NCBI RefSeq assembly: GCF_020509005.1
Contig: NC_063017.1
Span: 868,001 to 932,000, forward strand
DNA length: 64,000 nt
From: Fulvia fulva
Taxonomy: Eukaryota > Ascomycota > Dothideomycetes > Mycosphaerellales > Mycosphaerellaceae
Direction of reading: 5' to 3'
Below the pieces are notes generated by a model. That model did no database searches. It saw only the letters and a list, made by a program, of their open reading frames with translations, and had not been told where the DNA came from. A program made the position numbers and the translations under genes. Positions within the stretch are counted from its first letter, which is position 1. Every line of letters begins with the position of its first letter. Of the stretch, positions 1-64,000 are shown in pieces.

Positions 1-3000
1 TAGTCTAAAGCGCTTAATAGATACTATTATAAATATAGTAGTACGTAATATTAGGCTAATAGGTGTCCCGCGATACTACTTCTTATCTTATAAGGGTATG
101 TCTTTTTAGCGACGAATAACTAGTAGTACCTAGGAAAGAAGACCGATCTAAATCCCCCTAAGTTTAACTTCTAACGGGACTATAGCAAACCTAAGCTCCT
201 TTATATACTTCCGTAGCTTAAGGAACACTATAGCCCGTTTCTATTTAATAAGGACATAAAAATCCCTACGCTTTAGAAACAATAGATAGGTCGAGATTAT
301 ACTAGTGTCTTAAGCGTAAAGCTTCCTAACTACTCTAAACCTCTACCTAATAACCGATACCTTATAGAATACGGCCCTTAAGATACTATATCTAGTTAGT
401 AACTAACGGCCGCTAGTAGTTACTAGATTTAGTTTAAGGGAAAAGAACCGGCTCTATAGGGGAGTAGAATTATAAACTACGACGAGGTTAAGGTTAAGGC
501 CTACCTAATCTAGAGTAATAAATCTCGAGGCAAAGCTCTAGTAGGAATTATAAAGAACCTGAATCCTTGAACTAGGTCTAGCGCGTAGGTATTAAGAGTA
601 CGAGCCGAGGCCGCTAAAGCTATATAACGAGAAATCGAAGAGGAGATCCGGTAGGAAGAGCTCGATTAGTAGGAGGTAGAGATAACTAGAGACGCCGGTT
701 CTAGGGCTAGTAGAAGCTAGTTAATAGTAGCGTTAGGGGAGACTCTTAGAGGAAGGACGCCTAAGCCTCGAACTAAGTCAAGGTCTACGCCCTCGGAACA
801 GCCGGTAGGGCCTATTAATACCCTATTCGTATAGCGTAAACGGCTATAGAACACGAAGACGATGAGGATTAATAACTACGTCCGATAGTATAGTACTAGA
901 GATAGGCCCGTTACTAAGGAGGAGGGAGTAACCTATTAGATTAATTAAATCCTTAAGACTATGTTTCTAAACGTTAATACCCGGGACTAGCTTCGGTATA
1001 GTCGCTAGTTTAAGACTACCTTGTTTAGGAGAGTAGCAAATACCCCTAATCTAAAGTCTAAGCTTACTACTATCCGTAAGTTAGCTAGCTAAGAAGGGAC
1101 TAAAGTCCGTACGAGTTATGTCGCTACCTATAAAGACGAGGAAGAAGAGGCTATCGAAGAAGTCTTTCGGGATAATTATAAAGCTCGCTTTATAGGTGTG
1201 TTCTTAACGATATTATATAGTAAGGATGCTGTCCCTACCGCCGAGTTATACGAAAACATTAAAAAGATCGGTCTCTCTAGTATACTAGATAATCTTATAA
1301 TAGTACCTAGCCCTTAGGTAGTTACCTAGCTTAGGACTAGTAAAGGTCAGACTCGACCCTTACTTAATAAGGGATCTAAAGTCAATATTATTAGCCCGAG
1401 GATAGTATATAAGTTTAGCTTATCTATCGTACCTAGCGCCTACCTATCCTTTTAAGAAGCGGGTAGAAGAGCGAAGTTTAAGGTAGTAATTTCAAAGCTT
1501 AATACTTAGGTATTTAGTATATACTACTAGATCGATATATTCATCTCCGCTAATCTAGATTCGCCTACGATCCTTAGCCGCCCTTAGTATAGGAAGGTAC
1601 GACTAATAGGCCGTAACTATAACGATAGATTATAGGAGGGAACAATTGCTAGTAGGAAAGGTAAAAGTATAATATCTACGGCTATTGAAGGTACTAACAA
1701 GTATAAGACTCTTTAAGAACTTCTATAGTCCTCGAAAAAAGCGAACGCGGGTTAATTCACGGTAGTTAACCCGCTATAAGTATTAGAAGTCCGGTTTTGA
1801 AGCAAGTCCGCTTTTCGGGTTTAGTCGGGGAAACCTTAGTAAATATATTAGAGGCGAAGTGTTCTAATATAACATTAATAAGAAGGTATAACGAAGCTAA
1901 ACCTAAAGCCTATAGACACGACTGTCTTCGACTACTTTAAGAACTACCGCGGCCCCGTATTATAATAAAGAGAAAATGTCCTCGACCTTAGCCCGTATTC
2001 GAAGAAATTACTAGAACTACTCGGGAACCGCTAATACTTAAGCGCTAAGGTGACTACTAACGCTCTATAAGAGTAGGTTATTATAAATATATACTCCGTA
2101 TAGGGCGACTAGTATACGGAGATCCTAAAATAGGGCCAGATTAATAGGGAGGCTTAGAAACCAGACGTAGGGTTATATAGACCCGGTATTAGGATGCCGT
2201 ATATATTTACTATATATAAGCGAAAACCTAATAAGAAAAGACCTATTAATACGAGCGTTCACTAGAGGCCTTAGTCGAAAGTAGATAGTAATATAGATTA
2301 GAAGCGGAAGGCCCTTTATAAGGAATCTCTAATACTAGTAGGGTAAGGCCCGTTCGATAGGAGGTATCTTATTAAAAAGTTCTCTAGTATCGAGCGCGGC
2401 TCGAGGATTATACCTAAAAGGCTCGCTAGTATTAATGTTAGTATCGCTCTCTCGGCTAAGGAAAGACAGATATTTAATAAAATACTCTTTAACAGAGAAG
2501 GTGTCCTAGCGTAGGATTTGAGCTATATACGGTAGACTAGATATAATATTATGCCCCCTTAGAAGATTATAACGATTACGTATAAACCGTAGTAGGCGCG
2601 GAACATTCGGTTATACCTAAGCTTACGAGCGATTATAGAATAGATAATCTACGCTCGAATTAAGAATAGAACTTTTAAGTATAGTCAAGGTACTTATACA
2701 AATGCTTAGTTCTTAGTAGTAAAGAAGGTCGAGCTAAATAGCGAAGCTATACTATACAGGTTGATCAACTCTACTATACTCTTAAACGAGGTAATAATAA
2801 GGGATACGAACATTCCCCTAGATACGGACGGGTTCTCGGAAGACTTTACTAGGTAAAGAGTAGCCTCTTTAGTAGACTTGTTTTCGGGGTACGACTAGAT
2901 TACGCGTAACGAAAGTAGCCGAGATTCAAAGGCCTTTATAACGCCTCTTAGGCTTATACGGTATATAACGTTACTATAGGGTACGACGAACTTAGTTACT

Positions 3001-5620
3001 TAGTTCGTACGGGTAGTAACTAAGGTATTAATAGACTATATTTCTTACTAAGCAAAACTATTTCTTAATAATATCGGCGTAAAAGGTCCTACTAAGCACT
3101 ATAGTAACGATTAGGTAGAGCCTAGCCTTCGACGATAGGTCGTAGAACATATTATATTACTTAATCTTGTTCTTACGGACCTAGAGAGGGCCGGAGCGGT
3201 AGTTATAGGGGAGAAGTCGTAGTGGCTTTATAAGACCCTAAAGATCGTAGGCTATATTACTAGCCCGAGCGGCCGCTATCTAGATCCTAAGGTAGTAGCT
3301 AAGATCTTGAACTAGCTAACTCTAAAGTATATAAAGGACGTTCGAGTTTATATTAGGATCTATATTTACTTACGGATTTAGGTCCCCTAGTTCGTAATTG
3401 TCGCTCGGCTAATATATAAGCTTTTAAGGAAGGACGTCGAGTTTGTCTAGACTAAGAATAAGTAGTTCTCGAAAGAGAACCTAGTAAGATTCTTAGTAAT
3501 AGTACTAGCGTTAGTAACTATCTCCTACGCCCTAGGAGCTATTAGGATCTTCGTTTCTATTAATACGAGTAGTATTAGGTAGGGTTATATAATATCGTAG
3601 GAATTAGTAGATAATACTCGACGAAGACACCTAGTAAGGTATAAGAGCGGTACCTAGAACGTAAACGAGGCTAAGTATAATATAGGAAAGCGGGAGTACC
3701 TCGGAGTACTAAAGGGCCTTAAGAAGGTATAGCGCTACCTCGTAGGAGTAGACTTTATCCTCGAAGTTAATACTAAAACGCTAGTATAGTAGTCAAATCG
3801 GCTAGTATCCGATATTCTAAACTCTATAATAGTAAGGTAGGTTACTTAGATCCGGCTATTCACCTTTGAAGTAAGGTATGTCGATAGGAAGAAGCACTCC
3901 GGACCGGATGTACTGTCTCGTAAACTACCTATAGCTAAGGAGCTTACGGAACCTAACAATAATATTAATAAGATAATTGACGATAAATTCTTCCGTTATA
4001 CCGAGCTAGTTAACACTTTCCCCGTTATTCTAGAGCGTAAACGACTCCTCGAACCCTAGTATAGTAGCAATTCCGAGCTTATAGCTTATATTCTAGAATA
4101 TCGAACACGACCGGAAGGGGTTACCCGGGCTAAGTATTAAAACCTCGTTAAGAAGAGTCCTCGGTACTATTTAAGAGACAAGCTCTTGTTTTATTAGCGG
4201 CGAAGGGGTATACCGATATAGCTAGTAGTAGACGATAATAATACTTAGAAAGAGATCGTAATATACTATTATAAAAAGTATAGTTACCGGAGTACCTAGC
4301 TAGTATTTAATCTTATTACTAGCCGGTATTACTAGGAGGGCTACTTCTCCGACGTATCGAATTAGGTAAGGACTTGTGCTCCTTATAACTTTCGCGAAGG
4401 TAACTAGAGAGTAGGAGAAATATACTTATCGACTTAGTAGGTTATAGGAGAGAGGTAGTACTACGATCCCGTCTACGTATATAGAAACGGGTACTTACTT
4501 ATCGCCCGAGGAGCTCTAAGTAAGTAGATTAAGGCGAAGGTCGTATAGAAGCCTCTAAATTTACGGGCGATTACTAAGTTCTTATACGAGATATTATTTA
4601 GCCGGTATAGATACTGCTATAGGATTATACTTAATAACGCTAGTATTAACGAAGGGGAGGTAGAGAGGATACTTATTAGTATAGGTATTAAGTATATCCG
4701 GATCTTACCCTACTATCCGTAGTTAAATATAACTATAGAAGTAGGATATCGACCTGTTCTAGCTACTTTAGCTAAGCTTACTAAGAACACCTATAAGTCC
4801 TAGGAACGATAGATTACTACGGTACTTTAGGCTAATAGAACTACGGTATATAGAATTACGGGTATAACTCCGGCGGAGGTCCTATATAGCTATCGTACTA
4901 TTCTCCCGATCGAGGTAGAATACCCGATATAGGCAAACTATAAATAGGGATCTATTAGATTAATAGAGGAGCTATTAGCTATTCGGACGCGTTAATTATA
5001 GGTACGGGATATAAGTCTTTAGGAGTTATAGTTACGAAGAGTAAGGCTTCGTACCCTAAGTAAGGAATACTTCGATACTAAACGTAGTATTAACTTCTAG
5101 GGGTTCTAGGTCGGGGATCTTATAGTCAAGTTCGACAAGCCGTATAAGGATGACCTAGCTAGAAAGATTAGTTACCGCTAGCTTAGGCCGTATTATATAG
5201 CTAAGGTGTACTCGGGGTTTAGTATATACGTCCTCGAAGAGCTTAATAGTATAAGGTTAAAGGGTATATAAGCCCGAGAGAACCTAAAGCTAATCCTATA
5301 ATTAAGACCGGATCCGGAGCTAGACCTTTCTAAAGCTAAAGACATTATAGCGCTAGAGGATAGGGTTGATATCGCGAATGTCGAAAAAGGCGATCTTCCG
5401 AACGAGAATAGACCTACTACGTCCGAATCTAACGACGAAGAGGATAATAATATACTTCTAATAGGCATTAATAGAGCTACTATACTTCCGGAACAAGAAT
5501 CTAAGCCGACGAGACTATAGGTACGGCCTTATAACCTTACTACGGAGGAGATAGCCAAATTTACTAGGATTGAGGTCAAAGGAGGGGAGGACTTTATTAT
5601 TTCTTTTTCTTAGGCGTAAG
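1..5620 (+). mobile_element. Gypsy-1: RIPped Ty3/Gypsy retrotransposon, 5' end outside window
   Basis: Heavily RIPped LTR-retrotransposon coding region read on the plus strand; almost every CAG/CAA/TGG codon is now a stop. An aspartic-protease-like LLxxGSxVNIIS stretch lies near 1360-1395. The reverse transcriptase has SGYDxI near 2885 and FLNNIGVKGP at 3061-3090, where the catalytic FLDD has become FLNN. RNase H follows at about 3540-3930 (DVLSRKLP-like end near 3905) and integrase at about 4200-5250 (INEGxVERILxxxGIKYIRILPYYPQ, then TGITPAEVLYSYRTILPIEVEYP). The domain order PR-RT-RH-IN is Ty3/Gypsy. The region before 1300 is probably gag but I cannot place motifs. No LTR can be delimited. 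The element is non-functional. Confidence 0.85.
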
Positions 5621-6123
5621 GAGTTTACTTAGTAGTTTTGGTTTCTAACCTTGATTTGACTAGCTTCTAGTTCTAGTACATAGTTTCTAGCGTGCTTAAC
5701 CGATTTCTAGGCTATATCCTTAATCTAAGAGTAGGCTTACTACGAAGACTAGACCTTGACTTAGCCTCCTTAGCCCCTTATAGAACAAACTTGCGATCTC
5801 CTTAGTATCTCTAGACTAACTACTTGACTAGACGCCGGATCCGCCTTCCTTACGTATAACTTATAGATATAGTTTCTTAGTTAATATTAGGGGTAGCGGA
5901 GGTGAAACTAGGGACAGTTTCGTAATAGGGGAGGATATATTCACGAGCTAAGGGCCCCCTTTAGACCCTGAAATTTGCGCGTCGAATCTCGTTAACCTTT
6001 AGCGGTTAATTACGTAGCGGGGGTGTATAGGGGTACTACTAAGATATATATAGTTAGGAGGCGACCTTAGTAGGAAGGTAGGATTTACGAAGAATCTCTC
6101 TATAAAGCAAAAATACGGGAATC
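5621..6123. other. Unassigned RIPped sequence
   Basis: AT-rich sequence with the CA/TG depletion of RIP. It follows the Gypsy-1 integrase and could hold that element's 3' UTR and LTR; a purine run at 5928-5935 could be a polypurine tract. I see no open frame or recognisable domain. The last five bases (6119-6123, gaatc) are the TSD of the following solo LTR. Confidence 0.5.
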
Positions 6124-6357
6124 TATCAAATAGGCTCGAGTTACGTAGTAGTAGAAGACGGCGGATTATACGAAAGACGAAGAAGGACCTAATAGGATAG
6201 CGTATATCTATATATAGCATCACTAGTATTAGTAGTAGTAGATACTAGGTATCTAGATGTTTACTAGCCTAAGAGCTAGTAAGCCCTAGTTACGTAATCT
6301 AGTTATATAATATACCTATACCTATGTACTTGACCTACGGCCTATATATTCTTAATA
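6124..6357 (-). repeat. Solo LTR of the Copia-2 family
   Basis: This 234-bp segment is the reverse complement of the Copia-2 LTR (42405-42638, 53335-53568), with only RIP-type and a few other changes. It is flanked by the 5-bp direct repeat gaatc at 6119-6123 and 6358-6362, so it is a complete insertion reduced to one LTR by LTR-LTR recombination, oriented on the minus strand. It interrupts surrounding RIPped sequence that includes the LINE fragment downstream. Confidence 0.85.
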
Positions 6358-6362
6358 GAATC

Positions 6363-7065
6363 TAAGAATTTCAGATTTATTATCTTTTAGGATTACTATA
6401 AATATTTTACGGCCCGCGGACCGGTAAGTATATATACCTACGCGTAAGCTATCCTAAGGTTACTAGGCGCGCCCTTACTTACTAGGGTAGTTAGTCGTCT
6501 ATACTAGGGGCGAAGTAAGTATAGCGATCTAAATTAAGTCCGAATATATCGGGTTAAGAGCCTACCTATTTAGAAGATATATACTAGACATCGAGAGCTT
6601 AGCTTACTAATATAGCTACCTATTATAAAACCCGGAGTATATACTACTATAATGCCCGTAGTAGGTAAGCGGTAGGGATACGTAGAGACATTAAGTAGAG
6701 AGAAGGGACTATAAGTCCCTTATCGAAGATAAAGGTAATATCCGCCGGATTATATAGTAGATACTATAATAAGGTTTCTTCTAACAATTTAGCCTAGTAT
6801 AGAAGACGGACGAGTAGATAGATAAGAGGCGAAAGCTAGAGGGGTTGTAGATAGGGTAGTTATTAGGGCAGGCCTATAATACTAGCGTATCCTTAATAAG
6901 GAAAGCGTAAGGTATAGGGACGAGAGACAGGACTTATAGGAGAAAGGAGGGGTTTTTATAGATATAGTTTCCCCTTTATATATAGTAAATAAGATAGTAT
7001 AGCTATATAGGCTATAGGGCACTATAATAGCTTAATGAAATATCTATCTATCTATATAGAGAGGT
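6363..7065 (+). mobile_element. LINE-0: 5'-truncated, RIPped Tad1-like LINE 3' end
   Basis: Plus-strand remains of the C-terminus of a LINE ORF2. A degraded GEVSIAI-IKSEYIGLRAYL stretch (about 6508-6570) and the following zinc-knuckle-like region match the conserved C-terminal block of the intact LINE ORF at 18439-21297 (EASIAIQIRSEHIGVRAYL, then CxCG...H...C). The 3' UTR matches the 3' end of LINE-5 (minus strand, 14520-14640), and the element ends in a short (ATCT)n tail at about 7042-7056. The 5' limit is uncertain; coding similarity is only clear from about 6480. Confidence 0.7.
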
Positions 7066-7556
7066 TAAATTCAAAGCTCCGTATACCGTCCGCTACCGAT
7101 TCTATAACGTCTTATAGGAGGCTATTATTATATAGTGTTAATAGGACGACCCTACGATATCCTCCTTCTTCTATAACTATATAACTGCTCTCTTTACGAT
7201 CCGCGATAGTAGTTTTTAGAATATAATTCGTAATAGTTAAGAGAAGGCTATTTCCGCGGCGAAGATCGCGTATATAATATAGAAGAGTTATAAAAGGTAC
7301 TACTACCCGGCTAAGAAGTCGTTCTTTAAGATAGGTATAAACTTTAATAACATCCCGAAGCCCGATAAGAGTATAGATATACCGACTAAGGAGGACGAGA
7401 ACTAGCTAAGATTAGAGAAGGAGTCTTAAGGGGAGTAGGAGGAAAAACCGACTTAGTATAGAGAGGGAGAGAGAGAGAGAATAGGATTAACCCGGGTTAA
7501 TACTACGGGTAAGTAATTTTAGCCGTAACCTTTTATTTCGTACTTTCCTTCTATAT
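7066..7556. other. Unassigned RIPped sequence with GA repeat
   Basis: No domain recognised. It contains a purine-rich (GA)n run around 7464-7482 and, just after it, a 14-bp perfect palindrome centred on cccggg (7486-7499). Base composition is RIP-like. Confidence 0.4.
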
Positions 7557-7777
7557 TGTCGCGATCCGAGCGTATATATAGGCAATATCCTATCATCAAA
7601 ACTTAAGGCTACGTACGCTAAGAATTAGGTAACTAATTAGTCACCTATAGCCTCTTTAAGAGTAACACCTATCTATTCTAGATAGATATATATAATATAT
7701 AACCTACTTTTAAAACACCCTATATAAGCCCTTATAATAACTTCCTACACTTCTAACGTGATATATATTTCTATATA
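7557..7777 (-). repeat. RIPped copy of the 213-bp repeat found at 54287-54499
   Basis: The reverse complement of this segment aligns end to end with 54287-54499. Nearly all differences are CA to TA or TG to TA, a textbook RIP pair: the 54-kb copy is the near-original and this is the mutated one. Similarity stops abruptly at the cgcgaca end in both copies, so that is a real boundary. The other end abuts a Fot1A terminal inverted repeat in both places. Nature unknown; it contains an internal perfect inverted repeat (caggtgact/agtcacctg) in the unmutated copy. Confidence 0.8.
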
Positions 7778-8910
7778 ACGTGCTTTACTACCGAGCGGGC
7801 TATACTACCGAGCGGGCTACTTTTACTAAGAACTATACCACTTCTACTTTAATTACGACGGTATCTTAGTACGATAACATCCTATAGAATCGTTACTAGG
7901 AGGACAAATCCTCTTTAGATTCTTTGCTATCTAGCGAGTCTACTTAATAGGTACGTACGTTATACCTCGACTTACTATATCGCTTATAGCGTCGTAGCCT
8001 TAGTACTAGCCAAACACTATCTAGCGACTTACTACTCACTTCCTACCTCCTAGTATCCTCTAGAGGTATTAATTATAACGCCTTATCGGAGGTTAGAGAC
8101 CCTCTAGACTAAACGTACTTGCGCTTTCGTGCTTTCCGCTATATAAGGGCCTTATTAGACTTACGTAGCTCTCTAATCTTGCTTCGTATAAGAGCTATCT
8201 AATACGCTATCTCTCTACTCCCTCTCTATTGCCCTATTAAACGACCTTCCTCTTTCTACTACGCCTTTCTAAACCCGTAACGACGCTCTAAGACATCATG
8301 ACACCTATTATAAACCCTGTCTCGTCGAAGTTATAGGTGTCCTAGTTAAGAATACTATACTTCTCCTTTATATTACGTATAAGTAAGAACTACTTCTCGA
8401 TAACGTCTAGATCTTCTATTAGGGCTCGCTAACGATCGTATCTACGTGTTATACAAACCTTTGGCTCACGATGCCGCCTAATAAACCTGTCTGTCTAATT
8501 GAGACTAGCGGGCTTAAGACCCTTCTCTTATAGTAATGAATCGGCTATTACTCGTATACTAGCCTTTAATAGCGGGAAACCTCTAAGATCTAGCTCGAGT
8601 ATATACTTAAGTATTACTCTCTCTTCTAGCTCTATAAGCTTCTTTGAATTAGGCTCGTAGTCACCCCGAGGAGGTCGTCTATTTAATCGATACCCTAGTA
8701 TAGTTCGAGACGCGTCGTATACCTTTATACTAAGTCGATTCGTAATTATCGCGTCGCGTTTCGTAGCCTAGACAGCTAAGGTCAGTTTGGCCTCGTTTAA
8801 AGATAATATATGCTATAATAGTAGTTATATAGCTATATCTATAGAAGTAGTATAGTTCTTAGTAAAAGTGGCCCGCTCGGTAGTATAGCCCGCTCGGTAG
8901 TAAAGTACGT
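7778..8910 (-). mobile_element. Fot1A-1: internally deleted Fot1/pogo transposon
   Basis: A 1133-bp DNA transposon with terminal inverted repeats that begin acgtgctttactacc and hold two tandem copies of a 17-bp unit containing accgagcgggcta. It is flanked by TA on both sides (7776-7777, 8911-8912), the Tc1/mariner-type duplication. On the minus strand it encodes the transposase N-terminus (pogo/CENP-B-like DNA-binding segment, YEPNSKKLIELEERVILKYILELDLRGFP), reaches the start of the DDE domain (FDETGFIIGV...) and then jumps to the C-terminal tail. The catalytic core is deleted, so the copy is non-autonomous. RIPped. Confidence 0.85.
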
Positions 8911-9579
8911 TACTATTAGCGTATAAAGGATACCCGGTAAATAAGTCTACGGGATAGACTTATAAAGTAAGGGAAGAAATAAAGCGCGGATAGCGGTATA
9001 TATTCTAGGCTACCTTTAGACGGCTTTAGCCGGGGGCACTATAAAAAGCCTAAACTTTGTTTTTTAGTATAGGAGAAGAGAGCGGTAGTAAAGACGAGGG
9101 GTATCTAATAATAATAATACGGATTACTACTACCGCTACGACAATAAGATAGTTACTACCTATAACTAGTACTTATGTTTTATACGTGCTTTACGCTATC
9201 TTTACCCTCCTCTTAGAATATCGTATTCCGCCGAACGACTACCTACCGGTACCTACCTACCTAGGGTACCTCGTTATACGAGCCCGCTATTATTAGCCCT
9301 ACGACTAACTATACTTATCTACCTACGATTCAGTATTAGTTAGAGAGGGTATTAGTCTATAATAACTACGTATACTCTACGCTCCGTATAAGCCCCTTTA
9401 AGGTAGTATATAATTAGCGTAGAGAACCACCCTAAGGACTCGGAATAGCGACGACGGCGACGGAAAGAGACAGAGAACGAGGAGGAGATAAATAGGGAAT
9501 GCTTTATAGAAAGGCAGAGGAAATAGTAATAGTAGAAGAGGGACAATTCCTAGAAAGAGTACTAAAAGGGGTAATAAGT
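8911..9579. other. RIPped sequence, probably the 5' part of LINE-1
   Basis: No domain seen. It lies between the Fot1A-1 right end and the first recognisable LINE-1 ORF1 sequence and may hold the LINE-1 5' UTR and ORF1 start. A 64-residue open frame here on the minus strand is low-complexity and not credible as a gene. Confidence 0.4.
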
Positions 9580-9829
9580 AAGCTCTTCGGCGGACTGAAA
9601 GTACTTAAACAACAAACAGGAACTACGATTAATAGAGCAATCGAAGCGATAAGAAACACCTTCTAGAAAGACCTAAGGTAGGCCTAAGGCCTAAAGACAT
9701 ATACTATAGTAGTAACGAGCCCCCTACTAGCCCCTAAAGCACGGTAGTCCGTATATCTATTATAGACTAGCAGGAGAAGGAAGAGGTAGGTAAGATAATA
9801 GGAAGGGAGATAGTAGAAAAGCTTAGGAT

Positions 9830-10690
9830 GAAGGAGGTAGTAGGAGCAAAGGTAGACAATAAAGGGGTAAGACTATTTATAGCCTATATATAGGATAAGA
9901 AGACCCTAGAGATGAATAAGGAATAGACACTAAAGATTAGCAAGACAGTAAAGGTCTCCTATTAGCAATATATAGTCATTATATATAGAGTCCTAAGATC
10001 CTTCAATATATAAGAAGATATACTAAGCCTTTAGAGACAGAACTAAGTAATAGTCCTAGGACTATAGATCACAAAAGTAGTATAGGTCAGGAAGAAGATT
10101 GAAGAGACTAAGAAGGCCTTATCTCTTGTCTTATAGGTAGGAACTGTAGCCTAGGCAAACAAGGTTCTAGACTAAGGACTATTCTAGGACTACGAGAGAC
10201 TTGAAGTAGAGATATATTAGAGTAACTATAGAGTCCTCTAATGTTTTAAGTGTCAACAGTATAGCTATATTGCCCAAAAGTGTAACAGACCTACACTAGT
10301 CTGCTCCTACTGTACTAGTGATTACGTAACCTAGGAGTGCTAGAAGAAGAAGGAAGACACGAGATGTGCAGCTTGCGGAAGGAAACATCCAGCATAGTCA
10401 AACCAATGTCTAGCTAGACTTGCAGCCTAGTGGAAGGCGAGGGAAGCAAGAGTAACAACTCCTGCAAGATTCTTAGTAGGGGAAAAAGACCAGCTAGCAA
10501 GGACCTTTCACCTAAATAAGAGACCAAGGCCGTAAGATGAGCTAATACCTGCAATAGGGAGGCCAGCACACCTGTTCAGAGCAGGACAAAGCAATGGATA
10601 GATGAAGATACACTAGATGATAGGGAGCTAGTAGGAGGAGTCGGAACAAATAGAGCAACAAAGCTAGGAGAACCAGCCCTACAACCAATC
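9830..10690 (+). pseudogene. LINE-1 ORF1 (gag-like, CCHC zinc knuckles), RIPped
   Basis: RIPped ORF1 with a recognisable nucleic-acid-binding C-terminus at about 10225-10440. The reading CFKCQQYSYIAQKC begins a CCHC knuckle (the His is RIPped to Tyr), followed by CSYCTSDYVTQEC and CAACGRKHPAQSNQC. Three knuckles in a row are typical of ORF1 proteins of fungal Tad1/I-type LINEs, which coat the element RNA. Several in-frame TAG codons stand where CAG would be. The upstream part (about 9860-10200) reads as a charged, helical segment with stops. The start is not assignable. Confidence 0.7.
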
Positions 10691-10704
10691 ATATGACCAG
10701 CCAT

Positions 10705-13700
10705 CCTAATGCCTCACACTAACAAGCTAACCATCGTTCAGTACAATGTCAATAAAAGCAAGGACAAGGTCCAGAGGAGCTTCCTGTAAGCCCTGGACCC
10801 AGAGGTACACCACATTATAGCAATACAAGAACCATAGATCAGCCCACATACCAGAATCCCCTCAATAGTGAAGAGCCTAGAGTATCACTCAGTGGTCAAC
10901 AGAACAGAGGGAGTCCCAAGGTCCTGTATCTACATCAGTAATAAGGTGTTGACTGAGGACTGGCAAGCCTTGCTAAGGGCTGACAGGGACATTACCACAA
11001 TACAACTAACGACATCACATGGCCAGATCCTGGTCCACAGTGTGTATAACCCACCCCCAGAGTCTAGGAGTAGCACACAGCTACACACATTGGAAAGACT
11101 TCTAGAGGCAATAAGTCAACAAGCCTAGAACATAGTGGTTGGGGACTTCAACCTCTATCACCCAACATAGGGATCAGACTTCTCCCTAGCACACTACTTC
11201 CTAGTAGGCAGGCTTATTAGCCAGATAGAGACAGCCTAGCTAGGCCTAGTTACACCAAAGGGAACAGAAACATAGGCAAGAAACAACAGCTCTAGCACAC
11301 TAGACCTGTGTTTTATGTCCTATGCCCTGATATAGAAGGTGGAGAGTTGTAAAGTGAGCAGCTACCTTGAGTCCTTATCGGATCACCTCCCAATCCAGAC
11401 GGACATCTAGCTCACGGTTGAGGAAGAGAGGGAGCCAGAAGAGAAGCTCAACTGGAAAAAGGCCAACTGGTCACTAGTGCAGGAACAGCTAGAGGGTGAA
11501 CTTAAATAGGTGAACATAGACAACTTGTACACAACAGAGGGGATTGACTAGGCTGCCACACAACTGGTGACAGCCATAGAGAGAGCAGCCCAAGCCTACA
11601 TACCTAAGAAGAGGTGGTCACTATACTAGAAGACATACTGGACACATAAATGCATAACTAAGGTCAAGGACGCAAGAAGGGCAAGGAGAAGATAGGAGCA
11701 ACAACGTACCCAGGCCAATTAGGAGACCTATAACAATGCCTGCTAAGCCAAGAAAGCACAGATTAGGAGGGACAAACAGCAAGAATAGAGGTCCACTGTT
11801 GGGATGATCACAGAACATCTAGAGCAAATCTGGAGGCTAGCCAAGTGGGCAAGGAAGACCGAAGATGAGAAGAACTCCCTACCCCAGTTTCCCCCAATAC
11901 AAGACCAGAGAGGACAGGTGCAAACCACTCTGAAGGGGAAGGCAGAGGCATTTGCAAGCCATTTCTTTGGGACCCAGGTGGAGGCAGACCTCAGCAACAT
12001 CCCAGGAGCTCACATCCCACAACTAAGAGAGGCTAGCTAGCATGTAGATGCTAAGGAGATTAAGGGAGTCATTAAGAAACTCAAGGGAAACAAGGCCCTA
12101 GGCCCGGACAAGATCCCTAACTGCTACCTGAAGGTATGTAGAGACCTTATCACCCCAGTACTAGCACCAATCTTCACCTAATATATAGCACAAGGCTATT
12201 GCCTAGGGATCTTCAAACAATCCCTCACATATGTCCTAAGGAAACCCTAGAAAGAGGACTACACCAAACTAAAGTCATATAGGCCAATTGTATTGCTGAA
12301 CACAATAGAAAGCTCCTTAAAAAGATCATTACTTAGAGGCTTACAGAGATTGTGGAGGAACATAACCTCCTCCTAGCAACATAGATAGGGGGTAGGAGAA
12401 AGAGATCTACCCTTATAGTAGTGGAGCTAATTATAGAACAGATAAGACACATCTGGCACTATAGCAACAATAGAGTAGCATCACTGCTCTTACTTGACAT
12501 ATTAGGAGCCTTCGACAATGTCTCCCACACTAGGCTCATCTACATCCTAAAACAGAAGGCTATCCTAATATAGATCGTCACATTTGTGCAATCATTCCTC
12601 CAAAACAGAACAACCCAAATCCTCCTTAGAACCTATAAGGCCCTATAGACACCAATATTAGGCACAGGGATCCCACAAGGATCCACACTCTCACTAATTC
12701 TCTTCCTCCTCTTTGTAGGAGACCTAATGCCACTCCTAGAGACAACAAACACTACAGCATCAGGATTTATCGATGACACAAACATCCTAGCATAGTCAGA
12801 CTCCACAGAACACAACTACAACCTCCTCGTAGAAAGACATAAACAGTGCGAGAAATAGGCAAGAGAACACGGGGCAAAATTTGCACCAGACAAGTACTAG
12901 CTTATCCACTTCAGTAGGGCAAAGACAAAACACAATTTGTAGGCAACAGTACAGATCCAGGGCTTTGAAACTCACCCTACACAGGAACTCAGGGTCCTAG
13001 GGATATGGCTAGACCCAAAGCTTAGCTGGGGTCTATAGGTGAAGAAGGCTCAGGCAAGAGCAGACACAAATAGACAGTCTATAGAAAGGCTTACAGCCTC
13101 TATATAGGGCGCAACCTTCTCTAAGGCAAGGATCATGTACAAGGCTATTTTCAAACCTGTAATGATGTATAGAGTAGCAGTCTGGGCACCAGCAAAGCAC
13201 ACCCTAAAGAGGATTAAGGAACCCCTTAATAGAGCCCAAGCAGCCTGCCTAAAGAGAGTACTTAGGGCCTACAAGTCAACTCCCTGCAAGACATTAGAAA
13301 TGGAGCCAGGAACTGCTCCTATCAAAGAATACCTCCAAGGCTTAAGGAGCCAATATGCAGGCAAGACATCTGTATACCAAGTATAGGGAGCTATCCAAGT
13401 AGCCACACTGAAGATCAGAACCTAATGTACAAGGAAGAGGAGACCTAACAGGCTACACATGATCCCACAAAAGGAAAGAGACCTTACAACATTTTAAGAG
13501 ATTACGGCAGCCCTTGAACAAGGGGAGGCCCACAGAGGCTAAGCCAGCTCAAGAGACAAAGACAAGAAGAAACAAAGCCAAGCTGAGCAAATTGTAGGAT
13601 ACCTCTAGGAAAATAACTGGAGCTAAGAGCACGTAAGACCAGGGGCCCCACTAGCAGCAAGAACATTTGGAAGGTACAACTACCATATCTACAAGGACCT

Positions 13701-14100
13701 AAAGAGGGCAGAAGCAAGTATAGCCATCCAGATTCGTTCTGAGCACATTAGGCTTAGGGCATACTTGCATTAAAGAAGAGTCCTAGGACATGAATCCAAG
13801 AGCTACCTATGTGGCTACCTGTCCTAGAACCCGGAGCACATGGTCCTAGTCTGTAAGGAGTGGGTCAGAGGGAGGAGTCTATAGAGAGCAAAGGCAAGAG
13901 ATAGGCAGTACTAAGCTATTATCAAGAACAAACGAGACATATAAAGGGTAACAAGGTGGATCCTGTCGGAGAACTACCTTGAACAGTTCTCTCTTATAGT
14001 GGAAATAAAGAGATAGATTGAGAAGAGGGAGGAAGAGAGAAAGGAGGAGGAGATAAGGAGGAGGATGGAGGAATAGGGAATGAAGAGGAGGACAGAACTA
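10705..14100 (+). pseudogene. LINE-1 ORF2 (endonuclease, reverse transcriptase, C-terminal zinc knuckle), RIPped
   Basis: The endonuclease/exonuclease/phosphatase domain is visible from about 10720: LTIVQYNVNKSKDKVQ, IIAIQEPW, then VVGDFNLYHPTW near 11135-11170 and SLSDHLPIQ near 11370-11400. The reverse transcriptase follows (KALGPDKIPNCYLK near 12095, GIPQGSTLS near 12665, ASGFIDDTNILA near 12760). A C-terminal CxCG-like block lies near 13800-13850. Stops are mostly TAG at former CAG/TGG positions. The unmutated relative is the frame at 18439-21297. Non-functional. Confidence 0.8.
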
Positions 14101-14759
14101 GGGCCGCGGGCAAGTTAGTTATAGGGTAACAACCATAACACTAGCGCACCCTAAGGGGAGGGAAACGGGAAGAACAAGAGAAGGACAAATCTAAGGAGAG
14201 GGAGAGGAGGTTTTCACCCGTTACTCGGGTTTCCTACCTATATAAATATACTCTATAGCGAGAGACCTATATAGGTCAAGAGGCACCAAAATAGGCAAAT
14301 GAATAATCTATCTATCTATCTATCTATATAAAGGGTTTTATACTTATATAAAGCCTAACCCCGGTCGCTCCGCTTCATAATAGAGGAGATATATATAATA
14401 GCGTAAGCCTAATTAGAACTTTTTTTACTAGTTGTATACCTTATAAGATAGTATCTAATCAATCTATCTAAACCCTATTAACCTACCTCTTTTATAGTCT
14501 AGTAGATATATATATATATATTGTTTATTATACTATTATAGAGCCTATTAGCCTATATAGCTATACTACCTACTTCTAGTTATAAAGGGGAAACGCGTAT
14601 TATAAAGTGAAACCCCCTCTCCTCTCCTATACGTTCTTAACCTTATCTTCTTTCGTGTTTTCCTTATTAAGGGTATACTAGTGTTATAGGCCTACCCTAA
14701 TAATTACCTATCTACACCCCCTTAACCTCCTACCTCTTCTTTATCTACTCCTCCGTCTC

Positions 14760-17311
14760 GCTAGCTAGCGCGAACTGTTTAAGAAAGCCCTACTATAGTA
14801 TCTACTATACTATCCGTCTTACGTCTCGCTTATCCGTTACGATTAACTAGTAGTCGCGTCTTACAACCTTAGCTCTCTACTAGCCTCGTCCTTCTACCTA
14901 TTACGGGCACCGTAGTATTATATACTCCGGGTTCTATAACGGGTAGTTATACTAGTATACTAGGCTATATACTTCCGGGACTTTCCTTCTATATAGGTAG
15001 GCCCTTAACCCGATATATTCGGACCTAATCTATATTGCGATACTTACTTCGGCCCTTATTAGGTCACGGTAGAGTAGGTAGTTATGTCTCTAGAAGGGGC
15101 GTAAGGCTAGGGGTCCTCGATTTAGTAGGGGATTCTCTTTCTATTCCTATTCCTAAAGGTAGCCTACTACCTACTCTACGAGGCTTTACGTCTTTACCTT
15201 ATTACCCTTTTTCCTCCGTACCTTTTCCTCCTCCTCCTTCCTCTCTAGCCACTCCTAGGTTCGCTAAACGACTTTAAACGTACGTAGGTCGTCTTACTTT
15301 TAGCTTTAACGTGCCCTAAGGCTAAGTAGTCGGTCGTACCTCCTAGCGATCTTCTCCGTAGAGTCCTAAATAGCTTATTATACTAGATAATCCGCCGTCT
15401 TCCTAGCGTATTAGATCCTTATTCCCTTAATGTAATGTTTTATCGGGGGGACTCTATCTCTACCTCCGCTACTCTCGTTAGCGTTATCTTATAGGCTCCT
15501 AGTATCTATCTAAGGTTCGTGGCCTACGTCCGGTTTAGGGGTCCCTCTATCCGCTTCGGGATCGGTTTACCTACTCCTCCTATCCCCTATATCTAGGCCC
15601 CGTAGAGTATTACTAGTTTTACGATCGTCTTATATATAATCCTTACCTTATTAAACGTAGCTCCCTATATTAACGTTATAAGTCTAGTTATTATAGCCTT
15701 ATTAACCTAGGCTCTATTCTAGGCTATCCTAATCTAGGGGTTCTAGCTAAGCTTAGGGTCTAGCTAGATTCCTAGGACTCGTAATTCGGGAGAGGGCTTC
15801 GTTACGTAACTCTAGATAGTTACCGTTACTTATATATTATAGTAGGTTCTTGCCTTACTAAAGTAGATAAGCTAGTACTTTTCCGGAGCGAAACGGGCGC
15901 CCTATCGATATGCCTATTCCTCGTATACCTCGTGTCTTTCTATAAGTAGCCGGTAGTTTTCTTCGGTCGTCGTTAACTAGGCTAGGATGTTCGTATCGTC
16001 GACGAACCCCGAGGCCGACGTCTATAGTAAGGTAAGTAGTAGGATTAGATCCGCTATAAAGATTAAGAAGAGGATCGGAGATAGTATTAAGCCCTAGGGG
16101 ATCCCGTATTCTATATATATAAGGTTGCCCTCCTTACGCCTCCTAAGGATAATCTACGTTATTCTCTCCTTAAGGAAGGAGTTTACGAAACTTATTACCT
16201 ACCGCGGGATTCTTTCTTACCGTAGGCTATAGAGGAGTCGCTCGTAGGAGACGTTATCGAATACCCCTAAGATATCGAGAGATAATAGTAATGTAACCCT
16301 GTTCCGTCTATAGTACTAGAGAGTATAAATCTGTTCGGTAATGAGCTATATAGCCGTTAGGGTAGATCATTTACTCCTACTACCTATCTATATCTCTAGG
16401 AGTAGACTCCTACTACCTATCTATATCTCTAGGAGTAGGTTATTATCCTTAACGAGCTATATAATTCTTCTTACTACGACCTTCTCTAGTATCTTTCCGA
16501 TTATATTTAGGAGTACGATCGGCCTATAGAACATTAGCTTTATATAGTCTTCCTTCTATAGCTTCTTTAGGACGACTATAAGGGACCGCCTAAATAGCCG
16601 TAGGTAGTACCCCTTACGTAGGCAAGCCGTAAATAGTTCGGCGAGGTATAGTACGACTTCTTCTTTATATTCTTTAAGGAGGAGGTTTAGGATACCGTTA
16701 GGTCCCGGGGCCTTACGGCCGTTTAGCTTTCCTATAATCTCCTTTATCTCCTCCTCGCCTACTATCTAGTATATATCGAGTAGCTCCGGGTAGATCGTTC
16801 CCTCTATATCCGTTAGGTCGGCCTTTAACTATATCGTAAAGAAGTAGTAGGCGAACGCCGTCGCCTTCCCTTCCGGCGTTATCTATATTATGCCTATTAT
16901 ATCCTAGATTAGGGGGAAGTATAGTGTCCTGTCCCCGTCTCCGGCCCTTACCTACTTTATAAGCCGCTATATCTACTCCGGGTTCTCTATTACGAGACCT
17001 ATAGTTACCCTCTAGTCTTATCGCTTGTCTCGTCGTATTTAGGCCTTCTTTGCCTAACTTGCTTCCTAGTACTCGTCCTACGCTTCTTAGCTTTACTCCT
17101 TTGTCTATTTTCGCCTTACCCCCCTTACGTCCTTAACTTTAGCTAAGTACTCTAGGGTCTAGAAGGGCTTGTAGTACTTCGAGGGCCTTAGTTCTAGTAT
17201 ATATTCCTCGGCCGCCTACTATATTGTCGTTATTATCTATTCTACCGTACTATTAAGCTCGGCTTCCGTCTTCCCGATACTAGTGTTGTTTAGGTACTAT
17301 TTAAGTAGATT
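14760..17311 (-). pseudogene. LINE-5 ORF2, reverse transcriptase and C-terminal part, RIPped
   Basis: The minus-strand reverse transcriptase is recognised by EYGIP-GLILSPILFLIFIADLI and ASGFVDDTNILA (about 16120-15980), equal in order and spacing to GIPQGSTMSPILFLLFMADLL and ASGFVDDTNILA of the intact LINE frame at 18439-21297. The FVDD catalytic pair survives here, but stops are frequent. The C-terminal block extends to about 14760. A perfect 33-bp tandem duplication (16373-16438) lies inside the reverse transcriptase. The right edge at 17311 is the composite A insertion point. Confidence 0.75.
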
Positions 17312-17388
17312 GGTCGACGACGAGAATCACCTATACGTGGTGTCGGCTACGAACCTCTCGTCTAGCTACGAGAGAGCCAAGTATTCTC
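17312..17388 (+). ncRNA. HDV-like self-cleaving ribozyme, copy A (damaged at one base)
   Basis: This 77-nt sequence starts at the first base of the element. Helices: P1 ggtcgac (nt 1-7) with gtcggct (31-37), including a G1-U37 wobble; P2 gagaat (11-16) with attctc (72-77); P3 acc (18-20) with ggt (28-30); P4 ctctcgt (44-50) with acgagag (57-63). J4/2 is agccaagt (64-71), with the presumed catalytic C at nt 66 (17377). The layout matches the HDV nested double pseudoknot. In this copy nt 22 in L3 is A, where composite B has G. The change is RIP-type and breaks the P1.1 pair G22-C39, so cleavage is probably reduced. Confidence 0.75.
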
Positions 17389-18384
17389 ACGCTAGAGCGT
17401 CGTGGGCGCGACGGGCGCGTAGCGTAGGCGAAGCCGCGGCGAACAGAGGACTACTAGCAAAACGGGTATGAAAACCATCCGACGAGCGTGTACTCGTGTC
17501 GGGAGCGAGTCCCTCTTCTTTCTACGTGTAAGAAGGGCGCGGAACCGTGGCCTATACGCTCGACAGGACACCTCTGGTATAAGTGCAGAATTTTCACCTC
17601 CGGAGACCGCAAACCGAGCGGGCTAAGCGACGAACATTAGACGAGCGGACTACAGAACAACAACTGAGCGGACTATGCAACGGCGTCGAGCGGACTACGA
17701 AACAATCTGGTGTTTGCCAGCGGGCAATGCGGTGGGTAGGTGGACACGCGACGAAGCCTGTAAGGGCCTGTTAAACACCCGGTATAGGAACGAGGGTTTT
17801 GCCTAAGGCACTGCCTGTCCCGCTACACAACGCACCTAGTCTGACATGGTAGATTGCGACGAGGAAAAGACGATAGCCTGAGCAAGGAAAAGACGGCTGT
17901 TAGGACGGGGAAAAGACGTACAATGCAAGTGGATTAGTTCTGTGATCGGGGAGGATCGAGGGCAGGGTGATAAGGAACTTCATATTGGTTAGTAGGTGGA
18001 AACGCAAGGAGTACGCTGCCCGGCGTGGTGTGTGCCCCGAGCAGACCTGCGAGGCATGGACGGCCGCTTTCTAGAGATAGGCTGCGGTAACGCGAAGGGC
18101 GTCAAAACCTAGGGCGTGGTGTACACTGGCAGCGACGGCTGACACTGTCTGTACAGCCCGAGAGGACGGATGCGCATGTCGGTCAATAGAGAGCACTAAA
18201 GGGCTCAGGCCTATGGAGGTGGATATTGGCTTAAGGAGCAAACAGGGAGGGAGGGCGTAGAGGGAAGCTTTTGCTCCGGGCTAACCTCTCGAAACGAGGC
18301 TACACGGTGGTGCTAGATGAGTGGGAAAGCGCGGTTAAGACTTGTCACCTTATCTCGTAGCTAGCTTGCTAAATACGATTCCTT
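17312..18384 (+). repeat. 1.07-kb WEIRD-like module, arm A (inverted relative to 23404-24484)
   Basis: Near-identical, in inverted orientation, to 23404-24484. The observed differences are mostly CA/TG to TA changes in one copy or the other, i.e. light RIP. The first 250 nt are rich in hairpins (the ribozyme, then stems around 17487-17505 and 17511-17538). Four copies of gagcgg(a/g)cta occur at 17616-17625, 17643-17652, 17666-17675 and 17688-17697. No convincing protein is encoded: the 63-residue frame at 17583-17774 lacks an ATG. The module ends at the same base (...ccttgcc) in both composites. Confidence 0.85.
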
Positions 18385-21297
18385 CCTTGCCATCACTTCC
18401 TAGCTAACAGACTCCTCTCCACTACCCAAAGCAACAACATGCACCTAGTTACCCCAAAGGGCCTAACTACCTGGTCACAGAGAGCAAGCTCAAGCACCAT
18501 TGACCTGTGCTTTGCATCACATGACCTGCAGCAGAAGGTCACCAGATGCTGGGTTAACCAGGACTTGGAGTCCTCATCAGATCACCTCCCAATTCAGGTG
18601 GAGTTTGAAACACAGACACAGCAGGAAGGAGACCTAGAACCTCAGCTGGCCTGGAAGGCAGCCAACTGGGAACAGATCAGACAAGACCTGGAACAGAAGC
18701 TAGCTGGACTAGAGACCAGGAGACTGGAAACAGCCTTAGACATAGACCAAGCAGTGGCAGAACTGGTTAGAACAATGCAGGAAACTGCGGCAGCCCACAC
18801 CAGAGAAAAGAAACAGTCACTGTACCAGAAGCCATTCTGGACAAAGGAATGCTCAGAGAAGGTCAAGGCAGCCAGGCAGGCCAGGAGAGCCCTTACCCAG
18901 AGCCACTCCCAGGAAGCATGGGACAGATACAACCAGGCAACCAGAGACAAGAAGGCCCAGATCAAGAGGGACAAGATGCTGGAGTGGAGGTCAACAGTTG
19001 GATCCATTACCCAGAATCCTGAGAAGATGTGGAAACTAGCAAAGTGGGCAAGACAACCCACACAGGACAGAAACATGCTGCCCCAGTTTCCAAACATTGA
19101 AGACCAGGAAGGAGTAATCCAACACACTCTCCCAGGAAAGGCACAGGCATTGGGGAAACATTTCTTTGGCACACAGGTAGAAGCTGACCTGCAGGATCTG
19201 GAGGGCAGTGTGTATCCAACACCACTAGAGCAATCCTGCACAGTAGGAGAGGGAGAGATCAAGAGCATCATTAAGACACTCTCAGGAAACAAGGCCCCAG
19301 GACCAGATGGGATTCCAAACTTGTTCATTAAGACATGCAAGGACCAGATCTCCCCTGCACTATCAAACATCTTTTCACAGTGCATGGCCCAAGGACACTG
19401 CCCTAAACACTTCAAGGAGTCACTGACTGTGGTCTTGAGAAAACCACAGAAAGAGGACTACACAAAGCTAAAGGCATACAGACCTATTGCCTTGCTCAAC
19501 ACACTAGGCAAACTCCTGGAAAAGATCATAGCAGAAAGGCTGACAAACCTAGCTGAAGAACATGGAATTCTCCCTGAAGAACAGATGGGAGGCAGGAAAC
19601 AAAGATCAACACTAACAGCTGTGGAACTTATCACAGAGCAGATCAAGACCCTATGGCACTTTGGGAACAACAAAGCAGCCACACTCCTCTCACTAGACAT
19701 ATCAGGAGCCTTTGACAATGTCTCACACCAGAGGCTGATCCACATCCTAAAACAGAAGGCTATCCCTAACTGGACAGTCCAGTTCATCCAGTCCTTCCTT
19801 AGAGGCAGAACCACAAGACTAAGACTGGGCAGATACAAATCTGACAGCATGCCTACAGAGACAGGAATCCCACAGGGATCAACAATGTCTCCAATCCTGT
19901 TTCTCCTCTTTATGGCAGACCTGCTAGCAAAGCTAAACTCCAGAAACACATCAGCCTCAGGGTTTGTAGATGACACAAACATCCTAGCCTGGTCAGACAG
20001 CACAGAAGAGAACTGCAGAATCTTGCAGAAGAAACACAAGGAATGTGAGGAATGGGCCAGGAAACATGGAGCCAGATTTGCCCCAGAGAAGTATCAACTC
20101 ATCCACTTCAGTAGAGCCAGAAACAGACACAATATGCAAGCCCCAATCACTATTCAGGGACACACAACAGAACCCTCTAGTGAATTAAGGGTGCTAGGAA
20201 TATGGATGGATCCAAAGCTTAGCTGGGGACCACAGGTCAAGAAAGCACAGGCAAGAGCAGACAACAACAGGCAATCAATTGACAGGCTTACAGCCTCCAC
20301 ATGGGGAGCCACATTTGCGAAAGCAAAGGTTATGTACAAGGCCATTGTGAAGCCAGCCATGCTATATGGAGCCCAGATCTGGTCAGCCCAAGACAAGATC
20401 CCAAAGAGAATTGCAGATCCCATCAGCAGAGCCCAAGCCTCCTGTCTGAAAAAGGTGCTTGGAGCATACAAGTCAACTCCAACAAGGGTGGTCGAAATGG
20501 AGTCTGGCTCCCCACCAGCCAAGCTCTACCTTCAAGGGTTGAGATACCAGTATGCAGGAAAGACGTCTGCATACCCAGCCCAGCTAGTAATCCAGAAGGC
20601 AGTCAACAAAATCAGGAGCCAGTGCACAAGAAGGCACAGACAAGCAAGACCCAATCCAGCCCCACAGAAGCAGCAGGACCTGCAGAAGTTCAAAGAACTA
20701 ACAGAACAGCTGCACCTAGCCCAGCAGGAACAGGACAGAAGGGCTCAAGGGAGAGGATCAGCAGCCAGCCAAGGGAAGAAGCAACAGTCTCTAGCTGAAA
20801 GGATGGCAGGACTCCTCTGGAAGACTGAATGGACAAGAACCCCACAGAGGCCAGGAACCCCAAAGGCACTCCAACAGTTTGGTAGCCACAACTACCTACT
20901 GTACTCAGACCTGACCAGGTCAGAAGCAAGCATAGCAATACAAATCCGCTCTGAACACATCGGAGTCAGGGCATACCTGCATCAGAGAAAAGTCCCAGGT
21001 ATCGAAGACAAGAGTTGCCCATGCGGCTACCTGTCCCAGAATGTCGAACATAGACTTCTGGTTTGCAAAGAATGGAGTACAGGGAGAGGTGAATGGAGGG
21101 CAAGGGCAAGGAACAGAAACTTCCAAGCCATGATCAGCAATAAGGGAGACCTCCAGAGAATTACAAGGTGGATCATCCACCAAGGATTTTTGGAGCAGTT
21201 CTCTCTTACTAGGGAAACAGAGAGATGGATTGAGGAGAGAAAGAAGGAGGAGGAGAGCAGGAAGAGGGGGACAACTCTAGGGTTGCAGACAAGGTAG
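18385..21297 (+). CDS. LINE ORF2 fragment: late endonuclease, reverse transcriptase, C-terminal zinc knuckle (open)
   Basis: A single open frame enters from the module junction; the first ATG is at 18439 and gives 952 residues. From that ATG: end of the EEP endonuclease (SSSTIDLCF, SSSDHLPIQVEF, about 17-56); reverse transcriptase with GNKAPGPDGIPN (283-294), YRPIALLNTLGKLLEKI (347-363), SLDISGAFDNV (418-428), GIPQGSTMSPILFLL (476-490) and catalytic FVDD (509-512); a thumb-like region with LRVLGIWMDPKLSWG (583-597); and a C-terminal CxCG...H...C knuckle near residues 855-875. The endonuclease N-terminus and ORF1 are missing, so the copy is not autonomous. Translation initiation is doubtful. 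The frame shows how little RIP has touched this insertion. Family: Tad1-like. Confidence 0.85.
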   Translation, partial: PCHHFLANRLLSTTQSNNMHLVTPKGLTTWSQRASSSTIDLCFASHDLQQKVTRCWVNQDLESSSDHLPIQVEFETQTQQEGDLEPQLAWKAANWEQIRQDLEQKLAGLETRRLETALDIDQAVAELVRTMQETAAAHTREKKQSLYQKPFWTKECSEKVKAARQARRALTQSHSQEAWDRYNQATRDKKAQIKRDKMLEWRSTVGSITQNPEKMWKLAKWARQPTQDRNMLPQFPNIEDQEGVIQHTLPGKAQALGKHFFGTQVEADLQDLEGSVYPTPLEQSCTVGEGEIKSIIKTLSGNKAPGPDGIPNLFIKTCKDQISPALSNIFSQCMAQGHCPKHFKESLTVVLRKPQKEDYTKLKAYRPIALLNTLGKLLEKIIAERLTNLAEEHGILPEEQMGGRKQRSTLTAVELITEQIKTLWHFGNNKAATLLSLDISGAFDNVSHQRLIHILKQKAIPNWTVQFIQSFLRGRTTRLRLGRYKSDSMPTETGIPQGSTMSPILFLLFMADLLAKLNSRNTSASGFVDDTNILAWSDSTEENCRILQKKHKECEEWARKHGARFAPEKYQLIHFSRARNRHNMQAPITIQGHTTEPSSELRVLGIWMDPKLSWGPQVKKAQARADNNRQSIDRLTASTWGATFAKAKVMYKAIVKPAMLYGAQIWSAQDKIPKRIADPISRAQASCLKKVLGAYKSTPTRVVEMESGSPPAKLYLQGLRYQYAGKTSAYPAQLVIQKAVNKIRSQCTRRHRQARPNPAPQKQQDLQKFKELTEQLHLAQQEQDRRAQGRGSAASQGKKQQSLAERMAGLLWKTEWTRTPQRPGTPKALQQFGSHNYLLYSDLTRSEASIAIQIRSEHIGVRAYLHQRKVPGIEDKSCPCGYLSQNVEHRLLVCKEWSTGRGEWRARARNRNFQAMISNKGDLQRITRWIIHQGFLEQFSLTRETERWIEERKKEEESRKRGTTLGLQTR

Positions 21298-21506
21298 TCA
21301 GAGGCTAACCACCATGACACTAGTGCACCCTAATGGAAGGAAAACTGAGAACTCATGGCAAGGAAGCTATTAGAGAAGGAGAGGAGGTTTTTACCTAGGA
21401 ATAGGTTTCCTACCTTATGCAGTAACATATATAGACATAAACCCGCATGGGCCGGAGGGCACCACAACGGGTAAATGAATCATCTATCTATCTATTTAAG
21501 TAGATT

Positions 21507-22195
21507 CCGGATCTCCTCCTAGGGAGCTTTTTTCTAGTTAAGGCGCTTTTCACCCCGAAGCTCCTCTTCTATCCCCGTCGCTATCGTTATCTAGATAGGG
21601 ATATAGTCTAACCCTACCTCTAGGGCAAGGTTAGGTCTATACTCTACTGGCCTTATTACTACGTCTCTTAATAGGAAGTATAGGTCGATAGTACTCGCGC
21701 TTGTTCTTACCTACTACGTCTCTATACCCTTTAGGGTTACGAGCTCTATATCCCTACTTTCCGTGATCTCTAGGAGCTTACTACCTAGATATACGTAAGG
21801 GGGGGGGTGAATTCTAGCCCCTACGTTAGGTAGTAGAGGTTAAAGTCGCCTAGGAGGATATAGTTTATATCTCCTTAGTCGAGTACCTAGTCAAGTCGTA
21901 CTAGCGTGCCGAGGTCTCTACTCGTTCTTCCCCAAGGAGGAGGGTTATAGACGTTATATATCTAGATAGGCCCTTGACTCGTAGTGATTTAGATAGTCGT
22001 AATGTCTCCTTAACTCCCTTCTAGGTACGAGATTACCTTCTAGGCGTCCGTACGTAATGCTTTACTAACGTATATATATGTCCTTAGGGTATAGCCTATG
22101 CCTCCCTCAATAGCTATATAGTACCGTAGGTCGGTATAGGTAGTAGGTCTTCGAGTATATAGGTTAATCTATAGCTCTTATATCGCTACGATATA
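21507..22195 (-). pseudogene. LINE-5 ORF2, endonuclease segment, RIPped
   Basis: Minus-strand frame reading IVAI-EL near 22195-22175 and GDINYILLGDFNLYYL near 21870-21835: the EEP endonuclease motifs of a LINE ORF2, including the GDFN block. The domain N-terminus (LTII-CNVNKSKDKV) lies beyond composite B, at about 24590-24540. The segment is bounded by the two insertions: its left end carries the composite A TSD (21492-21506) and its right end the composite B TSD (22185-22195). A run of nine or more G occurs near 21800. Confidence 0.7.
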
Positions 22196-22373
22196 GATAG
22201 ATAGATAGATTTGTCATTCCCCTGTTCTAGGACCCTATCCGGCCTATGCAGGTATATATCTATTGTTATGTACAAAGGGAAACCCGAATAGGTGAAAACC
22301 CTTCCCGCCCCCGACTACTCCTTGTCTAGATTAGCTTTCCCTCTGAACGTACGTAGTCCATGTCACTACCCCG

Positions 22374-23403
22374 TTAGCCCCCGCTCCTAGCCGGTCTCGT
22401 CGCGCTGCGTCGTGTCCTCTCTTCCTGCACTGCTCCTACTAGGCGGTACTGTTCTAGCCAGCCCTTCTCTAGTATCCAGTTCGTAATGCGCCGTAGGTCT
22501 TCAGCGTTGTTAAGAAGTGCCCCAATCGTCCGGTTCCTCGCCTTTGCCATCCACTCCCCCCTTCCTAGCGACCACCTCGGACAGACGAGGAGTGCGTGCC
22601 GTACGTTCTGGGAGCGATAGCCGCAGGGGCAGCTAGTATTCGTGTATCCTGGGACCTTCCTCCATGATAGGTACCCCTGGAGGCCGATGTGTTCGCTTCG
22701 CAGTTGGGTTGCTATGCTACTCTGTGCCCTCGTAAGGCGGTAGTGGATGAGCTTCGGGGGGTGCTTGACCGCGGATTTTGTAGCTGACCATTCCTTAGGT
22801 TGTCCCGCTGGCTGAGGGCGTCCACTATGCCCTACAACCTGGTTGTTCCACCTCTCTTTCCATAGTTGCTCTACAAACGATTTCTCACCTTCCCATTGTG
22901 TTGCTAGCTGTTCGTCCCTTGCCCGGTAGTTCGTCTCGTTTCCGGGTCGAATGCCCTTATGCGCTGGTACTGATTCGCGGGCCCTTGCGACTGCACTGGC
23001 GATGACCTTCTGTACTGGGTACTGTGCCGACTTGCCTAAGTAGGAGGTCCGTAGTCCCTGGATGTATAGGTCGATCGGCGGTATAGCGGTCTCGTGCTCA
23101 AGCATCCTCGTTGGTGTCGACTTATATGCCCCGGTGACCTTCCTTAGGCATTGGTTTTGGATCTTCGCTAGCGGCGCGACGAGTCCCTTCGATGGGCAGG
23201 CCCTCTCGCCTAAGGACCACACTTGGCTGCCATAGGTAAGGACTGGCCGTACAATAGCCGTATATAGAAGTCGTGACTGCCGGAAGTCCGCCCCCCATGT
23301 GGACGCAGTGAGCCTCTGGCATGATGCCATATTCTGTTCAGCTTTCCGTAATATTGCCTGTACGTGCTTCCTCCACCGTAGCGCCGGGTCCACCCATAGT
23401 CCG
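22374..23403 (-). CDS. LINE ORF2 C-terminal fragment (open, headless)
   Basis: An open minus-strand frame beginning at the module junction (LGLWVDPALRWRKHVQAI...) and running about 343 residues. It corresponds to the post-reverse-transcriptase thumb and C-terminus of a Tad1-like ORF2: LTASTWGADF, YGSQVWSLG, CLRKVTGAYKSTPTRMLEHE, SSIATQLRSEHIGLQGYLSWRKVPGY, then the knuckle CPCGYRSQNVRHALLVC and a closing WILEKGWLEQYRL. No catalytic reverse transcriptase motif is included, and no ATG is needed or seen at the head. The same sequence, with very few differences, recurs at 63224-64000. Not an autonomous gene. Confidence 0.85.
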
Positions 23404-24484
23404 AGGCAAGGAAGGAATCGTATTTAGCAAGCTAGCTACGAGATAAGGTGACAAGTCTTAACCGCGCTTTCCCACTCATCTAGCACCACCGTGTAGCCTC
23501 GTTTCGAGAGGTTAGCCCGGAGCAAAAGCTTCCCTCTACGCCCTCCCTCCCTGTTTGCTCCTTAAGCCAATATCCACCTCCATAGGCCTAAGCCCTTTAG
23601 TGCTCTCTATTGACCGACATGCGCATCCGTCCTCTCGGGCTGTACAGACAGTGTCAGCCGTCGCTGCCAGTGTACACCACGCCCCAGGTTTTGACGCCCT
23701 TCGCGTTACCGCAGCCTATCTCTAGAAAGCGGCCGTCCATGCCTCGCAGGTTTGCTCGGGGCACACACCACGCCGGGCAGCGTACTCCTTGCGTTTCCAC
23801 CTACTAACCAATATGAAGTTCCTTATCACCCTGCCCTCGATCCTCCCCGATCACAGAACTAATCCACTTGCATTGTACGTCTTTTCCCCGTCCTAACAGC
23901 CGTCTTTTCCTTGCTCAGGCTATCGTCTTTTCCTCGTCGCAATCTACCATGTCAGACTAGGTGCGTTGTGTAGCGGGACAGGCAGTGCCTCAGGCAAAAC
24001 CCTCGTTCCCATACCGGGTGTTCAACAGGCCCTTACAGGCTTCGTCGCGTGTCCACCTACCCACCGCATTGCCCGCTGGCAAACACCAGATTGTTTCGTA
24101 GTCCGCTCGACGCCGTTGCATAGTCCGCTCAGTTGTTGTTCTGTAGTCCGCTCGTCTAATGTTCGTCGCTTAGCCCGCTCGGTTTGCGGTCTCCGGAGGT
24201 GAAAATTCTGCACTCATACCAGAGGTGTCCTGTCGAGCGTATAGGCCACGGTTCCGCGCCCTTCTTACACGTAGAAAGAAGAGGGACTCGCTCCCGACAC
24301 GAGTACACGCTCGTCGGATGGTTTTTATACCCGTTTTGCTGGTAGTCCTCTGTTCGCCGCGGCTTCGCCCACGCTACGCGCCCGTCGCGCCCACGACGCT
24401 CCAGCGTGAGAATACTTGGCTCTCTCGTAGCTAGACGAGAGGTTCGTAGCCGACACCACGTACAGGTGATTCTCGTCGTCGACC
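23404..24484 (-). repeat. 1.07-kb WEIRD-like module, arm B
   Basis: Inverted partner of 17312-18384. Read on the minus strand it holds the ribozyme (24484-24408), the hairpin-rich leader, four gagcgg(a/g)cta motifs (first at 24180-24171) and the constant 3' end ccttgcc at 23410-23404. It carries several un-RIPped bases where arm A is mutated, and a few the other way round (for example gcttaggcc here for gctcaggcc in arm A). Confidence 0.85.
24408..24484 (-). ncRNA. HDV-like self-cleaving ribozyme, copy B (all predicted pairs intact)
   Basis: Minus-strand 77-nt sequence whose G1 (24484) directly follows the TSD. P1 is 7 bp (1-7 with 31-37, wobble pairs G1-U37 and U3-G35), P2 6 bp (11-16 with 72-77), P3 3 bp (18-20 with 28-30), L3 7 nt (tgtacgt) and P4 7 bp with a 6-nt loop. 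P1.1 can form between L3 G22-U23 and J1/4 A38-C39, the positions used by HDV. J4/2 is agccaagt; C66 (24419) is the expected general acid. P1' falls at nt 31-37 exactly as in HDV. I infer co-transcriptional cleavage 5' of G1, releasing upstream readthrough RNA. Activity is untested. Confidence 0.8.
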
Positions 24485-24639
24485 GCTACGATATAATACC
24501 TTTAGTCGTCGAGTTCCTAGAGGAAGTAGAGCAAAACCTTGTCCTTACTTTTATTAACGTTACACTATATAATAGTGAGGTTGGCTTATATTAGTATTAC
24601 GGACTAGCTAGGATAAGGTCTGTTAGGGTACTCGTTAGC

Positions 24640-25950
24640 TATATAGCTCCTTCGTTTATCGCGCTATCCTATTAGGTTAGTTAGCGTTCGGTCGTTAGGG
24701 GGTACCCGAAGATTCGTATCTATCTAGCTATATATACCGCCCTCTATAGCCCCCTTAGGTGTCCCGGGGGCTAGTAAGTACTCTACTATATATTTTATAT
24801 CGCTTTATCTATCCTTTTCCTCTTTACGGCCTCGAATCCTCTATACTAGAAATTGCTAAGCGTTAGTATAGAGTACCTCGCCGGGGTTATTACCCTAGCC
24901 TAGCGGGCCTTTTCTTGCGCTACTATCCTTATAGGGCATTAGTTCGAGTATACCGGGTGTTTACGGCCGTAGTACGTACACCTCGATTCCTACCGTAGGT
25001 ATTGTTTCCCCTAATACGGTCCTACGTAGTATAGGTACTTAGGGGTCTTCTCGGTATACTTTAGCGCGATATAGCCGTATTGTTAGTAGTTAAAGCATTA
25101 GAGCACTCTATAGCTACTCTTATATATCTCCGTATCGAGGCGTTCGTATTGCTAGAATAGTCCTCCTTCTAGGACCTAGTTCGCTTATTCCGCGGTAGCT
25201 ATCTAGACGATTAGAGAGGAGTACGTCTTAGTAGCTTTGACGTTCTTATTTAGCTACGCTACTTTAGTAAAGCGTACTCTCGGTAAGGTGTTCTAGTTCT
25301 ATATCTAGAGTAGGGCGAGGTCGTTCTCTACCCTAAAGGTCCTTAGTATCCTATAGGCTATTACCGTAAACTACTAGTAAGAGACCTTTACCGACCTTAC
25401 TACCTTAACTATCTAGTCCTTAAGGGTCTCGAGCTTTTATTGGTCTGTCTTATATACTATAAAGAGGCGTATTACTCCTCTAGGCTCGATTTTAGCTCCT
25501 ACTATCTCCTTCTAGCCAATCCTATCTACTAGCTCCTTACTTATTAGGCCCTCTAGCTCTCGCTTCTCCTCCGGGTCCGTAACGTACACCCCAATAGCGT
25601 TGTTTGTCCTTTAGGTCCGTAGGTTAGGGGAGCTAGCTACTACGTTTGCCTATATAGGAGTGTACTAGGTAGTAGCTTTCTATATTATCTACTAGATTGC
25701 TCTCGGGATCTAATGTTCGAGTGCCTTAAGGGCTCCGAGGAGTTAGGCGATCGTGTTCTTATACGCCCTAGCTAGGCGCTTATCTACTTTAAGTATCTCT
25801 TAAGCCTCTTTATAGAGGTCCTTCTATATAGAGGTTTAGTTAACCCGGAGGGGTAGCTTACTCTATATTTATAGACGCGGTTACTATAGCTATTACTAGT
25901 TTAGCTATTATTACTAGCTATACTGTTACTAGCTTAGTAGTAGTGTACTT
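24640..25950 (-). pseudogene. LINE-5 ORF1 (CCHC zinc knuckles), RIPped
   Basis: On the minus strand around 25080-24880 the frame reads as a RIPped run of CCHC knuckles: Q-C-x-N-C-(Q)-(Q)-Y-G-H-I-A-R-like, then CTYC-like and C-x2-C-G-R-K-H-P-like blocks, with Cys codons often mutated. The layout equals the LINE-1 ORF1 C-terminus. Upstream (about 25100-25900) is an arginine/glutamate-rich region with many RIP stops. Expected role: RNA-binding ORF1 protein. The ends are approximate. Confidence 0.55.
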
Positions 25951-26824
25951 TATATCTGTTTTTAGTAGGCGTAGGTTTCCCTTATAAGTTGCTTAATACT
26001 CGCTAGCTAGGCTTCTAGTCTAGAGTCTATATCTCTAGTTCGCCTTCTCCTTTTCGATAGGACTAGCGGGCGACTGTTTAGGTTATAGCGTAAGGTCTTA
26101 TAAGTGTTCTATATATTACTCGAGCTATATACGTTAAGGGTGTATAGTAGGTTAATAGTAAACTACTAGTATAGCTTATAATCTAAGTCAGGTAATGTTC
26201 TAGGTAAATTTCGGCTAGTCTAGAAGGGGGCTTAGGGCCGTAGCTAAGCTATAGAAATAGAGTGACTAGAACCTCGAAATAGGCTAGCTTTAGAGCTATA
26301 TATCTCGATAGGCATCCAGTACGGACAGTTACTTTATAAGTTCCTAAGTTACTCTTAATATACGCTATCGAATATGCCGTACTTAGTAATAGGATAGATC
26401 TTTCGTTTATATAGAGGGGAAACCGTGTCTAGTAGATATAGGCGAGGAAGGTAAGCGTACGTAGAGGTAGGTAAGGTAAGCCTACGTAAGTACGACTTAG
26501 CGTATAAGGTACGGTATAGTAGGCTAGTAGAGTAGACTCGAAGGTATTTCTTGTATTCTAGTTAGCTAGCGTAATCTAGGCTCTACTAACGCTACTAATA
26601 ATACTAGATTAGCCTATCTCTACTATTAAACCGGTCGGCTAATAAGGGCGCGAGAAATACCTTATAGTAGAGGTTATAGTCGTCCGTTTAGCTCGGGCGT
26701 AATCTATTTGCTACCGCTACTATTATTACTACTACTATAACGTTATATCTAGATCCGTCTCTTTATTCCCGGGGGAGGCCCTCTAGACCCCTCTTCCACC
26801 TAAATTAGGCTAGTATAAGCTATA

Positions 26825-28336
26825 ACGTACTTTACTACCGAGCGGGCTATACTACCGAGCGGGCCACTTTTACTAAGAACTGTACTACTTCTATAGATAT
26901 AGCTATATAACTACTATTATAGCGTATATTATCTTTAAACGAGGCCAAACTGACCTTAGCTATCCAGGCTACGAAATGCGACGCGATAATTACGAATCGA
27001 CTTGCTATAAAGGTTTCCTATAACGAGTTTAGTAATAAACCTGCCCGGGTACGCATTTTGTTCGTTACTAGTGTCGATTAAGAGTCGAATTCTTTTGTAG
27101 TTTATAGTGTCTTCGACTCCTAAGGGGTAGAGTCCGGAGCTAGAGGGGTTAGCGTACGTAGCTTATTATTAAGCTTGTCTATCACTACCTATAGGGAGGC
27201 GCGTAGGAACTCTACTTTATCGATATAAGTAATACGCTAGCGTACTAAGCCCGAGAGCTAAGTACCGTATACCTTCTTTAAAGGCAAATAGTAACCTATA
27301 TCTAATAGCTAGAGTAACTACGAGGCGTACGATAGTATATATAGGGCCAAGATCTTATATTCCTTATATAGATTCTAGAATGCCTTCGAGTAATAGCTCT
27401 CGGAGCTATCGATAATAAGTAGTCTCTATACCCTAGTCGTACGAGCTATAGTATACTTCTAGAAATGCTCTAGCTACCGTATACCGAACTTATTATTAGT
27501 CTAGCCGTCCTCTATTAGCCCGATTGTCTAGTCTAGACCTAAGTTACCGTCTAAGTACTAGGTACTAATATACTATTTGCCTATAAGGATAACGTAGGGT
27601 AGGAGTGCTATTCCGTCTATATAGATAGTCTTAATTACTATTACTAATTCTCTATTACCCTATTAAACGACCTTCCTCTTTCTACTACGCCTTTCTAAAC
27701 CCGTAACGACGCTCTAAGACGTAATAACACCTATTATAAACCCTGTCTCGTCGAAGTTATAGGTGTCCTAGTTAAGGATACTATACTTCTCCTTTATATT
27801 ACGTATAAGTAAGAACTACTTCTCGATAACGTCTAGATCTTCTATTAGGGCTCGCTAGCGATCGTATCTACGTGTTATACGAACCTTTAGCTCACGATAC
27901 CGCCTAATAAACCTGTCTGTCTAATTAAGACTAGCGGGCTTAAGACCCTTCTCTTATAGTAATAAATCGGCTATTACTCGTATACTAGCCTTTAATAGCG
28001 GAAAACCTCTAAGATCTAGCTCGAGTATATACTTAAGTATCACCCTCTCTTCTAGCTCTATAAGCTTCTTCGAATTAGGCTCGTAGTCACCCCGAGGAGG
28101 TCGTCTATTTAATCGATACCCTAGTGTAGTTCGAGACGCGTAGTATACCTTTATAGCAAGTCGATTCGTGATTATCGCGTCACGTTTCGTGGCCTAGATA
28201 GCTAAGGTCAGTTTGGCCTCGTTTAAAGACAATATACGCTATAATAGTAGTTATATAGCTATATCTATAGAAGTGGTACAGTTCTTAGTAAAAGTGGCCC
28301 GCTCGGTAGTATAGCCCGCTCGGTAGTGAAGCACGT
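26825..28336 (-). mobile_element. Fot1A-2: Fot1/pogo transposon with full transposase region and two inverted 5' ends
   Basis: Flanked by TA (26823-26824, 28337-28338). On the minus strand the transposase runs from the DNA-binding N-terminus (about 28290-28080, YRLNRRPPRGDYEPNSKKL) through the DDE-type catalytic core: TYNFDETGF near 27770, FILIGK-YIST near 27580, LLIIDSSESYYSKAFQ near 27420, LLQLLDIGYYLPLKKVYG near 27300. This core is lost from Fot1A-1. RIP stops inactivate it. The left 190 bp (26825-27016) are an inverted copy of the right end instead of the C-terminal end seen in Fot1A-1, Fot1A-3 and Fot1A-4. Confidence 0.8.
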
Positions 28337-28386
28337 TATTAAGTACTTAATTATTCCTCTACGTATTTAGTACTTAATTATTCCTA
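28333..28386. repeat. Two imperfect 26-28-bp tandem units between two Fot1-like elements
   Basis: Units 28333-28360 and 28361-28386 share a 17-bp core, agtacttaattattcct. The first unit overlaps the last bases of Fot1A-2, and the second ends at the first base of Fot1B. Origin unclear; it may derive from repeated excision or insertion at the site. Confidence 0.6.
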
Positions 28387-29703
28387 ACGTAAAGTACTAG
28401 TAAGCTAGACAGACTAGTAAGCTAGGAATTTTGTCTTAGTACGACTAACTCGTATTCTTTATTAATCGTTTTCACTACTATTAAATAGAGAACTAGTGAA
28501 CTCAATACTCTTATCCGATTTAGAGATGTTCTCTTTATCTTCCTAGTACGTTCGTACGTTATAGCTAGTCCGACCCTAGTTACTATACCCCCGTCTACTT
28601 AGCTAGCCCTCTTTCGTACCCTCTGATCTACGACTCTTCTTTAACTATTCTATAGCCTTTAACGACTCGATGACTACCTATAACGAGCCAAGTCTATACT
28701 CTAAGACCCCGCCGTACTAGAGACGCTTTCGTTTACGAGATCGGCGCTTTATAAGAGTCTTAACTTGTCGCTTAAGCTTAGAGCTACGAGCTCTAAGAAG
28801 TATATTCTCTTATAGTATTACTTTACCGCCTTTTATAAGCTAAGAGAAGCTATTATAAGCTGTTTTGGAGTTGCTTAGTATAGCGTCGTATATAAGCTTA
28901 GATTCCGACGTAAACTCCTTCAAATTACTCGGAGTTTAAGACTACTATAATGTCGTCTAAGGCGGAGGTAGCCCTAGCGGAGTTTATAGGCGTATATTAA
29001 GGCGATCAAGTACTACTTACGCGTTAATAGGAACTGACGCTATAGCCTTAAAGGCCTTCTTATAGTTTAACGCGGTAAATACGTCGAAAAACGCGTCTTT
29101 AAATACCGGAAGGAAGGTTTCTTTATTAGAATAGAAGACGCGCTAACGCGCTAAGTCCTATACGCGTTATAAGTACTTTAGCTTTAACGGCGCAAAACAA
29201 ACCACGTTAAGAGGCTATAGGATATACGACGAATACGCCGGTATATAGAGCGTAAGGATCTTATAGTCTAGATAGTAGTCCTTAAAACCCTAGTTTAAAG
29301 AGCTCTTATAGCTATCTAAGATAAGTAACCTATAGCTACCTATAGAACGCGCCTCTATATACGCGTCAAAGTGCTTTAACTACTCGAGGCTAAGTACGTT
29401 GTTTATCTAACTATTCTCGGAGACCGTAAGCTTCTAATTCCGTAGTATATCTACCTCTTCGTACTATACTAAAATATAGACGCGCCCTTTATAGATAATA
29501 AAGGGCGGGGTCGAGTAGCTAGCGGTATAGATGCTCTAAAGAACTATAACCTACTCTCTATTACTAGGCTAAGTAGCCGTAGGGCGAGAGCGTCGTTCTA
29601 AGGTAGTAACGACTTTTATAGAACTAATTACGCCTATTTAAAAGCCCGTCTTATCGAAGTTATAGATATCCTTATTATGTACGCTATACTTAGTAATCGT
29701 CTC

Positions 29704-29925
29704 TATTAAGAATATATAGGTCATAGGGTCAATATTAGATACTTAGGGGGATTAGTAATTAGGGCTTACTAGTTAAGTCCTAATTATAGCTGTCCCTCCT
29801 AAAACATCTATACTATTAACTAGCGATACTATATATAGATATACGCTATCCTATTAGGTCCTTTTTCATTTATATAATCTGTAATTCTTATCTTCTACGG
29901 CTACGCAATCCGTACCTATTTAATA
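29704..29925 (+). repeat. Copia-1 5' LTR
   Basis: Starts tattaagaat (RIPped TG) and ends ...cctatttaata. It pairs with 41192-41410. Its second half matches the Copia-2 LTR (gatactatatatagatatacgc...), while its first half differs. Confidence 0.85.
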
Positions 29926-30123
29926 GGCTATAAGTCCGGGTTAGCCTTTAGGTCTTATAGATTAAAGTCGTAGTAGTTATTGCTCTATAATACTAAAAAG
30001 AAGGGCAGACTAGAGGCCGCCTCCGTATTATATAGGAAGCTACAGCTCGCTATAGGTGTATATTAGTCGTGAAAGAGCCTAGTAAGGCACTGTTAGACTT
30101 TGACCATCTTAAAGGGTTAGAAG

Positions 30124-30642
30124 TGTTAGGGCGAGAGCCTGGCCTATAAGATGTAAGAGTAAAAGCGAGAATATAGGTACGAAGTGTAGATATAAAGGGT
30201 ATAGTATAATTGCTATACAAAACGAAAGACGAAGAAAGTAAGAGAGGCCTAGGGAAGGCTAGATCCTTATACGCGACCCTCGCGAGTATATATCCCCGTA
30301 TTAATAGGGCTAACCCGTACGAAGCCGCGCTTAGTAGCTTTACTCAAAACCTTATTCCAACCTACCCTACGTTCCGAGTCTTCTACGTACTTCTTCTAGG
30401 GTCTAGCGTAGTCGCGGGTACTCGCGGGAGTGCCGTAAGTTATATAGTTACGAGCCGAAGTGAATCTATTAAGGGTTAGTAGAGTAGTAAATTTAGAGGG
30501 CTAGGTCCCGTAGTAAATGTTACGGGGCATATAATTCTTAGCGCTTATATACTAAGCTAGGCTTTCACTTCTTAACGACTTCTAAGCACTCTAAGGCTCT
30601 TCTGTCCCTACCTTCTATATACTCTATAGGGAGACTATAACA
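30124..30642 (-). repeat. Gypsy-2 LTR, left (3' LTR of the element)
   Basis: 519 bp, tgttagggcg...gactataaca. It differs from 35894-36412 at a small number of sites, nearly all CA/TG versus TA (cctggcct/cctagcct, agatgtaag/agatataag). The 89-residue open frame inside each LTR is a by-product, not a gene. Confidence 0.9.
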
Positions 30643-30779
30643 GTAGCCCCCCCGAACAAAGCTAAGTTCCTACGAAGCCGTAGTAGTTCTATATATCGAG
30701 GATATTTAGCTTTAGTACTAGGCCTAGGCCTAATGTTATAGTCGATACACTATTAGTAAGCCCCGTCGAAGAGCTTAGA

Positions 30780-33700
30780 TTTGAAAAGCCTACTAATATT
30801 GACCTCTAGGCCGTCTACGCGGGCGTAGTATTCTTCGATTACTTAACGATTAAAGATAATATGTTAGATAGGTTCCTATAAGGTATCCTACTTAGGGCAA
30901 CCTTACTATTCGACTTTATACTTAATCGGCGGTAGTCCTTTAACGTCGTTAGGCTCTACGCGGATTCCCCGGATCTTACGGACGGTATAGTCGTTAGGAG
31001 ATAGGTTAACCGGCTCGTCGACTTCTACTTCATCGGGAGGACCTAGTATGTCTTAGTTTTAGTTTAGGAATAGGTCCTTAGCCGACGGCCGAAGGCGTAC
31101 GGGATAGAAGACGTCGTAGATCTTTATATTTATAGGAAGAGCTAGACGGTAGGCGTATAAACTAATACGCTCGGTGATCTTAAAAGGACCTAGGTTCTTC
31201 TAGCTTAGCTTCTTAGAGGGGCGGTCCGTCTTAATGTTCTTAGAGTTAAGGTAGACTATATCGCCTACTTAGTAGTCGGGAGCTAGCTAGCAACGACGAT
31301 TAGCTTGATCCTCGTAGATTGCTTATACGTATACTATCTCGTCGTAGACTTCTTTATAGATCTATAAGAGTATAGTAGCGAACTCGTCTACTACTTACTC
31401 GTTTACGTCTTTAGTAGGCGGGAGAGGCTCTTCTAGTTCTATACCTATACGAGGGTAGTAACCTCTCGTAGTATAGAAGCGAGAGTAGCTAGTAGTCTCC
31501 GAGTCCTAGTTACGAGTAGCGAACCCTACCGTAGGGATATACTAAGGCCAATCCTTCTAGTAGTAGTCGACGAAGTAACGAAGGACCTACTCGAGGATAG
31601 CGTTCGTAATTTCGGTCTAGCCGTCGGTCTATAGCTAAAAACTAGTCGAGAGGCTATACTTAATACCTAGGATAGTATATAGACGCTTCTAGAAGTACGA
31701 GATGAACTAGGAGCCTCTATTAGAGGTGATACTGTCCGGGAGGCCTTAAAAGCGCTAGACGAATTCGTAGAATAAGCGAGTAGTCTCCTTTACGGTTATA
31801 CTCTAGCACGGGATTATATACCGGTCCTTAGAGTAACGGTCTACGATTACTAGAAGGGCCTTTACCTTTACGCCGCTAAAGGTCTTACCGTAAGGAAGAT
31901 CGGTGATAAAGTCTATAGTAATATACTTCTACGGACAATTAGGAGCCGGGAGAGGGTATAAGAGACCGTAGGGGCGGTAGCGGTTAGCTTTAGCTCTTCG
32001 ATAAGTAGCGTAGTTTAGTACGTAGCGGCGGACGTCCTTCTAGGAATACGGCTACTAGTAATACCTAGCGAGGAGCTTATAGGTCTTAGCTACGCCTAGG
32101 TGACCCCTAGAGGCGGAGTCGTAGACGATTTAGAGAATCTTAGCTCGGATATTAGAGCCTTCGGGCTACGGTACGTAAAGCTTCTTATAGAAGTAGACGA
32201 CACCTTCCTAGAGCTCGTACTTAGATAGCGAGAAGCCCGGGAATGTCCTCGCGCTAGATTTAAGGGCCTAAACTAACTCTTAGGCGACTAGGTCGGTATC
32301 GTACGCTATTCGTACTCGTGCTATAATGCCTTTAGGTTGCTCCTTATTATTAAACCCCTTAAAGTCTAATTCGGATAAGCCTTCGGTCGTTACTAAGCCC
32401 TCTTTATTATCGTTCAAGTCCTTAGCATCCGAGGCGTATTCTTTAGGCTCGGGTTTATTATCACTCTCGTTAAGGTAGGTAGGAGCGAGTACGAGAGTAG
32501 TAAAGGAAGCGGCGAGCGTAGGCTAGCCGTTTAATAGGTACTCTCGAAGCTCGGAAGAGAGGTTGTGCTCTTTAATAACTTGTTACTCTACGATTTGCTA
32601 GCCCCCTCTTCGATCAACTAGAGAGTTACTAGGGCGGCGGGTAAGGGCGTCGGCTATCGAGTTGGCCTTACCGGGCGTGTACGAGATTATAAAGTTAAAC
32701 CGGGAGAGGAACTCGCTCTAGCGGGCCTAGCAACGATTAAGTAGCTTACTCTTTATAAAGTAGACGAGGTTCCTATAGTCGGAGCTTACTTAGACGGGTA
32801 TAGTAGAGCCTTCGAGCTCGGGGCGCTACTCTTTAAAAGCTTTAACGATAGCGAGAAGCTCCTTGTCGTAGATCTCGTAGTTATACTCCGTAGCGGTCAT
32901 CTTCTTAGAGAGAAAGGCGATAGGTAACTAGGGAGATTCAGGCGAGCGGCGTTATAGTAGGACACCGCCTACTACGCCGTCGGATACGTTAGTCTCTATA
33001 CGGGTCTCTAGTTCGAAATCGAAGTGCTATAGGAGCGGGTTCTTAACAAACTTCGCTTTAAGTAAGTCAAAGGCCTCCTAGTATTCGTCGGTCTAGGCAA
33101 ACTTCTTACCCTTACGCGTGAGCTTCGTTAAAGGGCGTACTACGCTCGAGAATACGTAGATAAAGCGGCGGTAGAAGTTAGTAACGCCTAGGAAACCCTA
33201 GACCTCCTTAACGTTCGTAGGAGTATCCTATTCGACGATAGCGTCGACCTTCTCTTAGTCTATCTTAATACCGTCTACGGTGATAATTAAACTAAGGAAC
33301 TTGACTTCGGTCTTCTTAAACTCGTACTTATTGATATCGAGCTATAAGCCGGCGTCTACGAGCTTCTAAAGGACCTTATAGACGTGCTCGCGGTGCTCCT
33401 CCTTAGTCTCGCTATAGACTAGGATGTCGTCGATATAGGTAGTGTAGAACTGATCGAGGAACTCCTAAAGGATGTCGTTAATAAAGTTCTAGAAGGTACT
33501 AGGCCCGCTATAAACGCCGAAGGGTATAACGAGCGACTCGAATAGCCCGTAGCGAGTACGGAAGGCTATAAGATACTCGTGTTCTTCTACTATTCGTAAC
33601 TTATTGAACGTAGCGATAACATCGAGCTTAGTAAAGTACTTGGCCTTAGAGAGGCGCTCGAGCGTCTCCTAAATCAACGGTATTAGGTAGCGGTTCTTCT

Positions 33701-35840
33701 TTATAATAGCGTTTAAGCCTCGGTAGTCTACGTAGAAGCGTAGGCTACCGCCGGGCTTCTTAACGAACATAACGGGACTACTAGCGCTAGAACGGCTCGC
33801 TTAAATAAACCCCTTCTTTAGGTTCTCTTCGAGGTATCTCTTAAGGACGATAAGCTCTTCTCGGGACATAGAATATAGCGGTCCGAACGGTGTCTCTACA
33901 CCTTCTTCTAGCTTAATCTTATAGTCGTAAGGGCGATAAGGAGGCAGCTCGTCTACGGCTTTAGTATCGAATACGTAGAGGATGTAGTATACCTAAGGAG
34001 GGACCTTCGTAGTAGGGTCGGTAGGTATACGCTTCTTATCGAGCTTCTCGAGGGCGATGTCGATATCGCGGAGAGAGGCGGCGAAGACTTAAGCTTTAGG
34101 CTACTCGGTAGTAGTAGTAAAGGTAGCGGCGTTTACCTAGAAGATCTTAGTATACTTAGGACCGCGCTAAGGCGGCGGAGAAGGCGGAGGTGCCGGAGGA
34201 GCTTCTAGAGGGAAGCTAATAGTAAGGGAAGTCTAGTCGATAATAGGTTAGTATCGTCTAAACTAGGGGAGGCCGAGGATAAACTTCTAATACGGTAGGG
34301 ACGTAAGGAAGCTAGTGATCGACATACGCTTACCTCCGAGAGTAATTAACGTATTTATAACATAAGTAATCTCACTAGTAGTAGTCTCCGTACCGTTAAA
34401 GAGTTCAAGGGTACGAGGGTACTTTAGTTCCTAGGGTTCGAGGTTAAGAGAGGTCGCGAGTTTATAGTCTATAAAAGACTCGCCTAGTACGCTATTATCT
34501 ATAAGAGTGAGGTTAGAAGAAGAGAGTTTCTTTAAGCCGATATTTACATTCGTAACGAACGGTTTATAAGCGTAGTTCTTACCCGTCTCGTCGTATAGGT
34601 CTAGCTATACTATATTGATCCTTAACTTCTTTCCTCTCTTCACTTTCGGTAAACGTTATTCTTAGTCTTTATCGCGTCGATAAGGAAGACCTAGGCTTTT
34701 TCCTACTTAGCGGGAGTAGTAGGAGTAGGCTCGATAGCGCCGATAGCGCCGCGAACCGGGTTACGGGCGTTACGGGTAGCGAGCTACGGATAGTTAACTA
34801 CGATATAGCTTAGACCGCCGTAGTAGGTATAGAGTCCGGCCTAGCGACGGCGAAGCTTCTCTTCGGGAGTAAGCTTACCGTTAACGAGGCCCTAGACTCG
34901 AGGGACGGCGGTACTAGCGCTAAGATCTATAGTATTACCTATAGAGACGGGAGGGAGAGCCGTAGGAGCGGCGGCGCCTAGTAGAGTAGCGAAGTAGCTT
35001 CCGGGACTACGAGGCTAACGACCTTAAGAACGGGAAGCGAGGAGAGAGGCGGTATATTTTATATTAGAGTCGAGGCGCTAGTAGGTCTCGATAAGCTTAC
35101 GGAAGCTTATAGTACCGACGTCCTTGTCCTCGAGGGCTCGAAGAAGCTCTACTAATAAGCCACGGCGGAGAGTGCTCTTCTAAGTCTCTTCGTTATAGCC
35201 GGTAAACCCGATGTCGCGGTTAAAGGCCGCGAGGTACTCGGCGAAGCTCTTGTTCTTCTAGAGAAGGTTATAGATAGCGTTCTAGGCGGCGGCTCTACGG
35301 TCTAGATCACTAAAGGTAGTACGGAGGTCCTATATTAAGGTAAGGACGTCCGGGTAGCCGATAGTCTACGTAGCGTTATCGATATAGTATTATACCTAAG
35401 CCGCGGCGTCTCCCCGAAGGAGGGAGAAGACGTACGTAACCTTGTCCTTCTCTTACGGAAAGTAGTCGGCATTAGCTAACAGCTTAATAGTAAGCTATGT
35501 CTTAAATGCCTCGAACTTACTCTTATTACTATCGAACTCGTCTAGGTCGTTAACCTTCTTAGAGAAGTACTAGCGGCGGTTATCGTCGGCGTACGGTACG
35601 AGGTTCTAGAAGGTGTTTATAATACCTTAAAGGTATGTTACTTAGTTGTTTACTTACTCGACCTACTAGGCGGTCTCGCGGAAAGAGGAGACGGTACGGT
35701 TAATAAGAGCGTAGGCGGTGTCGGGGTTAGCGTTTGCCTAGGTACTAAAGGTAGCGGCGTTTAAGAAGGGGATATTAGCCTACTTACTAAAGTAGAATAG
35801 AGTGTCTTAGTTGTCGATGTTAACACCTCTATCGGTAGTA
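30780..35840 (-). pseudogene. Gypsy-2 gag-pol with chromodomain-like C-terminus, RIPped
   Basis: Minus strand. Gag-like region at about 35800-34700. Reverse transcriptase recognised by [51 protein letters not shown] and intact YIDDILVYS (about 33780-33410). RNase H follows at about 33200-32650, then integrase at about 32250-31050. The C-terminus (about 31000-30790) reads like a chromodomain: KYKVE, a GCPK-DTL-EPI block and VIEEYYARV. Chromodomain integrases direct insertion toward particular chromatin marks. Several RIP stops. Confidence 0.75.
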
Positions 35841-35893
35841 TAGGCACCTATAAGGATGACTCGAGTAGTTAACGGGTTATTAGTCTTTCGTAA

Positions 35894-36412
35894 TGTTAGG
35901 GCGAGAGCCTAGCCTATAAGATATAAGAGTAAAAGCGAGAATATAGGTACGAAATGTAGATATAAAGGGTATAGTATAATTGCTATACAAAACGAAAGAC
36001 GAAGAAAGTAAGAGAGGCCTAGGGAAGGTTAGATACTTATACGCGACCCTCGCGAGTATATGTCCCCGTATTAATAGGGCTAACCCGTACGAAGCCGCGC
36101 TTAGTAGCTTTGCTCAAAACCTTATTCTAACCTACCCTACGTTCCGAGTCTTCTACGTGCTTCTTCTAGGGTCTAGCGTAGTCGCGGGTACTCGCGGGAG
36201 TACCGTAAGTCATATAGTTACGAGCCGAAGTGAATCTATTAAGGGTTAGTAGAGTAGTGAATTTGGAGGGCTAGGTCCCGTAGTAAATGTTACGGGGTAT
36301 ATAATTCTTAGCGCTTATATACTAAGCTAGGCTTTCACTTCTTAACGACTTCTAAGCACTCTAAGGCTCTTCTGTCCCCGCCTTCTATACACTCTATAGA
36401 GAGACTATAACA
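35894..36412 (-). repeat. Gypsy-2 LTR, right (5' LTR of the element)
   Basis: 519 bp, partner of 30124-30642, followed by TSD agaag. Transcription of the element would start in this LTR and run toward lower coordinates. Confidence 0.9.
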
Positions 36413-36779
36413 AGAAGAGAAGCCTATACTAATACCTTAGAAAGGTAGGCGAGCCTACTAGGAAGAGTTGCTCTTAGGACATCGCGTTGTCCTTACTAAC
36501 TAACTATTCTATCTAAGAGAGCCGTAGTATCTTAGAACACCCTCCCCTAAGAGAGCTATAGACAGTGTCTTAGAAACACGATCCTTACGACCGACTTTCC
36601 TCGCTTTCTAGTAGATAGCTATTCTCTCTACTATTAACCTCGCGTTTGGTTTACCTCCTATCGATCCGATCGCGTATAAACGAATACCTTTCTTCTATAG
36701 GTAGCTATCCTGTCCTATATATAAAAGTATAGAGGAAACTAGATATAGCACCCTTAGTAGGAGGAGAGTAGCACCTATC

Positions 36780-39700
36780 CTAACTAAGGACAACTAGAGG
36801 ACATAGTTCTTATTAATATAAGACTATCTTGAAGCTCAAGATATACTTCAGGTTATAGATAGAAGCCATCTAGTATCAAGCACACCTAGCTCCTTAATAC
36901 TATCTAAGTCATTAGATCCCTTACCTAGACTTAAAGAGTCAAGATATAGTCTAGTTAGGAGGAAAGCAAATATAAAGGCAAGATATAAGATCTTCATCTG
37001 CCTTTTACAAGATGACTAAGATGAGGTGTTAGAGATGAGACAAGCTAGAGAGATCTGGCTTAAGATGAGGGCAAAGTATAGCAAGGTTTATGCTATATAT
37101 ACAATGACAGTTATTCAAGAATTGATCAACTTTAGAATGATAGATGGCATAACTATCAGACAGGCCTAGGTCCACCTTAGCAATCTTGTAAGAAGGATTG
37201 CTGAAGTTGACCTAGTAGAGGCTCACTATAGAGAGCCTACAAGGAAGCTAAAGCATCTGCTTCAAGCCCTGCCTAAGGTGTATCTTGAGACCAAGAACAC
37301 TATCCTGGCCCAGCTAGGACCGTCATATAAAGATTGTCTACAACTGCTTGAGTCACATGAATCCAGGCTGGAAGTTGTATCTAAGGAAACAGTAATATTT
37401 ACAGGAAGAGGTTTCCAGGGCAAGATCACCTGCTATCTCTGTGATAGTGATCATGTGATCAAGGATTGCCTACACCTCTCTAGAGCCAAGCATACTGTCG
37501 GAAAGGACAAGCACAACAGAGGAAACACCTCTGTTGCAAAGAGACAATCATTACCACCAAGAAGGAGGTCCCCATCCCCAAGCCTGAGGGACATCCTAGT
37601 GGTGATGAAGGACCTTACAAGGGAGAGCCTATGCAACCCAGGAAGACTCATCAGACCCTAAGACACTATCAGAGGATGATGAAGTTGATGAGGTTGCCCA
37701 TTCAACTATAGAAGCCAAAAGCAAGTACCCCTCCTTAGAGTGGTTGCTTGACTCTTGTGCTTCATCCTATATGACTGACCAGGATTCACTTTTCAGGACC
37801 CTGAAACCTCTTCAGAAGAGGAAGTAGATCAAGTTTGGGGGGTGGCTACCTACATGCCACACATGAGGGGAGTACAGTGATGGGTAGTCCTTCTAGGAAG
37901 TAGATTGTCTTGAAGAATGTTTTGTTTGTTCCTGGCCTTAGAGTTAGCCTTGTTTCTTGGAATCAGTTCAGCCAATAGTTTGCTGTCTAACCACCCATTT
38001 TCACCCTCAAATCCCTTTCTAGAAAACCTGTTGTCTAGACAAAGCTGAGAGGGGGTGTTCCATTCATTCAAAGTGTTTCAGAGCAGCTTGAAGCTATGCC
38101 TCAAGCATATGCCTCTCTATAGGAGCATGACTTAGATCTGTCCAAGTTAGGTACACATTTTGAGTGTGAATTGGAACAGGCTATGACTGCCACTGAGTCC
38201 TAGGACCAGTAGGAGCTATGGCATAGAAGATGTGCACACCTTAGCAAGGGACTACTAAGAAACCTACATAGAGTCACTAATAAGAAAGATCCCATTTCTG
38301 TTCCTTCTAAACACTAGAACTGCAAGGTCTGCTCCCTTGCAAACATAAGGAAGTTCAAAGGACCTGCTACAGAGAGGAAAGGGGAGAGGCTGGCCCTCAT
38401 CTCTATTGACATCTGTGGGCCTTTTCAAGGTGCAGTCTCAAGACTTGGCTTCAAGTACTAGCTTAAGATTGTAGACAACTTCTTAAGGAAGAAGTGGGTA
38501 ATCCCTTTGAAGGCTAGGAGTGATGCTCCTACAGCTCTAAAGGAATGGAAGGTTCAGGTAGAGAACAGCTCAAGGTGTTTTCTATCTACAATCCGTAGTG
38601 ATAGTGCAAGGGAAATTCTTTCGTTACTAAAACAGTGGGAGAAGGAGTTTGGCATTCAGATAGACACAACTGATGCCTACAACTCACTTCAGAATGGACC
38701 TATAGAAAGGTCAATCCAAGCCTCTGAGAATACAGTAAGAGCTATACTTAAGGACTTAAATATGCTAGTTGAACTCTAGCTAGAGGCCCTTATTGCTTAA
38801 ACTGTGGTCAGAAACAGACTTCCAAATGGACCAATGATAGATAGTACTACTCTTTTACTAGAAGAAGCCTTCACTAGCTAGGTACCATCAGTTGACCATT
38901 TAAGAGTCTAGGGATGTAAAGTAGTGGTCTATATAGACCCGAGATCCTAACCTCAAGGCTTAAGAAGTAATAAGCTCATAAATAGGGGTAAAGAAGTTGT
39001 CTTTGTTGGCTATATAGAGAACACTACAAAGTAATAGCTCTTCTAGGAGCCTGATATAAAAGCCATCAAAACACAAGGGCAAGTTAACTAGTTTAAGAAT
39101 AAGAAGGGGGGTGATATAGATCTCGGCATCACCTTTATAAACTAGTCAAGTAGAGCCCTAAAGAGAAACCCCGTTAGAAGACCTCCTACTTAGGTCTCTA
39201 GTTCATCAATATAGCTATAGTAGCTCTAGGCAAAGCCTCTGTTTGTATAACTTTCCTAACCTCTAAAAGACATTAGAGAGTACTAGAAGAGTAGAGTAGA
39301 GGGGACTCTAAGAAAAGAAAAGGAAGAGGAACTTGTTTAGGAGGATCAACCTCAACAGCTACCTTAGCTTATAGGCAATAAGAGGTTAAGGGGGGATGAA
39401 GATAATAGCTCTACTAAGCATAAAGCCAAGTATTATAGGGCATTGATTGCTCAGATGTTTCATTTTGATCCAACTATAAGCTAGGTTGAGGAAATCCTAA
39501 ATAATATAGAGGGATATACATTTGCTACTATTAGGTAGGCTATAGCCTACTAGCAGGAAGTGCTAATCCTAAAGTCCTATAAGGAGGCAGTAGGAGACCC
39601 TAATTAGGAATATATATAGAAAGAGGCAATCTAGAAAGAACTTATTATCTTAGGAAGCAACAACACCTTAGATCTAGTTGTACTACTAAGGGGTGCAAAC

Positions 39701-41160
39701 CTAGTTACATCTAAGTGGGTTTTAATATAAAAAGAATGATTAGTCGAGCTAAAAAAAAGTTCAAGGTAAGACTAGTTATAAGAGGGTTTTTATAGAAATA
39801 TAGTGTTAACTTTAAAGAGACCTTTATACCTACTGTTAGGTATAATACCCTTAGGGTCTTTATGGCTATAGTATATAAGAGAGATCTTAAGATACACTAG
39901 GTAGATATAAACAATGCTTTCACCGAAAGTAGCCTTCTTAAAGACATCTACATAATCCCACCCCTAGGTGTTGAAATTCTACTAAATATAGTCTTCAAGG
40001 TCCTTAGAAGCCTATATAGACTAAAGCAAGTAGCTAGAGATTAGAATAAGCTCTATATTACTAAGCTAGAACAGATTAGATCTACCTAGTCCTAGGTAGA
40101 TCTATGCCTACTTATCTATAGAGGAAGAGACATTATAGTCCTTACCTATGTAGATGACATCCCTATTATAGCACTAAAGCTGTTAGATATTTCGTAATTT
40201 AAGGCTGAATTTAGAAGAGTGTTTAAGATCAAAGATCTTAGGGAACCTAAGAAGATCCTTAGAATAAGGATTATAAGAAACAGGTCCTAAGGTACTATAA
40301 AGCTTAATTAAGGACACTATATCTAAACTAACCTTACTAAGATAGGTATCTCTCTAGAGAAGGCCACACCTACACTCTTACCTATAGATAGCTATAATGA
40401 TCTAAGACCTTTAGCTACTATCGATAAGAGGTGTAATAAACAGGAGTACTAGAGTTGTAATAGTACCTAGATATAGCCAATAATAATGACAAGGCTAGAC
40501 CTTGCTTTCCCCCTTAGAAGAATCAGCTTATATATTGCTAAACCTTTAAAGCAATATCTTAGAGCTTTGAAGAAACTCTCTAGATATCTAAGATTATACC
40601 TAGACCTAGGCTTAATATATAGAAGAGGAGGAGATATTCTCTAGGGATACTTAGATTCTAATTATACTATAGACAAGGCAGATAGAGTCTCAATCCTTAG
40701 ACATATATAGTCCCTTTATAGATCACCTATGTCCTAAATAAGTAGGAAGTAGAAGTCTGTTACTACATTAATAATAGAGGCTGAGTTTATAGCTATAAAT
40801 ATAGTAGCTAAGTAGTCACAGTTTCTTGCTATAGTCCTTAGAGAGATAAGGTGTCCTGACCTAGTTAGAGAGTGTTTATTCTAACCTAGGATTAGGGCAA
40901 GTAGTACTGTTAATGAGCTAAGACCCGTAAAGCTTATAGGTGACAACTAAGTAGCTTTGACCTTTATTAAAGATACCTATGTCTATAATAGGTCAAAGTA
41001 TGTTAATATAGTATACTACTATATTAGGAATCTCTAGTAGTAAAGGAAGATTATAGTAGATTACTGCTATATAAAGGACATAGTTACTAATAGGCTGACT
41101 AAGCCCCTTAATAGCTAGCAGTTTCAAAACTTTATAAGGTAGCTCTAGCTTATATAAGGG
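36780..41160 (+). pseudogene. Copia-1 gag-pol, RIPped
   Basis: Gag C-terminus around 37150-37680, with zinc knuckle CYLCDSDHVIKDC near 37430-37470 (open for 127 residues from 37278). Protease WLLDSCASSYMTDQ near 37741-37782. Integrase with CKVC near 38320, ISIDICGPF near 38398 and YNSLQNGPIERSIQ near 38678-38720 (an open 90-residue piece at 38507-38779). Reverse transcriptase from about 39840, with a Copia-type V-DDIPI near 40150. RNase H near 40640-40830. The region after 39 kb has frequent TAG/TAA. Same domain order as the intact Copia-3 polyprotein. Gag start not assignable. Confidence 0.8.
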
Positions 41161-41191
41161 ATTGTTTAAGACCTTCTGACCTAAGTAGGAG

Positions 41192-41410
41192 TATTAAGAA
41201 TATATAGGTTATAGGGTCAATATTAGGTGCTTAAAGGGATTAGTAATTAGGGCTTACTAGTCAAGTCCTAAGTATAGCTGTCCCTCCTAAAACACCTATA
41301 CTATTAACTAGCGATACTATATATAGATATACGCTATCCTATTAGGTCCTTCTTCGTCTTTCGTATAATCCGCCGTCTTCTACTACTACGTAACTCGAGC
41401 CTATTTATTA
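41192..41410 (+). repeat. Copia-1 3' LTR
   Basis: Same sequence as 29704-29925 apart from RIP-type changes and small indels. It is preceded by the purine-rich tgacctaagtaggag, a probable polypurine tract, and followed by TSD gtctc. Confidence 0.85.
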
Positions 41411-42404
41411 GTCTCTTATATAAGCTTAAACTAGGCGCTTATAACTTCTAGATCTTCCTAGAGTATTCTCTAACGGTCCTTCGCTCGGTAGAGCGCGAAA
41501 CAAATCTCTCTACCTAGTTCTTACCTACCGGATCCGCGTCGCGTTTACTAAGTAGCTTATCCGCTATATCTACTACCTCGCTAAGGGTAGGCGTAAATCC
41601 TCGCGAATCGAGGTCGAGGATATATCGAAGAATTATCTGTTCTTTAGTTAACGTAAGTTTATACTCGATAGGGCGAGTATCGACGCGAGGAGTGATTCCG
41701 TAGTACCGGCTAGTTAGCATCGAATAAGATACGTAATATACTATAGCTACGCGTAGGAGACTCGGAAATTAGGCCTAACGATAGGTAGAGAGGGCAAGAG
41801 CAATTCCGCCTTATTTATTAGACGATTATATATTATATTATTAAGACATAGTACGATAATTAAGAAGTTAGTCGTACTAAGACAAAATTTCTAGCTTACT
41901 AGTGTTCCTAACTTACTAGTACTTTACGTTCACGTGCTTTACTACCGAGCGGGCTATACTACCGAGCGGGCTATACTACCGAGTGGGCTATACTACCGAG
42001 CGGGCTATACTACCGAGCGGGCTACTTTTACTAAGAACTATACTACTTCTACTTTAATTACGACGATATCTTACTACGACGATATCCTATAGAATCGTTA
42101 CTAGGAGGACAATTCCTCTTTAGATTCTTCGCTATCTAGCGAGTCTACTTAATAGGTACGTACGTTATACCCCGACTCGCTATATTGCTTATAGCGTTAT
42201 AGCCTTAGTACTAGCCGAACACTATCTAGCGACTCTCTACTTACTTCCTACCTCCTAGTATCCTCTAGAGGTATTAATTACGACGTCTTATCGAAGGTTA
42301 GAGACCCTCTAGACTAAATATACTTACGCTTTCGTACTTTCCGCTATATAAGGGCCTCGTTAGACTTACGTAGCTTACTAATCTCGCTTTGTATAAGAGC
42401 TATC

Positions 42405-42638
42405 TATTGAGAACATATAGGCCGTAGGACAAGCATATAGGTGTAGGTATGTGATATGACTAGATCACGTAACTAGGGTTTGCTAGCCTATAGGCTAGCA
42501 AACATCCGGACACCTAGTATCTACCTATACTAATACTAGCAATACTATATATAGATATACGCTATCCTATTAGGTCCTTCTTCGTCTTTTGTATAATCCG
42601 CCGTCTTCTACTACTACGTAACTCGTACCTGTTTAATA
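42405..42638 (+). repeat. Copia-2 5' LTR
   Basis: 234 bp. It starts tattgagaac, while the 3' LTR starts tgttaagaac; the ancestral start is therefore tgttgagaac, mutated at different bases in the two LTRs by RIP. Same family as the solo LTR at 6124-6357. Confidence 0.9.
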
Positions 42639-45600
42639 GGTTATAAGCCCGAGTTAGTAACTCGGTATTTCACCCTTAACAAAGTCGTATTAGAGTTGTT
42701 CCTCTTTAGAACAAAATGAAGGTAGACTAGAGGCCGTACCCGCCTTATATAGGAAGCTATAGCCGTGCTATAGATATATATAAGACGTAAAAGAGCCTAG
42801 TAAGGCACTATTAGACTCCGAGTTAGGGAGCCTATACTAATACCTTAGATAAGTAGGCGAGCTTACTAAGAAGAGTCGCTCTCCGGACATCGCGTTCGTA
42901 TCGACTAGCTGTTTATTCTAAGAGAGCCGTAGTGTCTTAGAAACCCCCTCTACTAAGAGAGTTACGCTATAGTATCTTAGTACTAAAACACTCCTTAGCG
43001 GATTCCGACTTCCTCCTCTTCCTAGCGGATAGCTATCCTCTCCGCTATTAACCTCGCGTTCGGTTTATCCTATTTCGATCCGATCCGATCGCGTACGACC
43101 GAATATATCCTTTTACCTAAGGGTAGCTAACCTGTCCCTTAACTTAAAAAATAGAGAACGAGACTAGGTTTATAAGAAAGAGAGTAGCACCTGTTCTAAT
43201 AAGAGAGAACTACGAAACATAGTTTAAGCTAATAAGAATACACCTAGTATTAAAGCAGGTTGACTAGGTCCTCGAAGACATTATTACGGACATTCCCGCT
43301 ATAACCCTATCTATAGCGACACCCTCTACATTATCGGAGTCATCCCTTCCTTTAGATCAAGCGATAAGGAAGGTATCGTATAGACGGCACAATATAACGG
43401 CCCTGTATAAGATGTATATCTATCTGTCGATAGATGACTAAGAGATAATATACGAGATCCGGTATACGAAGGAGTTATAGGAATAGGCTAAAGCTAAATA
43501 TAAGAGAAGACTTCTCGCTACTAGAAGAAGTTGGCTTTAGCAATATACCAATTTTGTAATAATAGAGGACTAGCTAATAGATAACGCCTAGTAGGAGCTT
43601 AGCTCAATTATAAGGAGGGCTGTTTCAATCTCGCCTTAGTTCTAAGACATTAAGACTAAGGACAGAAAGATCTAGTGACTCTTAGTAGCTCTACTAGACT
43701 TATTGAGCTCAATTCGCGATATAATTGATGCCTAGGTGAATCTCTCACTATAAGGCATTCTTACAATCCTTAGGGAGAAGTAAGAATCAATAATTTATTA
43801 AGGGATAGCTATGTTCGCTAAGAAGGGTTTCTAGGGTAAGCTCACGTACTATCTCTATAATAGTGACTATTTTATAAGCAAGTGCCTACACCTTTCTATA
43901 GCTCAGTAGGCTGTTAGGAACAAGGACAAACTAGCTAGGGCTACCTACCCTACTAAGAGACAACCGTTACCACCTCGTAGGAGGTCATTATTACTAAACC
44001 TTCGTGATGTCCTTAAGGTAATAACGGACCTTATAAAGTAGATAAAGGAGAGCCGTAAGCCAAAGGCCTCCTCTAGTAAGCCTATAAGGGCCTATACGAC
44101 CTAGGAAGACGTATTAGACCCTAAGATACTATTAGAAGATAGTGATGTTAATGAGGTTGCCTATTCTACTATAGAAGCTAAAGGCAAGTACCCCTCGTCC
44201 GAGTGGTTACTTGACTCTTATATATCATTATATATAACTGACTAAGATTTACTATTTAGGATACTAAAGCCTCTTTAAAAGAGGAAGTAGATCAAGGTTA
44301 GGGGTGGCTATCTACAAGCTATATATATAGGAAGTGTAGTAATAGGTAGTCCTTCTAGGAAACAAATTGTCTTAGAAAATGTCCTATTTGTTCCTAGCCT
44401 TAGAGTTAGTCTTGTTTTGTAGAATTAGTTTAGCTAACAGTTTACTATCTAACTACCTAGTTTCACCCTAAAATCCTTGTCTAGTAAACCCGTTATCTAG
44501 ACTAAACTTCGAGGAGGAGTACCGTTTATCTACTCGATCTCGGAAATTCTTAAGCTATAGTATACTAGTATACTCTCTTAAGAACGTAACGGTACCGCTA
44601 TAGCTAACACTAAGTCCGAAGATTAGTAGGAGCTATAGTATAGAAGATGTATACACCTTAGTAAGGGACTGCTAAGAAACCTATATAGAGTCACTAATAA
44701 GAAAGATCCTATTCCTATTCCTTCTAAACACCAGAATTATAAGGTCTGCTCCCTTATAAATATAAGGAAGTTCAAAGGACCTACTATAGAGAGAAAGGGG
44801 GAGAGGCTGGCCCTTATCTCTATTGACATCTATAGGCCTTTTTAGGGCGTAGTCTCTAGGCTAGGATACAAATATTAGCTTAAGATTGTAGACAACTTCT
44901 CTAGGAAGAAGTAGGTAATCCCTTTAAAGGCTAGGAGCGACGCTCCTATAGCCCTACGGGATTAGAAGGTCTAGGCAGAACGGTAGTCAAGGTGCTTTCT
45001 ATCTACGATCCGTAGTAATAGTACAAAGGAAATTCTCGCCTTGCTAAAAGAGTAGGAGAAGGAGTTTAGTACTTAGATAGACATAACTAATGCCTACAAC
45101 TCTCTTCAAAATAGACCTATAGAAAGGTCAATTCAAGCCTCTAAGAACATAGTCCGGGCTATACTTAAAGACTCTAGTATACTAGTTAAGTTCTAGCTAG
45201 AAGCTTTATAAGCATAGACTATAATTAGAAACAGACTACCTAATAGTCCGATTATTGATAGTATTGCTCTTTCACTAGAAGAAGCCTTTACTAGCTAAGT
45301 ACCGTTAGTCGACTATTTCCGCGTCTAGGGATATAAAGCTATAGTCTATATAGACCTAAGAGCCTAACCTTAAGGCTTAAGGAGAGACAAGTTAATAAAC
45401 CGAGGAAAAGAAGCCGTGTTTATAGGCTACTTAGAAAACACTATAAAACAATAGCTATTCTAGGATCCCGATATAAAAGCAATAAAAGCGTATAGTCACG
45501 TCGACTAGTTTAAGAATAAGAAGGGGGGAGATATAGATCTTAGTATCACCTTTACTAACTAGCCGAGTCGAGCGCTATAGCGCAATCCTATTAGGAGGAA

Positions 45601-47222
45601 GCCCTTTAGGGCGAAATTTTCCGATAGGGGATTATTAGAGACACCGTTACGAAGGCTAGGAGAAAATATTAAGGCGGTTTTAACACTGTCGAAGGCCGAT
45701 AACGGTGGATCTATACAGAACCTACCTAAGTCATTAACACTATAGCAACCGCTATTTATATAACTTCCCCCTCCCCTAAAGGACATTAGGGAATACTAAA
45801 AGTTTAGAGATTAGGGTACTCTAATAAAAGCAAAAGAAGATGTCGTTTAGTTCGACCTATCTAAACACCTAGCGCTACCTTAGGTTATAGGTAACAAGAG
45901 GTTAAGGGGGGACGGAGATAATAACTCTAAAGAGTATAAGGCTAAACACTATAAGGCTCTTATCGCCTAGATGTTCTATCTAGACCCTACAATAAGCTAG
46001 GTAGAGGAGATTCTGAACGACGTAGAAGAATATATATTTGCTACTATTAGGCAGGCTATAGCCTACTAGCAGGAAGTGCTAATCCTAAAGTCCTATAAGG
46101 TAGCCGTAGGAGACCCCGAATAGGGATATATATAGAGAGAGGTAATCGAGAACGAACTTATTGCCTTAGTAAGCAATAATACCTAGGAAGTAGTTGTACC
46201 GCTAAAGGGTGCGAATCTAATTACTTCTAGGTAGGTCTTTAATGTAAAAAGAATGATTAGTAGAGCTATTAAGAAGTTTAAGGCAAGACTAGTTATAAGA
46301 GGGTTTTTATAGAAATATAGGGTTGACTTCGAAGAGACCTTTATACCTACTATTAGACCTAATACTCTCCAAGTATTCATAGCAGTAGTATATAAGAGAG
46401 ATCTCGAGATGTACCTAGTAGATATAAATAATGCTTTTACCTAAAGTAGCCTTCTTAAAGACATCTATATAATCCCAACCCTAGGAGTTGAAGCACCTCT
46501 AAATATAGTGTTCAAGATCCTACGAAGCCTTTATAGTCTTAAGCAAGTAGCTAGAGACTAGAACAAGCTCTATATTACAAAGCTAGAGAAGATTAGATTT
46601 ACCTAGTCCTAGGTAGATCTATACCTACTTATCTATACGGATAGAGACCTTATAGTCCTTACCTATATAGATGACATACCTATTATAGCTCCGAAGCTAT
46701 TAGATGTTTAGTAGTTTAAGGCTAAGCTTGGAAAAGTGTTTAAGATTAAAGATCTTAGTGAACCTACGAAGATCCTTAGAATAAGGATTATAAGAGACAG
46801 GTCCTAAGGCACTTTAAAGCTTGATTAAGGACACTATATCTACGCTAACTTAGCCAAGATAAATATAGCTAGAGAGAAGGCTACGCTAACCTACTCACCT
46901 ATAGAGAGCTACGAGTATTTGGTGCCTACGGTACCTATAGATAAGAGGTATAACAAACAGGATTACTAGAGCTATAATAGTACCTAGATATAGCTAATGA
47001 CAATAATAAGGCTAGACTTAGCATTCCCCCTTAGAAGAATCAGCTCATTTGTTACTAATCCCTCGTAGTAGTATATAAAGGCTTTAAAGAAGCTCTCCCG
47101 ATACCTACGGTCGTACCTAGACCTAGGTCTTATATATAGAAAGGGAGGGGGCAATATCTAGGGATACTCAGACTCTAACTACGCTATAGACAAAGTGGAT
47201 AGAGTCTTAATTCTAGGATACG

Positions 47223-47458
47223 TGTTAAAACAGGTACGGGTGGATGGCAGCGGAGTGGAGTAAGAGATCAATCTTCAACTGACTAATAGCACGAGCATGC
47301 AGCAATATATCAGGAACCAATATGTTGATTGTGTTAGATGTCTATCTAAGCTAAAGGGGAGAGAAGGTATCTCCCTACAAGCTGAGTCATTGTGGATGCC
47401 TCAGGCTGCCAGATCACTTCCTGATTGTTGACTCCCTTTGAGATGCTACATCTTAACA
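47223..47458 (-). repeat. Copia-3 3' LTR (left)
   Basis: 236 bp, tgttaaaaca...catcttaaca on the plus strand. I see no difference from the right LTR at 52604-52839. Confidence 0.95.
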
Positions 47459-47523
47459 CTCCCACTCATCTCGTATGGGAGGTTACAGTCTGCTCACTTC
47501 CTGTCAATAGTACTTGGACCTTT

Positions 47524-50500
47524 TTATGACAGGTTCAGCTGGCTTACAAACCTCTGGAAGTGTGGACCAGTCTTTGGTTTTGTAAACCCGTCTGCAACCA
47601 TCTCAGAGGTTGGGGTGTACTCAACAGCAATAAGCCTCCTCCACCAAAGTTTCCTAACAGCGTTATAGGCAATGTCAATGTGCTTCGACTTGTCATGAAC
47701 ATGTGCATCTTTCACTAGGGTGAGGGCAGCTTGATTGTCACCTCTTAATTGGACTGGTCTCAAATTTGATACAGTCTCCTGGTTTCCAGTGATTCTTGGT
47801 TGATGGGAACAGTCTCCCACTAACTCTGGACAATCCATTTCCCTCAGCAGTGAAGCTAGGAATTGGGACTGCTTCGCACATGCATTCATAGCCATGTATT
47901 CAGCCTCCATTGTGGATGTTGCTACAGACTTTTGCTTCTTGCTCATCCAAGAAACTGGTGCCCCACAGAGGAAGAAGACATACCCAAGGATTGAGACTCT
48001 GTCTGCTTTGTCCATTGCATAATCAGAATCACAGTATCCAATAAGGTGTCCTTTTCCAGACTTTGAGAACTGAAGTCCTAGATCAGGGTATGATCTTAGG
48101 TACCTAGTGATCTTCTTCAAAGCCTTCATGTGGTAGGTGGATGGGTCACTCACAAATGAGCTCATCCTTCCTAGGGCAAAAGCAATGTCTGGCCTTGTGA
48201 TTGTTGCTGGCCACATCCAAGTACCATTAATACTCTGGTACTCTGCCTTGTCACACCTCTCATCCATGTGGCTTGAAGGTTTGAGGGCCTCATAGCTGTC
48301 CATGGGTGAGTGTGTAGGTGCTGCCTTCTCATGGTTCATTCCCATCTTGGCTAGGCTGTCCCTAACAAAGTGTCCTTGGTCAAGTTTCAGGATTCCTCTC
48401 TTCCTGTCCCTTGTGACTCTCATGCCAAGGATCTTTTCAGGTTCACCTAGATCTTTGATCTTGAAGATCTTGCCAAGTTCTCTTTTGAACCAGAGAACAT
48501 CTGTCAACTTTGGTGCAGCAATTGGAATGTCATCCACATGTATAAGGATTATGATCTCCCTCTTCTTATGGATAAGTAGGCATGGATCCACTTCTGACTG
48601 TGTGAATCCAATCTCTCTGAGCTTTGACACACAGAGTTGATTCCAATCTCTAGCTGCTTGCTTAAGTCCATACAAGCTTTTGAGGATTTTGAACACCATG
48701 TTTGGTGGAAGCTCAACTCCTGGTGGTGGTAACATGAAGATGTCTTCATGGAGGGTGCTTTCTGTGAATGCATTGTTCACATCCACTTGGTGAAGATGAA
48801 GATCCTTCTTACACACAATAGCCATAAACACCCTAAGGGTGTCCTGTCTTACTGTAGGTGCAAATGTCTCCATAAAGTCAACACCAAACTTCTGTGAGAA
48901 GCCCCTTGCAACTAGTCTAGCCTTGAACTTTTCAATAGCTCCACTAATGCTTCTCTTAATATCAAAGACCCATCTTGATGTAACCAGATTTGCTCCTTTT
49001 GGTGGAACAGAATTTTCCCAGGTGTTGTTACTCTGTAGAGCATCTAGTTCCTTTTGGATTGCTTCCTTCCAAAGATGTCCCCATTTCTTGTCATTCACAG
49101 CATCCTTGTAGGATTTTGGAATTGGGACCTCTTGCTTGTATGCAATGGCTTCTACAGTTGCTGCAAAGGCCATTTCCTCAACTTCTTCCAGGAATTCGCT
49201 ATCCCATGGTATTGAACTGTCCACTGATTGCATGGCTGCAAAGAAAGCTTGGTGAAAAGCAGCAAGGTTCTCTGAGAGGTCCATTGCTTCTCCCACTTCA
49301 GTGGTTAGTTCGGGCTTAGGGACCATGGATCTTGGGGCTTTCTGTTTCATGTCATAGCCCTCAACATCATAGTCAGCCTTTCTCTTTCCAAGGGATGATT
49401 TAGGGACCGTCACTTGTGACCTAGTAACGTCTATTTCCTGGGGATCTAGGGAGCTTCTCTCAATTGGCTGATCGATTTTCTGAAATTCCCCTACGTTCTC
49501 CGGAGGCTGGGGAAGTTGCACAAACAGCTTTCTCGGCTGAGCGACTTTAGGGCTCTCAATTGGCTGATCTATTTCGGGGGGGCTCTGATAGACGCCTGAA
49601 TGGTGGGTAGATTGTCCTAAGGATACGTTCTTCCTCGGCCTTCCTAAGGGCTTCCTAGCTGGTGCACTGCTTGGTAGATTCAATGTTGGAACATTGAGAC
49701 CCATATCACCTCCAGGCTGGTCCTCAAAGAAGTCTGCATGTGTGTGTTGTTTAACAGCTCTCATGTCTGGTTCCCAAAAGAGCCAGGCTTTAGCTGTGTT
49801 TTCAACATACCCAATAAACACTGCTTCTTTACCCCTATTCATTAGCTTGTCACTTCTTGCCCATTGAGGTTGGGATCTTGTGTCCATATAGACAACAGCT
49901 TTGCATCCCCAAACTTTCAAATGGTTGATGGTCGGTTTGATACCATCAAAAGCCTCATCTGGTGAAACCTTGAACCCATCGTAATCTGGGCCATTTGGCA
50001 GTTTGTTCCTCATATAAGTTTGGGCCTCTAGTGCTTCAGGCCAAAATTCAACCGGCATTTTAGCCTCTTCAAGCATTGCCCTTATAGAGTCCTCTGAGGT
50101 TTGTATTGACCTCTCAACTGGTCCATTCTGTAGAGAGTTGTATGCCTCAGTCGGCTCGAGCCCAATCCCCAAATCCTTCTCCCACTGCTTCACTAATGCA
50201 ATAAGTTCTTTTGCATTGTCAAGTCTTACTGCTTTCAGCTGCGCTGATGATTTCCTCTCTGCTTTGATCTTCCAGTTCTGGAGAGCAACTGGAGCATCTT
50301 CTCTTTTCCTAAGAGGAAAGGTCCACTTCTTCCTAGAGAAGTTGTCAACAATCTCAAGCCAGTATTTGAATCCTAGTCTTGAGATTGGTAGTGGGCCACA
50401 TATGTCAATAGATACAAGGGCAAGTCTTTCAGGTCTTCTCTCTGTAACTTTGCCTTTGTACTTCTTCATCTTTGCTATTGAGCATACTCTGCACTGGTGA

Positions 50501-52179
50501 AAGCCATCCTTAGGGATAGGAATGGGTTCTTTCAAGTCTGTTACCTTGTGAAGATTCTGGAGCAAATTCTTCCCAAAGTGTGCAAATCTTCTATGCCAAA
50601 GCTCCCACTGCTTCAGGTCGGTCTCTGATTGAGCAGTCACAAAGGCATTCTCCATTGGTGGTGCACATGATGAGTAATGTGCCCGTTCTTGTAGGAGAGG
50701 AGAAATCTCATCAATGAATGGAACCCCCCCAAGGAGCTTTGTCTGGACAACAGTCTCACCAGAGGGGGAAACAAGAGAAAATGATGGAGGTTGCACACCA
50801 AACTGCTTGCTAAACTGGTTCCATGAAACCAGGTTCACTCCTAGCTTGGGTACAAGCAGGACATCTTCCAAAACAACTTTTCTGCCAGCTCTCCCACTCA
50901 TCTCTGCATTCCCAATATGAGTGGCCAATAAAAACCCACCTCCCACTTTGATCCATTTCTTCCTTGTCAAGGGAGTCATAGATCTAAAGAGGCAGCTTTG
51001 GTCAGTCATATGGGATGAAGCACAGGAGTCAAGTAACCACTCTGACGAGGGGAACTTGCCTTGGACTTCTGAAGTTGAGTGAGCCACTCCATCATACTCA
51101 TCATCATCAGACATTGTCTCTGGGGATGAGCTGCATGGTGACTCTTGGGCGGAGAAACCTTTTCCAGTCTTCTTTGCTTTAGAGGTATAAGACTGGGCCT
51201 GGTTCTTCTGGAGTGACAGCATGTCAGAGCTGAGTTTCTTCACCATTTTCTTAAGTTCTTCCATAGAGGACTTCTCTCTTGGTGTCCTCCTTGAAGTGGG
51301 TGGTGGAGTTCTCTTCTTCTTGACATGTGTTGTATTCTGGGAAGATGGTGGTTGGGAATGAGATCTAAGGACCTTTCTTGCCTCAGGCAAACTAGGGCAG
51401 TCCTTGATCAGATGATCCTTCTCACAGAGAAGGCAGGAGAGTGGTCTTGCTAGACCTGAGGGCTTGACCCAGGTGGCTGCCATGCCATACTCAGCCTTAG
51501 AGGGATCCAACCTGGCTTCTTGAGCTTCAAGGATCTTTAAGGTCCTTTCATGATCCATCTTTGGCTGAGCCATGATAGTATCCCTGGCTACATGGTAGTC
51601 AGGTGGCAGTGAGCTTAAGAGCTGGGTCATCCTCACATCAGCTTTCCTGTAATGCTGACCCTCTGGGTCAACATCAGCAATCCTTTTTCCAAGAGAAACC
51701 AGGTGTGTCCATGCAGATCTGATGGTGAACTCTTCACTCATCTCAAAGGTCACAAATTGCTTTGTGAGCTCATGTGCATGGGTTGGTAGCACCTGGCTAT
51801 ACTTGTTCCAGAGATACACCCACTTCTCAGCAGCTCTTCCAGATTCACATGAGCCCTCAAGCTCAAATTCATCTTCTTCTGTGATCCTACTAAGGATACT
51901 GAAGTTGCATACTGCATTGTGTCTTGTCCATGTTGGCGTATTGAGGATCTCTTTGGTTGTAGCCTCTTCTTGGAGTTTCAGAGTCTTGCCCTTGATGTTG
52001 TCAAAAGACACTTCCATTAGGTCATCAATTGCAAAGAATGCTGATTGGCTCTCCATCTTGTATCTCTGAAGGTTGAACCATCTCTTCCAATTGTCCCTCC
52101 CAAGAATTGGGATTTTGCCTCCCTTCTCCTCTGTCTTCTCTTGGTATGAATCCATAATAAATTGGATGTAATGAAACAA
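47524..52179 (-). CDS. Copia-3 Gag-Pol polyprotein, 1551 residues, intact
   Basis: One open frame. The second Met (residue 9, MDSYQEK) is also a plausible start. Gag spans about 1-300, with zinc knuckle C249-x2-C252-x3-H256-x4-C261. Protease: D384 in WLLDSCASSH. Integrase: zinc-binding H529, H534, C563, C566 and catalytic D592, D654, E689 (35 residues between the last two, as in DD35E). Then a K/P-rich linker (about 820-960). Reverse transcriptase at about 1060-1310: D1133 in VDVNNAF and HVDD at 1214-1217, where most Copia elements have YVDD. RNase H: D1384, E1425, D1481. No frameshift separates gag from pol, as in many Copia elements. Order PR-IN-RT-RH is diagnostic for Ty1/Copia. Confidence 0.95.
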   Translation of the reverse strand: MFHYIQFIMDSYQEKTEEKGGKIPILGRDNWKRWFNLQRYKMESQSAFFAIDDLMEVSFDNIKGKTLKLQEEATTKEILNTPTWTRHNAVCNFSILSRITEEDEFELEGSCESGRAAEKWVYLWNKYSQVLPTHAHELTKQFVTFEMSEEFTIRSAWTHLVSLGKRIADVDPEGQHYRKADVRMTQLLSSLPPDYHVARDTIMAQPKMDHERTLKILEAQEARLDPSKAEYGMAATWVKPSGLARPLSCLLCEKDHLIKDCPSLPEARKVLRSHSQPPSSQNTTHVKKKRTPPPTSRRTPREKSSMEELKKMVKKLSSDMLSLQKNQAQSYTSKAKKTGKGFSAQESPCSSSPETMSDDDEYDGVAHSTSEVQGKFPSSEWLLDSCASSHMTDQSCLFRSMTPLTRKKWIKVGGGFLLATHIGNAEMSGRAGRKVVLEDVLLVPKLGVNLVSWNQFSKQFGVQPPSFSLVSPSGETVVQTKLLGGVPFIDEISPLLQERAHYSSCAPPMENAFVTAQSETDLKQWELWHRRFAHFGKNLLQNLHKVTDLKEPIPIPKDGFHQCRVCSIAKMKKYKGKVTERRPERLALVSIDICGPLPISRLGFKYWLEIVDNFSRKKWTFPLRKREDAPVALQNWKIKAERKSSAQLKAVRLDNAKELIALVKQWEKDLGIGLEPTEAYNSLQNGPVERSIQTSEDSIRAMLEEAKMPVEFWPEALEAQTYMRNKLPNGPDYDGFKVSPDEAFDGIKPTINHLKVWGCKAVVYMDTRSQPQWARSDKLMNRGKEAVFIGYVENTAKAWLFWEPDMRAVKQHTHADFFEDQPGGDMGLNVPTLNLPSSAPARKPLGRPRKNVSLGQSTHHSGVYQSPPEIDQPIESPKVAQPRKLFVQLPQPPENVGEFQKIDQPIERSSLDPQEIDVTRSQVTVPKSSLGKRKADYDVEGYDMKQKAPRSMVPKPELTTEVGEAMDLSENLAAFHQAFFAAMQSVDSSIPWDSEFLEEVEEMAFAATVEAIAYKQEVPIPKSYKDAVNDKKWGHLWKEAIQKELDALQSNNTWENSVPPKGANLVTSRWVFDIKRSISGAIEKFKARLVARGFSQKFGVDFMETFAPTVRQDTLRVFMAIVCKKDLHLHQVDVNNAFTESTLHEDIFMLPPPGVELPPNMVFKILKSLYGLKQAARDWNQLCVSKLREIGFTQSEVDPCLLIHKKREIIILIHVDDIPIAAPKLTDVLWFKRELGKIFKIKDLGEPEKILGMRVTRDRKRGILKLDQGHFVRDSLAKMGMNHEKAAPTHSPMDSYEALKPSSHMDERCDKAEYQSINGTWMWPATITRPDIAFALGRMSSFVSDPSTYHMKALKKITRYLRSYPDLGLQFSKSGKGHLIGYCDSDYAMDKADRVSILGYVFFLCGAPVSWMSKKQKSVATSTMEAEYMAMNACAKQSQFLASLLREMDCPELVGDCSHQPRITGNQETVSNLRPVQLRGDNQAALTLVKDAHVHDKSKHIDIAYNAVRKLWWRRLIAVEYTPTSEMVADGFTKPKTGPHFQRFVSQLNLS

Positions 52180-52591
52180 GGTGTGTATGTTCCAAGGTGG
52201 TGGCTCAGATCCTGCTGAGGCTTCTGGTGTAGAATGGGAAAGTTCGTAGGTGTGGATACCAAGGCCTGCTTGGTAAAGTAAAGAAGGAGCGGTGTGAGGT
52301 CTCGGGGCTAGGACACAGGTCTGTCTCTCCTAGCAGAGCTTCAAATGACTTACTTGAAGTCCTTCTTGATAGTATCTCGATGCAGTTCTGCCTACAGAGT
52401 ATCTTCAAGGTATTGGCTTTGAGTAAGCCGCACAGAGTCCTTGTCTGGGTTACCTATCACTTAGTATCGAACTAAGCTCCTTGATAGGATAGACGGGGTA
52501 GACTTCTGATTCCCAGATGTTTTCTGCTACGATAGCAAGGGATACAAGTAACCTGTACTGATATAGGTTGCTCTTATTCCTGCACAAACCC

Positions 52592-52603
52592 GGGCTCATA
52601 ACC
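52592..52603 (-). promoter_or_regulatory. Copia-3 primer-binding site for a half initiator tRNA-Met
   Basis: On the plus strand gggctcataacc directly abuts the LTR. This is the anticodon-loop sequence (CAT anticodon) of eukaryotic initiator tRNA-Met, so the element RNA pairs with the middle of the tRNA and not its CCA end. Drosophila copia is known to prime from such a cleaved 5' half of initiator tRNA. Copia-1 and Copia-2 carry RIPped forms of the same site. Confidence 0.85.
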
Positions 52604-52839
52604 TGTTAAAACAGGTACGGGTGGATGGCAGCGGAGTGGAGTAAGAGATCAATCTTCAACTGACTAATAGCACGAGCATGCAGCAATATATCAGGAACCA
52701 ATATGTTGATTGTGTTAGATGTCTATCTAAGCTAAAGGGGAGAGAAGGTATCTCCCTACAAGCTGAGTCATTGTGGATGCCTCAGGCTGCCAGATCACTT
52801 CCTGATTGTTGACTCCCTTTGAGATGCTACATCTTAACA
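52604..52839 (-). repeat. Copia-3 5' LTR (right)
   Basis: 236 bp; carries the promoter for minus-strand transcription by position. Followed inside by the primer-binding site at 52592-52603. Confidence 0.95.
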
Positions 52840-53334
52840 ATACGTATAGTTCTTTTATAGATCACCTATGTCCTAGATAAGTAGGAGGCAGAAGTCTGTT
52901 ATAATATTAATAATAGAAGCTAAGTTTATAGCTATAAACGTAGCCGTAAAGTAGTCACAATTTCTTGCTACTGTCCTTAGGGAAATAGGGTGCCTAGAAC
53001 TAGTAGGAAAGAGCTCTTTCTAGCCGAGTATAAGGGTAAGCAAGGGCACTATTAACGAGCTAAGGCTAGTCAAGCTTATAGGTAACAACTAAGCCGCTTT
53101 AGCACTTATTAAAGATGCCTATATATATAAAAGGTCAAAGCATATTAATGTTATATATAACTATGTTAGACATCTCTAGTAGTAGAAGAAGATTGTAGTA
53201 GACTACTGCTATATAAAGGATATAGCTACTAATAGGTTAATAAAGCCCCTTAATAGCTAGTAGTTCTAAAACTTGATAAGGCAGCTCTAGCTTACGTAAA
53301 GGGATTGTAGGAGACTATGTGGCCTGAGTAGGAG

Positions 53335-53568
53335 TGTTAAGAACATATAGGCCGTAGGACAAGTATATAGGTGTAGGTGTGTTATATAACTAGATCACGT
53401 AACTAGGGTTTACTAGCCTATAGGCTAGTAAATATCCGGACACCTAGTATCTACCTATACTAATACTAGCGATACTGTATATAGATATACGCTATCCTAT
53501 TAGGTCCTTCTTCGTCTTTTATATAATCCGCCGTCTTCTACTACTACGTAACTCGTACCTATTTAATA
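53335..53568 (+). repeat. Copia-2 3' LTR
   Basis: 234 bp, preceded by the purine-rich gagtaggag tract and followed by TSD ctatc, after which the Fot1A sequence resumes. Confidence 0.9.
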
Positions 53569-54286
53569 CTATCTAATACGCTATCTTTCTACTCCCTCTC
53601 TATTACCCTATTAAACGACCTTCCTCTTTCTACTACGCCTTTCTAAACCCGTAACGACGCTCTAAGACGTAATAACACCTATTATAAACCCTGTCTTGTC
53701 TAAGTTATAGGTGTCCTAGTTAAGGATACTATACTTCTCCTTTATATTACGTATAAGTAAGAACTACTTCTCGATAACGTCTAGATCTTCTATTAGGGCT
53801 CGCTAACGATCGTATCTACGTGTTATACGAACCTTTAGCTCACGATACTGCCTAATAAACCTGTCTATCTAATTAAGACTAGCGGGCTTAAGACCCTTCT
53901 CTTATAGTAATAAATTGGCTATTACTCGTATACTAGCCTCTAATTACGGGAAACCTATAAGATCTAGCTCGAGTATGTACTCAAGTATGACCCTCTCTTC
54001 TAGCTCTATAAGCTTCTTCGAATTAGGCTCGTAGTCACCCCGAGGAGGTCGTCTATTTAATCGATACCCTAGTATAGTTCGAGACGCGTCGTATACCTTT
54101 GTAGCAAGTCGATTCGTGATTATTACGTCGCGTTTCGTGGCCTGGACAGCTAAGGTCAGTTTGGCCTCGTTTGAAGACAATATACGCTGTAATGGTGGTT
54201 GTATAGCTGTATCTGTGGAAGTGGTACAGTTCTTGGCAAAAGTGGCCCGCTCGGTAGTATAGCCCGCTCGGTAGTGAAGCACGTTA

Positions 54287-54499
54287 TAAGCTATCACGTT
54301 AGAAGTGTAGGAAGTTATTGTACGGGCTTATATAGGGTGTTTCAAAAGCAGGTTGTGTATTGCATGTGTCTATCTAGAATAGACAAGTGTTGCTCTTGAA
54401 GAGGCTGCAGGTGACTAATCAGTCACCTGATTCTTGGCGTACGTGGCCTCAAGTTTTGATGATGGGATGTTGCCCATGTGCACGCTCGGATCGCGACAT
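54287..54499 (+). repeat. 213-bp repeat, near-unmutated copy abutting Fot1A-3
   Basis: Inverted partner of the RIPped copy at 7557-7777. It contains a perfect inverted repeat (caggtgact, 4-nt spacer, agtcacctg at about 54405-54426) and a second stem around 54371-54385. Right boundary at cggatcgcgaca. No coding potential seen. It may be a non-autonomous element or host sequence duplicated elsewhere. Confidence 0.75.
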
Positions 54500-55026
54500 A
54501 AGCTACGTATAGATACATATGTAGCTAAGCTACGTGTAGATATCACGTGGTACCAAAACTTGATTTACGTGCTACCAAAATTTGAAAGTTGATCAATCAC
54601 AGAGCGCCAAGGAATTCTCAGAGCTACTGTAGTGATAGAGCTCCACTCCCTCGCTGACGCCACCACCTTCGTCGCAAGCTCGCACCACGGTGGATGGCTA
54701 GCGCTCGGTCGCTACGCTTAACAAGGGGGCTCAACCTACAACTTTGTCAGCACGTGACCAAAATGATTGGCTACAAAAAATTTGCCAAGACAAGTAGCCT
54801 CGGCTCGTGTCGAACAGTTACTCCAACAGAGGCTCGGAAACAAAGGAACAGATAACAGGCGCAGAGAACGTCGGCTAGAGCCTCTTTTTACTATCGAAGC
54901 AGTATCGTAACACTGCTTTCTTGCTACTCGGTAAGCAGCACCGCTCCACTGCCTTCACGGCGCACGTAAACAGCGCCGCACAGTACCATTTTAGACCCAG
55001 ACGCTTGATGACTCGTGCGGGGAAGC
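54500..55026 (+). other. Intergenic region upstream of the transcription factor gene
   Basis: Normal base composition without RIP. Paired short motifs are present (gctacgta-tagata / gctacgtgtagata; two taccaaaa boxes following acgtg, near 54550-54575), the latter candidate binding sites. It should hold the promoter and 5' UTR of the downstream gene; no TATA box stands out. Confidence 0.5.
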
Positions 55027-57997
55027 ATGTTCTGTGATGCTGTGGAGCCGAGATCAAAACTTCCTCCACAGCCTCCAACCTTTCCGCGCTCGACCGTCGG
55101 GGTACCCACTATCGAAGGCCGTCTGGACACCGTGATGGAGTACCCTTCTCTCGGTGAGTCGATGCGACCACCTTCCACCGTCGTCGCTGGTGCCGACGAT
55201 GAACAGACCGGTGAACCCGCGCAGAAGCGCCCTCGAACCTCCGACGAGAGCTCAACGCCCAATGCATCGACGTCGACACCTACCGGAGGCAACGGAAATG
55301 CTAACAACACCACTGGACCGTCTAACCACCTCCGCCTGTATAGCTGCGGAAAGTGCTCAAAGAGCTATGCGCGTCTTGACCACCTAAGTCGCCATGTGCG
55401 CATGCACACCCAAGAAAAGCCGTGAGCGTGCTCTTGTCTACCGTATATTTCCGAGACAGCGACTGATTCTTGTCATCGCCAACAGCTATCAGTGTCAGAT
55501 TTGTACAAAAGCGTTTGCTCGCGCTGACCTGCTCAAGAGACACACTCTGGGGCATAACAAAGATGATCCTCAGTCAAAGCCCACAATCGTTCAGCACAGT
55601 CGCGTGTCGCAAGCCTGCGAGGCCTGCGCTGGGCTCCACCTGAAGTGCGAAGAGGAGAAGCCATGCAAGCGATGTACCAAGAAGGGCATCACTTGCAACT
55701 TTACGCCTACTTATCCGCCGAATGAGATGCAGAGGCCATCGCCACCTGAAAATCAATACGCCCAGGACCAGCAGCCGCAACATCAGCATCAACAGCATCA
55801 ACAATGGTCTAACGAGAATGTTCAGCACATGCAGAACATGAACACCATGACGCCGATGCACCACATGTCCCCGCCACACTTACAACAGCGAAACTCATTT
55901 GGTCCTGCAGGTCCATTACCTCCAATGCAGATGACAGAGTCGACTCCACAGCCGCCACCCCAGGCTCAGATGGCTATCGATCCGGCCATGCTACCACCCC
56001 AGACTCCAGGTCCTATGTTTGACTACCTTCGAGACAAGATGATGCCTCAGAGTGGCCAGCCGAACAATGGCGTCCAGGTCATTGACTATCAGACTGGCCC
56101 GTGGACACCGCGAGAGCTGTTCGATTTTGGTGTCGATACGAACATGGAGCTGAACGATCTGGATCTGAGCTTCCTTGATACTTACAACAATGCAAACCCT
56201 TTTGATCTTCGCACACCGAGCATAGGGTTCCCGACGACAGGCTCAGACATCATGCCAAGCTATACATCCGCACCCATGCCTATGGCACCAATAGACACAA
56301 ATGCACTACCGAAGGCCTCAGTATGGCGCTTTAGGCCACTGTCCAAGGATTCGGGAAGTGCGGAGCAGGAGAATCTGTCTTTACCAACACCGACCAGTCT
56401 CGACATCGACAGACGCGTTACGACGGAGCCACTGTCTCAGACATCACGAGATAAGATCTTGGCTATGATCTTGAGTACGTGCAAGCCGAACAGCATACCT
56501 CGGGCGGTCGCATGCTTCCCGTCTATTGGCCTCTTGGACAGTCTATTCCAGTTCTCTTTGACTTCGCCAGGATCACACGCTAAACATTGGATTCATGCAC
56601 CAACCCTTTTGGCTGGCCAGACAAGACCGGAAGTACTTGCAGCTATTGTTGCCGCTGGTGCAGTGTTGACACCTGATTCGTCGATCCGCAAAGTTGGCTA
56701 TGCCATTCAGGAGGCGATCAGAACTGCGGTGCAGGTGCAGGTGGAAGAGGACAACACATTAATGAGAGATCTACAAATCATGCAGGCTTCACTCCTTCAG
56801 CTGAAGATCGGCCTGTGGAGTGGCGACTCTCGCAAAATGGAGCTTGCTGAAGGGTTTCAACAAGTGCTCGTGACGATGGGTCGACGTGGCGGGCTTTTCC
56901 GGCGAGGCACATACGAGCGGATCGTTCCATATCCTGAGGATCAAGGCGAAGTCCTGGAGCAAAAGTGGAGGCAATGGGTGAAGCAAGAGTCGCGGAAGCG
57001 GTTCGCTTTGCATCTATTCCGTCACGACCTCGAGGCCTCTGTATCTTTGCTCAGCAGCCCCTTGATCTCATACGCCGAACTGTACCTGCCATTACCCGAG
57101 TCTGAGAATCTATGGCACGCTCCATCGGCCGAATCATGGAAAGCTACGTACATGCGCAATCCGGGACCGAGACACGAGAGACAGCCCTCGCTAGTCGATT
57201 GTATTCAGGATCTGGACATTCTCGCTGTCCGAGACATTTTCGTGGATCAGCGTCAAGCGTCGATGGCAGTTCTCGGTGCTGCATGGCGCATGATCTGGGA
57301 ATACAGACAGCTGGACTCGTCCATGAAGGATTACAACAACCAGTGGCGAAACTCGCTGCTCATGAACACCCGCCATTCAGAGCTGACGAAGCTCTTGCAA
57401 TGCTTCCGCATAAGTTCCGTAGAGGACACGAAGGTCACACTCATCGTGGAACTCCTACTGATGCATCTTCACATGTCTCTAGACGACGTGCAACTATTTG
57501 CCGGAGTCGAAGGTGAAGACGAATCCCGTAGGGTATACCCATCCCTCGTCCAATGGACGCGGACACCGACTGCACGCCAAGCCCTGTGGCATGCCGGTCA
57601 GGTGCTCAGAGCAGCCCGCAACCTACGACCAGGCCTGATCTGCGACTTCGCAGCCATCGCCGTCTACCAAGCAAGTCTAGCATTCTGGTCCTACGGCATC
57701 ATCACCCGCGCAACCGAGCCAGAACCCATGGCCAACCACAATCCCACCGCTTTCCTCGACGGCGGCGATGACAATGCTGTCAAGCGGTGGATCATCAACG
57801 GGAAAGGCAATGCCGCCATACGCACGTGGACGGTCAAGCCACCAACTGAGGGATCTGCGATGGTTGCCAATCCGGATGAGGTTGTGGGAGCTGTGGTCGC
57901 TACGATGCGGCAGAATCATAATGAGACGAGGAATCCGCCGCTGGTAGATAATTTGATCAATATTATGGAGGGATTAAGGAAGGCGGCTAGGACGTGA
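55027..57997 (+). CDS. Transcription factor with two C2H2 fingers plus Zn2Cys6 and fungal-specific regulatory region
   Basis: Two exons, 55027-55421 and 55486-57997, give 968 residues. The 64-bp intron has gtgagc/aacag ends with a ctgat branch-like site; removing it restores the linker HTQEKPYQC between the fingers, which proves the join. Finger 1 is C107-x2-C-x12-H-x3-H127 and finger 2 C135-x2-C-x12-H-x3-H155. A binuclear cluster follows at C176-C202 with spacing 2-6-5-2-6. Next come a Q/H/P-rich linker (about 210-330) and a long helical C-terminal half resembling the fungal-specific transcription factor domain. It should bind DNA in the nucleus; target unknown. The start is the first ATG in frame; ATG at 55135 is an alternative. 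The best-supported host gene here. Confidence 0.9.
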
Positions 57998-58449
57998 TGA
58001 TCTGGTCTGGGTCGTGGTGATAATAGGCGGAGCAGCACGACAACTAACAGCCAGCACGCAGACATGACGGCGAAAGGGCCTGGGAGGCACCAATGCCGAC
58101 TGCCTTCGAGTCACGAGGTTGGCGTGCTCTAGCATTTCCCGCAGCGACATGGCCACGGCGAAAGCAAGATCATCGCTCATTCACGGACATCGGAACTCAC
58201 AGTACTGACCATGCTGTCACCTCATGGCGATGTCGCTGCAGTCTGGAGGTCCGCAGTTGTGATCTATTGGTTCATGAAAGCTGGAAAGAGCACGATTGCA
58301 GAGTATCGAAGACTTGATGCCTTTGCAGTATCTTTCTCAAATTTGCGGTACAGTCGTAGAACACATTCTGCTGCTCCTCAGGAGCTAGCTCGTTGAAGTC
58401 GATTGTCTGTATAAACTTTTCTATGATGGTGCATCGCAACCCTTCAGCT
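57998..58449. other. Intergenic region between convergent genes
   Basis: Unmutated host sequence between the stop of the transcription factor and the 3' end of the F-box-like gene. On the minus strand a frame continues at 58457-58272 (LTEAEGLRCTIIEKFIQTIDFNEL..., about 60 residues) that looks protein-like and may be the displaced C-terminus of the F-box-like gene. Otherwise nothing recognised. Confidence 0.5.
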
Positions 58450-59801
58450 TCAGTCAAGTCTTCGCCGCTTAGCTTTCACATTCCGCGCTATCACATCCAT
58501 CAGCACAGCAAACTCCCTCATATCATCTCCCAGCATGAAAGCTTCAAGATTCAGCTCGTGATCCTTACTAGGCGCATCCTCCCACTCGCGCATATGGCCA
58601 TAGCCAAAAACGTGCAGAGACGAATCACCCTCCAGCCTCTTCTGTACTAATTTCACCGTCTCCGAATCCGCCTCCAGCCGCGCATCTTCCGTAGTGATAC
58701 TCGCTATTCGCGGTGTAACCTTCAGAGCTATCAGACCGAGTCGGTAATGCTGCAGGATCTTGAACAGATCCGCCCATTTCACGCCATCCTTCGCCTCCAT
58801 ACCCATCAAGACGATGTTGGGCGTGCAGAGGCACCGGTCGAAGCTGAGACTTCGGAGGCTTGGGCGTGGCCTGATATGAAGGCTATCAGGTTTGGATTGA
58901 TGGCTGTCAAGCTGAGCTCGAGTGTGCTGACCAATGGGAGCGCATCGCGCTGGAGTGCGATGCCGCTTAGTAATGTCCCCGTAAGTCCAGGCAGGCCGTC
59001 TAGTGAGGCGGACAGCGCCAATGTTGTGGTGGTCTCGAGCTGCTTGAAGAACCAGTTGTGCATGCAAGACAGGAAGGCGATGTAGCCTGGGAACGTTTGG
59101 ACTCTCCAGCCGGCTCCTTTTGAGGATCCCCAAATCGAGAGGGTCACTCGCTTTAAGCGTCGTAGGAAGTCTTGGAAGGCGGGATTGATGAATGCAGTCG
59201 TCCCTCGTGGCGGTAAGTCGATAGTTTCGAGATTCTCGATTTGCTTGTTCTGGGCAAGCGCCAGCCACGTTTCAGCCATTAAGGCTCTCCATTTCCATTT
59301 CGGCTCTTGCTGCGCGATCTGCTTGTCGAACTCCGATGCGTCAAAGTCGTGAAAGCCTGCTGTTCGACCGTTTGTCGAAGGGTCCGTGGCCCAGTCCTCG
59401 CTGGCATAATCGTAGGCGAATCGTATTCTGGCAGTCCGAAACTTTGGTAGGTGAAGTCCTGTCAGTAGATTCCGTGTTGCTGCGGGTAGTGTTGAAGTTC
59501 CTTTTGGTCCCCAGCTACGGCCTCGGGTTGCCCGGTCATTCTCCGTCGGACTGGCATAGCCTTCGAAGGAAAGTGTCGTGATGTGTTGGCTATGCTTCTT
59601 GGCCAAGTCAAGCGCTACCTTGGCTTCATCCCGCCTGTTTGTAACACGTAGGGTGCTGAAAATGACTGGTACCAGACAGTCTCGAAAGGACCAGTTGGTT
59701 GCAGAGAGTGGCAGTAGTTCTGTAGCATTCAGACAGTCCGTAATGCGAAGCAGCAGTTCAGGAGGTAGTCCAGATAAATCGGCCGTTGCCATTCTTGACA
59801 T
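58450..59801 (-). pseudogene. F-box-like protein gene, frame disrupted
   Basis: Minus strand. The N-terminus MSRMATADLSGLPPELLLRITDCL...LLPLSATNWSFRD is an F-box-like motif (residues about 10-45), which would link to Skp1 in SCF ubiquitin ligases. The frame is clear to ...AINPNLIAFISGHAQ near 58875. It then continues, in a different frame, as LRSLSFDRCLCTPNIVLMGMEAKDGVKW... to KAKRRRLD at 58450. No GT-AG intron fits the switch, and a single missing base near 58865 would restore it. The body resembles the leucine-rich C-terminal region of fungal F-box proteins. Either a frameshifted pseudogene or a sequencing error. The family call is moderately sure, the break very likely. Confidence 0.65.
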
Positions 59802-60157
59802 GTAGGAGGGCTATCACAATCCTCAGTCTCCGATGCCTTCCAGATGGTGCTAGCTCGATATCTCGCGGATGCATCGTCTGCTTAGGCTGTCCAAGTCTAG
59901 CAGGGTCGAAAAATCTGACGATGCAATCCAGTCGTCAAGTCAACCTTCAGCACGAGGCATATGCCGTTGGTCGGAGAGCCGCTGTCGAGTATGAGCAACA
60001 GTCGGCTATGCGGCACAGTCTGCCTCGCTGACGTGCAACGTGAGTAAAGGGCCGAGCACTTCGCTCATATGCGATGATGTCCACTGTCTACGGACACGTT
60101 CCTCGGACACGACCTTTCGGAAGAACCGGCACCGGCTACTATTGCGCTTGCCGCGTA
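59802..60157. other. Host intergenic sequence upstream of the F-box-like gene
   Basis: Unmutated host composition, presumed promoter side of the minus-strand gene. No gene or motif recognised; short frames here are not convincing. Confidence 0.4.
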
Positions 60158-60429
60158 GACGTGCCCACCCCTCGAGACTGGACTTCGCCTAGAAGCACTA
60201 TATAACTACAACATTAAAGGCCAACGCGGTGAATTGAATAGCAATGCGACTGGTCCTCTTAAGATATGCAGTCCTAGTACGATTAAGACAAAATATCCTT
60301 CTAAAGGCCTACGGACAACCTTGTTGTCGCCGGTGGGTAGCTCGTACCCTATCCAGCGCTGTGGTACTATAGGTTACGCAGGCTGGAGGCGTTCCTAAGC
60401 AAACACAGGTCGGGAGGGGTGGGCACGTC
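60158..60429. mobile_element. Small TA-flanked inverted-repeat element (MITE-like)
   Basis: A 272-bp segment with 16-bp perfect terminal inverted repeats (gacgtgcccacccctc and its complement), flanked by TA at 60156-60157 and 60430-60431. This fits a non-autonomous Tc1/mariner-type element. The inside is non-coding. It contains tacgattaagacaaaat at about 60278, similar to part of the Fot1B terminal repeat (tactaagacaaaatt), which may hint at its source. It marks the edge of the host island. Confidence 0.7.
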
Positions 60430-60577
60430 TATATAGCAAGCATAGTAAGCTCGGATGTTAATACGCTTAGTAAGGGTGTTGTATCTATCCAAACACACGC
60501 TTAATTAACACTAAACTTTTAAGGACTTCTAGATAGGTATATACCACATAGAAATAATTATCTCTCTATAACTTATA

Positions 60578-61291
60578 ACGTACTTTACTACCGAGCGGGC
60601 TACACTACCGAGCGGGCCACTTTTACTAAGAACTATACTACTTTTACTTTAATTACGACGGTATCTTAATACGACGACATCCTATAGAATCGTTACTAGG
60701 AGGACAATTCCTCTTTAGATTCTTTGCTATCTAGCGAGTCTACTTAATAGGTACGTACGTTATACCCCGACTCGCTATATCGCTTATAGCGTCGTAGCCT
60801 TAGTACTAGCCGAACACTATCTAGCGACTCTCTACTTACTTCCTACCTCCTAGTATCCTCTAAAGGTATTAATTACGACGCCTTATCGAAGGTTAGAGAC
60901 CCTCTAGACTGAATATACTTACGCTTTCGTACTTTCTAATATATAAGGGTCTCGTTAGACTTACGTAGCTTACTAATCTCGCTTTATATTAGAGCTATCT
61001 AATACGCTATCTCTCTACTCCCTCTCTATTACCCTATTAAACGACCTTCCTCTTTCTACTACGCCTTTCTAAACCCGTAACGACGCTCTAAGACGTAATA
61101 ACACCTATTATAAACCCTATCTCGTCGAAGTTATAGGTGTCCTAGTTAAGGATACTATACTTCTCCTTTGTATTACGTATAAGTAAGAACTACTTCTCGA
61201 TAACGTCTAGATCTTCTATTAGGGCTCGCTAACGATCGTATCTACGTATTGTACGAACCTTTAGCTTATAATACCGCCTAATAAACCTATC
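60578..61291 (-). mobile_element. Fot1A-4: Fot1/pogo fragment cut by Gypsy-3
   Basis: Left TIR at 60578 (preceded by TA) with two 17-bp accgagcgggcta units, then the C-terminal and central sequence shared with Fot1A-1 and Fot1A-3, including the same internal deletion. It stops at 61291, where a Gypsy LTR begins. The right part is not in the window. RIPped. Confidence 0.8.
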
Positions 61292-63048
61292 TATTACGGG
61301 CAAGAGTACTATAATAGAGTCGGGCAAAGACATATATAGTTACGCGAGCTGTCTAAGAGAGCGCGAGAGGCGCGAGAAGATAAAGTAGCGCGAATCGAGC
61401 TAGCGGGTACTAGCGGCCGCTAGCGTACGGGCGTACGGCCGACAATACTATATTACGAGGCAGTTCGTAGAAAAGGGCTGTCTTGTTATAGTACCCCCCC
61501 TCCTCGAATAAGGATCTCCTACGACGCTTCTACGTTTAATACTCGGAGCGTATAGGGGGCTATCGCTAGTACTAATACCGGTACTAGTCTCGAGAGCTTT
61601 ATCGAGGAAGCTATAGTTATACCGCGTTTATATATACGGTCCGAGGATTAGCGCTAGCCCGTATTAAGTTACCGGCTAATCGAGTCCGTCGAAGGTAGGC
61701 TTAGGTTTATCTAGGTATCGCTAGTAGAACGCGATCGCGAGTTCTTTATATCTAGGTAGTACGGCTAACTACTTAGCCTAGCTCCGTATACGATCCTTCT
61801 AAATAACTATATACTATATATTATTATACCTAATCTTAGAATCTACTATATCCTCTACTTCGTACTCCTCCGATACCTAACCTTCGCGTTTAACGATTAC
61901 GGGCGCTAGTAGTAGTTTACGTTATCTAGGTATCCCTTCGGTTACTACGCGGCGTAACCTACACGTATAGAATATATTATAAATTTATATCCTATCGCTA
62001 AGTTCGAGTTTATACGAGCGTCTACCTACGGCCTTAACGACCCGAAACGGCCTAAGGAACTTATAATCGAGTTTCTTACTTAGGCGTATAGTCCTAATAT
62101 TACGGGCATCTAGTAGAACTATATCGTTAGGCTAGTAGGTAGGCGCTAGCGCTCGCCGAGTATTTACGGCTTCGGCCGTTTATACTTACGTAAAAGTATA
62201 TACGTTATATAGCTTATCTAGGCGGTCGCGGCGAATAGACTCGAGTACCCGCCGTATTTATACTTAAGTGTCTTATATATTATTAACTAACGCGTTAGCG
62301 GCCTCGACGTTAGGTACTTCCCGAGCTATAACTTATAGTTTAGCTAGACTACTAAACTCTATCCGCGGGTAGCGGCTAGAGTCGGCGAAGAATAGAGTCA
62401 TTCCGGTACTTATAGACTCGTAATTATTAAGGGCGAACTCGGCGTCTAGTAGTAACTTGACCTAGTTATCTTGTTAATAATTAGTATAGGCGCGGATATA
62501 CTATTCGAGTACTTAGGTCGTACGTTCTAATTGCCCGTCCGTTTCTAGATAGAAGGCTATAGAAAGATTTTAGTAAATACTAAGCCTTACGTAGAGTCTA
62601 CGGAAGAGCGTACTAACGAATTACGTTATTACGGGTAGCCTACGACCCCTTACTATAGCTACGTCGGCCCGGCTAAACCGCGGACCTTCCGTATCGGGTT
62701 AGCGCGGCTTAGCTTTACTTTATAACTTCGCCGCGCCTCGCGCTCCTCTTTCGTAGCTTCGTAGAATAATAACTATCTCGTTCGGACCCTATAGTACGCG
62801 CGCCCTTATAGTTTGTTCTACTACCCTATCTAGATTGCGGATCTAGGTAAGGGACGCGTAATAATAGGATTAGATAGAACCGTAGAACTCGAGAACGCGT
62901 AGAGTCGTATTAGAATATAGAATACGGTAAGGCGTATAGCGCGTAGATACCTAGAGAACGTAACGCGGCGATATTATTAGTAGGTAGTCGCGCGCTCGTA
63001 GACAGTCAGGATATAGGCACCGTTACGCCTCCCCCGAACCTAGATAAT
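61292..63048 (-). mobile_element. Gypsy-3: RIPped Gypsy chromovirus, 3' part
   Basis: LTR at 61292-61490 (tattacggg...cttgttata, RIPped TG/CA ends), preceded by ctatc (61287-61291), a possible TSD. A C-rich stretch (61494-61502) is the minus-strand polypurine tract. On the minus strand the integrase is read at about 62500-61900 (LLDAEFALNNYESI, then YQPNDIVLLDARNIRT), followed by a chromodomain at about 61900-61700 (EEYEVEDIVDSKIRYN...YIVI). It is replaced at 63049 by a LINE 3' tail, so the rest lies outside the window. Different family from Gypsy-1 and Gypsy-2. Confidence 0.75.
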
Positions 63049-64000
63049 AGATAGATAGATTTGTCATTCCCCTGTTCTAGGACCCTATCCGGCCTATGCA
63101 GGTATATATCTATTGTTATGTACAAAGGGAAACCCGAATAGGTGAAAACCCTTCCCGCCCCCGACTACTCCTTGTCTAGATTAGCTTTCCCTCTGAACGT
63201 ACGTAGTCCATGTCACTACCCCGTTAGCCCCCGCTCCTAGCCGGTCTCGTCGCGCTGCGTCGTGTCCTCTCTTCCTGCACTGCTCCTACTAGGCGGTACT
63301 GTTCTAGCCAGCCCTTCTCTAGTATCCAGTTCGTAATGCGCCGTAGGTCTTCAGCGTTGTTAAGAAGTGCCCCAATCGTCCGGTTCCTCGCCTTTGCCAT
63401 CCACTCCCCCCTTCCTAGCGACCACCTCGGACAGACGAGGAGTGCGTGCCGTACGTTCTGGGAGCGATAGCCGCAGGGGCAGCTAGTATTCGTGTATCCT
63501 GGAACCTTCCTCCATGATAGGTACCCCTGGAGGCCGATGTGTTCGCTTCGCAGTTGGGTTGCTATGCTACTCTGTGCCCTCGTAAGGCGGTAGTGGATGA
63601 GCTTCGGGGGGTGCTTGACCGCGGATTTTGTAGCTGACCATTCCTTAGGTTGTCCCGCTGGCTGAGGGCGTCCACTATGCCCTACAACCTGGTTGTTCCA
63701 CCTCTCTTTCCATAGTTGCTCTACAAACGATTTCTCACCTTCCCATTGTGTTGCTAGCTGTTCGTCCCTTGCCCGGTAGTTCGGCTCGTTTCCGGGTCGA
63801 ATGCCCTTGTGCGCTGGTACTGATTCGCGGGCCCTTGCGACTGCACTGGCGATGACCTTCTGTACTGGGTACTGTGCCGACTTGCCTAAGTAGGAGGTCC
63901 GTAGTCCCTGGATGTATAGGTCGATCGGCGGTATAGCGGTCTCGTGCTCAAGCATCCTCGTTGGTGTCGACTTATATGCCCCGGTGACCTTCCTTAGGCA
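63049..64000 (-). mobile_element. LINE-C: second copy of the composite B LINE, runs off the window
   Basis: 3' tail of gata repeats at about 63048-63060, then sequence nearly identical to 22206-23160. Only scattered substitutions were found (for example gggacc/ggaacc, cgtctc/cggctc, ttatgcg/ttgtgcg). Un-RIPped and young, inserted in Gypsy-3. Whether its 5' end is a complete LINE or another ribozyme-module chimera lies beyond 64000. Confidence 0.85.
63224..64000 (-). CDS. LINE ORF2 C-terminal part (open, continues past window)
   Basis: Open minus-strand frame entering from the window edge (AYKSTPTRMLEHETAIPPIDLY...) to the stop at 63224. Same protein as 22374-23403, with knuckle CPCGYRSQNVRHALLVC and end ERTRRSATRPARSGG. 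The frame is open at the edge; no start can be assigned. Confidence 0.85.
   Translation of the reverse strand, partial: CLRKVTGAYKSTPTRMLEHETAIPPIDLYIQGLRTSYLGKSAQYPVQKVIASAVARARESVPAHKGIRPGNEPNYRARDEQLATQWEGEKSFVEQLWKERWNNQVVGHSGRPQPAGQPKEWSATKSAVKHPPKLIHYRLTRAQSSIATQLRSEHIGLQGYLSWRKVPGYTNTSCPCGYRSQNVRHALLVCPRWSLGRGEWMAKARNRTIGALLNNAEDLRRITNWILEKGWLEQYRLVGAVQEERTRRSATRPARSGG

Follow-up and report, generated by a model that had tools for sequence, protein, structure and literature searches.

In C. fulvum, a composite insertion begins with 77 nt that are probably a self-cleaving ribozyme of the HDV-like type, located at the 5' end of a WEIRD-like RNA of 1,080 nt. Minus-strand positions 24484-24408 of the window (the whole 64-kb stretch of DNA analyzed) form the HDV nested double pseudoknot with conserved core residues, as seen both by reading the sequence and with a structural descriptor. 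The analysis supports the HDV-like fold, its core residues, and its placement precisely at the 5' end; self-cleavage, in vitro and in the cell, would be expected from the sequence. Ribozyme nucleotide n corresponds to coordinate 24485-n, and the elements are as follows.

24408..24484, minus strand: HDV-like ribozyme candidate, 77 nt, 5'-terminal in composite B; predicted cut between 24485 and 24484
24478..24484, minus strand: P1, 5' strand, nt 1-7
24448..24454, minus strand: P1, 3' strand, nt 31-37
24469..24474, minus strand: P2, 5' strand, nt 11-16
24408..24413, minus strand: P2, 3' strand, nt 72-77
24468, minus strand: C17, the single nucleotide separating P2 from P3
24455..24467, minus strand: P3 (nt 18-20/28-30) and L3 (nt 21-27), including the P1.1 bases G22 and U23
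24446..24447, minus strand: P1.1 partners A38 and C39
24422..24441, minus strand: P4 hairpin, nt 44-50/57-63
24414..24421, minus strand: J4/2, AGCCAAGT, with the predicted catalytic C66 at 24419

The helices named in the first-pass annotation (P1, P2, P3, P1.1, and P4) and C66 were all found in the sequence. P1 comprises 7 bp, including the wobbles G1-U37 and U3-G35, the former providing the R-Y pair at the predicted cleavage site; the cut is expected 5' of P1, and the element begins at G1. L3 consists of 7 nt (UGUACGU) with U21..G26 as its U.G, P1.1 is formed by G22-C39 and U23-A38, and P4 is a plain 7-bp stem with a 6-nt loop. In J4/2 (AGCCAAGU), C66 is followed by CAA, giving CNAA. A catalytic C followed by NAA in J4/2 and a U.G in L3 have functions that we take to be performed here by C66 and U21..G26. 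U21.G26 (L3), G40, and G65 C66 N A68 A69 presumably correspond to the conserved HDV residues U20.G25, G40, and G74 C75 N A77 A78, respectively. Pseudoknot-free folding favors a different structure (-21.5 versus -19.2 kcal/mol for P1+P3+P4).

The descriptor specified a P1 of 7 bp, a P2 of at least 5 bp, a P3 of 3 bp, a P4 of at least 5 bp, and spacing ranges, plus CNAA in J4/2, P1.1, and the L3 U.G. It was composed after the candidate had been seen and was centered on it, so its figures overstate the case somewhat and serve as a guide only. With both strands of the window scanned, the full descriptor was matched from a single start, 24484(-), immediately following the target-site duplication (TSD), and removal of the U.G term added two shifted starts, 24483(-) and 17313(+), both at WEIRD nt 2. 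Scanning one strand of 40 Mb of first-order Markov sequence yielded 259 bare folds, 16 with CNAA, 5 with both CNAA and P1.1, and no match to the full descriptor. Across loci L001 to L088 (512 kb, both strands counted), matches with CNAA and P1.1 occurred only at WEIRD nt 1 and nt 2, and a search over both WEIRD strands found nothing more except a weaker shifted fold from nt 2. The location at a single predicted base is independent of the post hoc design of the descriptor. Rfam yielded no match, either at the gathering score over the whole window or at an E value of ≤5 over positions 24200-24700.

The candidate heads one of two composite insertions in the window, each consisting of a WEIRD-like copy followed by a LINE fragment and flanked by TSDs.

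23405..24484, minus strand: WEIRD-like non-coding RNA copy, 1,080 nt, composite B
22196..23404, minus strand: LINE fragment of composite B, 5'-truncated, ending in (ATCT)n
24485..24495, no strand assigned: 5' copy of the composite B TSD, 11 nt, TATATCGTAGC, identified by eye
22185..22195, no strand assigned: 3' copy of the composite B TSD, identified by eye
17312..18391, plus strand: WEIRD-like copy of composite A, with its ribozyme at 17312-17388 carrying G22A
18392..21491, plus strand: LINE fragment of composite A, with partial endonuclease and reverse transcriptase
17297..17311, no strand assigned: 5' copy of the composite A TSD, CTATTTAAGTAGATT; 3' copy at 21492-21506

The opening 1,080 nt of composites A and B are 99% alike, after which the two continue at different LINE positions. 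The G22A change in composite A removes one P1.1 pair, and its ribozyme may therefore be inactive. WEIRD is non-coding, the longest ATG-initiated frame being 43 aa on the RNA strand and 62 aa on the other strand, and the 1,080-nt unit carries no poly(A). Several GAGCGGRCTA words occur around WEIRD positions 305-390. Elsewhere in the window, 17-bp tandem repeats of the ACTACCGAGCGGGCTAT type lie at 7751-7819, 26815-26866, 41905-42024, and 60568-60619.

Both limits of WEIRD are fixed in the copies read from this genome (67,169,167 bases, or 67.17 Mb, on 14 contigs). Sequences like the first 31 nt (≤3 mismatches) occur at 432 places, compared with 0 for the control, and the 41-nt 3' end finishing in ..CCTTG occurs at 589 places (≤3 mismatches); the 77-nt ribozyme itself has 131 exact copies. 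Thirty loci were retrieved via the last 296 nt and were hence not selected by their 5' ends. All 30 share one WEIRD start position and a WEIRD length of 1,080 nt, and the 77 nt are unchanged in 29, the exception being L016 with G1A, G22A, and G40A. Among 74 distinct copies found via the first 25 nt, the first base is G in 73 and A in 1. The 3' end is visible in 73 of these copies, 72 of them of standard length and 1 shorter by 5 nt. In the sole copy without its 3' end in place (L098), unrelated sequence breaks WEIRD near nt 600.

WEIRD copies are near-identical, with mostly RIP-like differences, and are too similar for compensatory changes in the ribozyme helices to be seen. Across 72 copies, 455 bases departed from the majority, of which 444 were transitions, 293 of these being RIP-like changes of CpA/TpG to TpA; counted against copy B in 55 copies, 427 of 436 differences were transitions. 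Conservation of the ribozyme region is not above chance, as 203 of 708 windows (WEIRD positions 1-784) are equally invariant, and selection on the ribozyme was rejected for lack of a signal in this comparison. The level of conservation is compatible with a fold that arose by coincidence or persists as an inactive relic, in which case WEIRD would be an ordinary transcript and initiate at G1 by transcription and reverse transcriptase would run to its end. RNAs captured by LINE template switching, such as U6, do usually have full-length 5' parts (PMC2104539). Nevertheless, we consider this explanation unlikely, since the descriptor with CNAA and P1.1 is matched about once per 8 Mb of random sequence, yet here it falls on one predicted base.

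In the first-pass annotation, the ribozyme had been placed on a chimeric LINE, at its exact 5' terminus. Its 5'-terminal position in the chimera stands, but it does not belong to the LINE; rather, it heads the separate 1,080-nt RNA that is joined to LINE pieces. The LINE fragment of composite A contains a reverse transcriptase domain (RVT_1, 5.5e-38) and part of an endonuclease domain. The 349-aa frame of the composite B LINE matched no Pfam family, but its alignment with LINE A shows 43% identity across 355 residues (E value of 1e-87). Full-length LINE copies that were read have different, ragged 5' ends without a ribozyme. A ribozyme on the LINE's own 5' end was rejected, as no descriptor match was found there in L001 to L088, full-length LINE copies included. 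Two further elements were observed in the window. A LINE copy at about 9,500-14,330, 70-73% like LINE A (repeats D13 to D15), has many stop codons and appears RIP-mutated by eye. The element at 47220-52839, apparently young, has an open 1,601-aa frame (47524-52329, minus strand), Copia-like by eye, between 239-bp direct repeats that are 100% identical.

In composite B, G1 (24484) directly adjoins the TSD when read by eye, as had been claimed. TSDs were searched for in 73 copies, together with an (ATCT)n tail, and most of these stretches end before the LINE 3' end; in 7 of 7 copies with a TSD found, the TSD (12-16 nt) adjoins G1 with 0 nt between, in agreement with composite B. Positions -15 to -9 hold a TATATAA-like nick site.

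In all, 108 WEIRD junctions were read, representing 69 different sites. The junctions enter LINE sequence, as established by search or by eye, except in L079 (contig C1) and L106 (contig C3), where a full WEIRD is fused to an internal position in a second copy (donors GCAACGG and GAGACCG), a structure as from a second template jump. Downstream pieces without a nucleotide match to other LINE pieces numbered 6 in the first 73 junctions and 3 in the last 35. Translated, six of these nine (L018, L026, L038, L092, L107, and L135) match LINE protein-coding sequence. The short pieces of L073, L113, and L116 (63-103 nt) gave no translated match; by eye, those of L073 and L116 overlap the LINE stretch of L135, and that of L113 resembles the reverse transcriptase region of L110.

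A switch motif, R-Y-C, is evident among the 60 of 69 sites for which an unbroken LINE donor was found, with a purine at -4 in 55, a pyrimidine at -3 in 59, and C at -2 in 54. YC occupies -3,-2 at 53 of the 60 sites, with seven exceptions, compared with a background of 0.118, or 11.8% (binomial, 1e-41). At each of the two join positions, the base agrees with that of the LINE at 59 of the 60 sites, and the last one or two bases of WEIRD are therefore indistinguishable from those of the LINE.

A few junctions are found in more than one insertion (6, 5, 3, 3, and 3 copies at single sites). Such recurrence would be expected if the ribozyme served the whole chimera in the manner of R2, freeing the 5' end of read-through WEIRD-LINE transcripts, with some chimeras re-mobilizing as units; the R2 and L1Tc ribozymes are indeed described as freeing the element 5' end (PMC3774820, PMC4035085). 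However, the recurring sites also fit R-Y-C hot spots, the LINE pieces are 5'-truncated, and the 69 different sites among 108 junctions imply at least 69 separate joins, and a role for the whole chimera therefore appears improbable. At about 8,826,063-8,836,630 on contig C1 (L146 to L150), three WEIRD-LINE units lie in tandem, 4.67 kb apart. Their flanks and junctions are identical, indicating one chimera insertion duplicated in tandem, and the three WEIRD 3' ends were rejected as a source locus for that reason.

The preferred reading remains a ribozyme that acts on the WEIRD-like RNA before it is joined to the LINE. A longer WEIRD-containing transcript would cut itself just before G1, where the fold and core residues place the cleavage site, and would thereby acquire the fixed 5' end at which the copies begin. 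The LINE reverse transcriptase would begin on LINE RNA through target-primed reverse transcription, halt at an R-Y-C site of the kind found at the many different junctions, and jump to the WEIRD RNA's free 3' end, a limit that is likewise fixed among copies. The WEIRD RNA would then be copied up to G1 and the product inserted with a TSD ending at G1, the position at which the observed TSDs adjoin the element. This scheme implies that a longer precursor and free WEIRD RNA exist in C. fulvum. A capped transcript beginning at G1 would be an alternative source of fixed 5' ends.

No WEIRD source gene or precursor was found, with 108 junctions examined compared with 589 places carrying the 3' end, and there was no solo WEIRD copy among the 108 junctions. 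A Pol III gene was rejected (the B-box is matched at best with 2 mismatches, and the sequence has three internal T4 runs), and an exact 20-mer search of IMG/VR gave 0 matches. The exact 1,080-nt unit without poly(A) and the lack of solo copies, which is shared with M. grisea, where a source gene is likewise lacking (PMC2104539), would fit an extrachromosomal unit-length RNA resembling a viroid or retrozyme, in which one ribozyme cuts multimers to generate the G1 and ..UUGCC ends. This is very unlikely: the head-to-tail junction GCC|GGTCG (≤3 mismatches) occurs 0 times in the genome, the minus strand has no ribozyme by the descriptor, the fold is not rod-like (less stable than 100 shuffles, z of +2.1), and the junctions read, 108, compare with 589 places carrying the WEIRD 3' end. 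On the same grounds, a viroid-like rod as the main reading, a head-to-tail dimer as the WEIRD source, and a minus-strand ribozyme were each rejected. More broadly, WEIRD might represent an RNA genetic element not yet recognized in filamentous fungi, one that lacks a chromosomal source gene, has both ends processed to unit length by one HDV-like ribozyme, and spreads by offering its 3' end (..UUGCC) to the LINE reverse transcriptase as a landing site. A unit-length RNA cut at both ends would account for where WEIRD RNA comes from, but we regard it as unlikely because there is no genomic dimer junction and the junctions read number 108, compared with 589 places carrying the 3' end.

A ribozyme at the first base of WEIRD offers a testable account of how the RNA 5' end is formed and would also account for the complete WEIRD part in every 3'-selected copy read. 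If true, the HDV-like ribozyme would be carried by a client RNA of the LINE reverse transcriptase and not by the LINE. LINEs and fungi are both already known to carry HDV-like ribozymes; one on the template-switched WEIRD RNA was not found in print, as none of the open-licence PMC papers among the matches listed describes a ribozyme from C. fulvum, from a fungal LINE, or on WEIRD or MINE.

HDV-like ribozymes are known at the 5' ends of the R2 and L1Tc/ingi non-LTR retrotransposons (PMC3774820, PMC4035085), with which the candidate shares an HDV-like double pseudoknot at the element 5' end. In those elements the ribozyme is part of the LINE or of its internally deleted derivatives, and some R2 lineages cut upstream in 28S sequence; the C. 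fulvum candidate is instead part of a distinct non-coding RNA that is linked to LINE pieces by template switching. Among fungi, 230 HDV variants have been reported in 26 species by Li and Breaker, with in vitro cleavage shown for those of P. chrysogenum and A. niger (PMC5640933). The C. fulvum candidate resembles these variants in its HDV architecture and in having one more nucleotide, usually C, between P2 and P3 (C17 here). It differs in its cleavage-site pair, C-G in the variants but G-U (G1-U37) here, and in its plain 7-bp P4, whereas theirs has a loop E (PMC5640933). The word "retrotransposon" is absent from the main text of that paper.

A close parallel is with MINE of M. grisea, in which a WEIRD part of about 1.1 kb (1,113 nt) at the 5' side is followed by a 5'-truncated LINE, with TSDs of 10-20 nt (PMC2104539). 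A 2007 study described WEIRD as a non-coding RNA that was highly expressed, had no known function, and for which no source gene was found (PMC2104539), and its expression in Magnaporthe has been published by RT-PCR (PMC2104539, PMC3978060). The available text on M. grisea mentions no ribozyme (PMC2104539), and three 20-nt M. oryzae primers (two for WEIRD and one for MINE; PMC3978060), the primers alone being the basis of this comparison, have no match in the C. fulvum WEIRD. The numbers also differ, as C. fulvum has hundreds of places compared with 33 bipartite chimeras in M. grisea (PMC2104539). The likeness to MINE and WEIRD drawn in the first-pass annotation is borne out by a complete non-coding 5' part of about 1.1 kb (1,080 versus 1,113 nt), a 5'-truncated LINE flanked by TSDs, the lack of solo copies, and the switch motif. 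Matching by architecture rather than by sequence supports the 1,080-nt RNA as the putative C. fulvum counterpart of Magnaporthe WEIRD. Gogvadze et al. described 28 different switch sites in MGL with the consensus GCC*A/U (PMC2104539), and the R-Y-C sites of C. fulvum resemble these GCC-like sites. The motif is thus of the same type in both fungi, and a second, distantly related fungus is tied to the same template-switch motif.
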